DNA from: Chloroflexota bacterium
Lineage (GTDB): Bacteria; Chloroflexota; UBA6077; SHYK01
DNA: 45,600 bases
Direction of reading: 5' to 3'
Assembly: GCA_035652535.1 (NCBI GenBank)
Contig: DASRDP010000027.1
Coordinates: forward strand, 1-45,600
Each line of letters begins with the position of its first letter. Positions within the stretch are counted from its first letter, which is position 1. The notes beneath the pieces are model-generated. The model made no database searches. It was given only the letters and a program-made list of their open reading frames with translations, and was not told the DNA's origin. Of this stretch, positions 1 through 45,600 are shown one piece after another. The translations under genes were made by a program, and so were the position numbers.

Positions 1-3000
1 CGTTGGTGCCGAGGCCCTTGGCGTAGGCGGCGCCGTTGAGGGTGATGGTGTGGCCATCGCCAGCGGCGCTCTCGCCGTTGCTCATGTCCCGCTCGACCGG
101 CCCCCAGCCGTTGGTGGAGGAGGTCCATGCCATGTCGCTCAGGTATTGCGTGCCCGTGCCGCCGCTGGAGGTGAACGTGGCCGTGAACGTGGCATTGGTG
201 GTTCCCATCACGATGTCGTGCTGCTGCGCTCCACCATCCGACCACGACAGGAACGTGGCCGAAGCCTGGGGTGACGGCGCATAGATCGTGTGCGCCGAGC
301 CGACAATGGTTTGGCGTACGAACGGTGCGGTCACGTTTTGGCCGCTGTAGTTCAGTTGCAGCCCGCTCGGGATGCTCGCGAGGGTGATCTGGACGGTTTG
401 CGGGAGAAGCGCCACGGAGGTCGTTCCAATGGCTCCGGCGCTATCGGTAGCGCTGAGCACGAACTCCAGATAGCTGTCGTCGCCGTGGTCGGGCACGACG
501 AACGTGCCGGTTGGTCCCGCCGTCTGCTGCACGAAGTGCACGTGACACGAGCCGCCCGGACAGTGGTGGATCACGACCTGCCAGCTCAACCCTGACGAGG
601 GGATCGCGCCATCCTGCTGGTCCACGGCGGAGCCAGAGAACGTGATGGTGTCGCCGACTTTGTACTGCGTAGTGGGAGAGGGCTGTGTGATCGATGGGGT
701 CGGACGCGAGTTCGCCGTTCCGGAACACGTGACGTAGACGTCGGCCCAATCGGCGTGATCGTTCACGGTGCCGTCGCCGCCGTCGTTCACGACGAGGTCG
801 AGTGTGGTCCGACCGGAGACGTTAACGGTGAGCGCTTTCGATGGCGTCGCACCGGTCATCAAGCCACTATCGAACAGGACCACCCCGTCGCCAAGGATCT
901 GGAAACCGACCGAGCCCGCGGGCCCCACCTCATCGTCCACGCCCACGTATCCTGTGAGCGTCGAGCACGAGCCGCCGAGAGTAAAGCTGATGTCGGACGC
1001 GGCGTTGACGCCCAACCCCTTGGCGTAGACGCTTCCGTTCAGCGTGATCGGCTTCCCATCTCCCGCCGCGGAATCGCCATTGCTCATGTCGCGTTCGACG
1101 GGCCCCCAGCCGTTCGTCGCGGAGGTCCAGGTCCAGTCGCTCAGGAAGCCGCTCGTGCCGGATGTCTGCGCGGTGCTGAAGGTCCACGTCTTGTCGGCGG
1201 ACATCGCCGCACCGTTGGCGTCCTTCACGCCGTTGGCGCCGCCCACGACGCGAGCGGTGTAGGTTGCGCCCGCGTCGAGCGCGGACGTCGGCTGGAGTGT
1301 CGCCGTCAGAGACGTCGTGTTGTACGCGACCGTAGCCGCGACCGGTTGCGTCGCCCCCTGCTTCGTGAGGGTGAACGTCGACGCGGTGATCGTGGTCGCA
1401 TCCATCGCCTGCGAAAAGGTCGCCGTGACGCTCGTCGATTGAGAGACGCCGGCCGCCTGGTCCGCGGGGCTCGTCCTGGTAACGCTGGGCGGACTTGATC
1501 CCTGGCTCTGGCAAAGGACCTGGGCGCCAGCCCAGTCGCCGTGGTCGTAGGCATTGCCGTTCCCGCCGTCGGTGACGACCAGCTCCAGAGTGTTGACGCC
1601 GGTCAGGCCGACGTTGACGCTCTTCGTCGCCGAGGCGCCGGTCATCAGGCCGCTATCGTAGCGCTTCGTCCCGTCAGTCCAGACCTGAAACACGACGGAT
1701 CCATTGCTTCCCACTTCGTCGTCGACGCCGACATCGGACGTGAACGTCGTGCATGCGCCGGCCAGCGCGTACTGGACGTCCGAATAGGCATTGGTCCCCA
1801 GGCCCTTGGGGTATACCGTGCCATTGAGCGTAATGGGTCTACCATCGCCAAGAGCCGAGTCGCCGTTGCTCATGTCGCGTTCGACCGGGCCCCAGCCATT
1901 GGTCATGGAGATCCAGCTCATGTCGCTGACGTACGCGGACGTGGGAGGTGGCGGCGGTGCGCCGGTGAAGTCAATCCGCCGCAGCTGCTGCGCGCTGATG
2001 GCGATGTACCAGAGATTGCCGTCCGGTCCCATCTCGATAGCGACCGGCCCATCTGCGCCGGTCGCAAAGTTTGTGGGGCCGCTGACGAGGGCGTTGTTTG
2101 CGTCGAGCTGGGCGTACTGCATCGTGCTCAGACCGTAATCGCCGTAGAAGTACGCCCCCTGGTATTGCGCCGGGTAGAGCGAGCCGGTATAGAAGGCCCC
2201 CCCCGTGACCGCAGACGTCTGCCCGTTGTGGGGATAGGTGATGAGGGGTGGCTGAACCGGCCCCGTCGCATACAGCGTCTGGCAGGTTGATTGACCAGCG
2301 TAGCCGGCCTGCTGGCCCGTGCCCTCGTAGCACGGCCATCCAAAATTGGCGCCCCGGAGGCCTACGTCGATCTCTTCCCAATCATTCCAGCCGACGTCGC
2401 CGATGAATGGCGTACTCGTGCCTGGCCGAATATTGAACCGATAGGCGTTCCGGAAGCCGTAACCCCAGACCTTCGATCGATTCGCGCTGGCCGAGCCGTT
2501 CCAAAAGGGATTTGTGGAAAGTCCGGCGCCCGTCGTCGTGATACGGAGGTTCTTTCCCGCGAGGGAGTCGAGGTTCTGAGCCCGGAGGGCATCTGCGTTG
2601 ACCGTGTTCCAGCTTGCGGCGTCGCCCAACGTGACGAACAGTGTCCCATCCGGCGCGAACTTCAGCGCTCCGACGGAGTGCCCGTACCATTCGGAGGGGA
2701 TGCAGTCCGCCCCGACGGGAAACCCGCCGCAGCCGGGCCCAACCTGGCTGCCGAGGATCACCGTTTCGTTGCCCGCTGTGTCGCCAGTGGCCGTGACCCG
2801 AGTCAACCGCCCAGTCTTCGGGCCGTTGTATTGCGTCGGATCGTTTTCGTAGGTGTAGAGCAAATACACGAAGCCGTTGCTCGCGAAGTTGGGATCTACC
2901 GCGATGCCCAACAGGCCTCGGTCGTAGTAGTCATTCACGTGGTTGCTGATGTCGATAAAAGGCGTGGTGAGCAGCGAGCCATTCTTGTAGACGCGAACGA

Positions 3001-3862
3001 CCCCGTGTTTCTCGGCGATCAGAATTCGACCGTCGGGGAGGAAGGCGAAGTCCGTGGGAAGAGACAGGCCCGACGCGACGGTCGTCGATACGAATCCATT
3101 GGGGAAGATGCTGTTTACCCGAGCGGGCACCGGAAGGGCGCCCGGTGGGCTCTGGGGAGAAAGGGTGGCCGCGGAGGCACGCTGCACGCCGGCGAATTGC
3201 TGGACCGCGCGCACGAGTCCGCGTAGCAGCGCGACGACGCCGATCTCTTGCGCTGCCAGCGGGGGCCGCGGAAGGCCGCCAATACACCCACGGCCCGCAG
3301 CGACGGCGGCGTGTTCGAGAGCGGCTAGCTGGGCTGCATTCCGCCCGAGGCCATTGGCCCACGCGAAGCCGGCCCCGACCAGCGCCTCGGCCACCGTGTC
3401 GCCCACGCTGTCCGTCGCGTAGTACATCCGTCGGCCGCGTGAGTCGAAGGTGATGTCCGGATCTTCGTCGAGGGTCAGCCCTGACGCGACCAGCTGTTGC
3501 ATGTATCGGGTCGCCTGGCGGCCGCAATCCGTGTTCCCCATCGGTGCCGTAACGCCGATCAGGCCGATGGTGACCTGCTGACCATTGATGTGCACGTCGA
3601 ACGTTTCGCCGTCCGCTGCCCGAACGAATCCCGTCGTGTGGACCGCGCCCGTGCCAGGCGGCGGCGCTCCGCCCGCGGGCACTGGTGGTCCCGGCGGAGG
3701 AGACAGCGAGATGGACTGGGCACCCGCGAACGCCGCCGGGTCGGCAAAGGACTGAAGCAGCGTGAGGACCACGACGATGGCGAGGTAGCGCACGGCGCGT
3801 CGTCGGGGGGATCGAGTGCCGTGGCGCATACGGACAAATGTCAACGCGACTCCCGAGGTCAT
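1..3862 (-). CDS. Secreted SNase-like / PQQ sugar dehydrogenase / NPCBM multidomain protein (partial, 3' end off window)
   Basis: A single reading frame is open from ATG 3862 to the left edge (1287 codons, no stop in the window). Residues 1-45 form a signal peptide with an Arg-rich start. Residues about 70-190 resemble staphylococcal nuclease (DGET, GRRMYY, GCIGG) but lack most catalytic residues. Residues about 260-640 are a soluble quinoprotein glucose/sorbosone dehydrogenase propeller (LPDGRILIAEKHG, RGLLGIAVDPNF, GDVGWNDWEEID). The C-terminal string is NPCBM (about 641-782; GWGPVERDMSNG), an SbsA-type Ig-like domain (784-880), NPCBM (900-1045), a PKD-like module, an InlB-B-repeat-like module (SWSDGGAQQHDI) and a third NPCBM cut by the window edge. 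It probably oxidises sugars outside the cell while bound to carbohydrate. Domain calls are by motif recognition; substrate and PQQ use are inferred. Confidence 0.85.
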   Translation of the reverse strand, partial: MTSGVALTFVRMRHGTRSPRRRAVRYLAIVVVLTLLQSFADPAAFAGAQSISLSPPPGPPVPAGGAPPPGTGAVHTTGFVRAADGETFDVHINGQQVTIGLIGVTAPMGNTDCGRQATRYMQQLVASGLTLDEDPDITFDSRGRRMYYATDSVGDTVAEALVGAGFAWANGLGRNAAQLAALEHAAVAAGRGCIGGLPRPPLAAQEIGVVALLRGLVRAVQQFAGVQRASAATLSPQSPPGALPVPARVNSIFPNGFVSTTVASGLSLPTDFAFLPDGRILIAEKHGVVRVYKNGSLLTTPFIDISNHVNDYYDRGLLGIAVDPNFASNGFVYLLYTYENDPTQYNGPKTGRLTRVTATGDTAGNETVILGSQVGPGCGGFPVGADCIPSEWYGHSVGALKFAPDGTLFVTLGDAASWNTVNADALRAQNLDSLAGKNLRITTTGAGLSTNPFWNGSASANRSKVWGYGFRNAYRFNIRPGTSTPFIGDVGWNDWEEIDVGLRGANFGWPCYEGTGQQAGYAGQSTCQTLYATGPVQPPLITYPHNGQTSAVTGGAFYTGSLYPAQYQGAYFYGDYGLSTMQYAQLDANNALVSGPTNFATGADGPVAIEMGPDGNLWYIAISAQQLRRIDFTGAPPPPPTSAYVSDMSWISMTNGWGPVERDMSNGDSALGDGRPITLNGTVYPKGLGTNAYSDVQYALAGACTTFTSDVGVDDEVGSNGSVVFQVWTDGTKRYDSGLMTGASATKSVNVGLTGVNTLELVVTDGGNGNAYDHGDWAGAQVLCQSQGSSPPSVTRTSPADQAAGVSQSTSVTATFSQAMDATTITASTFTLTKQGATQPVAATVAYNTTSLTATLQPTSALDAGATYTARVVGGANGVKDANGAAMSADKTWTFSTAQTSGTSGFLSDWTWTSATNGWGPVERDMSNGDSAAGDGKPITLNGSVYAKGLGVNAASDISFTLGGSCSTLTGYVGVDDEVGPAGSVGFQILGDGVVLFDSGLMTGATPSKALTVNVSGRTTLDLVVNDGGDGTVNDHADWADVYVTCSGTANSRPTPSITQPSPTTQYKVGDTITFSGSAVDQQDGAIPSSGLSWQVVIHHCPGGSCHVHFVQQTAGPTGTFVVPDHGDDSYLEFVLSATDSAGAIGTTSVALLPQTVQITLASIPSGLQLNYSGQNVTAPFVRQTIVGSAHTIYAPSPQASATFLSWSDGGAQQHDIVMGTTNATFTATFTSSGGTGTQYLSDMAWTSSTNGWGPVERDMSNGESAAGDGHTITLNGAAYAKGLGTN

Positions 3863-4218
3863 GGTCTGAGGGAATCAGCGGATGCGACCCGCGAACGCGG
3901 CATATGTGAGCGATCGAAACGATCGGCGCGCGATGTTTTACGAGTCGGAATTCACCGCTTCACACGGTCTGCAATCATTGTCCCTTTTCCATCGCTGTCG
4001 TGGCACTTGTCTGACGTTAACCGTGAATTGCTCGGATCATTCAATCCCGTAACAGCGGTTAAACAGAACGAAATTGCGCGCTGTTCTGCCATTCCGTTGG
4101 GCGAGTCGTAACTTTGTCGTTACATTAGACCGAAGCTGTCGTATACCCCGGTATAGTTTCAGTAACGGGACACAGCCGACCGACTGCCCGATCCACTTTT
4201 CTAAAGAAGTCTGCGCTC
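3863..4218. other. Divergent intergenic region
   Basis: These 356 bases separate the outward-facing starts at 3862 (minus) and 4219 (plus), and are visibly richer in A/T than the flanking genes. They should carry both promoters, but no convincing -35/-10 pair was found. A short perfect inverted repeat, TATACC-CC-GGTATA (4142-4155), lies about 65 nt upstream of the plus-strand gene and could be an operator. A second short repeat, GTAAC...GTTAC, lies at 4108-4123. No small gene with an RBS was found. Confidence 0.4.
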
Positions 4219-6120
4219 TTGGATCGTTCTACTTCGCTCACGGTCGTTGGCCTCCGCATGCCCAGCGTCGACGCGATCGCGCGCGGCACGTGGGTAGCTG
4301 CCCCCTTGTTGCTCCTCGGGGTTTCCCTGCGCTTGTGGATATTGGCGATCCCGGACATTGAGCCGAGGTCAATGACCGATCTTGGGCTGATCTCGGTCCT
4401 ACCGCCGGCGTTGTTCGCAGCGCTCGGAACGCTCTTGCTCGCGTTCTTCGCGGCCATCCACGCGCCACGGACATCGCCGCTCGTGTGCTTCCTGTCAATC
4501 GTGATGCTGATCCTGCTTCTCTACGGGACCGTCCCCATCGTCGAAGGGCTGCCGCGTACCGAAGCCGCGTGGCGGCACATCGGCTACATCGAATACATCA
4601 CGCGGAACCACGGCATTGACCCGACGCTGAACGCTTACTTCAACTGGCCTGGGTTTTTTAGCGGCGGCGCGCTCTTCGTCGAGGCCGCGGGACTGCCGGA
4701 CGCCGTGCAGCTCGCGCGGTGGGCTCCGCTCGCATTCGACTTTCTGTACATCGGTCCGCTGCTGCTCATCTTCCGGACCGTCGCGCGGGACGAGCGAATT
4801 GCCTGGATGGCGCTGTGGGTCTATTTCACGGCGAACTGGGTTGCGCAGGATTACTTCTCACCCCAGGGGTTCGCGCTGCTTATCCATTTCGCCATCGTCG
4901 CGATCCTGGTCCGGTGGTTCACCGGCCCACCGCCGTCATGGGTTCGGCGATTCGCCAACGCAGCCGCTCGATTCCGGCCGGCCAGTGGCGACGCGGGTGT
5001 GGCTCCAGAAGCGGATAAGGTGGGCGCGGCGGCGGTGGCGCGGACGCGTGCCCAGCGTATGCTGCTGGCCACGATCGCCGTGCTGCTCTGCGCGACGATC
5101 GTGGCCAGCCACCAGCTCACACCCTTCGTGACGCTGGCGACGTCTATCGGGCTCGTCGCCATCGGTGGCTGCCGCTTGCGGAGCTTCCCGATCCTTTTGT
5201 CCGCCATGATCGTGGCTTGGGTCTCCTACTGCGCTATCCAGTTCATGCTGGGAAATTTGATGCCGCTCCTGTCAGATGTTGGCCGGGTTGAATCGATCGT
5301 GAGTAGCAACGTGACTGAACGGTTTCAGGGCAGCGCTGAGCACATCTTTGTCAATCGGATGCGGATCATTCTGACGCTGACCGTCTGGGTGGTCGCGACG
5401 CTCGGCGCCATCCGTCGGGCTCGCGCCGGGCGGCTCGAGCCGGTCCCAATGGTCATCGCGGCCGCCCCGTTTCCACTCCTCGCACTGCAGGCGTATGGGG
5501 GCGAGATGATGCTCCGCGTGTACCTCTTCGCGCTCCCCGGAATGGCCGTGCTGGCCGTTCGGCTGCCCTTTCCCCGGCAGGTGCGGTGGACGTCCATCTG
5601 GGTTCGCTTGGCGACCGTACCGGTCGCCTTTGGGGTCATCATCGCGTTCCTGCTCGCTCGGTATGGCAATGAGCGGATGGACTACTTCACCCATGAGGAG
5701 GACCAGGCGATGCGGTACTTCCAGGCGCTGACGGTGAATGGCCGCGCGCCAACGGAGCACGCCACCGCAGACGACCCGGGCCCGCTGGTCGTGGTTCCAT
5801 CGTGGGACCTGCCACTCCGATTCCATCGCGACGACATGTACTCGATGATGGTCATGGATATCCCTGCGCTGCGCGATGCGGCCGGGCTACCCGCGGGCGA
5901 TCCGGAAAGCCTGGCCGCGTTGGTGGCCGGGCGCCCGCATGACGGCGCATACCTGATCGTGACCAGAAGCGAGAAGGCGCATCTTCAGCTTACGACTGGG
6001 CTCAGCCCAGCGCGCTTCGACCGTCTCGTGGCCGATCTCATCGACTCCGGCGAGGCGCGGGTCGTCTACAGGAACCGCGACGCGACGATTCTTGTGCTCA
6101 ATGAGGAGGCAGGGGGATGA
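4219..6120 (+). CDS. Polytopic membrane protein, GT-C/GT39-like
   Basis: A 633-residue integral membrane protein with about ten hydrophobic segments, several separated by short basic loops, and a soluble C-terminal part (about 500-633). The conserved-looking loop (HIGYIEYITRNHGIDP, YFNWPGFF, QDYFSPQGFALL) resembles large exopolysaccharide-cluster membrane proteins of the GT-C glycosyltransferase type, but no clear catalytic DxD/DE motif was identified. The TTG at 4219 gives the longest form; ATG 4258, placing MPSVDAIARG just before the first membrane segment, is an equally good start. The stop overlaps the next start (ATGA), so the three following membrane genes are probably one operon. Function in polysaccharide assembly is inferred from context. 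Confidence 0.7.
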   Translation: MDRSTSLTVVGLRMPSVDAIARGTWVAAPLLLLGVSLRLWILAIPDIEPRSMTDLGLISVLPPALFAALGTLLLAFFAAIHAPRTSPLVCFLSIVMLILLLYGTVPIVEGLPRTEAAWRHIGYIEYITRNHGIDPTLNAYFNWPGFFSGGALFVEAAGLPDAVQLARWAPLAFDFLYIGPLLLIFRTVARDERIAWMALWVYFTANWVAQDYFSPQGFALLIHFAIVAILVRWFTGPPPSWVRRFANAAARFRPASGDAGVAPEADKVGAAAVARTRAQRMLLATIAVLLCATIVASHQLTPFVTLATSIGLVAIGGCRLRSFPILLSAMIVAWVSYCAIQFMLGNLMPLLSDVGRVESIVSSNVTERFQGSAEHIFVNRMRIILTLTVWVVATLGAIRRARAGRLEPVPMVIAAAPFPLLALQAYGGEMMLRVYLFALPGMAVLAVRLPFPRQVRWTSIWVRLATVPVAFGVIIAFLLARYGNERMDYFTHEEDQAMRYFQALTVNGRAPTEHATADDPGPLVVVPSWDLPLRFHRDDMYSMMVMDIPALRDAAGLPAGDPESLAALVAGRPHDGAYLIVTRSEKAHLQLTTGLSPARFDRLVADLIDSGEARVVYRNRDATILVLNEEAGG

Positions 6121-6467
6121 AGCCGCCCACGGCGGTCACGCTGTTGCTTTTGGCAGCCGCCGGGACCGTGGCCTGCATGCTTCGATTCGCGCCCGGCGCG
6201 ATGGCCACAACGATCGCGGTCATCGCCTTCTTCTCGGCGGGCCCCGGCCTCGCCGTGGTTCGGCTGCTCGCGATTCGCGACCTCGTCGAGGCGCTCACGC
6301 TCATGTTCGGCGTCAGTCTGGCGGCCGACGTGATCGTCGCGGAAGCATTTGTGCAGGCTGGGGCGTGGTCGGGGAACGCGGCGGCGGTGGTCCTCCTCGC
6401 CCTCACGGTCGTCCTTGCCGCGCTGCCGCCCTTTCCGCGCGATCCGTCCCGTGGGGCACCGGAGTAG
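6117..6467 (+). CDS. Small integral membrane protein
   Basis: A 116-residue protein with about four hydrophobic stretches and no soluble domain. The segment AGPGLAVVRLLAIRDLVEA resembles small membrane proteins (DUF1616-like N-terminal type) found beside GT-C-like proteins in polysaccharide clusters. It starts within the stop codon of the preceding gene (ATGA), behind a G-rich ribosome-binding sequence (GGAGGCAGGGGG), which implies translational coupling. No catalytic motif is visible. It is probably a partner of the upstream 633-residue protein; this is context-based only. Confidence 0.7.
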   Translation: MKPPTAVTLLLLAAAGTVACMLRFAPGAMATTIAVIAFFSAGPGLAVVRLLAIRDLVEALTLMFGVSLAADVIVAEAFVQAGAWSGNAAAVVLLALTVVLAALPPFPRDPSRGAPE

Positions 6468-6470
6468 GAG

Positions 6471-7625
6471 ATGCGCGTGTCTCCGGCGATCAGCAGCGCG
6501 ACGGAGCTGCGAGGTATCGTCGTCCTCGCATTCACCGCGTATCTGGGGGTCATCGGTCTCGCGGAGGCGCTCTTGGCCACGTCGGAACCGGTGGCGGGAC
6601 TCGCCGCGTATGCGCTGCTTCTCCTCGTGTTGCCCCTACACGCTGCGCTTGCAGGCGAGCCGGCTCGTTCGTGTGCGCTCGCACTGACGATCATTCCCGT
6701 GCTCCGTATCTGCAGCGCCGCGCTCTTTCTGCTTCCCTCGCTACCCACTGTCGCGTCGCTTGCGCTCCTCGACGCGCTCCTGTTGACGTCGCTGGCCTGG
6801 TCCGCCCGGTCCCTTGGCTTGGGATTCCGTGAGTTGGGGCTGCGGCTCGGCAACCCCGTCAGTCAGCTCGCCATCGGCGCGCTGGGTGTGCCGTTGGGGT
6901 ACCTCCTTTGGTACTCGGCAGCCCCGGCCCCGCTCCCCGGCAATACGGCGCAATGGGTCTTGGTCGTCCTGGGGTCAGGGCTCATCGCGAATGCGCTGGC
7001 TCAAGAGCTTGCATTTCGAGGCGTGCTGCAAGCGTTGGCTCTCCGAGCGTTCGGGCCCAGCGGTGTCGCCCTCGTCGCCGCGTCTTTCGGCGCGCTGTAC
7101 GCTGGAGCCGGGTCCGCATGGCGGGTACCGCTGATGTTTGGATGGGGTCTCCTGCTGGCGGCCATGGTCCGTCGAACCGAGTCATTGGCGGGCGCGGTGC
7201 TCGCCCACGGCGCCGCCAGCATCGTCACGTACGTTGCGCTCCCCCTCGTCGTCGCCCATCTCCCCGCGGTTTCGGCGACGGCTGGGGAAGGGACGGCGTT
7301 CCAGCCGCAGGCCGCCCTGGCGGTCCTCCTCACGCCAGCACCGGCTGACCCGAGGCCCGACGCCGCGATCGAGGGTGCGCGCGCGGAATCGCCACTCGGT
7401 GCGTCGCTGGGTCCCGAGATCTTCCCAATTTCGCGGATCCACGATTCGACAGGAGTGGGCGCGGTGGTGACCATCGCCGTACTCGGGCTGCTCCTGGAGT
7501 GGCAGGTCGCCGAGGCCGCGGGCGCCACGCTGCGGTCGCCGATGAGCGCCCTCATCGGCGCCATCGCGCCGCTCCTCTGTGTTTTCGGGGCCATCGCCGG
7601 GCACCGGCTGATCAATATTCCCTGA
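6471..7625 (+). CDS. CPBP (CAAX/Rce1-like) membrane protein with degenerate active site
   Basis: 384 residues, about eight to ten membrane segments. The CPBP intramembrane protease signature sits at residues 178-183 (QELAFR, where the family has EExxxR), followed by FGALYAG (family FxxxH) and AVLAHGAAS (family HxxxN/B). The first Glu of motif 1, the His of motif 2 and the Asn of motif 3 are all replaced; only E179, R183 and the motif-3 His remain. It is likely not a standard metalloprotease, or has become a structural or scaffold protein. A hydrophilic insert (about 270-320) and another membrane segment follow. Its start is 3 nt after the previous stop with a GGAG site, so it is cotranscribed with the two upstream membrane genes. 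Confidence 0.75.
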   Translation: MRVSPAISSATELRGIVVLAFTAYLGVIGLAEALLATSEPVAGLAAYALLLLVLPLHAALAGEPARSCALALTIIPVLRICSAALFLLPSLPTVASLALLDALLLTSLAWSARSLGLGFRELGLRLGNPVSQLAIGALGVPLGYLLWYSAAPAPLPGNTAQWVLVVLGSGLIANALAQELAFRGVLQALALRAFGPSGVALVAASFGALYAGAGSAWRVPLMFGWGLLLAAMVRRTESLAGAVLAHGAASIVTYVALPLVVAHLPAVSATAGEGTAFQPQAALAVLLTPAPADPRPDAAIEGARAESPLGASLGPEIFPISRIHDSTGVGAVVTIAVLGLLLEWQVAEAAGATLRSPMSALIGAIAPLLCVFGAIAGHRLINIP

Positions 7626-7702
7626 CTCGAAGGCTCGACCATCGCACCAGGGCGCCAGGGGCCAGTCCCACGGTCCGGGCTGCCACGCGCGTCGCTCGAG
7701 GG

Positions 7703-9025
7703 TCAGAGGACGACGACTTCGTATCCCGAGAGCGTGATGCCCATTCCATTGACGGCTATAGACGTCGCCGAGGGCCGCTTGTTGATGAGCATCGTGTGGC
7801 TGTCGGACGCCAACACCTCGACGTCGGTCGACGACGAGGTCGCGTGGTATAGGGTCGTCCCCGGTCCAAAATACTGGTGAAACGCGCGATACACGTTGTA
7901 GGTCGGGTAGGGCTGACCGCCACCGGCGACCAACGTGCTGCTGAACAGGTTCTGGTTGTCACCACCGAAGGGTTCGTTTGGTTGGCTTTGAGGTTCCCAC
8001 CGGAGGGAAACCGCCGATCCGCCCTTCAGCTCGTGATACAGAATGGACGCGAGACCGACGGCCTGCAGGTCCCAGTTATCAGACCCGCTGAAGTAGTCCT
8101 CCGCCCACCAGATGGGAAGGGACGTCCGAGCGTGAATCTGGCCGGAGATCTTCTCGAACTGCTCCGTGAGCTGGAGGAGCTGCGCGTCCGTATAGGAGGC
8201 GGGATCGTGAACGTCTTTCACCGGTCGGTCGAGGACGATGAAATCGGCCCCGTGCTTGTGGGCGAGCCAGTAGTCGATCACGTCCAGATCGCGCCGCGTC
8301 ACGGGCTCCACGCCCCAAAATCCGATGCGCGACCCCGTACCTTCGATGACGAGGTACGGGCCGCCCACCTGGATTGCCGGATCGACGGCCTTGAGGGCGT
8401 CGTATACCTGGTTGTAGAGCGCGGTGTACGCGGCGGCGTCCCAGGTGTTCAGACGGTCGTTCCATAGCCCTTTGAACTCGTTCCAAACCTGGTAGTAGCG
8501 GACGTCGGGGTACCGAAGCGCGACTTGTCGCGCGAGCTCCGCGAAGTCGGCGTAATGGTCGGGAGTCGGAGCCGTCCCCAGCTTGCTCCAGTCGGTCGTG
8601 CCGGCTGGACCGCCCCACATCCAATCCGGAGCACAGCAGAGCGTGATGACCGGGGTCAGGCCCAGGTCCCGCGCCAGCTGAATTCGGGCGTCGAGAGAGT
8701 CCCAGCTGTAGATCCCCGGCCACGGCTCCGGATTCTCCGCACCGAATCCCATGATGTGCTGGTTGGAATAGCGCACGCTGGCGCGCAGAAGGTTCTTGGC
8801 GCGCGCCACCGCCACGGGATCTCCCCAGTTATCGAGGCTGTACTGCATGTGGGAGACGCCCACATCAAAGTCGCTCGAACCGATCGCGTCCGTGCGATCA
8901 ATAGTTACGAGAACGTCTGGGCCACCGGTAGGCACGGGGCTCGGGATGAACGCGATCAGCACGGACTGGGCGACCACGAGTATGGCGCCGAGCGCTCGGG
9001 TAAGTGGCAATCGGACGACATCCAC
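7703..9025 (-). CDS. Secreted glycoside hydrolase, GH39/PslG-like (clan GH-A)
   Basis: 440 residues with an N-terminal membrane anchor or uncleaved signal (ALGAILVVAQSVLIAFIP). The (beta/alpha)8 glycosidase signatures are clear: SVRYSNQHIMGFG and YSWDSLDARIQLARDLGL at the start of the barrel, the acid/base in YYQVWNEFKG (E183), and the probable nucleophile in LPIWWAEDYFSG (E309). This is the GH-A pattern of GH39 beta-xylosidases and of PslG-like exopolysaccharide glycosidases. A short beta domain ends the protein. It sits opposite the membrane-protein operon and the two NPCBM glycosidases, supporting a role in trimming a surface polysaccharide. The substrate is unknown. Confidence 0.8.
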   Translation of the reverse strand: MDVVRLPLTRALGAILVVAQSVLIAFIPSPVPTGGPDVLVTIDRTDAIGSSDFDVGVSHMQYSLDNWGDPVAVARAKNLLRASVRYSNQHIMGFGAENPEPWPGIYSWDSLDARIQLARDLGLTPVITLCCAPDWMWGGPAGTTDWSKLGTAPTPDHYADFAELARQVALRYPDVRYYQVWNEFKGLWNDRLNTWDAAAYTALYNQVYDALKAVDPAIQVGGPYLVIEGTGSRIGFWGVEPVTRRDLDVIDYWLAHKHGADFIVLDRPVKDVHDPASYTDAQLLQLTEQFEKISGQIHARTSLPIWWAEDYFSGSDNWDLQAVGLASILYHELKGGSAVSLRWEPQSQPNEPFGGDNQNLFSSTLVAGGGQPYPTYNVYRAFHQYFGPGTTLYHATSSSTDVEVLASDSHTMLINKRPSATSIAVNGMGITLSGYEVVVL

Positions 9026-9283
9026 CTTTGGGTTCGCGGCTATCCTTACGCGGCCGGAGATGAATCGGCACGCGCCGATCTCCTCGCCTCCACTGATTCA
9101 AGCATACACACGCCGCGCCGGTATCACCCGCTTGCGATCGTCGCCGCGAACGATCGGTTGCCACGGACGTCAATCGTGATGCGCCGTGCTGCGAGAAAGG
9201 CACGAGCTGAATTGAAACTCGGATGTCGCGTGCCGCAATATTAGAAACATAAGAGATTTCTAAGAATCGCACCGGGAGCCGCC

Positions 9284-12200
9284 GTGGCTGGGCTACCGAG
9301 GAGCGTCCTTCGCCCTGCGGCGGTGCACCGGAACTGGACGTCGACCGTTGCGATGGTCATCGTCCTTCTTGCGGGCCTTACGGTCGGCGGGCCGCTCGGG
9401 CTGAACCGACCCGCCGCCCTCGCTGGCGGCTCGCCCCTGTGGCAGCTCAGGAGCTCGTGCGCGCGCGGTCAGCCGGTCGATCTCGGGTCGCCCGACGAGG
9501 ATCCGGCGGCGGATTTCTCGGGCGCGGAGCTGGAGAGCGCATACCAGTCAGCCGTCGCGCTCTCCGGAAGGTGGATCGATCTCACCGCGCTGACCTGGGA
9601 TGATGCGACGTCGGGCTGGCGTCGGCTCGCCGACGATGAGATGCCGAGGATCGGGAAGGCGTTCCCGTACTCGCCCCTCACGATGCAGCAGGTCCAATAC
9701 CCGACCGGCATCGGCACGTATCCCCTCTCGGAGATCACGTACGCGTTGGGCGGACGATACGGCGCGTTTCGCGCCCAGGTTGGCCTGGACGATACGTCGA
9801 CGTCCTCGGCCAGAGTGCGATTCGCCCTCTATGCCGACGACGTGCTGCTCTTTCGGAGCCCGCTGATGTCCGCGAGTCGCGCCCCCATATCGGTCAGCGC
9901 GCCGCTCATGGGTGCGAGCCAGCTGCGACTGGTGGTGGAAGATCCCGACGCGGATGCCCGCGGAGACTATGCGGACTGGATCGCGCCCCAGATCTTCGCT
10001 CCGGTTGACGGCGCCGCGGTGCTGGCACAAGCGCACGCGCGTTTGGTTGAGGTACGCGCCGCCCGCGCCCGCCACGTTGTCCAGGCCACCTCGCTCCGTC
10101 GACCACCTGTGCACCGTCTCGGCCCGAACGATCGTGCCCCCGAGATCGGCAACCCGGGCCAATCGGTGGTTCGGTTCGACGGGTCGACCTGCATGATCAC
10201 GGTGGACAATCCCAACGTCTCCGTCGCCTTCGGCTACGGCGGGCCAGACCACGGGCGTCTCTTCCTCTCGTCTCCGGGGGCAGATTCGCCGTCGCTGACC
10301 GGGGCATCATCCTCCATTGTCCTCGGCGATCAACGGATTCTGGTGTTAACGGAGACCCAGCCGGACCTGGCCCACCCATGGGACGTGGCCGCTGTATCGG
10401 ACCCGTCTCTCGGAGCGGGCGCAGGCGTGACGATTCACCTGGTAGCTCCGTCGGGCGACCCAATCGAAGTCCTGATCGACGTTTACGATGACGCAGACTA
10501 CCTGACGTATCAGGTCCGCCCAGGCGGCGCCCTCAGCCCCCAGGGATATTCGATCCTCACCGACGACACGTCGGCGCATCTGGGGACGCGTCCACGCTAT
10601 CTGACCGATCGTGGCAAGATCTGGAGTGGTCGGATCCCCGGCGACAGCCTGAAGCGGGAGGTCCCGGTGGAGCCGAGTAAGCCCCTCCTCCTCTGGTCGG
10701 ACGCCACGAACCGTGGTTTCGTTTTGGCGACGATCGATGTGACCGATCAGCCGATGACGGTCACGGTCGAGCGCGAGCCCGACGCGGAAGACGTCCAACT
10801 CGGCTTGGCGATGAGCTTTCTTCCCAGCGAGCTCCAGGCGCCCGGTCCCCACCCGTCTCCGCGGCTTTGGATTGAGGCGACGGCAACGGACAACGTCTAC
10901 GGCTCGTTTGCCGGCTATCAGGCGGTCATGGCCCGCATGTTCCCGCCTCACCCGCTCCCGCCCTGGGTCAAGTACCAGTGGGATAGCTGGTGGACGTACG
11001 GCCCTACGCCAACGGGCGATGGTGTCGAGCGCCAGGTCGACGTCATCGCTCGCTCCCTGGCAGACCTCGGTCCGTGGCACGTGCTCATCGACGCCGCCTG
11101 GTACGTTGCATATGGGCGCCCGACGGCCGATCTCCGAAACGTCGACTACGACAAGTTCCCCGATGGCATTCGCCCCGTGGTCGACTACGCGCACGACCAC
11201 GGCGTCAACGTCGTCATGTACGAACCTGCTGGATTTGTGCAGAGTGGGCTGCCCGAAGGAGGCGAGTGGGAGGCGTTCCAGGCCATCATCGACAACCACC
11301 CGGACTGGCTCATCCCGCTGTTCGACGACCAGAGCCTATCCGCGTACATGCTCGACTACACGGTGCCCGCGGTTCGGCAGTACATGCGGGATGTCGTGAC
11401 CGACGCGATCGACACGTATGGCGCGGACGGGATCGAGCTGGACGGCCTCGCAGACCCGGAGGGGCAGATCACCGATGCCCGCACGCGCGACCTGCACGAG
11501 ATTCGTACGCCCTACTTCCGCGTCACCGACATCTACAAACTGGTCGCTGATCGGATGCGTGAATTGCGGCCCGACACGTATCTGGAGGGGGGTTGGGTCA
11601 ATCCCATCTTTGCGCATCCCTACGGCGACACGTTCTTCTGGGCAGATGACTGGCCCGCGTTCAATCACGCATACCCCTTCGGTGGGATGCTCCAACACAT
11701 CGACTACGCGCTCTTCCAATGGGTCGCCCTGGGCCAGCGCGCCAAGATGGCCACGGTGTGGGGCGACCCGACTGCGCCCGACACGCGGAAGTGGCTGGAG
11801 GCCGCGCTCGCTCTCGGAACGCAGGTCAGTATCGGTTTCGATCTCACGAATCTGAGCCTGGATCAGCTCAGCACGCTCCGGACCCGCCTCGTCCACGCCG
11901 ATCCGTTCAACGGGATCACGGTCGCCAGCGCCAGCGCGCAGCCGAATGCGTTTGCCACGACGAATGGGCACATCTCATTCGTCGGCCTCGTCAATCGAAC
12001 GTCACAGGCGAAAAGCCTCGACGATGAGGTGGGCCAGCTCAACGTCATCGCGCCCGGGCTCATGGCATACGACGTTGACCGCGATCGGTGGATCGCGGCA
12101 ACGGACCTGCCGGGTTTTCGGCTCGATCCCATGTCGTTCCGTCTCTTCCTGATCCCGCATCAGCCACGCATTGTCTGGTCGAACGCTTCGTGGACATACG

Positions 12201-12430
12201 AGCCGTCCGACGACTCAAGCCTCGTCGCGACGCTGAGCGGGCCGGCGGAGATGCAGGGATTCGCGCAGGTCTGGGCCCCAGGCACGACCAGCGTCACCCT
12301 CGACGGCATCCCACTTGCTCGCGGGGCATCGAGCGGGCCCAGGCGATACGCATATGATGTACAGACAGGGGTTGTCTCCCTGAGCTTCGACTTCGCCCAG
12401 GCTCATCGCCTTGAGATTCACTGGCAGTAG
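9284..12430 (+). CDS. Secreted NPCBM-domain glycosidase, GH36/GH27-like (clan GH-D type), copy 1
   Basis: 1048 residues, GTG start behind GGGAG. A signal peptide (to about residue 48) precedes an NPCBM carbohydrate-binding domain (about 93-240; GIGTYPLSEITYALGG, QVGLDD), a beta-sandwich like the N-terminal domain of alpha-galactosidases (about 285-550), a TIM barrel (about 555-870) and a C-terminal beta domain. Barrel motifs include WVKYQWDSWWTYG, DLGPWHVLIDAAWYVA, YGADGIELDG (D720 the likely nucleophile, D715 nearby) and FFWADDWPAFNHAYPF (D788/D789, acid/base candidates). It is the first of a tandem pair with the following gene. An alpha-galactosidase-like activity is a family inference; the true substrate is not evident. 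Confidence 0.75.
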   Translation: MAGLPRSVLRPAAVHRNWTSTVAMVIVLLAGLTVGGPLGLNRPAALAGGSPLWQLRSSCARGQPVDLGSPDEDPAADFSGAELESAYQSAVALSGRWIDLTALTWDDATSGWRRLADDEMPRIGKAFPYSPLTMQQVQYPTGIGTYPLSEITYALGGRYGAFRAQVGLDDTSTSSARVRFALYADDVLLFRSPLMSASRAPISVSAPLMGASQLRLVVEDPDADARGDYADWIAPQIFAPVDGAAVLAQAHARLVEVRAARARHVVQATSLRRPPVHRLGPNDRAPEIGNPGQSVVRFDGSTCMITVDNPNVSVAFGYGGPDHGRLFLSSPGADSPSLTGASSSIVLGDQRILVLTETQPDLAHPWDVAAVSDPSLGAGAGVTIHLVAPSGDPIEVLIDVYDDADYLTYQVRPGGALSPQGYSILTDDTSAHLGTRPRYLTDRGKIWSGRIPGDSLKREVPVEPSKPLLLWSDATNRGFVLATIDVTDQPMTVTVEREPDAEDVQLGLAMSFLPSELQAPGPHPSPRLWIEATATDNVYGSFAGYQAVMARMFPPHPLPPWVKYQWDSWWTYGPTPTGDGVERQVDVIARSLADLGPWHVLIDAAWYVAYGRPTADLRNVDYDKFPDGIRPVVDYAHDHGVNVVMYEPAGFVQSGLPEGGEWEAFQAIIDNHPDWLIPLFDDQSLSAYMLDYTVPAVRQYMRDVVTDAIDTYGADGIELDGLADPEGQITDARTRDLHEIRTPYFRVTDIYKLVADRMRELRPDTYLEGGWVNPIFAHPYGDTFFWADDWPAFNHAYPFGGMLQHIDYALFQWVALGQRAKMATVWGDPTAPDTRKWLEAALALGTQVSIGFDLTNLSLDQLSTLRTRLVHADPFNGITVASASAQPNAFATTNGHISFVGLVNRTSQAKSLDDEVGQLNVIAPGLMAYDVDRDRWIAATDLPGFRLDPMSFRLFLIPHQPRIVWSNASWTYEPSDDSSLVATLSGPAEMQGFAQVWAPGTTSVTLDGIPLARGASSGPRRYAYDVQTGVVSLSFDFAQAHRLEIHWQ

Positions 12431-12455
12431 CCTCTTTCACGGCTCGAGGACCTGG

Positions 12456-15400
12456 TTGGCACACCGCTCTTCCCTCCCGCGCCCCCGGAAGCGCTGGTCG
12501 GTCTTCGTCGCCGTTGGCGCGTCGCTCCTCGCCGTGGCCCTGGCGCGGCAGGCGGGCGCCGACGTGGTCCGCGTCGACGACACGGTCCTTCTGGGACGGT
12601 GGATCCCGCTTTCCAGCCAGAACTGGACGACGGCGAGCACGGGATGGGTTGCATTCGGAGATCAGGCCCGACCGCGGCGAGACCAATCGTTCTCCGACAC
12701 ACCGCTCGAGATCGGCGGCAAGCGCTTTGCGAGCGGGATTGGCGCCTTTGCGCCGTCAGAAGTCGTGTACCAGCTCAACCCGAGCGATGTTCTGTTCCGC
12801 GCCGAAATTGGCATCAACCAAGGGTCGCCTCAGGGCGAGGGCGCGTCGGTCTTCCACGTCTTCGTGGATGACGTTCCGGTCTTCACCAGCTCTCCTATTG
12901 CGGCGGGCGCCCCGGCGACTCCCGTGGTCGTGCCCTTGATGGTGGCGGGGCGGCTGCGCCTGGTGGTCGATCCGGAGGGCGAGACCTCGCCGGCGAACCT
13001 TGCCTCGTGGGGCGACGCGGCGATTTTTCAGGCGTCAGCCAGCATCGGAAGTCCGAAACCTTTGACCGCAGCGGCGCAAATCATCCGTCAGGGAGGCGCG
13101 AACGCCGCGCTGAGAGAAGACGCACAGGCTCATCTCGCCACCGACGCGCTGGACCGCGAGCGCGCGATCCAGGACGTCGTGGGAACGATTCCGGCCTCCG
13201 GGTCGGCCGCGGGATTCGATCCCGCCCGAGCGGAATGGATCGTCGCGAACCAGCAGATTGCGGTGTTGCTGACGGTTGGCGACGGCGATTCCGGTCATCT
13301 CTCCGTGGTCCGCCGCGCGCCCGGCCAGGTCGTCCTGGATCGGTCAACGTCCGCGGTTCGCCGTGGACGGCACGAATACCGTCTCGTGGATGGAGTGCCC
13401 GATCTCGACGGCATATCGCCGTCCAAAGTGGACGTATCGGGTTTCGGTTCGGCGACGGAGGTTCGCGTGCCGTTCTCGTTCGAAGATGAGACGGTCACGG
13501 CGATCATCGACGTTCTCGATGATTCGCCGGCGTTTCTCTACCAGCTCCAGCCAAGCCAATCGACTGGCGGCGCAGACTACGAGTTCCTGGACGGCACCGG
13601 GACATTCCTCCTCGGAGACGGGTCCCAGTACTTGACGGACGTGAGTCGGATCCGGTCGGGCGCCATACGCGACGATGGACTGCCGCGCCACGAGTTCGTC
13701 GACTTCGGCAAGCCGCTGCTCCTGTGGGGTGGTGCGCTTGGGTCGGGGGTGCTCCTCGCGACGGTGGACGAGACCGACCTGATGAGCGAGTTCAGCGCCA
13801 CCCTGAGGCCCGGCCAGGTCCAGGCCGACTTTGCGTATACGTCGCGCCGCTCGCGCGATCTGGGGCCTGCACCGCGGCTCTACGTCGAATTGACCAGCGC
13901 GCAGACGCCAAGCACGGCGTTCGATCGCTATCGCGCCGCCATGGGACGGCTCTACCCGTCGCGCCCGCAGCCCGCGTGGCTCCGGTATCAGTGGTCGACC
14001 TGGTACCCGTATGCGATGGCGTACACGGAAGCGGACGTTCGCGAGCAGGTCGACTTCATCGCGCAGAACCTCGCCGACCTTGGGCCATGGCACATCGTTC
14101 TGGACGCGGGGTGGTACGTCGCCGAGGGGAAGCCGGGTTCTGATTTCCGCACGATCGATCAAACCAAGTTCCCCCACGGGATTCGTCCAGTCGTCGACTA
14201 CGCGCACAGGAGAGGCATCAAGGTCGTTCTCTACCTCTCGGCGCCATTCGTCGACTCGCGGGCTCGCCCGGACGATTGGCTCGCGGTAAGGGCGCTGATC
14301 CGCGACCAGCGGAGCTGCCTCGTTCGCCTGGGCGGCGATGCCGAGGGATCCGCCTATATCTTCGATTTCCTGCGGCCGTGTACCCGGCAATACTGGCGGT
14401 CGGTCCTCGACGATTTCTTCGGCACGTACGACGTCGATGGCATCATCATTGACGGGCTCGGAGCAGCCGAGGGGGCCGAGGTGACGCCAGGCTCCCTCGA
14501 CCCATTCGACATCGTCAACGTCCTCGCGGAGCAGACCGTCGACATCTATCGTTTCATGTTCGAGCGCGCAACGAGGTACAAGCCCGACGCATATATCGAG
14601 GGCGATTGGCACTTCCCCATGATGGCCAAGCCGTATGCGAACAGCTTTCGCTTCAGCGACGACTCCGAGGAGTTCAGCCACCCATACCCCTTCGCGGGAA
14701 TGGTCGAGGACGTCGACTACGCGGCATTTCAGCACAGTGCCTTGGGCCAGCCGTCCCACATGGGATGGACGATGGGGGACCCGAATACGAGCCAGGTCAA
14801 CTCCTGGCGACTGGAGGCCGGCCTCGCGATGGGCGCGCTGGCGGCCACCGGGACGAACCTCTTGGATCTGTCCGACGACGGTCTCACGGCGTATCGCGCG
14901 CGGCTGGTGCACCAGCGTCCATTCGCGGGGCAAACGTTCGTCGACGATCCCGCGCACCCCAGCGTGTTCGGCACGACTCGCGACAATCTGGCCTTCGTCG
15001 GCGTATTGAATCGCGACGGCGTGCCGAAAACGATCACCGCGTCCGTTCAGGATTTCGGTCTGTCAACCAGCAAGCGCTACGTCGCGTATTGCCCCGACGA
15101 CGACCAGGCGCGGGTCGTTCAAGGGGCTATCGCAACGGACCTGCCCGGGCAGTCGTTTCGTCTCTGGGTCATTGCCCAGGCCCCCGGCGTTCTGTGGACC
15201 GATAGCTCATTCACAGAACAGCGAACGAGTGGCGACCTCGAGATCACCCTTGGTGGACCGACGCGGTCGCACGGCTTCGCGGTGGTGTACGCGCCGGGGC
15301 TGCGCTCGGTCGCCATGGATGGACGGGAGCTGCATGCCGGCGGCGGCTTCCTGGGTCCCTTCGCGCCTGGCGACTATCAGTACGACGGCGCGACCGGGAT

Positions 15401-15500
15401 CCTTCGTCTCACGTTCGACCACAACGGCCGGCACGTCTTGCGCGTCGGGCTCGGCGCGGCGAGCGTACAATCTGACCAAACCGCTCCATTTGGAGGCTGA
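12456..15500 (+). CDS. Secreted NPCBM-domain glycosidase, GH36/GH27-like, copy 2
   Basis: A tandem paralogue of the preceding gene with the same order: signal peptide, NPCBM (GRWIPLSSQNWTTASTGW, ASGIGAFAPSEVVYQL), beta-sandwich, TIM barrel and beta domain. Barrel motifs match one for one: WLRYQWSTWYPY, DLGPWHIVLDAGWYVAEG, KFPHGIRPVVDYAH, VDGIIIDGLG (D666 in this numbering) and FRFSDDSEEFSHPYPF. The frame is open from TTG 12411, inside the previous gene, but TTG 12456 has a GAGGA site five bases upstream and yields a compact signal peptide (MAHRSSLPRPRKRW...), so it is preferred. About 1015 residues. It lies 25 nt downstream of copy 1 and is probably cotranscribed. Confidence 0.75.
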   Translation: MAHRSSLPRPRKRWSVFVAVGASLLAVALARQAGADVVRVDDTVLLGRWIPLSSQNWTTASTGWVAFGDQARPRRDQSFSDTPLEIGGKRFASGIGAFAPSEVVYQLNPSDVLFRAEIGINQGSPQGEGASVFHVFVDDVPVFTSSPIAAGAPATPVVVPLMVAGRLRLVVDPEGETSPANLASWGDAAIFQASASIGSPKPLTAAAQIIRQGGANAALREDAQAHLATDALDRERAIQDVVGTIPASGSAAGFDPARAEWIVANQQIAVLLTVGDGDSGHLSVVRRAPGQVVLDRSTSAVRRGRHEYRLVDGVPDLDGISPSKVDVSGFGSATEVRVPFSFEDETVTAIIDVLDDSPAFLYQLQPSQSTGGADYEFLDGTGTFLLGDGSQYLTDVSRIRSGAIRDDGLPRHEFVDFGKPLLLWGGALGSGVLLATVDETDLMSEFSATLRPGQVQADFAYTSRRSRDLGPAPRLYVELTSAQTPSTAFDRYRAAMGRLYPSRPQPAWLRYQWSTWYPYAMAYTEADVREQVDFIAQNLADLGPWHIVLDAGWYVAEGKPGSDFRTIDQTKFPHGIRPVVDYAHRRGIKVVLYLSAPFVDSRARPDDWLAVRALIRDQRSCLVRLGGDAEGSAYIFDFLRPCTRQYWRSVLDDFFGTYDVDGIIIDGLGAAEGAEVTPGSLDPFDIVNVLAEQTVDIYRFMFERATRYKPDAYIEGDWHFPMMAKPYANSFRFSDDSEEFSHPYPFAGMVEDVDYAAFQHSALGQPSHMGWTMGDPNTSQVNSWRLEAGLAMGALAATGTNLLDLSDDGLTAYRARLVHQRPFAGQTFVDDPAHPSVFGTTRDNLAFVGVLNRDGVPKTITASVQDFGLSTSKRYVAYCPDDDQARVVQGAIATDLPGQSFRLWVIAQAPGVLWTDSSFTEQRTSGDLEITLGGPTRSHGFAVVYAPGLRSVAMDGRELHAGGGFLGPFAPGDYQYDGATGILRLTFDHNGRHVLRVGLGAASVQSDQTAPFGG

Positions 15501-15502
15501 AC

Positions 15503-15874
15503 ATGCCGGTTCACCTCGACCACACGATCGTCCCCGCGCGCGACAAGGAATCGTCTGCGAAGTGGTTCGCCGAGATCATGGGGCTCGAATACCGCGGGCC
15601 GTGGGGCCACTTCGCGCCCGTCAAGATCGACGAGCACCTCAGCCTCGACTTCGACGACGCGGACGATTTCCAGCCCGTTCACTACGCCTTCATCGTCTCA
15701 GACGGCGAGTTCGACGCGATTCTCGGCCGCGTCCAGAGGAAGGGGATCGTCTACGGGAGCGGCCCGCGGGACTCGGAGGACATGCAGATCAACCATCGTC
15801 ACCACGGGCGCGGGTTCTACTTCAAGGACCCGAACGGCCACCTGCTCGAGGTCATCACCCACACGTACGAGTAG
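15503..15874 (+). CDS. VOC (glyoxalase/bleomycin-resistance/dioxygenase) family protein
   Basis: 123 residues, one complete VOC module pair. It begins HLDHTIVPARDKESSAKWF and ends GFYFKDPNGHLLEVITH, the classic beta-alpha-beta-beta-beta edges. Metal-ligand candidates are His in HLDH, His in VHYAFIVSD and Glu in HLLEVIT. A GGAGG site lies upstream of the ATG, and the gene begins 2 nt after the glycosidase stop, so it is probably the last gene of that operon. Members include lyases, isomerases, thiol transferases and ring-cleavage dioxygenases; the reaction cannot be assigned here. Confidence 0.85.
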   Translation: MPVHLDHTIVPARDKESSAKWFAEIMGLEYRGPWGHFAPVKIDEHLSLDFDDADDFQPVHYAFIVSDGEFDAILGRVQRKGIVYGSGPRDSEDMQINHRHHGRGFYFKDPNGHLLEVITHTYE

Positions 15875-16080
15875 CGGGGCGCGATCTGGATCACAGGTCC
15901 GAGAGTTTCGCATTAGCCGAGCTGACTACACGGATCGTCTCCGCCGGAGCAAGACGTGCCTCGGCGCTGTTCCATTGTGGGCGGACGGACGTCGCGAACC
16001 TCGATGAAGCCGGTTACCTCGCCGTTAACATAGCTTGCCTTCGGCCGCGGGAACGGTTTCCGGCGTACCGGCGGGGCCCC

Positions 16081-17136
16081 TCACACCCGGACGCCGAGGA
16101 TGCGGGCCGCGTTGTTTTGATAGAGGTCCGCAAGCTGGGCCTCGCTCAGGCTCAGCTCGCCGATGTTCTCGATGGTCCAGCGGATAAAGGCCGTTCCCCG
16201 CTCGGGATCGAACGGCATATCGCTCCCGAACATCATGTGGTCCAGACCCAGGAAGTCCATGGCGCAGCGAATTGCGTGACCGGCGCCGAAGAGGGCCGTA
16301 TCGCCGTAGAACATCTTGAAGTATTCGACGGGTTTCTTGGCCATCGTCTCGCGCTGACGGACCAGCGCGTCGCCCTCGGCGCCGGGCGTGCGGTTGCCCA
16401 AGTTCTCCATCCCGGGGCCGATGCGGCCGGAGAAGTGAGGAACCATGCTGCCCCCGTGGTGGGTGAGGATCTTCAGGTTCGGATAGCGGTCCAGGATGCC
16501 GGAGAAGACGACCCGGGCCATGAAGACCGCGGTCTCATAGGGCCAGCCGAAGGTCCACCAGATTTCGTACTTCGAGTGGTCCTCCGTGGCGTAGTCGGGC
16601 ATCGCCGGTGACCGAGCCGGGTGAACCCAGATCGGCTTGTTCATCTGGGCGACCTTCGCCCAAAACTGATCGAACAGCGGATCGTCGAGCGGGCGGCCCA
16701 GGACGTTGGTGTAGATCTGCACGCCGAGCGCACCCAGCTCATTGATGGCCCGGTCGATCTCTCGGAGCGTACCGTCCACGTCGTTCATGGGGAGCGACGC
16801 GGCGAACCCAAGGAATCGGTCGGGGTACTTTACGCACAGCTCCGCGAGCGTGTCGTTGCCGACGCGCGCCAGTTCGGTCGACGTAGGAGGCGCGCCGATG
16901 GCTTCGATGGGCGGATTCGAGATGGTGAGCACCTGAACGTAATCCCCGAACTGGTCCATGACGCGAAATCGCGCGTCGAGGTCGTAGAGCACGGGGATAC
17001 CGGAATTGCGCTTGAACTGCCCGAGGACCGGCTCCACGGCAACGCGGCTCGCCCGGTCGAGGAGGGGTTTGGGGAAGATGTGCGGGAAGACGTCGATCTT
17101 TTTCAATCCGAACCACCGCCATCTGGATTCGGCCAC
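16081..17136 (-). CDS. Amidohydrolase family 2 protein (ACMSD-like)
   Basis: Up to 351 residues, a metal-dependent TIM barrel. Likely ligands: the N-terminal DVFPHIFP motif (in place of HxH), His in KPIWVHPARS, His in LKILTHHGGSMVPH, and Asp in MMFGSDMPFDPERG at strand 8. The fold family contains aminocarboxymuconate-semialdehyde and other non-oxidative decarboxylases as well as hydrolases. GTG 17136 gives the longest form; TTG 17106 (giving MKKIDVFPHIFP) is a common family start but has only a weak G-rich sequence upstream. The repeat island separates it from the CoA-transferase gene in the same orientation. Among the five amidohydrolases here its sequence is the most distinct. Confidence 0.8.
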   Translation of the reverse strand: MAESRWRWFGLKKIDVFPHIFPKPLLDRASRVAVEPVLGQFKRNSGIPVLYDLDARFRVMDQFGDYVQVLTISNPPIEAIGAPPTSTELARVGNDTLAELCVKYPDRFLGFAASLPMNDVDGTLREIDRAINELGALGVQIYTNVLGRPLDDPLFDQFWAKVAQMNKPIWVHPARSPAMPDYATEDHSKYEIWWTFGWPYETAVFMARVVFSGILDRYPNLKILTHHGGSMVPHFSGRIGPGMENLGNRTPGAEGDALVRQRETMAKKPVEYFKMFYGDTALFGAGHAIRCAMDFLGLDHMMFGSDMPFDPERGTAFIRWTIENIGELSLSEAQLADLYQNNAARILGVRV

Positions 17137-17307
17137 ACCTTACGCGGACGCCGTCGGCGGACGCAAGATTGGCTCGCGGTTCCCGGGCACGCCATGACGC
17201 GCGGACGTCTACGTTTGTCGCCGAGCAATCGCCGATGAGGATGCTGAACGGACGATGACACGCGCCTCCGCCTTTCATGCGGCAGCGAAGCATCTCTGGC
17301 TCGCGGG

Positions 17308-17332
17308 ATCCTTCGGGCTTCGCCCTCAGGAT
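17308..17332. repeat. REP-like palindromic element
   Basis: ATCCTTCGGGC-TTC-GCCCTCAGGAT forms an imperfect hairpin with a 3-nt loop and two mismatched positions. This is the core of a REP-type element that is common in environmental bacterial genomes, usually seen in intergenic regions. Here it lies between two same-strand genes and shares sequence with the tandem repeats 55 bp away. Confidence 0.6.
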
Positions 17333-17387
17333 GACGGACGGAGGGGGCTCGCGCTCGGCGACAGGCCTGCCCTGATCGCCGTTCAAA

Positions 17388-17500
17388 AGGCTCAGGGCGA
17401 AGGGGTTCGGAGGCTCAGGGCGAGCGGTTCGGAGGCTCAGGGCGAAGGGGTTCGGAAGGTCAGGGCGAAGGGGTTCGGAGGCTCAGGGCGAGCGGTTTTG
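17388..17500. repeat. Five-copy 22/23-bp tandem repeat
   Basis: Units start at 17388, 17411, 17433, 17456 and 17479. The 23-bp form contains CTCAGGGCGAAGGGGTTCGG; a 22-bp form has GAGCGG in place of GAAGGGG (units 2 and 5). Unit 4 has lost one C. Read on the minus strand the units give the recurrent phrase PFALSLRT, the conceptual translation of a widespread REP-like repeat. It ends 19 bp before the stop of the CoA-transferase gene, so it lies in that gene's 3' untranslated region. Confidence 0.8.
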
Positions 17501-17519
17501 CGCGTTGTTCAGCATCCCG

Positions 17520-18701
17520 CTACACGACGCCCGCCGCGCTCAACTCGCCGATGCGGGCCTCGTCCAGGCCCAGTCCCGAGAGGATCTCGACCGTGTGCTC
17601 GCCGAGGAGCGGCGGGGCGGTGGCATAGCGGATGGGCGTCTCGCCAAGGTTCACCGGCCCTCCGCTGAGCCGCACCTTGCCCATGACCGGGTGGGTCACC
17701 TCGACCGGTAAGCCGAGCTGCTGCACGTGCGCGTCCTCGAATACCTCCGGCATCGTGTACAGCGGCCCACACGGTACGTCGTGCGCGCGAAGGAGGTCGA
17801 CCCAGTGCTGCCGAGGAGCGGTCGCAAAGACCTCCTGGCAGATGGCGCGCAGCGCGTCGTAGTTCCGGATCCGAGCGTCGCGTGTCATGAACCGGGCGTC
17901 CTCACGAAGCTCCGATTTGCCCAGCGCCTCCGTCAAGCCCTCCCAGAACTTGGGCGGCGACGAGAGGTGGAACACGAACGGCTTTCCGTCGCCGGCGACG
18001 AACGCGGCTGCGAGGTTTGGGCGGCCGGTCTCCGCGGTCGGCTCGCCCGTGGAGAGGTACCGCGCCGCGTGGAGCTGGACGAACGAGACGATGGACTGCA
18101 GCAGCGACGTCTCCACCTTCTGGCCCCTCCCCGTCTCTGCCCGGGCGTACAGGGCCCCCAGGACCCCGTAGCAGGCGAAGATTCCCGTGAGGTGGTCCGC
18201 AAAGGTAAAGCGCGACGGCTCTGGCGCGCTCAGGTCGGTGAGCAGGCTGAGGAGCCCGCCCATGGCCACGCCGAGAGTGTCGTAGCCCGGCAGGTCACGG
18301 TATGGGCCATCTTGCCCGAAGCCGGAGATGGAGCAATAGACGAGGCCCGGATTCGCCTGCTGGAGCGTCTCGTAGTCGAGCCCCCACCGTCGCATCTGCC
18401 CTGGCCGATGGTTTTCGATGACGACCGAAGCGGTCGAGGCGAGCTGGCGGAAGATCTGCTGCCCCTCCGTCGTCCCCAGATTCAGGGTCAGGCTTCGCTT
18501 GTTCCGGTTGAGGGCCACAAAGCCCGTGTTGTAGCCTTCCTTCCCCGATTCGCGGTCGAACCCGCGAAAGGGGTCGCCGAATGGTCGCTTTTCGATCTTG
18601 ATGACGTCCGCGCCGAGATCGGCGAGGAGCATCCCGGCGTAGGGGCCCGTGATGTAGTCGGCGACCTCCAGCACCGTGACTCCACTCAACGCACCGGCCA
18701 T
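17520..18701 (-). CDS. CaiB/BaiF CoA-transferase family III protein
   Basis: 393 residues, the full length for this family of interlocked-dimer CoA-transferases. The N-terminal motif LEVADYITGPYAGMLLADLGADVIKIE binds CoA; FVALNRNKRSLTLNL and NHRPGQMRRWGLDY follow. The catalytic aspartate is D169 in FTFADHLTGIFA. RGQKVETSLLQS and GRPNLAAAF complete the large domain. It moves CoA between carboxylic acids by way of a covalent acyl-Asp intermediate. It is the last gene of a run with a GMC flavoprotein, its small subunit and two amidohydrolases, 33 nt from the flavoprotein stop. This suggests activation of an acid produced by that pathway. The acyl donor and acceptor cannot be read from sequence. 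Confidence 0.9.
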   Translation of the reverse strand: MAGALSGVTVLEVADYITGPYAGMLLADLGADVIKIEKRPFGDPFRGFDRESGKEGYNTGFVALNRNKRSLTLNLGTTEGQQIFRQLASTASVVIENHRPGQMRRWGLDYETLQQANPGLVYCSISGFGQDGPYRDLPGYDTLGVAMGGLLSLLTDLSAPEPSRFTFADHLTGIFACYGVLGALYARAETGRGQKVETSLLQSIVSFVQLHAARYLSTGEPTAETGRPNLAAAFVAGDGKPFVFHLSSPPKFWEGLTEALGKSELREDARFMTRDARIRNYDALRAICQEVFATAPRQHWVDLLRAHDVPCGPLYTMPEVFEDAHVQQLGLPVEVTHPVMGKVRLSGGPVNLGETPIRYATAPPLLGEHTVEILSGLGLDEARIGELSAAGVV

Positions 18702-18734
18702 ATCTCCTCCCCGTCTGATATCGGTGGCTCGGGT

Positions 18735-20441
18735 CTAACGGAACAGCTCGCGCTGGCGCGCGATGTACTCCGCGGTCCGGTAGGCGAGCGCGGCGATCGT
18801 GCAGGTCGGCGGGTAGCCCGCCATGGTCGGGAAGTCCGACGATCCGACCACGAAAAGGTTGGGCACGTCGTGGGCCTGGCAGTAGCTATTGACGACGGAG
18901 CGCGCCGGGTCGTCGCCCATTCGTGTGCCGCCCGCCCACCGGTTGGGGGAGGCCTTCACGTCGGTCCACACGTGGCTGGCGCCGGTCTCCTCCATGATGC
19001 GTCGGCCGACGTCGGCCAAGAAGCGGCGCAGGCGCGCTTCGTTCTCGTGGAAGGCGAAGGTCACGCGGGGAAGGGGGACGCCCCACGCGTCTTTGCGCCG
19101 CGGGTCCAGGTCAATCCGGTTCTCCGGGTGCGGAAGCGTTTCCGCCTGCATGTTCAGCTCGAAGGTACGCGTATAGGCCCGGGCGAAGAATTCCTTGAAG
19201 TCGCGCCCCCAGCGCGGTACGTCGGGCGGGAGGACGTCGAAACGTTCCACGGGGGTACCCCCTCCGCTCGTGCCAATCGTCGCGCCGCGGATGAATCCCA
19301 GCCCGGTGTGGTCAAAATTGTTCCCGTTGAAGTCGTCGATGCGAACCGCCGCGGAGCCGGGACCGATGAACCCATTGATGATCGCGTCGTCGAAGACGCC
19401 CGCCGCCCGGACGTCGCCGTGGGCTAGGATGCAGCGACCGACCATCCCGCTCGAGTTCGCCAGACCGCGCCGCGCCGAGGCGCCCTCGGGCCCCGAGAGG
19501 AGCAGCAGACGCACGTTCTCGTACACGAAGGCGGCGAGAATGACCACGCGGGCGCGCTGCTCGCGAATTTGGCCCTCCGGGTCGAAATACGCGACGCCCG
19601 TGGCGCGGCCCGAGAAATCCGTCGTGATGCGAAACGCTCTCGATCGCGTCCGCAGATCGAAGCGGCCGGTTTCGACGGCGGCGGGGATGGCGGTATAGAG
19701 GGTGGCCGCCTTGGCGTGCACGTGACAGCCGTAATAGTTGCAGTGGCCGCAATAGACGCAGGCCGGCCGCTCCGGAATCCGCGTGTCGTACGGCTCCGGC
19801 GGGCGATACGGCTGAGAGAGGATGCCGGCCGGGCTGTCGAAGGGGTGGTACCCGAGCCGCTGGCAGGCGGCGGCGAACAGCTCCCCGCGGGCGCTGCGCC
19901 GCAGCGGTGGAAGGGGATAATCGCGGCGCTTGCCCTCGAAGGGATTCACGCCCGCCTTTCCCGAGACGCCGAACTCCCATTCGAACCGCTCGTAGTAGGG
20001 TTCGAGGTCCTCATAGGAGACCGGCCAATCGGTGATGTCATAACCGGTGAGATCGGCACCCGCCCGGTCGGCGAGTCCGCTCGCCACCTCATTCGTGAAG
20101 ACTCGGAAGTCGCCGGGAAGGAAGCGCGAGGCCTGTCCCGTCCAGTGGAGGAGGGCGCCGCCGAGCGCGTTGGCGGGGCTCGTGGTGTAGCGGAGGGACG
20201 CTCGCGCGTCGCGCCCGCGTCGGTGCATCACGGGGTCGTGGCGCACCCACTCGAGCTGGTTCTGGCGAACGGTGAATTTGATCGAATCCCGCGCCGCGTA
20301 GTCGGACCGTTGGAGCGCTGGACCCCGCTCGAACCCTACGACGTCAAGGCCGGCTCGGGCTAGCTCTTTCGCCAGGATCCCGCCGACGGCGCCAACCCCG
20401 ACGATGCAGACGTCCGCGACGCGATCGCCGGGCACTGTCAT
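18735..20441 (-). CDS. GMC-family FAD oxidoreductase (gluconate 2-dehydrogenase large-subunit type)
   Basis: 568 residues. The Rossmann motif VCIVGVGAVGGILAKELARAG and FERGP bind FAD. ALGGALLHWTGQASRF is the second flavin-contact region. The Cys cluster ACVYCGHCNYYGCHVHAKA is typical of the gluconate-2-dehydrogenase type. The C-terminal flavin region is NLFVVGSSDFPTMAGYPPTCTIAALAYRTAEY. Where relatives have a catalytic His before GGTRMG and an Asn in NPT, this protein has NRWAGGTRMG and YPPT, so the usual proton-handling pair appears changed. It overlaps the small-subunit gene by 4 nt. It probably oxidises an alcohol or sugar acid and passes electrons through a membrane partner that is not encoded here. 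The substrate is unknown. Confidence 0.85.
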   Translation of the reverse strand: MTVPGDRVADVCIVGVGAVGGILAKELARAGLDVVGFERGPALQRSDYAARDSIKFTVRQNQLEWVRHDPVMHRRGRDARASLRYTTSPANALGGALLHWTGQASRFLPGDFRVFTNEVASGLADRAGADLTGYDITDWPVSYEDLEPYYERFEWEFGVSGKAGVNPFEGKRRDYPLPPLRRSARGELFAAACQRLGYHPFDSPAGILSQPYRPPEPYDTRIPERPACVYCGHCNYYGCHVHAKAATLYTAIPAAVETGRFDLRTRSRAFRITTDFSGRATGVAYFDPEGQIREQRARVVILAAFVYENVRLLLLSGPEGASARRGLANSSGMVGRCILAHGDVRAAGVFDDAIINGFIGPGSAAVRIDDFNGNNFDHTGLGFIRGATIGTSGGGTPVERFDVLPPDVPRWGRDFKEFFARAYTRTFELNMQAETLPHPENRIDLDPRRKDAWGVPLPRVTFAFHENEARLRRFLADVGRRIMEETGASHVWTDVKASPNRWAGGTRMGDDPARSVVNSYCQAHDVPNLFVVGSSDFPTMAGYPPTCTIAALAYRTAEYIARQRELFR

Positions 20442-20983
20442 GGCGCGCTCGTGTCGTCAGCGGCGATGGGCGGCAGGTCGACGACGCGGTTGATGTAGGC
20501 ATCTGCATAGCCGGTGCGCTGGCCCGGGAAGCCGACGATTCGCCACCCGACGAGATCGCGGTTTCCACCGTACTGCGGGTCGCCAAATATGCCCTCGAGC
20601 ACGTGCTGGCGCACGAGGCGAAAGAAATCCGCCCCGTTCTTCACGGCCGAGAGCGCACCGGCCTCCAGGTCGGTCAGGATTCGGTCCTGCCCCGCGCCGT
20701 CGAGCTCGCGGAACGCCCGCCCGGACGTTTGGCGAGCGTGGAGGTCGATCTCGCGAAGGGCGCGCCGATACCGGGCGCGCAAGGAGGCGTAGGCGCCGGC
20801 GAGGGCGATTTCGATGTACTCGACGGCGCCGGCGTCGACCGCGCCGGGGGTATCGGTGGCGGGGAAGATTCGCTCCGCGATGGCGGCAAGGGTCACGCGC
20901 TCACCCCGCGTGAGCGCGCGACCCTCCCTCCGCTCGTGGGGATTCTGGGTCGATGTCGACCGCCGCGACGTCCTGGCCGTCAC
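20438..20983 (-). CDS. Gluconate 2-dehydrogenase subunit 3-like protein
   Basis: 181 residues. The helical Gluconate_2-dh3 domain starts at LTRGERVTLAAIAERIFPATDTPGA and ends with the family hallmark EGIFGDPQYGGNRDLVGWRIVGFPG. It is the small partner of GMC flavoproteins, needed for assembly or export of the complex. Many homologues have a Tat signal; none is visible here, the N-terminus being just Arg/Ser-rich. GTG start, whose bases overlap the upstream amidohydrolase stop (GTGA), and its own stop overlaps the GMC start. The three genes are therefore tightly coupled. A later start nearer LTRGE is possible. Confidence 0.85.
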   Translation of the reverse strand: MTARTSRRSTSTQNPHERREGRALTRGERVTLAAIAERIFPATDTPGAVDAGAVEYIEIALAGAYASLRARYRRALREIDLHARQTSGRAFRELDGAGQDRILTDLEAGALSAVKNGADFFRLVRQHVLEGIFGDPQYGGNRDLVGWRIVGFPGQRTGYADAYINRVVDLPPIAADDTSAP

Positions 20984-22074
20984 TGGGACGGTCCGAGATG
21001 AAAGAGGCGTGCGGGATTATGGGAAACGATCTTTTCGACCGTTGGCTCGTCGAGGTCGCCGCGTCGCAGCAGCCCTTCAGCCAGGCGGTCCTGCCGAAAC
21101 GCGTCGCCATGCGGGTAATCCGTGGCGGTGATGATCCACTCATCGCCGAGTCGGGAGGTGAGGTACGGCAGGTCCTCGTCGAGGCGGCACGAGACGAACA
21201 CGCGCTCGCCGAGCCGGTCCTTCGCCCGCTTGTTTCGTGCCGAGGCGGCCTGCATGATGCGCGGCACCCACTCGCAGCCGGCCTCCATGAAGCCGACGCG
21301 AAGGGCGGGAAACGCGTCGAGGAGGTCCGAAGACAGAATCTGCTGGAATGCGTAGAGCACGTACGGGCCGCTGACGAGTCCCGCCCCGAGCGGATGGATG
21401 TGGGGGAAGTCGTCGAGATACGGTCGCGGCACTCCGTCCAACATGCGGCTGATCGTCGGGCTCGATCCGTTCCCAACGTGGACGCAAATGGGCAGATCTG
21501 CCGCGGCCGCCGCCTCGAAGATGGGACGCAGCATTGGGTGGGTGAGGGGCATGTCCCACTCGACCCCGCGCGCGAAAATGCCGGCCGCGGACGGCATCTC
21601 TTTGACCCGCGCGATCTCCTTGATGGCGAGATCTGGCCGCCGCCATGGCACGACCGCGACGTACCAGAGCCGGTCCCCGGACTGGGCGCACTGGGTAGCC
21701 ATGTACGTGTTGTAGCTGCGCGCCAGGGCGGCCTCGAGATCGACGTTTTCCGCAAGCGTCCCAAGCCAGATAGATGGGAAGATCACCTGGCGATCGATGC
21801 CCAATTCATCGATTGCCGCCGTGCGGGACGGTACATCCGCCAGCTCCTGAATCGCGATGGACGCGCCCTTCGCATCGGCCCGCTTCATCGTCGTCGGATT
21901 CGACGCGAAGAATCTCAGCTTGTAGTCGATCACCCACGCCGCGTTGTGGGTGCCGAAGCACGTGTCCTCGGGAAAGGTGACCGGGATCGGTCGAAAGGCG
22001 TGAAACTCGGGCTCGAGATATGACCAGGTTGCGACGCTCTCTTCGACGTGGGCGTCGCAATCGACGACGGCCAT
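20980..22074 (-). CDS. Amidohydrolase family 2 protein (second of tandem pair)
   Basis: 364 residues from ATG 22074, chosen because GAGGAG (22082-22087) lies 7 nt upstream and the protein then opens directly with MAVVDCDAHVEES. Ligand motifs: DCDAHVEE at the N-terminus, His in PICVHVGNGSSP, Glu in RVGFMEAGCEWVPR, Asp in WIITATDYPHGDA. It is clearly paralogous to the next gene upstream (shared YSYLEPEF-type opening, LARSYNTYMATQCAQSGDRL, FPHIHPLGAG). Its RBS overlaps that gene's stop, and its own stop overlaps the start of the gluconate-2-dehydrogenase small subunit. It probably cleaves or decarboxylates the substrate of the same pathway. Confidence 0.85.
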   Translation of the reverse strand: MAVVDCDAHVEESVATWSYLEPEFHAFRPIPVTFPEDTCFGTHNAAWVIDYKLRFFASNPTTMKRADAKGASIAIQELADVPSRTAAIDELGIDRQVIFPSIWLGTLAENVDLEAALARSYNTYMATQCAQSGDRLWYVAVVPWRRPDLAIKEIARVKEMPSAAGIFARGVEWDMPLTHPMLRPIFEAAAAADLPICVHVGNGSSPTISRMLDGVPRPYLDDFPHIHPLGAGLVSGPYVLYAFQQILSSDLLDAFPALRVGFMEAGCEWVPRIMQAASARNKRAKDRLGERVFVSCRLDEDLPYLTSRLGDEWIITATDYPHGDAFRQDRLAEGLLRRGDLDEPTVEKIVSHNPARLFHLGPSQ

Positions 22075-22085
22075 ACTGTGACTCC

Positions 22086-23174
22086 TCAGGCCAGGTTGTA
22101 GAGGCGCGTGGCATTCGTCGCCAATAGCTTGTCGAGCGTCGGCTCCGAGAGATCCCACCTTTCGCGAAAGGCGTCGGCAGGGTGCTCGTGGGCGAAGTCG
22201 TCCTCGTGGGGCATGTCACTCGCGATGACCAGGCACTCATCGCCGAGGTTCTGCATGAGCCAGGGCAGATCCTCGTACGGCTCGCACGAGACGAAGATGG
22301 CCCCCTCGCGGAAATACCGCTCGCCATCGCGATTGCTCCGATGGCGCAACGCGCGGATCGTGGGCACAACCCACTCGGCGCCAGCCTCGAGAATGGCCCA
22401 TCGGAGGCGCGGGAAGTCCTCGATCACGGTGCTGCTCAGAAGCCCTTGCACCGCCTGCTGAACGAGGAGGCCGCTCAGCAGCCCGCGAGCGAGCGGATGG
22501 ATGTGGGGGAAGGGATCCGGTTTCGGCCGCGGCATGCCCTCGAACATCCGGTTGATCGTCGGGCTCCCAAATCCGATGTGAAGCCCCATGACGAGCCCCT
22601 GCTGTTCGGCTTCCTCGTAAATGGGCCAGAACATCGGATGCGTGATGGGAATGTCCCACTCCATGCCGCGAATGAAGATGCTGACGGCGCTGCCCAACTC
22701 CTTGACGCGCCGAATCTCCGCGACGGCGGCCGCGGGCTTGCGGAAGGGAAGCACGGCGGCATAGGCCAGCCGACCTCCCGACTGAGCGCACTGCGTCGCC
22801 ATGTACGTGTTGTAGCTGCGGCAGAGCGCAGCTTCCAGTTCGACGTCCTCGGCCAGGCAGCCGAGCCACGTAGAGGGGTAGAGCACCTGCTTCTCGATGC
22901 CGCACCGGTCGAGGTCCCGCAAGCGCATGGGCACGTCGGAGATCTCCTGGGAGGGCACGGCAAAGGCGCGGCGCTGTGCGCGGGCTATGCTGGTCGGGCT
23001 CGAGGCGAACTTGCGCAGCTTGTAGTCGATGAGCCATCCGCCGTTGTGCTCGCCCCACGCCGTGTCCGTCGGAAAGGAGATCGGCACGGGGCGTCGCGCG
23101 TAGAACTCGGGCTCGAGGTAGGACCAATGGCCGATGCCCTCTTCAACGTGGGCGTCGGCGTCGACGACGCGCAT
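22086..23174 (-). CDS. Amidohydrolase family 2 protein (first of tandem pair)
   Basis: 362 residues from ATG 23174 (GGAG six bases upstream). Upstream in-frame starts exist to 23231 but add unrelated residues. Ligand motifs: VVDADAHVEEG, His in VMGLHIGFGSP, Glu in WAILEAGAEWVVP, Asp in LVIASDMPHEDD. It shares LCRSYNTYMATQCAQSGGRL and FPHIHPLARGL with its neighbour, and their lengths (362 and 364) agree. It is the first gene of the putative amidohydrolase/GMC/CoA-transferase operon, preceded by a possible promoter at 23260-23289. Confidence 0.85.
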   Translation of the reverse strand: MRVVDADAHVEEGIGHWSYLEPEFYARRPVPISFPTDTAWGEHNGGWLIDYKLRKFASSPTSIARAQRRAFAVPSQEISDVPMRLRDLDRCGIEKQVLYPSTWLGCLAEDVELEAALCRSYNTYMATQCAQSGGRLAYAAVLPFRKPAAAVAEIRRVKELGSAVSIFIRGMEWDIPITHPMFWPIYEEAEQQGLVMGLHIGFGSPTINRMFEGMPRPKPDPFPHIHPLARGLLSGLLVQQAVQGLLSSTVIEDFPRLRWAILEAGAEWVVPTIRALRHRSNRDGERYFREGAIFVSCEPYEDLPWLMQNLGDECLVIASDMPHEDDFAHEHPADAFRERWDLSEPTLDKLLATNATRLYNLA

Positions 23175-23259
23175 GACTTTCTCCTTCATGGCGAGCCAGT
23201 TGAGGGCGCTGCGAGGTTGGGACGGCCGCACGCGACCTGCGCCGAAGCGGACCCAATCG

Positions 23260-23289
23260 AGTATGCAGAAGGGCCGCCAAAGCCATCAA
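23260..23289 (-). promoter_or_regulatory. Candidate sigma70-type promoter for the amidohydrolase/GMC operon
   Basis: On the minus strand TTGATG (-35) is followed by an 18-nt spacer and CATACT (-10), each matching four of six consensus bases. It lies about 86 nt upstream of the ATG at 23174 and just downstream of the terminator hairpin that closes the preceding transcript. Confidence 0.35.
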
Positions 23290-23299
23290 TCGCCGGACC

Positions 23300-23358
23300 A
23301 AAAACTACCCATGCGGGCGGGCCACCGCCTCCCCGCAAGGGTGGGAGGTGGCCCGCCC
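23300..23358 (-). terminator. Rho-independent terminator-like hairpin with T-tract
   Basis: GGGCGGGCCACC...GGTGGCCCGCCC arms (23315-23358) form a long GC-rich stem extended by CCTCCC/GGGAGG with a two-base bulge. On the minus strand it is followed about 10 nt later by TTTTT (23300-23304). It would end transcripts coming from the 73-residue gene and the binding-protein gene. Confidence 0.65.
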
Positions 23359-23390
23359 GGGCTCTTGATCGCGGATGGCGCGCCGATCCT

Positions 23391-23423
23391 CCGTGCGCCC
23401 CGCGGAACCGCCGGGGCGCACGG
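23391..23423 (-). terminator. Second perfect hairpin after the 73-aa gene
   Basis: CCGTGCGCCCC and GGGGCGCACGG form a perfect 11-bp stem with an 11-nt loop, 12 nt downstream of the stop at 23436. It has no T-run of its own; it may help termination or protect the mRNA 3' end. A third perfect 10-bp inverted repeat, AAACGATCGA/TCGATCGTTT (23424-23452), overlaps the end of the coding region. Confidence 0.5.
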
Positions 23424-23435
23424 AAACGATCGACG

Positions 23436-23657
23436 CTACGCCTCGATCGTTTCGAGGAACGCGTCCAGGTCTTTCCGAAGCTGCGGGCTGTCCTCGTGTC
23501 CATGCGAGCTGATCGCGTGCGCGACCGCCGCGTCGACGAGGTCACTTCGTTGGCTTTCTGGCGCCATGATCACCAGCTTGCAGCCCCTTTCGCTGGGGAA
23601 CTTCCCGCAATTCGCGACGACCCACTTGCCCGTTACACCTAGCTCGTTGAGGTTCAT
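23436..23657 (-). CDS. Small 73-residue protein, possibly DUF1059-like
   Basis: Translated from ATG 23657 behind a very strong GGAGGAGG site (23664-23671). It has a GKWVVANCGKFPSERGCKLV core with two Cys, then VDAAVAHAISSHGHEDSPQLR and an acidic helical end (LDAFLETIEA). The Cys pair and the AHA..HGHEDS segment recall DUF1059 small proteins, but the resemblance is limited. No signal peptide. It sits 128 nt downstream of the binding-lipoprotein gene and upstream of a cluster of hairpins, so it is probably the end of that transcript. Function unknown. Confidence 0.7.
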   Translation of the reverse strand: MNLNELGVTGKWVVANCGKFPSERGCKLVIMAPESQRSDLVDAAVAHAISSHGHEDSPQLRKDLDAFLETIEA

Positions 23658-23785
23658 CACGCGCCTCCTCCAGTGAGATTGTTGGCATTGTGACCGCGCG
23701 ACGGGTCGCGCGCAAGTGCTTCGCACGTGGCAGACCCGATGGTCCCCTGCCGATCGGGGGCACCGCGTTCGTTGGCCCAATTGGG

Positions 23786-25522
23786 TCACGGACTGGCCAG
23801 GTCCCAGTCTTGTACGTTCCACGCCTGGGTGAAGTCCTCGCCCCGCGCAGTGACGTTGAGCAGCCGATTCGACACGAGCGTGGGATCCGCGCCATAGAAG
23901 AGGGGAAGCTGGCTGAGGTTTTCCGTCTGGTGGTGGACGATATCGCCGAGCGCGCGCATACGCTCTGCCAGGGGAATCGCCGTCACGTAGCGCTCGATCG
24001 CCGCGTCGAGGTCCGGGTTGCGGTAGCGGCTCTCGAACCCCGATGCCCGGTAGCCGTTCTCTGGCAACGGGGCTTGGGAGCTGTGGAACCGATAGACGTC
24101 CGCAGCATCGAGCCTGTTCACCCGCTCGACTATCTGGAAGCCGGGAAAGGTCGCTCGGTAGGGCCGGTCCAGCGTGCGCTGAATCGGAATCGGCACCTGG
24201 TCCACTGCCACACCCATGGCCTGCCACGCGTCGGCGATCGGGGCGGTCGCCTTCAGGTGGATATCGTTCTGAGTCGGGATGCGAATGGAAACGGTCAGCT
24301 TGGCGCCGTCGGCTCCGTACAGGAAGCCGTCGCCACGCTTCGTGTAACCCAGCTCCGAGACAATCTGCGCCGACTGACGCGGGTCGTACGGGTACTTCAC
24401 GATTCGCGGCTCGATGAGGTTGTACATGGGCGTGTCGGGTGAAACGTAGCTGTCTGCGACGGCGCCGTGGCCTGAGAACACGAAATCGGTGAGCTGCTGT
24501 CGATCGATGGCGAGGAACAGCGCCTTTCGGAACCGGTAGTCGAGGATGATGACTGGATCCGGATCGATGAATTGGGGATTGAGCGGTGTCCAGTTCTGCT
24601 TGCGGATCTCGACCCTGCCACCCTTCCACTGGTCCTGCGCTTGCAGTGCCATGTCCAGGGACATGGTCTTCCCAAGGGTCATGTCGGTTCCTGCCAGGAT
24701 GTTGGCCAAAAGCGCGTTGTTGTCCGGGATGAAATCGATCTCGATCTCGTCGATCTTTGGTCGGCCGAAGACGTACCCGTTGTACGCGTCGACGGTTGCG
24801 TGGACATCCTGGACCCACTCGCGCATGGTGAACGCGCCCGCGCCGACGTACCCATCGGTCCAGAACGGGAGCGTGAGGAAATTAGTCTTGTCGTTCGTGT
24901 ATGAGTCCGCGAGGATGTGCTTGGGAAGCGGCATGCCCGCTGCCCCATAGCTGAACATCGTGTCAGCGTCGATATAGGGCTGCTTCCAGATGACGGTGAT
25001 GGTGTGAGGGTCGGCGGCCTCGATCGAGTCGATCAACCCATATTCTGCGTACGACGCAATCTCAAGGTCCTTGTCCTGTTCGACGGTGGTGGTGAACAGG
25101 AAATCATCCGCCGTGACGGGCGTGCCGTCCTGCCAGGTCGCGGAGGCTTTGATCTTCCACGTAGTCTCCATCGTACCGTCGGGCTGCACTTTCCAGAGGC
25201 CGTTGTCGAGGGACGGCACCTCCTCAGCGAGCTGCGGCGCACGACCCCCGTCGGCCTTGACATAGGTCAGCCCGGCGTTTGTGAGCTCTTCGATCGCGTC
25301 GAGGCCGCGGAGCGCACCTCCGCGCTGCGTCTTCAGGAGGACCAGGGAGCCAGGGTCTGCGCGAATCGCGGCGGTGATGCGTTTCGGCCCAAATTGGGCC
25401 GACATGGACGCCTGGCCGCTGGGATCTCCGGACTTGGGCGCGATTCCCGGGCCGCACGCGCAGATCATCAGCGCGCAACCCACCCAAACCGTTCGAGCTC
25501 GCACGATTGCCGTTGGTCGCAT
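23786..25522 (-). CDS. Peptide/solute ABC transporter substrate-binding lipoprotein (SBP_bac_5)
   Basis: 578 residues from ATG 25522 (GGAG seven bases upstream). The signal VWVGCALMICAC ends in a lipobox-like ICAC. Cluster-C binding-protein motifs: GGALRGLDAIEELTNAGL, TWKIKASATWQDGTPVTADDF, VGAGAFTMREW, FRKALFLAIDRQQL, DPRQSAQIVSELGY, NPDLDAAIERYV and a C-terminal WNVQDWDL. It is closely related to the 36484-38205 protein (shared GRPKIDEIEIDFI-type segment). No permease or ATPase genes lie nearby. Ligands of this family extend well beyond peptides, to opines, sugars and heme, so the ligand is open. Confidence 0.85.
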   Translation of the reverse strand: MRPTAIVRARTVWVGCALMICACGPGIAPKSGDPSGQASMSAQFGPKRITAAIRADPGSLVLLKTQRGGALRGLDAIEELTNAGLTYVKADGGRAPQLAEEVPSLDNGLWKVQPDGTMETTWKIKASATWQDGTPVTADDFLFTTTVEQDKDLEIASYAEYGLIDSIEAADPHTITVIWKQPYIDADTMFSYGAAGMPLPKHILADSYTNDKTNFLTLPFWTDGYVGAGAFTMREWVQDVHATVDAYNGYVFGRPKIDEIEIDFIPDNNALLANILAGTDMTLGKTMSLDMALQAQDQWKGGRVEIRKQNWTPLNPQFIDPDPVIILDYRFRKALFLAIDRQQLTDFVFSGHGAVADSYVSPDTPMYNLIEPRIVKYPYDPRQSAQIVSELGYTKRGDGFLYGADGAKLTVSIRIPTQNDIHLKATAPIADAWQAMGVAVDQVPIPIQRTLDRPYRATFPGFQIVERVNRLDAADVYRFHSSQAPLPENGYRASGFESRYRNPDLDAAIERYVTAIPLAERMRALGDIVHHQTENLSQLPLFYGADPTLVSNRLLNVTARGEDFTQAWNVQDWDLASP

Positions 25523-25703
25523 CTCTACGCTCCGACACCGGAACAACCCGCGCCATGGAACCGGCCAACCGTCGGCTCCCCCGATGCGGCATCTGCCGTT
25601 GGCCGATCGTAGGTCGGGCGCAGAGAGAGGGCAAATAACTCTCTTCACATCGGTCCATAAGAATTGACTTATACCGAAGGAGAGCGCGTGGACCGGACGG
25701 TCG

Positions 25704-25832
25704 CTACACGACGTCGCCGTCGGGGAGGACCGCCCAGAGGAAGCCGAGTGTCATGAAGACGACGAGGGCCGCGAGGATCGCGACGTGCACGGGCGGCTCC
25801 TGTGGAAAGTGAACTTGGGGCGAGAATCCCAT
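25704..25832 (-). CDS. Possible 42-residue single-pass membrane protein
   Basis: A short frame (ATG 25832) in a stretch not occupied by another gene. A hydrophilic start (MGFSPQVHFPQEPPVH) is followed by one membrane helix (VAILAALVVFMTLGFLWAVL) and an acidic end (PDGDVV). Third codon positions are almost all G or C, as in neighbouring genes. No good RBS was found. It is divergent from the cupredoxin gene. It could be a small subunit of a membrane redox complex, but that is a guess. Confidence 0.4.
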   Translation of the reverse strand: MGFSPQVHFPQEPPVHVAILAALVVFMTLGFLWAVLPDGDVV

Positions 25833-25959
25833 TATCGCGCGACTGGCAAGCGCGCGTCCCCCTCCGTGCAAGGGACTGATCCGGCAGCAGCCGCCGAACG
25901 TCTACCTCCATAGCGCCAGCGTGAGCGAGACCTACCTGGCGCGGGTTGGAGGACTTGCG

Positions 25960-26949
25960 ATGAGCGGGAACGCACTGAAGCCGTTCCTTTCCATTCTCCT
26001 GCTGGCGGGGACACTCGCCGTGGCGCCGGCATCGTGGGCGGTAGCGGAGGGCGCGGGCGGCTCCGCGATCATAACGATCGATCAGCCGACCAGTGGCGCG
26101 AGCGTGTCCGACGGCAGCCAGGTCGACGTGGGCGGATGGGCGATCGATCCGGCGGGCCCGGGGACCGGGATCGACGGTGTGCGCGTTTACCTCGACGGCG
26201 CCATGGACGGGGGCGGTACGCTGCTGGGCACTGCGACCTATGGCGCGGCGCGGCCGGACGTTGCGGCGGCGGAGGGCAGCGCCGCCTTCACGAATTCGGG
26301 GTTCGACTTCGTTTGGAGTCCGACGGGCCTCGGGAGCGGTCAACATACGATTTACGTCTATGCCCACTCCACCTCCGGTGCTTGGGCGTCGCAGTCGATT
26401 CCGGTGAACGTGGTTGGGCAAGCGGCAGGCGGTCAGTCACAAGTGACGATCGCGGACTTCTCATTCCGCCCGGCGTCGATCACGGTCCGCGTGGGGGACA
26501 CCGTGACGTGGACGAACAATGGTCCGTCTCCGCATACGGCGACGAGCGACGCCGGGTCGTGGGATACCGGACGGCTCGCCGCGGGACAGTCAGGCTCGTA
26601 CACCTTCACGAGCGCGGGCACGTTCAACTACCACTGCGCGATCCATCCGGCGATGCGCGGAACAGTCACCGTGACCGCGACGGGCGCAGCGACTGAGCCG
26701 GCGACCGCCGCCGACATGGGAGGCGGTTCCGGGGGCTATGGCTATGGGAGCGGTGCTGGCTACGGATCGATGAACGGCTACGGCGGCTACGGCGGCTACG
26801 GCGGGTACATGGGATACGGCGGATACATGACCAGCCCGAGTACGTACGGCTATGGAATGGGGTACGGATACTCCATGCGGATGCCGTACTACCCGCGAAT
26901 GGGATACCCCCGAATTGGCTATCCGCCCCGCCCGATGTACCCGTGGTGA
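25960..26949 (+). CDS. Secreted cupredoxin with Ig-like domain and Gly/Tyr/Met-rich tail
   Basis: 329 residues from ATG 25960 (GGAGG upstream; an earlier GTG at 25921 adds only 13 residues). Signal peptide to about residue 29; an Ig-like domain (36-152; VDVGGWAIDPAGPGTG is typical of secreted bacterial Ig-like repeats); then a plastocyanin-type cupredoxin (160-242) with all four type-1 copper ligands visible: H192 (PHTAT), C226, H229 and M232 (YHCAIHPAM). The last about 75 residues are Gly/Tyr/Met/Pro-rich (GGYGGYGGYMGYGGYM, then RMPYYPRMGYP), low-complexity and possibly surface-adhesive or copper-binding. It probably carries electrons or binds copper at the cell surface. Confidence 0.85.
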   Translation: MSGNALKPFLSILLLAGTLAVAPASWAVAEGAGGSAIITIDQPTSGASVSDGSQVDVGGWAIDPAGPGTGIDGVRVYLDGAMDGGGTLLGTATYGAARPDVAAAEGSAAFTNSGFDFVWSPTGLGSGQHTIYVYAHSTSGAWASQSIPVNVVGQAAGGQSQVTIADFSFRPASITVRVGDTVTWTNNGPSPHTATSDAGSWDTGRLAAGQSGSYTFTSAGTFNYHCAIHPAMRGTVTVTATGAATEPATAADMGGGSGGYGYGSGAGYGSMNGYGGYGGYGGYMGYGGYMTSPSTYGYGMGYGYSMRMPYYPRMGYPRIGYPPRPMYPW

Positions 26950-26997
26950 GTCGAGCGGCGCACGAAATCAGACGTCGGACACCTTGAGCGCGGCCAG

Positions 26998-27768
26998 TCA
27001 GTCTCTATATGACGGGTCTTCGGCGTCCAGCAGGGCGAGCAGCGCGGGCCAGGCGTCGTCGGTCCTCCCCGATAGTCGCTCTGGCCCCGTCTGCACCCGC
27101 GTTCGCTGCTCCACGTTGGGCATGACGAGCGGCTGGCCGCTGGCCTGCGCAAGGATCTGAAATTGACAGGCCCGCTCCACGTAGTAGGCTGCGACGAACG
27201 CCTCGCCGACCGTGCGGCCAAGGGCGAGCACGCCATGATTGCGCATGAGCATGATCTGCTTGTCGCCGAGGTCCTCTGCGAGGCGCGACCGCTCGACCGC
27301 GCTCACGGCGGCCCCCGCGTAATCGTGGTATGCAACGCCGCCGGAGAAGCGGAGGGCTGCCTGGGTGAGGGGTAAGAGTCCGCAATCGAGGGATGACACG
27401 GCGACCGCATACGGCGAGTGGGTGTGAAGAACGCAGTTCACGTCCGGCCGTGCCTCGAGGATCGCGCCGTGGATGCCGGTCCCGGCCGGATTCACGCGAT
27501 ACGGGCTCTCGCCGACGATGTTCCCCTCGAGGTCGACTCGAACGAGATTCGAGGCTTTGATCTGGCCAAAGAGGAGCTGATGGGGTTTAAAGAGGTACGT
27601 TGGCGGGTTCCCCGGCACGCGCAGCGAGATGTGGGTGTAGATGAGCTCCGCCATGCCGAACTTTTCCGCGAGACGATGCGCCGCGGCGAGCTGGATGCGC
27701 AGCTCGCGCTCGTCGTCGCTCGTGGGCTCCACTGAACGTCTCTGGTCGGGCCCGGTTGTCGCCGCCAC
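26998..27768 (-). CDS. Class II aldolase/adducin family protein
   Basis: 256 residues from GTG 27768, chosen for the GGAGGAG site just upstream (27773-27779); the frame is open far upstream but without protein-like sequence. Motifs: MAELIYTHISLRVPG, the Zn-binding HTHSPYAVAVS, YHDYAGAAVS, and MLMRNHGVLALGRTVGEAF with the third Zn-ligand His. This is the fuculose-phosphate aldolase fold, whose members cleave or dehydrate phosphosugars or decarboxylate related acids. Divergent from the TAXI protein gene, with which it shares a 136-bp regulatory region. No phosphosugar-specific residue could be assigned. Confidence 0.85.
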   Translation of the reverse strand: MAATTGPDQRRSVEPTSDDERELRIQLAAAHRLAEKFGMAELIYTHISLRVPGNPPTYLFKPHQLLFGQIKASNLVRVDLEGNIVGESPYRVNPAGTGIHGAILEARPDVNCVLHTHSPYAVAVSSLDCGLLPLTQAALRFSGGVAYHDYAGAAVSAVERSRLAEDLGDKQIMLMRNHGVLALGRTVGEAFVAAYYVERACQFQILAQASGQPLVMPNVEQRTRVQTGPERLSGRTDDAWPALLALLDAEDPSYRD

Positions 27769-27854
27769 GTCTCTCCTCCGTCCTGCAGCGTTGTTCGCTC
27801 CATCGTACCACTGACAGCCCGGAGATGGGCTGATCGCGAGATCCAGGGAGCTGC

Positions 27855-27884
27855 CTGACTTCCTCCAACGGCCCTGGCTACAAT
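27855..27884 (+). promoter_or_regulatory. Candidate sigma70-type promoter for the TAXI gene
   Basis: CTGACT (-35, four of six), an 18-nt spacer and TACAAT (-10, five of six), ending 20 nt upstream of the ATG at 27905. Confidence 0.45.
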
Positions 27885-27904
27885 GACGCGAATCGAAGGA
27901 GAGG

Positions 27905-28897
27905 ATGCGCGGAATGCAGGAAACGTGGAGGACTGGCCCCGCCAGCGGGAACACCGAGCGCAGCCCCGTCGTCCAGCGATCAAAGATGTTCCTGGAGGTC
28001 GCGGCGGAGTTGGTCGGCACGCCCGGATGGACTGACCGGCAGGTGAACATCCAGTTCCGGGAGCAGGGCGCCAGCGCCTGGCGGGTGAACCTCTTCGCCA
28101 GCGACGCCGCGAACTCGATCGACGCGGTTGTGGCCGGAGAGGCGGACATCGCAATCTGTAATCCGGGCGCGGTGCTTGCGATGGCGCTCCACGGACTCGG
28201 GCCATTTGCGCAGCCGATTCCGGTTCGGGCCATCGTGGTGTTCCCGCAACTCGACCGGCTGGGTTTCGCGATCGCCAAGCGCTGCGGCGTCAGCTCCATT
28301 GCCGAGATCAAGGAGCGGCGGCTGCCGCTCAAGGTTTCGCTGCGGGGGCAGCGCGATCACTCGGTCCACATGATCATCGATCTGGTGCTGTCCACCTACG
28401 GGTTCTCCTTGGCAGACATCGAGCGCTGGGGCGGCGAGCTCCGCTACACTCCGGGTCTCGGAACGGCGCCCGGGCGGCTCGACGCGGTGCCTAGCGGCGG
28501 CGTTGACATCGTCATCGACGAGGCCTTCGGCGGCCTGGCCAAAGGGGCGATCGACCTCGGGCTGAGCCTCCTCCCCGTCGACGAGCCGCAGCTTCAACAG
28601 CTCGAAAAGCTTGGGCTCCGGCGTTCTCGGATCACCACGGAGGAGTTCCCAGGACTGGAGCATGAGCACGACGCCGTCGATTTCAGCGGGTGGCCGGTCT
28701 TCTGCGTCGAAAGCACGCCCGATGACCTCGTCACCCACTTCTGCGCGGCGCTCGAGAAGCGAAAAGGCCGTTTGCCGTGGTACGGGACGGGACCGATGGA
28801 CCTGAAGCACATGGTCAGCGACGCGCCCGACGCCCCACTCCCGATCCCGCTCCACCCGGCAGCCGAGCGCTTCTGGCGACAGCAGGGGTACCTGTAG
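27905..28897 (+). CDS. TAXI-family TRAP solute-binding protein homologue, no signal peptide
   Basis: 330 residues. NMT1/TAXI-type periplasmic-binding fold: the core runs from INSIDAVVAGEADIAICNPG-like ligand-pocket sequence (actual segment NSIDAVVAGEADIAICNPGA), through AIVVFPQLDRLGFAIAK, LPLKVSLRGQRDHSVHMI and AVPSGGVDIVIDEAFGG. The N-terminus (MRGMQETWRTGPASGN) is hydrophilic, so no export signal is evident. An AAGGAG site precedes ATG 27905. No DctQM-like TRAP membrane genes are nearby. It may act in the cytoplasm as a ligand sensor, or be exported by another route. Divergent from the class II aldolase. Confidence 0.7.
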   Translation: MRGMQETWRTGPASGNTERSPVVQRSKMFLEVAAELVGTPGWTDRQVNIQFREQGASAWRVNLFASDAANSIDAVVAGEADIAICNPGAVLAMALHGLGPFAQPIPVRAIVVFPQLDRLGFAIAKRCGVSSIAEIKERRLPLKVSLRGQRDHSVHMIIDLVLSTYGFSLADIERWGGELRYTPGLGTAPGRLDAVPSGGVDIVIDEAFGGLAKGAIDLGLSLLPVDEPQLQQLEKLGLRRSRITTEEFPGLEHEHDAVDFSGWPVFCVESTPDDLVTHFCAALEKRKGRLPWYGTGPMDLKHMVSDAPDAPLPIPLHPAAERFWRQQGYL

Positions 28898-28989
28898 GTG
28901 CGCAGGGACGCGGACCGTCGTCGATCCCAACGCCGACGACAGACTGTCCCCCGACGCGGCACGCACGGCTCGCTTGCCGAGACCGCCGG

Positions 28990-29436
28990 TCAGTCTCCTG
29001 ACGGGCTGTCGTCGCCCGGCTCCGGAGCCTGGAGAAACTCCAGGTAGGCGACAACGTCGGATGCCTGGTCCGCGGTCAATCCGAGGGTGGGCATCGCCGT
29101 CCCCGGCTTCACCGACTGTGGATCCGCGATCCAGCGCGCCAGGTTCTCGGGCGTGTTGGCCAGGACGTCCGCAATCATTGGCCGCGATGCGACCTCACGC
29201 AGATCCGGGCCGATGAGCGGCTGCGAGCTGCCATCGATCGTGTGGCACACCGAGCAGTAATTGGCGAAGAGCACCCGCCCGCTCCCGGCGGAGTCCGCGC
29301 CTCCCTCAAGCTCCATGGGGGTGGCCCCGAAGGCGACTGTCGGCCACGGTTGGTACAGGACCGCGGAGCCCGCCGCGAGCAGTGACAGGGCAACGATGAG
29401 CGTTCCGGCTCGTGCCTCCTTCTGGAAATGCCTCAT
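28990..29436 (-). CDS. Secreted class I cytochrome c
   Basis: 148 residues: signal or membrane anchor (TLIVALSLLAAGSAVLY), one heme site CSVCH (C61, C64, H65) and a distal Met (M115 in GTAMPTLGL), then the C-terminal helix SDVVAYLEFLQAP. A monoheme electron carrier. Its ATG overlaps the stop of the upstream 726-residue protein (ATGA), so the two are translated together and probably exchange electrons. The C-terminus is acidic. Confidence 0.9.
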   Translation of the reverse strand: MRHFQKEARAGTLIVALSLLAAGSAVLYQPWPTVAFGATPMELEGGADSAGSGRVLFANYCSVCHTIDGSSQPLIGPDLREVASRPMIADVLANTPENLARWIADPQSVKPGTAMPTLGLTADQASDVVAYLEFLQAPEPGDDSPSGD

Positions 29437-31613
29437 TTCGCCAACGGGTCAGGGCGCAGCTGGAAGTGCACCACTTTGCTTGTTGTCCCCGCACCGGTCT
29501 CCAGATGGAATGGAGTTCGGCTCCCGACGGTAGCCCAGAGCCCGCGGCCCTTCCACCCCGCGTTTGGATCATCGATCCGCCCGTCGAGCCCTTTGGTGTA
29601 GAAGCCCATGGGATACGGCACCCGCAGGGTCACCCATTGGCCGTCGTGAAACGCGAGCAGGCCATCGGCGGCGTTCGCGGTGCTGACCGGAACGTTGTCC
29701 CCAAGTCCGAAGGTGTTGAATTGATCGACCCACACGTAATAGGCGCCGTCGACGCTGCCCTCGTCCTCTAGGCCCTCGAACTGGGGGAGCGGGTCCTTGT
29801 AGAAGGTCCAGCCTTCGGGGCACTGCTGCCCTGTGGCGGTCGGCCCATTGAGCGGGCCTTGACACTTTCGCCTGTCGAAACTCGCGAGGTGGCCACTGGC
29901 CAGCGGGACCCAAACCACGCCATTTCGGTCCACGTCCATGCCTCTCGGGCCATATCCATGCGCGGGTTCGCCATTGTCGTCGACTGGAAGCTGGTAGATC
30001 TCCGTCAGCGTTGTCTCCGGCGGATTGGGCCCCGGCGTGATTCGCAGGATAGCCCCGGGATATGTGAAGTTGGAGCCCCATACGGAGCCGTCTGGCGCTG
30101 GGGACGCCCCATACAGTCCAGCGACGATCCGTTTGTCCATCGTTGGGTCAAGAGAGTCACCAGGCTCGACATATTCTCCCCGCTGGCCATCTCCGTTCGT
30201 GTCGAGAATCATCGGCGTCCACCCCTGGGACGCCTGTTCGTCCCCTGTCTCGTCGAACATTTTGGTGTTGAACCATCCCACGACGTCCGAGGAGCCGACG
30301 CCCGTGCTCATCCAGAGCGTGTTGTCCGCATCCTCCGCAAACATCAGGTGGTGGGTGGTGAAGCAGGTATCGATAAACGTGAGCTCGCCGGTCTTCGGAT
30401 CATATCGGCCGAGCTGACGATTGGCCTGTTCCATGGGGAATTGTTGAGCAGATGGAACACTCGATCCCTCACGGCACCAATCCGGGTCCGCGGGAGGCCG
30501 GATGGACATCGTAAGCCACAAACGTCCCTGCGCATCGAGCATGGGGTTGTGGGCGTTCGCACGGCTCGTCCAGAGAACCTCGTCGCCGTAATACGGTGAC
30601 GGTTGGGGCATGCTTTGTGGCGCCGCCGGCTCCGTACCGGGATCACGAACGGTCAGCGGGATCCGGCTCGCAACGTTTCGCACGGGGTCGAGTACCGGTA
30701 CGTAGTCGGAGCTGAGCTCAGTCGTTCCGTAGATTGGACCGTACGCGTTCACGGTGGGATGGCGTCGGTCGGTGGATACTTCATCGTGCAGATAGGTCTT
30801 GTAGTCCGCCCAGTCCCACTCCGTAACCACGACGTTCCGCTCGATCCCTTGCGGGCGCGGCGGGGCCGGTGGGAGCGCGCCTGCGGCGACGCGATCCGTC
30901 CAATCGGCCAACTCCCCGAGGGCACGCTGGAGGCCGAGTCGACTCAGGCTGCTCACCATGTTTCCGGCGGCTTGCCCGGACTGCACACGTCGCTGCCACG
31001 CCGCGGCAGACGAATCGAAGTGGCCGAGTCCCTCTGAAAGCTCGCGTGTCGCCCGATCACCCATGGTATGGCAGCCGAGACAGGATCCCGACGTCATGTC
31101 TCGGATCCATTCCTTTTGGCTCGTGACCTGCGGGGAGATCCCATTTCCGTCCGGTCCGGTGCCGGGGAACTCTGACTTGTCTGGAATGTGGAGCAGGGAG
31201 TACCAGTAGCCGGCGGGGTAGTACTGCGCAGCCGAGAGTGGGTCCGGCGCGACTACCGCGGTGAGGTCGAGATTCTGACCAGGCGAGGCCGAAACCTTCG
31301 GTGAATCGACGAGGCCGTACCCCCGCACCCAGACGCTATACGTCGCGCTGGGAAGATCGGGCAGGAGGTAGCGTCCCTGATCGTCCGTGACGACGATCTT
31401 GGCAAATTTCGTGGGGAGGTCGCTCGTCTCCGCGATGACCCAGACCCCAGCCTCGGGTCCCTTTGGGCTCACCACCGTCCCCCCGATCTCGCCGGGGCCG
31501 ATAGACACTGCCGGGGGCGTGGGCTGTGCTGCGCTGGCGCCGACCAACACCGCTGCCAGAACGAAGGCCGCACCAAAAGACGCGCCGATGTAACTGCGCT
31601 TCCGTGTGCCCAT
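29433..31613 (-). CDS. Secreted multidomain protein: carboxypeptidase-regulatory-like domain, c-heme motif and beta-propeller
   Basis: 726 residues. Signal peptide (to about 29); a carboxypeptidase-regulatory/Ig-like domain (39-120; GGTVVSPKGPEAGVWVIAE, YLLPDLPSATYSVWVRGYG); a heme c motif CLGCH (C178, C181, H182); then from about 260 to the end a repeat-rich propeller of the Vgb/SMP-30 type (LDAQGRLWLTMS, FAEDADNTLWMSTG, APDGSVWGSN, MDVDRNGVVWVPLASG). A c-type heme fused to such a propeller suggests an extracellular oxidation or electron-transfer role. It heads the operon with cytochrome c, 45 nt downstream of a good promoter. The substrate is unknown; 'lyase' names used for relatives may mislead. 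Confidence 0.8.
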   Translation of the reverse strand: MGTRKRSYIGASFGAAFVLAAVLVGASAAQPTPPAVSIGPGEIGGTVVSPKGPEAGVWVIAETSDLPTKFAKIVVTDDQGRYLLPDLPSATYSVWVRGYGLVDSPKVSASPGQNLDLTAVVAPDPLSAAQYYPAGYWYSLLHIPDKSEFPGTGPDGNGISPQVTSQKEWIRDMTSGSCLGCHTMGDRATRELSEGLGHFDSSAAAWQRRVQSGQAAGNMVSSLSRLGLQRALGELADWTDRVAAGALPPAPPRPQGIERNVVVTEWDWADYKTYLHDEVSTDRRHPTVNAYGPIYGTTELSSDYVPVLDPVRNVASRIPLTVRDPGTEPAAPQSMPQPSPYYGDEVLWTSRANAHNPMLDAQGRLWLTMSIRPPADPDWCREGSSVPSAQQFPMEQANRQLGRYDPKTGELTFIDTCFTTHHLMFAEDADNTLWMSTGVGSSDVVGWFNTKMFDETGDEQASQGWTPMILDTNGDGQRGEYVEPGDSLDPTMDKRIVAGLYGASPAPDGSVWGSNFTYPGAILRITPGPNPPETTLTEIYQLPVDDNGEPAHGYGPRGMDVDRNGVVWVPLASGHLASFDRRKCQGPLNGPTATGQQCPEGWTFYKDPLPQFEGLEDEGSVDGAYYVWVDQFNTFGLGDNVPVSTANAADGLLAFHDGQWVTLRVPYPMGFYTKGLDGRIDDPNAGWKGRGLWATVGSRTPFHLETGAGTTSKVVHFQLRPDPLAK

Positions 31614-31657
31614 GTGATCCTCCGCTGAACAAGCTTGTCCGCTGCCTTTGGCCGGTC

Positions 31658-31686
31658 TTTTTATCGACAGTGTGACGAGTTGTCAA
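31658..31686 (-). promoter_or_regulatory. Sigma70-type promoter for the heme-propeller/cytochrome c operon
   Basis: On the minus strand a perfect TTGACA (-35) is followed by a 17-nt spacer and TAAAAA (-10, four of six), 45 nt upstream of the ATG at 31613. This is the clearest promoter in the window. Confidence 0.6.
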
Positions 31687-31752
31687 AATCCAGTTTCAGA
31701 ATCGAAAGGGAGCGCAAAAACGGACCCGCGGCGATCCCGCTGTTTTGCGCTG

Positions 31753-33486
31753 TCACCCTTTGGCGAACGACCAGGTCTGGATGTCCCAGTAGGGAGTCGT
31801 GGCGCGGCTCGTGTCCCCGAACTGCGGCGCCTCGACGCCTGTCGGCCCGTGCAGGGAGCTGACCCACACTTCGATCCCCTGAGAGAAGTAAAGCGAGTAA
31901 CCGGGCAGATCTTCGCTCACAAGCGCAATCATCTGCGCGACGTCTTTCCCACGCGCGGCCGGGTCAAGCTCGGACTGCCACGCGGCATACAGACGGTCGT
32001 AATCCGGGCTGGTCCAACCGGACCGGTTTCGCCCGCGCCAGCGATTCGCGGCCGTGCCCACCTCGGAGGACAGGAAGCTGGGTTCGCCGCCAAAGAAGCC
32101 GTAGGACAGTCCGGGCAAGGTGTGGCGCGTCTCGAGCTGCGTGAAGACCTGCGGGGCGATTACGTCCTGGCGAACGTTGAACCCCGCCTTGTGCCACGAG
32201 TCGCTGAGGACCGTCTGCATGCGCTGGATCTCGGACGCGGCTTGGACGGCGAAGTCCACGTTCACCGGTCGTCCAGACGCTGCGACGAAGTTGCCGCTGC
32301 TGTCTTTGGCATACCCGGCCTCCGCCATGAGCTGAGCCGAGCGATTTGGATCGAGCGGATATTTCGTCATCAGGCGGTCGGCTTCGGCGAAGTAGGGAAG
32401 GCTTGGCGGAATCGGCGAGTCGGTGGGCGCGCCGAGTCCGTCGAAGGCGCCGTCGTTGATCGCCCCACGGTCGATGGCGTGGGCGAGCGCCCTGCGCACG
32501 CGCAGGTCGAGGAGCGCTTCGTCGCCGACGTACTCCGGCCGCTGCTGGAGATAGAGGAACACGGCGGTCCCGGGAATCGCGGCCGCGGTCCCCTTCCCCG
32601 CCGTCTCCCACTCTTGCTTGAGGGTGACGTACTGCACGAACCGCAGCGTGTTGCAGCAGGCGTAGTCGATCTGGTCGCCCGCGAAGACCGTCGCGAGGGT
32701 CTGGTTCTCATCGAGAAAGATTCGAACGACGAGCCGGTCGATCTGGGGACCGCCCAGGGCATGCCCCGCGAAGCCAGTGCCTTCGAGCTGAACGCCCGGC
32801 TCCCAGCGCTCGAGTCGATACGGACCTGCTCCCACGTAACCGGCGGTCCAGTATGGGTCGGCCATGAAGGCGTCTGAGCCGATACGTCCGGTCGTGAAGT
32901 CCGCGTACAGCGGACCCAGCAGATGTTGGGGCAGCGGATCCAAGTCTTCAAACCCGAGCGTTCCCCCAAGCGGGTTCGGCGCTCCCCACTCCACCACGAG
33001 GGTGCGCGCGTCGCGCGCCACGGCGTTCTCCATCGAATCCTGCGGGGTCGAGATGAAGACGGCGAGCCCCGGGTCGGTGTAGACGTGAAATGCGAACACG
33101 AAGTCGTCGGCGGTTAGGGGCGCGCCGTCCTGCCAGGTGAGGTTGCCGCGCAGGGTATAGGTCGTCTCCATTCGCCCGTCGGGCATGACGCGCCAGGATT
33201 CTGTGTTGAGCTGCGGAAGCGACTCCGCTAGATACGGGCGAACTGCCCCTTTGTCGTCCACCAGGCTCAGCGCGGCGTTGAAGAGCCGTGTGGTGTTGCG
33301 GGTGCCGTTACTCTGGAGGACTTTTGACGCCAGATTGGATGGCTCGTAGCGGTGGGCGAGGACCAGCGTGCGGCTCTGGTTTGGCTCGGGTGTCCCCGGC
33401 GCCTCTCTCGGTCGCTGGCCCTCGCCGGGCGCGCAGCCGATCAGCAGTGTCATCGACACGATTCCCGCCACGACGATCCATCGCAT
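31753..33486 (-). CDS. Peptide/solute ABC transporter substrate-binding lipoprotein (SBP_bac_5), second type
   Basis: 577 residues with a textbook lipoprotein signal (MRWIVVAGIVSMTLLIGC). Family motifs: LSLVDDKGAVRPYLAESLPQL, TLRGNLTWQDGAPLTADDFVF, GYVGAGPYRLERWEPG, LRVRRALAHAIDRGAI, DPNRSAQLMAEAGYAKDSSG and a C-terminal YWDIQTWSF. It is more distant from the other two binding proteins than they are from each other. GGAGG precedes the ATG. Divergent from the amidohydrolase at 33629, with 142 bp between. No permease or ATPase is encoded nearby. Ligand unknown. Confidence 0.85.
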   Translation of the reverse strand: MRWIVVAGIVSMTLLIGCAPGEGQRPREAPGTPEPNQSRTLVLAHRYEPSNLASKVLQSNGTRNTTRLFNAALSLVDDKGAVRPYLAESLPQLNTESWRVMPDGRMETTYTLRGNLTWQDGAPLTADDFVFAFHVYTDPGLAVFISTPQDSMENAVARDARTLVVEWGAPNPLGGTLGFEDLDPLPQHLLGPLYADFTTGRIGSDAFMADPYWTAGYVGAGPYRLERWEPGVQLEGTGFAGHALGGPQIDRLVVRIFLDENQTLATVFAGDQIDYACCNTLRFVQYVTLKQEWETAGKGTAAAIPGTAVFLYLQQRPEYVGDEALLDLRVRRALAHAIDRGAINDGAFDGLGAPTDSPIPPSLPYFAEADRLMTKYPLDPNRSAQLMAEAGYAKDSSGNFVAASGRPVNVDFAVQAASEIQRMQTVLSDSWHKAGFNVRQDVIAPQVFTQLETRHTLPGLSYGFFGGEPSFLSSEVGTAANRWRGRNRSGWTSPDYDRLYAAWQSELDPAARGKDVAQMIALVSEDLPGYSLYFSQGIEVWVSSLHGPTGVEAPQFGDTSRATTPYWDIQTWSFAKG

Positions 33487-33556
33487 CGCCCATCCTCCGT
33501 CCGCGACGATCAGCCCGTTTGCCCGCCATCGTACACGAGTCCTCGGCGGAGGGCGA

Positions 33557-33565
33557 TGCTAGAAT
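33557..33565 (+). promoter_or_regulatory. Candidate extended -10 promoter for the amidohydrolase at 33629
   Basis: TGC-TAGAAT, an extended -10 element with five of six bases matching TATAAT, about 63 nt upstream of the ATG. No recognisable -35 is present, which is tolerated in extended -10 promoters. Confidence 0.35.
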
Positions 33566-33628
33566 GGCACCAGCCTCGCGGATGCGAGCGGGCTCCGGTG
33601 GGGAAAGCGGTTCGGCGGGGGAAGAGCG

Positions 33629-34684
33629 ATGACCGTGATCGACGCGGACTGCCACGTAATCGAGAACGACCACACCTGGGACTACTTCGATGAGGAGGAG
33701 GCGAGCCTACGGCCGCTGAGCCTCGTCTCGACGCGTCCGGAGTCCCAAGGCAAGCGCTTCATGTCTATCGACGGCCGGCTCCGCACGGTCGGCTTCGCTG
33801 AGCCCCGCGGGAGCGCGGGAGAGGAGATCTCCGGCTACACGAAAACGTCCGCGGTGTCGCGAACGCTGGCGGACGTCGAGGCCCGCCTGCGCCACATGGA
33901 TGAGCTGGGGGTCGACGTGCAGGTCCTCTATCCCACCCTGTATCTCACGGAGCTCACCTCACGCCCAAAGGTCGAGGCGGCGATGTGCCGCAGCTACAAC
34001 CGCTGGCTCGGCGACATCTGGGAGCAGTCCGACAATCGGCTTCGTTGGGTTGCCGTGCTGCCGCTGCTCGACATGAAAGAGGCGCTCAGCCAGCTTCGGT
34101 GGTCCATGGATCATGGCGCCTGCGGCATTTTCATGCGGGGATTCGAGGGCCGTCGCACGTTGAGCGATCCGTACTTCTACCCCCTATACGAAGAGGCCCA
34201 GCGCCTCAACGCGCCCGTGTGCGTCCACGCCGGCTGCGCCAACACCCCCTATCGTGAGCTGGCCCGCGAGACCTTCTCCATCGCGAAGCTGCCGGTCATC
34301 AGCTCGTTCCATGCCCTCATCACGAACGGCATTCCGGACCGGTTCCCGGCGTTGCGGTTCGGATTCATCGAGGCCGCCGCCACGTGGCTCCCCTACGTCA
34401 TCACGGACCTACGCCGGCGACTCGTTCGCGAGGGCAAGCCGCCGCTTTCGGACAATCCGCTCGCCGACAATCGCATGTACGTCGCGTGCCAGACGAACGA
34501 CGATCTCCCATTCGTCATCAAGTACGCGGGGTCGGATAACCTCGTGATCGGGTCAGACTACGGCCATGCCGACACGTCGACGGAGCTGCTTGCCCTGCGC
34601 AACCTCCACGAGACGACGTCCATCTCGCCTGACGTTCTGAAGAAGATTCTCGAGGATAATCCGCGGGCGCTGTACGGGATCTGA
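33629..34684 (+). CDS. Amidohydrolase family 2 protein
   Basis: 351 residues. Metal-site motifs: VIDADCHVIEND at the N-terminus, His in APVCVHAGCANTP, Glu in LRFGFIEAAATWLPY, Asp in LVIGSDYGHADTS at strand 8. Also SRPKVEAAMCRSYNRWLGDIW, like the MCRSYN/LARSYN segment of the tandem pair. A G-rich RBS (GGGGGAAGAG) precedes the ATG. Divergent from a binding-lipoprotein gene and convergent with the broken DUF302 gene. It could be a hydrolase or a non-oxidative decarboxylase; the reaction is unresolved. Confidence 0.85.
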   Translation: MTVIDADCHVIENDHTWDYFDEEEASLRPLSLVSTRPESQGKRFMSIDGRLRTVGFAEPRGSAGEEISGYTKTSAVSRTLADVEARLRHMDELGVDVQVLYPTLYLTELTSRPKVEAAMCRSYNRWLGDIWEQSDNRLRWVAVLPLLDMKEALSQLRWSMDHGACGIFMRGFEGRRTLSDPYFYPLYEEAQRLNAPVCVHAGCANTPYRELARETFSIAKLPVISSFHALITNGIPDRFPALRFGFIEAAATWLPYVITDLRRRLVREGKPPLSDNPLADNRMYVACQTNDDLPFVIKYAGSDNLVIGSDYGHADTSTELLALRNLHETTSISPDVLKKILEDNPRALYGI

Positions 34685-34722
34685 CGGGCATAGTCACGCT
34701 CGCATCGTGCGACCCGTCACCG

Positions 34723-35141
34723 TCAAGGCGACGGGGAGGCGGACGGAAGCTGCTCGAGGGCACGCTGAAGGCGCGCTCGAGCCTCCTTCGCGATTGGGTG
34801 AAGGGCGGCATTGCCACGATCCCGAAGGCCGAATCCGGATCCAGAGCGGCGACGACAACGCCGCTCTCGTCCTCATACACGGCGACGTTGCAGGGGAGGA
34901 GCAAACCGGCGTCGCGCTCCAGTCGGAGGGCCTGCTTGGCGAGGACGGGATGGCAGGCGCCGAGAATCCGATGGAGGGATGTCAACCCCCGCTTTTGCCT
35001 GAGCGTCTGCTGGACGTCAACCTCCGTCAACACCCCGAATCCCTGGTCAGCCAGGGCAGCGCGCACGGCAGATAGCGCCTGCTCGAACCCGAGCGCCGTG
35101 TGCTTTCCGATCCCGTAGGTCGACCGCAGTTCAGCGGCCAT
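34723..35141 (-). pseudogene. DUF302 protein gene interrupted by a single-base frameshift
   Basis: From ATG 35141 the frame encodes most of a DUF302 domain: YGIGKHTALGFEQALSAVR, ADQGFGVLTEVDVQQTL, HRILGACHPVLAKQAL, LLLPCNVAVYEDESGVVVAALDP. At about 34813-34816 the frame slips: the given frame continues into Arg/Pro/Ser-rich sequence overlapping the convergent amidohydrolase, while the adjacent frame gives the expected DUF302 ending (HPIAKEARARLQRALEQLP) and stops at 34723. Adding one C in the GCC at 34813-34815 (plus strand) restores one continuous protein of about 139 residues. This is either a real mutation or a sequencing/assembly error. Confidence 0.75.
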
Positions 35142-35250
35142 AGCGGACGCGTTTCCGACGGCTGAATCGCGCGTATCGGAAATGCGCCGGTCCAACCTCG
35201 CCTGCCTGGGTGGTTCGCACGGGTTCGCGCGGTGTTCGCCCAATTCCTAC

Positions 35251-36324
35251 TCAGTCGGCCAGACACCGATAGAAATGGCCGGCATTGTCGCCCAGAATGC
35301 GCTCGGCTGCCGATTCCTCGAGGCCAGGGATCGCGCGAAGGGCGCTGACCGTGTTCGGCCACTTGGTGTCCCCATGGGGGTAGTCCGATGCGTACAGGAT
35401 GCAGCCGTCGCCGATCCGCGCGACGACGTCGGGCAGGCCCCGCTCGTCAGGCTCGCACGAGAAGAACAGGCGGCCCTGCCGGATGTATTCGCTGGCCGGC
35501 GTGTCCTGCTTGCTGCGCGTCGCGATCTGGTCGTCGAGGCGCTCCGTCCAGTACGGCACCCACCCGCACCCGCCCGCCTCGAAGAAGCCGAAGCGAACGT
35601 GGGGGTATCGCTCCAGCATGTGGCCCTGGAATAGGCTGGTCATCGCGACCATGTAGGAGATGGGAACCGCTACGGTCCGTGACCCGAACCATGTGTCGAA
35701 CAGATCCTGCCAGGGCTGCTCGTAGACGCCGGTCACGCCGTGGATGGCGATGGCGGCCTGGAGGCGGTCGGCCTCTTCGAAGAACGGTTCGAAGTCGCGG
35801 TGATCGAGGAGGCGCGATCCCACGAGTGGCGGTGTCACGGCTCCCACACAGCCCAGCTCGACCACGGCGCGGCGAAGCTCATGCGCCGCCTGGAGCGGAT
35901 CCTGGAGCGCCACGACCGCGACGCGCTTCAGTCGGTCCGGGGCGGCTGCGCATCGCTCGGCGAGGTGATCGTTCCAGGCCCGCGAGATCGCGCTGGCGAC
36001 ATCCGGGTTTTCGATGCCGGGATTGACGAGGATCAAGTCTGGATAGAGCACCTGGATCTGTACGCCTTCCCGGTCCATGTCCGAGAGCCGGCCAGGCACG
36101 TTGTCGACGTAGTAGTCCTGCGCGCCGATCCGGCGCGTTCCAAATCCGCCGGGCGTGCCCTGGCCGAACCCGCCGAGCTTCGGTGCGAGTTTGCCATCGA
36201 TCACCCAGAATTCGCGACCGTCGAGATGAATTGGGCGGGGCTTGCGGTCGGTGGGGATGCCGTCGAGTCGCTCGGCGAAAATCTCATACGGCACGGTTAC
36301 ATGGGCGTCCGCGTCGACGATCAT
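35251..36324 (-). CDS. Amidohydrolase family 2 protein
   Basis: 357 residues beginning MIVDADAHVTVPYEIF. Motifs: DADAH (N-terminal metal site), His in AAIAIHGVTGVYE, Glu in VRFGFFEAGGCGWVPYW, Asp in CILYASDYPHGDTKWP. Also VQIQVLYPDLILVNPG and AISRAWNDHLAERCAAAPDRL. Family known for metal-dependent decarboxylases and hydrolases. Divergent from the binding-lipoprotein gene at 36484, across 159 bp. This repeats the amidohydrolase/binding-protein pairing seen at 31753-34684. Confidence 0.85.
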   Translation of the reverse strand: MIVDADAHVTVPYEIFAERLDGIPTDRKPRPIHLDGREFWVIDGKLAPKLGGFGQGTPGGFGTRRIGAQDYYVDNVPGRLSDMDREGVQIQVLYPDLILVNPGIENPDVASAISRAWNDHLAERCAAAPDRLKRVAVVALQDPLQAAHELRRAVVELGCVGAVTPPLVGSRLLDHRDFEPFFEEADRLQAAIAIHGVTGVYEQPWQDLFDTWFGSRTVAVPISYMVAMTSLFQGHMLERYPHVRFGFFEAGGCGWVPYWTERLDDQIATRSKQDTPASEYIRQGRLFFSCEPDERGLPDVVARIGDGCILYASDYPHGDTKWPNTVSALRAIPGLEESAAERILGDNAGHFYRCLAD

Positions 36325-36483
36325 TGCCCGCGTTCCTCCGATTGTCGGGAGTGGCAGCGTCGGCGCACTCTGTCGCCGCGTCGGCGCTGAGGATGCTTAT
36401 ATCGGGATTGCCTTGCCGATTCAACTCGACTGTGCGAGGATGCCATCGCTTTGCACGCGCATTCGGACTGACGGGAGAGGTTT

Positions 36484-38205
36484 ATGGTTTTTCGAAGGGG
36501 CCTGGGCGCGGTCATCCTGGTCATTGGAAGCCTGGCGGCGTGCGCGGCGCCGCAGCCGCAAGGAGGATCGCCGCGCAGCCAGGACGCGGTCGCAGCCGCC
36601 CCGAAGCACTTGACCGCCGCCATTTTCGGCGAGCCGAGGCATCTCGGCACGAACCGGACCGATCCGGGCGGTGCGCTCGGGAACGTGCCCGGCGGAGAAG
36701 CTGTCGAGGAGCTGCTTCAGGTCGGACTCGTCACGATCAACGACAAAGGCCTTCTCGAGGCGCGGCTCGCGGAAGCGGTGCCGACCTTTGAGAACGGTCT
36801 CTGGTCGTTGCTCCCCGACGGGCGCATGCAGACCACGTGGCGCATCCGCGACGGCGCCCAGTGGCACGATGGTACGCCCGTCACGTCCGACGACCTGATC
36901 TTCACGGCCACGGTCTACCGCGACAAGGAGGTTGTGGAGATCTTTCCCGTCGCCAGCATCGCGTTGATCGAGGACGTTCAGGCGCCAGATCCCAGAACGG
37001 TGACGGTCACCTGGAGCCAACCGTTCATCGAGGCGGACTCTCTGTTTAGCGGCGTGCTCGCGCTTCCGCTGCCGAAGCACCTGCTGGAGGAGGCGTACGC
37101 CGAGGACAAGGCGCACCTCATGGACACGCCGTACTGGACCGACGCCTTCGTCGGAACCGGGGCCTACAAGCTGAAGGCGTGGGCGCCCGGCAGCCACGTC
37201 GGGCTCGAGGCCTTCGATCGCTACATCATGGGCAGGCCCAAGATCGATCAAATCGAAGTCAAATTCATCTACGACGCCAACGCGCTGATTGCGAACGTGG
37301 CCAGCGGGGTCGTCGATCTCACGATGGGACGCGGGCTGGACATCGAGCAATCGCTCTCCGTCAAGGAACAGCGGGCGGACGTCGAGCCGCTCTACGCTCC
37401 GGCCGGTTGGGTGCCGATTTACCCGCAGTTCGTCAATCCGAGCCCGCGCGTCGTCGCGGACGTTCGCCTGCGCCGCGCGCTCCTGCTGGCAATCGACCGC
37501 CAGCAGATCGTCGACTCGGTGACGCACGGGCTGGTCCCAATCGCCCACAGCTTCGTGCATCCCTCGGAGCCGCTGTATCCGGCCATCGAATCGAGCATCG
37601 TGCGGTATGGGTACGATCCGAGGCGCGCGACAGAGCTCATCGACGACATGGGGTATTCGCGGGGCGCCGACGGGATGTATCGCGACGGAGGCGGTCAGCC
37701 GCTATCGGTCGAGCTGTGGACGACCGCCCAGCGGGACCACCATCTGAAGTCGATCTTCCCCGTTGCCGATAACTGGCAGCGGGTCGGCGTCACCGTCGAG
37801 ACGAACGTGGTGCCAATCCAGCGCGTTCCCGATCGAGAGTACCTCTTCAACTTCCCCGCTTTCATTCTCATCGGGCTGGGCAACGGTCTGCGCTCGGCGG
37901 ACGTGAAGCGATATCACAGCAGCTTCGCTGGAACGGCGGAGAACCGGTACCAGGGCGGCAACATGGCGCGCTACATGAATCCGGACCTGGACGCCCTGGT
38001 GGACACGTACACGGTGACGATCCCTGTGACGGAGCGGGGAAAGGTGCTCGCGGAGATCGTGCATCACCAGACGGACCAGGTAACGTACATGGGCCTGTTC
38101 TTCCAGCTTCGACCCGTGATCGCGGCGCAGCGGCTGGTGAACGTGACGCCCGGTCACCAGACGGGCACGCCCGCGTGGAACGCTCACGAGTGGGATCTGC
38201 GGTAG
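36484..38205 (+). CDS. Peptide/solute ABC transporter substrate-binding lipoprotein (SBP_bac_5), paralogue of the 23786-25522 protein
   Basis: 573 residues, signal ending in a perfect lipobox (LAAC in VIGSLAACAAPQ). A GGGAGAGG site precedes the ATG. Motifs: GGALGNVPGGEAVEELLQVGL, TWRIRDGAQWHDGTPVTSDDL, VGTGAYKLKAW, LRRALLLAIDRQQIVDSV, DPRRATELIDDMGY, NPDLDALVDTYT and WNAHEWDLR at the C-terminus. The 23786-25522 protein has a matching segment at each of these points. No transport permease is adjacent. A shared permease elsewhere in the genome, or a sensory role, is possible. Confidence 0.85.
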   Translation: MVFRRGLGAVILVIGSLAACAAPQPQGGSPRSQDAVAAAPKHLTAAIFGEPRHLGTNRTDPGGALGNVPGGEAVEELLQVGLVTINDKGLLEARLAEAVPTFENGLWSLLPDGRMQTTWRIRDGAQWHDGTPVTSDDLIFTATVYRDKEVVEIFPVASIALIEDVQAPDPRTVTVTWSQPFIEADSLFSGVLALPLPKHLLEEAYAEDKAHLMDTPYWTDAFVGTGAYKLKAWAPGSHVGLEAFDRYIMGRPKIDQIEVKFIYDANALIANVASGVVDLTMGRGLDIEQSLSVKEQRADVEPLYAPAGWVPIYPQFVNPSPRVVADVRLRRALLLAIDRQQIVDSVTHGLVPIAHSFVHPSEPLYPAIESSIVRYGYDPRRATELIDDMGYSRGADGMYRDGGGQPLSVELWTTAQRDHHLKSIFPVADNWQRVGVTVETNVVPIQRVPDREYLFNFPAFILIGLGNGLRSADVKRYHSSFAGTAENRYQGGNMARYMNPDLDALVDTYTVTIPVTERGKVLAEIVHHQTDQVTYMGLFFQLRPVIAAQRLVNVTPGHQTGTPAWNAHEWDLR

Positions 38206-38289
38206 GCGAGGACCGATTGACCGTCCGGCGCTGGGATGTCCCGGCCGGGTCTCGCACTCCACGTCCTGATGTGCGGGTGTCGGGCGAGC

Positions 38290-38446
38290 GAGCCAAAGCC
38301 GGAGTTGCAGCCGATGGCGCCGTCCAGAGCCAGAAGACAGCCAGGATGCCGGCGTTGATGCGGCCTCCGAATCGCGTTGGCCGCATCGCGACCGCGAACT
38401 GCCGTGCGCCGAGGAGACAGGCCACGATGTGCATCGGCCAAATCGA
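38290..38446 (-). pseudogene. DUF6064-like membrane protein remnant
   Basis: Minus-strand codons give SIWPMHIVACLLGARQ, RPTRFGGRINAGILAVFWLW, which follows the N-terminal pattern I recall for DUF6064 membrane proteins (a .IWP.QIVAYLLG element, then RPSR....RVIAGILA..WLWTG). A stop lies just upstream in frame, and after WLWT the frame loses similarity, so only about 50 codons of the gene survive. Call by memory of the family pattern. Confidence 0.5.
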
Positions 38447-39478
38447 CGACCCGGAGCCCCCCGATCAGCCGACAGTTCCGTGCAGGCGGTAAGAGTTGGT
38501 CGACCTCCCAGCGTGGATAGGACGGCGGGATGGTTCGCTGAGCGCGCAAAGGTGTTGACGTCGGCCCTGTTTGCACACCGAACAGGAGCACGGGCGACGA
38601 CGATTCGCCAGCGCTCGATGCTGAGCGTCACCCGATGCGCCTCCTCGGACGTAGCCACAGGTGATGCACCGGCGAGCACTCGAGCGAGACTCGGTGCACT
38701 ATCAGCCGTGGGTGAGGTCGGCGGCCGCCATCTGCGCGCACTCGTCGTCGACGATGGCTTTGCCGGCGCTGACCGCTGCGATGAGCAAGGCGGTAGACGC
38801 GTAATCGAGAGGCCGGGGCACGTCCGAGATCGCCTGATGCATTCGAACCATTCCGTCGTCAGCAAACAGTGGGTCTGGTTGGCCGGTAAGTGCCAGGTTG
38901 TGGGGCAGATACTGGGCAGAACCCCCGACATCCATCCCGGCGAGTTGCTGGCACGTCGCGAACCGTTGGTCGGGCGTGGCGAAGAGCCCGGACACTTCTC
39001 GTGGGCCAGAGTTGGTTGGCGCATGAGGACAATGCATGACGGCATTGGGCAGCTAGCGCAGGCCCCTAAATTGCTGGCCCGGGTGTCGGCGCCGGTGAAG
39101 CAGATCAGGGCGGTCGCCCTCTGCAAGCTGACACGTAAGCTGGTACGTACTGCGCTCCGGAGCGACGTCTGAAAGACGCGGAAGTGGCTGACTCAGGGCG
39201 CCCGGATCACGGTCGGGCCTCACTGGCTGACGTGGCTTCAGGACGCGGGGCCAAAAGGTCGCGGAAGGCGATGTCGCCGACGGTCTGCTCGTTCTGGGCG
39301 GCGAGGTTCTGGCCGAGACTTTCATCAGCGGGCGACCCGGGTGATGGCCGAGTTGCGGAAGCACCATGCTGCGGATTGGATTGCCACCCATTCGCCCACA
39401 ATGCGGCACGAACGAGTTGGGCGGTGAACGTAGCGTGAGCCTGCTGGGTGATAGAATGGCCGCTGGCCATAATGCCTT

Positions 39479-39670
39479 GTGCCACAACGTGAAGACACAC
39501 CGTGTGGCATTGAGCTCGCTTCGCCCGACGTCGCGATCTCATTCAATCGCACCGAGGTCTGCTGCCAACGGTGCCGAGCGGGGCGATGCTTCCGAATCTC
39601 CACATCGCTGGAGAGGCTCTCTGTCGGGCTTGATCCGACCGGATCTCTCATCCTGAAAGCACCGGAATGA
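39479..39670 (+). CDS. Possible small Cys-rich protein
   Basis: A 63-codon frame (GTG start) with a compact Cys cluster, CCQRCRAGRC, flanked by ELASPDVAISFNRTEV and LERLSVGLDPTGSLIL, which looks like a small zinc-ribbon protein. No convincing RBS and no recognised family. It lies 77 bp upstream of the histidine kinase gene in the same direction. Could be chance. Confidence 0.3.
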   Translation: MPQREDTPCGIELASPDVAISFNRTEVCCQRCRAGRCFRISTSLERLSVGLDPTGSLILKAPE

Positions 39671-39747
39671 CGAGACAATAATCATGCGGCTTCCTTTCAT
39701 TGTTCGCCTGAATATGCAGTCGGACGGTTGGGAATGGGGGTTGGGGC

Positions 39748-41502
39748 ATGGCGTTGGCGCGGGAAGGAGCCAGCGAACCGTTTGACGCGGACACGCTCAG
39801 TGGGACTGGGGGACGGTGGCCCACGCGGCCCCGATCCGCGAGAGCGATCGGAATCATCACCCTGCTTGCCGCTGCTTACTTTGTAGCAGGCAAGTTGGGG
39901 CTCGCACTGGCCTTCGTGCACCCAAGCGCAACGCCGGTGTGGGCACCCTCAGGAATCGCTCTGGCCGCGACCCTTGTTTTCGGCTATCAGGTATGGCCGA
40001 GTATTGTGGTCGGTGCGTTTCTCGTCAATCAGGTAACGGAGGGGTCGGTCCTGACCTCGGCGTTGATCGCGGTGGGCAACACGCTGGAACCCTTGCTCGG
40101 CGCATACCTGGTGAACCGATTCGCCCGCGGACGCGACGCCCTAGACCGTATCGACGACGTATTTCGGTTCGCTGGCATGGCGGGCGCTCTGAGCCCCCTA
40201 GTGAGCGCCACTGTGGGCGGAATGACCCTCGTAGCCGCAGGTTACGCGCATCCCGCGGATCTCGGTCCGATCTGGTTCACATGGTGGCTGGGCGACGCCG
40301 CCGGCGTTCTAATCGTTGCACCGGTGCTCGTGCTCTGGACCAGGGACCCCCCGCTGTCATGGAAATCACGGCCTCGGTGGGAGGCCATCGCTCTCCTCGT
40401 GCTCTTGGCGATACTGGGCGGGTCGATCTTCGGCCCGCTGCCGCCCACTGCAGCCCCCCCGTATCCTGTCGAGTTCCTCACGCTACCGCCGCTGATCTGG
40501 GCGGCCTTTGCGATTGACCAGCGGAACACAGCCACCGCAGCCGCCTTCCTCTCTGGCATAGCCTTGCTCGGCACCGTGCGCGGCTATGGACCATTCGTGC
40601 GCGTTGATCTGAACGAATCGCTCCTACTCCTGCAAGCGTACATGGGGTGCACGGCGCTCACGAGTATGGCCCTTGCTGCGGCCGTGGCGGAGCGCCAACG
40701 GGCCGCCCAAGCGCTGGTGCGCGTCTCTGCCCAGGCCGTGGCGGCCGAGGAGGAAACACGGCGCGAGATCGCTGAATTGTTGCACGGCCGAGTCCAGAGC
40801 CGGCTGCTGCTGGCGTGGGAGCGCCTCGGGCAAAGCGAGCGGCTCCTGGACACGAGTCCCGCTGAGTCGAGAGCCCTACTGAATCACGCCCGCCAGACCA
40901 TTGATGAGGTCCGCGAGCGGGAAATTCGGAGGGCGAGCTATCGACTCCATCCGCCATTTCTTCGCGAAGGGCTGCGCCCTGCCGTAGACGAGCTGGCAGA
41001 GCTATTCCGCGGCGAGCTCACCGTCACGGTGGAGACGGGGCCGGCGTTCAGCGCCTGGGATACCACGATTCGGAACCACATTCCCGAGTCTCTGCGGCTG
41101 GCATCTTACCGCATCATTGAGGAGGCGCTTGCCAACGCTGTCCGCCATGGACGCGCCTCCTCGGTCCAGATTAGCCTGGATGTCCACCTCGAACGAGATC
41201 TGGCCATCATCGTGCAGGATGATGGGTGCGGGTTTGACCCGACGACGACACGGTATGGGTTGGGGTTGGGCAGCATCGAAGCCCGCGTACACCAAGCGGG
41301 CGGCAGCTGGGATATCAGCAGCGCGCAAGGCACAGGGACCACGGTCCACGTCAGGCTGCCGCTCCATCTCGCGACGGATGCCAGGGGGGTCACGCCCGAG
41401 TTCGGTCTCCCCTTATCAAGGGCCCCGAATCCTGAGACTGTCGGTCCTCGGGCGGCTGGCTTTGGAGCAGGTACGCGAGGGTTGCACGCACCCGGGGATT
41501 GA
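39748..41502 (+). CDS. MASE1-domain sensor histidine kinase (HisKA_3/NarL type)
   Basis: 584 residues. Residues about 33-320 form a MASE1 integral membrane sensor (AAAYFVAGKLGLALAFV, PVWAPSGIALAATLVFGY, WPSIVVGAFLVN, WFTWWLGDAAGVLIVAPVL, WAAFAIDQRN). A coiled region leads to the dimerisation/phospho-acceptor helix EEETRREIAELLHGRVQ (H346), and the HATPase domain has an N-box (EEALANAVRHG, N463) and G-boxes (DDGCGFDP, GLGLGSIEARVHQAGG, GTGTTVHVRLPL). MASE1 ligands are largely unknown. Its likely partner, the response regulator, lies on the opposite strand with overlapping 3' ends. The last about 40 residues (after HLATDAR) are probably dictated by that overlap. Confidence 0.9.
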   Translation: MALAREGASEPFDADTLSGTGGRWPTRPRSARAIGIITLLAAAYFVAGKLGLALAFVHPSATPVWAPSGIALAATLVFGYQVWPSIVVGAFLVNQVTEGSVLTSALIAVGNTLEPLLGAYLVNRFARGRDALDRIDDVFRFAGMAGALSPLVSATVGGMTLVAAGYAHPADLGPIWFTWWLGDAAGVLIVAPVLVLWTRDPPLSWKSRPRWEAIALLVLLAILGGSIFGPLPPTAAPPYPVEFLTLPPLIWAAFAIDQRNTATAAAFLSGIALLGTVRGYGPFVRVDLNESLLLLQAYMGCTALTSMALAAAVAERQRAAQALVRVSAQAVAAEEETRREIAELLHGRVQSRLLLAWERLGQSERLLDTSPAESRALLNHARQTIDEVREREIRRASYRLHPPFLREGLRPAVDELAELFRGELTVTVETGPAFSAWDTTIRNHIPESLRLASYRIIEEALANAVRHGRASSVQISLDVHLERDLAIIVQDDGCGFDPTTTRYGLGLGSIEARVHQAGGSWDISSAQGTGTTVHVRLPLHLATDARGVTPEFGLPLSRAPNPETVGPRAAGFGAGTRGLHAPGD

Positions 41503-42127
41503 GCTCGGTATGGCCATCGGAAAACCCCAGCTCAGCGTAGATCGCGTGCAGTTGGTTTTCGACACTGCTGGGCGCCAGCACCAGGCGATCGGCGATCGAC
41601 GCATTGGTGAACCCCTGAGCCAGGAGGGCAAGGATCTCCCGCTGCCGAGGAGTCAGCCGAGCGAGCGCTGTCGGCGGACGGGGCTCACGGTCGGCCACGA
41701 CGTGGGGATCGAGCACGACCAAGCCCGCGGCAGCGCCCTCAATGGCCCGTCCGAGCGCGGCTACGTCGGTCAGGGACTTCTTCAGAAGATAGCACCACCC
41801 TGCCATAACTTCGGGTGGCAGCGAAGCGATGAATCGTGGCACCCAGAGGTTCGAAAGGAGCACGATGCCCAGACCTGGCACGCTCTCCCGAAGCATCATC
41901 CCGAGCTGAATGCCGCTGAGCCCGCGGCCCAGGTCGATGTCCAGCACGGCCACAAGAGGCCGGACCAGGGGAATCTCATGCAAGGCCGTCTCTGCGTCAG
42001 CGAACACCCCGACGACGGCGAATCCAGGAAGCTGGGCCAGCGCAACTCGGAGTAGGTCCGACATCAAGGGCTCGTCTTCTACTACCGCCAGGGCAATAGT
42101 CCTAGTCGAGCCAGTCTCGACTTCCAT
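41390..42127 (-). CDS. LuxR/NarL-type response regulator
   Basis: 245 residues from ATG 42127 (GGAG six bases upstream; a TTG at 42139 is less likely). Receiver domain: VVEDEP acidic pocket, the phospho-Asp in VAVLDIDLG (D63), and K in YLLKKSL. The C-terminal LuxR-type helix-turn-helix is LTPRQREILALLAQGFTNASIADRLVLAPSSVENQL. Probably phosphorylated by the convergent MASE1 kinase. Its stop lies 113 bp inside the kinase gene. The C-terminal 20 or so residues beyond the DNA-binding domain are hydrophilic. Targets unknown; the divergent beta-helix gene at 42353 is a candidate. Confidence 0.9.
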   Translation of the reverse strand: MEVETGSTRTIALAVVEDEPLMSDLLRVALAQLPGFAVVGVFADAETALHEIPLVRPLVAVLDIDLGRGLSGIQLGMMLRESVPGLGIVLLSNLWVPRFIASLPPEVMAGWCYLLKKSLTDVAALGRAIEGAAAGLVVLDPHVVADREPRPPTALARLTPRQREILALLAQGFTNASIADRLVLAPSSVENQLHAIYAELGFSDGHTELNPRVRATLAYLLQSQPPEDRQSQDSGPLIRGDRTRA

Positions 42128-42352
42128 TTCCCACTCCAATGCCCAGATTCACCTCGCCTTCATTATTGGAGTGGAGACCCTCTGAGCGCCACCAAGGAAA
42201 CCTCCTGCTATTTCCGCTTCCAGGAATGGGGTGGTAGCGCCCTACCCCGTCCCCGCCCCACCTCGTAGAAACCTATGGCGACTCCTTCGCGCGGTGACGG
42301 CGGACGACACCGCGAGCGCGAAGAAGACTGACCCCCACAAGGAGCGCGCGAG

Positions 42353-45343
42353 GTGACGACGAGTCGGGCCCTCCTGCACTGCGCGTTGCTCATTTCGGTT
42401 GTCTGGTCCGCACTGAGTGCATTCCCTGGCCGCTCTGCACTCGTCTCCGCTCAAGGAACCGTGTACGTCGTCAACTCCACCGCGGATTCCGACGATGGGG
42501 TCTGCGATTTGGCCAACTGCACGCTGCGTGAAGCCATCAACGCAGCCAATGCCAGTTTCGGCGCCGATACCATAACATTCGACCTCGGGCCAGGTGTCCC
42601 AACGATTCAGGTTGGCACCGGCGGCGGCGCTGTCGCCAACACGGTCCTTCCGCCTATTACCGAAGCAGTGACGATTGATGGAAATACTGGCGGTGCCACT
42701 CGGGTCGAGCTTGACGGGACGAATGGCACTCTCAGCAACCCCAGTGGATTCGCGCGCAGTGGATTGACAATCAACACGTCTGGTGTGGTCATTCGCAATC
42801 TAGTAATCAATCACTTCCTGAGCAGCGGAATCGATCTTCGGGCGGGTTCCAGTTCCAACATCATCCAGGGCAACTACCTCGGAACGGACGCCACGGGAAC
42901 GCAGAACCGGGGCAATGGTGACGGTGGTGTAACGCTTCGAAGCTCGTCAAATAACCAGATCGGAGGTACGACCAGCGCAGCTCGCAATGTAATTTCCGGA
43001 AATGGCGCTGGAGCCCTGGGAAACGTTCGCCTTATTACGGGGTCGACCGGAAATCGTGTACAGGGCAACTTCATCGGCACAAATGCCACTGGAACGGCTG
43101 GAATTGGCGGAACAAACAGCAGCGGTATCGACATTCGAAACTCTTCAGACAACCTCATCGGCGGAACGGACGCAGGCGCGCGCAATATCATCTCAGGCAA
43201 CGGCTGCTCCAGTGGTTGTCAAGCCCGGTCCGGAATTTCCATTCGGGGGACCTCGACCGGGAATCTGATCCAGGGCAACTTCATCGGCACCGACGTCACC
43301 GGCACGGTTGCCGTCGGCAATGTCCAGCAAGGCGTCAGGTTAGAGAACTCCGAGGTACCTCCACCAACGCCCCCGAGCAACAACACCGTCGGTGGAACTG
43401 CGAGCGGTGCGGGAAATGTCATTTCAGGTAACGGGGACAACGGCATTCGTATTGTGCAGGGGGCAAACAATACGATCATTCAAGGCAACTTCATAGGAAC
43501 AGATGCGACCGGCACCATGCCCCTGGGGAACGGTCAGGCCGGGATCGCCATTACCAATTCTGGCAACACAAATACCATCGGGGGTACCGATCCTGGCGCA
43601 CGCAATGTTATCGCTTCCAATGGATCCGACGGGATTCAAATTACTGGTGACGGAAGTCCGGCAAACGTGATACAGGGGAACTTCATAGGCACAGACAGGA
43701 CAGGTACTATTGATTTGGGAAATGGTGGCACCGGAGTGTCGATTACCGCCAGTTCCTCTAATGTGGTTGGAGGAACTAGCACGGGAGCAGGCAACGTGGT
43801 TGCCTTTAATAACAACCAGGGGATACTGGTTGGCGCCCAGCCTGGTGTTAGCGGGAGCCAGACGCAGAATCGCATCCAGCGCAATTCGATCTTCTCCAAC
43901 ACTTTCGGCTCTCCAGGCTCCGATCCAACCCGCGATGCGGGCATAGACCTTGCGTACAGCCTCACCCTCGGCAGCACATTTGGGCCGACTCCCAATGATG
44001 CCGGCGATGGGGACGATGGCGCGAATAGGATGCAGAACTTTCCCGATCTGACCGCCGCGCAAGTTGCCGGCGGCAATCTGGAGGTTCAATATTCGGTTGA
44101 CTCAACTACAACAAGTTCGGGCTATCCCCTCACCATTGAGTTCTTTAAGGCGGATGCGAGCGCAAATCCCCAAGGGAAGACGTTCCTGGGGACCGACACC
44201 TATTTGAGCACAGATGCTCAGCTACCCCGCACGACGAATCTGGGCGATGCCGCGTCGCTGGGGGTTTCGAGCGGAGACCGGATCGTGGCGACCGCAACAG
44301 ACGCGAATGGCAACACCTCCGAGTTCTCGCTCCCCGCGATCACCGTCGCTGTGGTGGGGAGTCCGACGGAGACGCCGACTGGCACGGCCACCGCGACCCC
44401 CACGCCAACCGCGGTGCCCAGCGCGACGGAGACGCCGACCCGGACGGAGACGCCGACGCCCACATCCAGCGTTGCACCGACCAGTACGCGAACCGCGACC
44501 AGGGCTACCAGCACAGCAACGAGGACAGTTGTGAGCACGCCAACCGCAACGCCGGTGCTCAACGGCGGTACGTGCACGCAATCCGGACATTGTTTCGTAT
44601 TTGAGTATCTAGGCTACATTAATGATACGGCGAACGACAAAACGACCATCATGTTTCGAATCACCAACATGTGCACCCAAGCAGTGCATTATGTAGCTAT
44701 TGGCACAGACGGGTTTTCGCGCATAGCACCAGCGGACGGAATCACGTACCATGGAATCCTGGGTCGCTACGAAGTGAGCTGGACTGGTATGAATGGAACG
44801 CCTGGCTTCACGAGTATCAAATTCGACCCGAAGATGAAAAACTATCGTGATGGTGCCGCCGACGTGTTCAGCATCGTAGTCAGCGGTGTTGACTTCGGCG
44901 TGGCGGTGCCGGTGGCTGCCACTACTAGTGGCTCGTCAGGAGAGACGCAAACGTTTCTGCTCAGCCAGGTCACATGCCCCTCGACATCGACTACAACGCC
45001 TGCGTCGACGAGTTCCCCCACCCCGACGGTTACCGTCAGGCCGACTCGCACGCGCAAGTCAGCCGGTGATTCTCGAGCGGGTCCGGCGCTCCCTGATCTG
45101 GGTGCTCGCAGCCATCCCATCGTCGGTGCCGCGAGCGAGAGTGGGTTCGTGGCGATAGACGATTTGTTCGGACGGATCGGCGCATGGTTCGAGCGGCTAT
45201 ACGAGTGGACGCGCTCACTGGGAGCATCAGCGTGGGAACCACCGGGGGACGCACGCCGCTCTCATCCGCCCGACAACGCAACCTCGGACCCCATAGTCGC
45301 ATGGTCTTCCGTCACGGACACGGGCCCCTCCTCAGTCTCGTAA
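42353..45343 (+). CDS. Secreted CSLREA-type parallel beta-helix protein with Thr/Pro-rich linkers
   Basis: 996 residues, GTG start behind AAGGAG. A signal peptide (to about 34) is followed by a CSLREA-like motif (CDLANCTLREAINAAN). Then come about seven repeats of 45-50 residues with the pattern N.IQGNFIGTD.TGT..LGN...G..I..S..N.IGGT..GA.NVIS.NG, a right-handed parallel beta-helix. After it: a beta-rich region (about 530-665), a Thr/Pro linker (TPTGTATATPTPTAVPSAT), a C-terminal domain bounded by Cys residues (CTQSGHCFVFEYLGY...), a second Thr/Ser/Pro linker and an unusual tail without a sorting signal. The gene is richer in A/T codons than its neighbours. Probably surface-exposed; possibly an adhesin or polysaccharide binder. 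Confidence 0.85.
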   Translation: MTTSRALLHCALLISVVWSALSAFPGRSALVSAQGTVYVVNSTADSDDGVCDLANCTLREAINAANASFGADTITFDLGPGVPTIQVGTGGGAVANTVLPPITEAVTIDGNTGGATRVELDGTNGTLSNPSGFARSGLTINTSGVVIRNLVINHFLSSGIDLRAGSSSNIIQGNYLGTDATGTQNRGNGDGGVTLRSSSNNQIGGTTSAARNVISGNGAGALGNVRLITGSTGNRVQGNFIGTNATGTAGIGGTNSSGIDIRNSSDNLIGGTDAGARNIISGNGCSSGCQARSGISIRGTSTGNLIQGNFIGTDVTGTVAVGNVQQGVRLENSEVPPPTPPSNNTVGGTASGAGNVISGNGDNGIRIVQGANNTIIQGNFIGTDATGTMPLGNGQAGIAITNSGNTNTIGGTDPGARNVIASNGSDGIQITGDGSPANVIQGNFIGTDRTGTIDLGNGGTGVSITASSSNVVGGTSTGAGNVVAFNNNQGILVGAQPGVSGSQTQNRIQRNSIFSNTFGSPGSDPTRDAGIDLAYSLTLGSTFGPTPNDAGDGDDGANRMQNFPDLTAAQVAGGNLEVQYSVDSTTTSSGYPLTIEFFKADASANPQGKTFLGTDTYLSTDAQLPRTTNLGDAASLGVSSGDRIVATATDANGNTSEFSLPAITVAVVGSPTETPTGTATATPTPTAVPSATETPTRTETPTPTSSVAPTSTRTATRATSTATRTVVSTPTATPVLNGGTCTQSGHCFVFEYLGYINDTANDKTTIMFRITNMCTQAVHYVAIGTDGFSRIAPADGITYHGILGRYEVSWTGMNGTPGFTSIKFDPKMKNYRDGAADVFSIVVSGVDFGVAVPVAATTSGSSGETQTFLLSQVTCPSTSTTTPASTSSPTPTVTVRPTRTRKSAGDSRAGPALPDLGARSHPIVGAASESGFVAIDDLFGRIGAWFERLYEWTRSLGASAWEPPGDARRSHPPDNATSDPIVAWSSVTDTGPSSVS

Positions 45344-45531
45344 TTCCGACTCGAAGATGTTCCAGGTCGCGCCAATTTGCGGGCCATAGTTGCCGACAGG
45401 TCCGGCCACGGGATTCTTGGCCAGAATGGCGTTTACGGACTAGTACAGGGGGGTGTATCCGGCGAGATCGAGAGTCCGCTGATGCATCGCGATGGTTGCT
45501 TGGTGCCGCTCCGCGGGGCTCAGGTGTTGGG
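45332..45531 (-). pseudogene. Truncated C-terminus of a substrate-binding protein, with in-frame stop
   Basis: On the minus strand the frame reads RDPQHLSPAERHQATIAMHQ, RTLDLAGYTPLY, then TAG (45440-45442), then SVNAILAKNPVAGPVG, NYGPQIGATWNIFESELRD and TGA (45332-45334). A LSPAERxxxxxxxHQ helix followed by a short hydrophobic strand and a terminal W.IFE segment is the usual C-terminal end of SBP_bac_5 binding proteins. The 5' part is missing: the frame meets a stop at once beyond 45532, where the direct repeats begin. Its stop overlaps the end of the beta-helix gene. It is a dead remnant of a fourth binding protein. Confidence 0.7.
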
Positions 45532-45600
45532 GATCACGAATAGTGCAATGAGTTGATCACGAAAAGTGCAGAGGCGCCCAGGCAGGACGGGACCCTGTAG
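45532..45600. mobile_element. Putative end of an insertion sequence (IS21-like), continues off window
   Basis: Two direct repeats, GATCACGAATAGTGCA (45532-45547) and GATCACGAAAAGTGCA (45555-45570), are spaced 23 bp apart and match at 15 of 16 positions. They lie exactly where the binding-protein remnant stops. IS21-family elements carry repeated transposase-binding sites at their ends, and GATCACGAAAAGTGCA-like motifs are familiar from such ends. No transposase is visible within the remaining 30 bases, so the call is tentative. Confidence 0.4.

Follow-up and report, generated by a model that had tools for sequence, protein, structure and literature searches.

Most of the PF04909 (amidohydrolase-related) enzymes characterised so far are non-redox (PMC10401708), and the same fold also serves the oxygenases AibH1H2, SfbO, PtmU3 and LynB7, which share six metal ligands and an extra acidic residue. 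In AibH2 the ligands are D25, H27, H211, E265, D337 and H340, with D342 in the second sphere (PMC7782822, PMC10401708); the ligand set of LynB7 is the same (PMC10127204), and a six-residue criterion for the dinuclear site has been set out (PMC10401708). PtmU3 acts on CoA esters (PMC7782822) and is a diiron hydroxylase in the literature; treating it as a thioesterase, a reading that we considered, is wrong. AibH1 possesses the six ligands yet is mononuclear with a single zinc, and it lacks the second-sphere Asp (PMC7782822); the ligands alone are thus no proof of oxygenase function. A small Rieske protein adjoins 90% of the published AibH2-like genes, for which the published cut-off is >24-25% identity to AibH2. 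The catabolic Aib cluster of Rhodococcus wratislaviensis combines an adjacent pair of amidohydrolase-fold genes with dehydrogenases and the electron donors aibG/aibF (PMC7782822), and the cluster genes considered here include no CoA-transferase. Among flavoproteins, membrane-bound fructose dehydrogenase, FAD glucose dehydrogenase and gluconate 2-dehydrogenase consist of a GMC large subunit beside a Gluconate_2-dh3 small subunit that carries a Tat signal, together with a cytochrome c subunit.

The window (the whole 45,600-nt stretch of Chloroflexota DNA analysed here) contains five genes, A to E, in which an adjacent pair of amidohydrolase-fold paralogues is likewise found with a dehydrogenase, though of other types than in the Aib cluster, and is followed by a CoA-transferase gene. 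We propose, with a probability of about one half, that A-E form one transcription unit for the oxidative catabolism of an organic acid, in which A/B would activate O2, C-D would act as a dehydrogenase and E would transfer CoA. The interest of the operon lies in the probable misnaming of A and B as amidohydrolases and in the non-standard clade to which D belongs.

Organisation and probable limits of the A-E operon

The features are listed in Table 1. All five ORFs are intact and close-packed on one strand, in the order and orientation of the initial annotation, with a strong coding signal (GC3 0.81-0.87 vs GC2 0.46-0.54). The Pfam assignments agree with the families named in that annotation, and none of the five proteins reached a curated NCBIfam cut-off. 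The start at 23174 was taken for A because it has a Shine-Dalgarno sequence and agrees with the start of A relatives.

Table 1. Genes A-E and the flanking elements (window coordinates)
Feature	Position	Strand	Family or type	Residues or remarks
Gene A	22086..23174	-	PF04909, 362 aa	D7 H9 H199 E263 D320 H323 D325
Gene B	20980..22074	-	PF04909, 364 aa, A paralogue	D7 H9 H199 E264 D319 H322 D324
Gene C	20438..20983	-	PF13618 (Gluconate_2-dh3 small subunit), 181 aa	GTG start
Gene D	18735..20441	-	PF00732/PF05199 GMC flavoprotein large subunit, 568 aa	Arg501, Pro544
Gene E	17520..18701	-	PF02515 family III CoA-transferase, 393 aa	nucleophile Asp169
Hairpin (strong)	23385..23440	-		z -4.1, no T run
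Tandem repeat array	17388..17491		23-bp unit, 4.6 copies	directly downstream of E

Genes A and B are separated by 11 nt with a Shine-Dalgarno sequence within the stop (TGAGGAG), and the B/C and C/D borders are 4-nt overlaps (GTGA and ATGA, respectively). Coupling had been claimed for every border; it holds for these three of the four, as D and E are separated by a 33-nt gap without overlap and E has its own Shine-Dalgarno sequence (GGGGAGGAG). The hairpin, which separates A from a small upstream gene, is the probable upstream limit of the unit, and the repeat array is its likely downstream limit. The first description, of coupled genes that probably serve catabolism and include both a flavin dehydrogenase pair and a CoA-transferase, is supported. 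The initial annotation knew of no named pathway with these members, and our literature search for the gene combination likewise found nothing.

The small upstream gene (23436-23657) encodes a 73-aa DUF1059-like protein (sub-threshold Pfam match) with a Shine-Dalgarno sequence and lies between an SBP gene and A. On the other side, gene F (16081-17136) is a PF04909 gene of the decarboxylase type, with His at the decarboxylase catalytic position and Phe in place of the first metal His (IDVFPH); its relatives (49-51% identity) occur in six of the Chloroflexota genomes. Gene F was rejected as a member of the unit, since it lies 384 nt from E past the repeat array, carries decarboxylase-type residues and has its relatives located elsewhere.

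Metal-site signature of A and B

A and B are paralogues (54% identical), as aibH1 and aibH2 are. A recent tandem duplication was rejected, because in the tree A falls outside the B clade as a whole (support 96/99). The seven signature residues of Table 1 do not vary among A, B and 11 relatives, and the position of AibH2 Asp342 and PtmU3 Glu313 is acidic in both proteins (A D325, B D324). In a PDB profile search, dinuclear oxygenases, either known or candidate, made up five of the top seven matches (8sm8, PtmU3, 8sm9, AibH2 and 8sm7), the other two being the uncharacterised 4dzi and DitZ. The four later ligands were confirmed in profile alignments to PtmU3, AibH2 and two diiron-site structures; the first-strand D-x-H was read directly from the sequences and is profile-aligned with 4dzi only. 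The B model (pTM 0.81, mean pLDDT 75) has the PF04909 TIM-barrel fold, and in Foldseek its ranks 1-11 were chains of TruffO, AibH1H2 and SfbO, with decarboxylases starting at rank 13.

Judged by these ligands and by the modelled fold, A and B look like, and may work like, amidohydrolase-related dinuclear oxygenases rather than hydrolases. The "hydrolysis or decarboxylation" at first ascribed to them fits poorly with the dinuclear-oxygenase ligand set and with the Glu that both carry after the sixth strand, where the mononuclear PF04909 decarboxylases (ACMSD, gamma-resorcylate, 5-carboxyvanillate) have their catalytic His. In the proposed scheme A and B, perhaps assembled with one another, would hold a dinuclear site (Fe2 or Mn/Fe), most likely activating O2 for oxidation of a substrate C-H bond. 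Nothing supports a pair of the AibH1-AibH2 type, in which one subunit is mononuclear: unlike AibH1, which is without the second-sphere Asp, both A and B keep it and with it the dinuclear site. We do not file A and B as AibH2-like members, because the Rieske partner is missing and the identity to AibH2 is too low (about 20% for both; 19-22% between B and the AibH1H2 chains in Foldseek alignments, under the published cut-off). Unlike the AibH2-type oxygenases, A/B have no adjacent small Rieske ferredoxin or reductase gene, and a scan of the rest of the window and of 1.31 Mb of the host genome found no small Rieske ferredoxin.

It is quite possible, though on balance doubtful, that A and B have the ordinary metal-dependent chemistry of PF04909, as hydrolases, hydratases or decarboxylases with an incidental second metal, and degrade a lactone, amide or aromatic acid together with C/D and E. 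The missing Rieske partner, the non-redox chemistry of most family members and the single zinc held by six ligands in AibH1 are what such enzymes would lead one to expect, whereas the Glu at the decarboxylase His position, a first ligand that is Asp and not His, the second-sphere Asp in both proteins and the oxygenases as nearest folds argue against it.

Proteins of this kind are abundant in the host. In its 4.4-Mb genome (G000), about 42 of the 53 PF04909 proteins examined (L003-L008, L136-L174 and window A, B and F), a sample chosen by similarity to B, plus F, and so biased to B, have the six ligands, a motif biochemically tested in only a handful of proteins; 27 of these roughly 42 also have an acidic seventh residue (Asp or Glu). 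The genomes examined hold many genes annotated as amidohydrolases, which are commonly taken for hydrolases. If even some of the roughly 42 proteins are oxygenases, these bacteria have a large unrecognised oxidative capacity, for which the A-E operon is a compact target for testing. At L168:215-2578 and L160:160-2166 there are adjacent paralogue pairs in which the later ligands are complete in one member but partly lost from the other (DHHENL.), a possible parallel to the AibH2/AibH1 arrangement. A partnership between these paralogues and full-length Rieske oxygenases was rejected (6 of 32 within 1.5 kb, vs 5.2 expected).

The C-D flavoprotein pair and gene E

In structure, D most resembles the fructose dehydrogenase (FDH) large subunit and the alpha subunit of glucose dehydrogenase, and its model shows a full GMC fold with the FAD motif and cysteine cluster intact. 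The FDH positions altered in solved variants are N1146, H1147 and N1190 (from entry titles); in an alignment via related proteins they correspond to N500, R501 and P544 of D, of which we infer the latter two. The catalytic His position is Arg in window D and in its relatives in genomes G401 and G402, and the catalytic Asn position is Pro, Pro and Ala, respectively, whereas both residues are kept in 16 of 16 other homologues. It is this His, supported by the Asn, that abstracts the proton in a related GMC enzyme (PMC10646112). With both canonical residues replaced, the plain "alcohol or sugar-acid oxidation" first proposed for D is not supported.

The loss of both residues throughout the clade would also suit a degenerate, non-catalytic D retained as a structural partner of C, which is improbable given 62-79% identity across two phyla, the intact FAD motif and cysteine cluster and the full fold in the model. 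Such strong conservation of C-D speaks against decay, so that the chemistry must differ or another base is used; the lack of the His/Asn pair in this GMC clade poses a testable enzymological question of its own. As one flavoprotein dehydrogenase, C and D would take hydride from the substrate or an intermediate through a non-standard active site and pass the electrons to the respiratory chain.

C-D differs from the fructose, glucose and gluconate dehydrogenase complexes in its accessory parts: C has neither a Tat signal nor a hydrophobic N-terminus, the Tat signal is absent from C throughout the D clade, and there is no cytochrome c gene within the A-E operon. In the nearest relative, G001 (L052:6712-10206), C-D is preceded by genes for a fused cytochrome b-c and an MtrC-like multihaem cytochrome, which suggests a respiratory acceptor. 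We consider it very improbable that C-D, a GMC flavoprotein that has lost the alcohol-oxidising His/Asn pair, instead serves an A-B dinuclear oxygenase as its own source of electrons and so stands in for the Rieske ferredoxin and reductase used by AibH1H2; if true, this would be a new kind of multicomponent monooxygenase.

E is a full-length family III CoA-transferase that shares PF02515 and the nucleophilic Asp with formyl-CoA, succinate-glutarate and succinate-hydroxymethylglutarate CoA-transferases, and it scores far under the cut-off of every curated NCBIfam family. Its best relatives in G400 and G401 are only 51-52% identical and unlinked. E would place CoA onto a carboxylate, either before or after the oxidation.

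Neighbourhood conservation and surroundings

Of 400 genomes of the same phylum, none besides the host contained B at E <= 1e-90. A pattern scan of an 84,980-species collection placed full-length B-family relatives (52-69% identity) in nine other genomes, and neither C nor D occurred within the fetched flanks of these nine. D at >=60% identity was present, among the genomes searched, only in G001, G401 and G402, with C and D adjacent in each; G001 belongs to the host's family, and its D copy runs for 289 residues before the contig ends. C-D is thus a stable adjacent pair whose neighbours differ each time, e.g. in G401 a LOG-type gene and an uncharacterised protein, and in G402 a ThDP enzyme and, at a greater distance, a Rieske oxygenase. 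C and D are fused in G015 and Lichenicola. Single proteins made of fused C and D homologues are encoded at L056:492-2741 and L079:4353-6620.

The initial annotation had named a lack of neighbourhood conservation outside close relatives as grounds for refuting its one-substrate reading, and such a lack is what we observed: no other genome searched has A or B beside C or D. The A-E linkage was found in none of them, so conservation does not show a single pathway. The operon is ordinary in form and, as far as searched, private to the host lineage. In the rpoB tree a genome of the host's phylum sits beside the named Chloroflexota (support 87/88), which makes Chloroflexota the likely phylum. This lack of conservation, the different C-D neighbours in each of four genomes and the at least 52 PF04909 copies in the host would be expected if A-B, C-D and E were independently moving modules assembled by chance and co-transcribed outside any common pathway. 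We regard this as rather unlikely, in view of the tight stop-start coupling from A to D and of the B family and D clade occurring together, at equal divergence, in three genomes that span at least two phyla, which is consistent with the single pathway proposed above. Among the 9 B-family genomes 2 contain the D clade, compared with a single one of the roughly 987 scanned (p = 2e-4), an association that is only suggestive because few genomes are involved. B and D are each 68% identical to their G401 counterparts, and 63% and 62%, respectively, to those of G402; since rpoB identity to G401 is 60%, the higher B and D values for that genome suggest horizontal transfer.

Elsewhere in the window, three genes for SBP_bac_5 solute-binding proteins at 23786-25648, 31753-33486 and 36484-38205 each lie near an oxygenase-signature PF04909 gene (A, 33629-34684 and 35251-36324). 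Large NPCBM-domain proteins are encoded at 1-3862 and 12411-15500, one with GSDH and Big_5 domains and one GH31-like.
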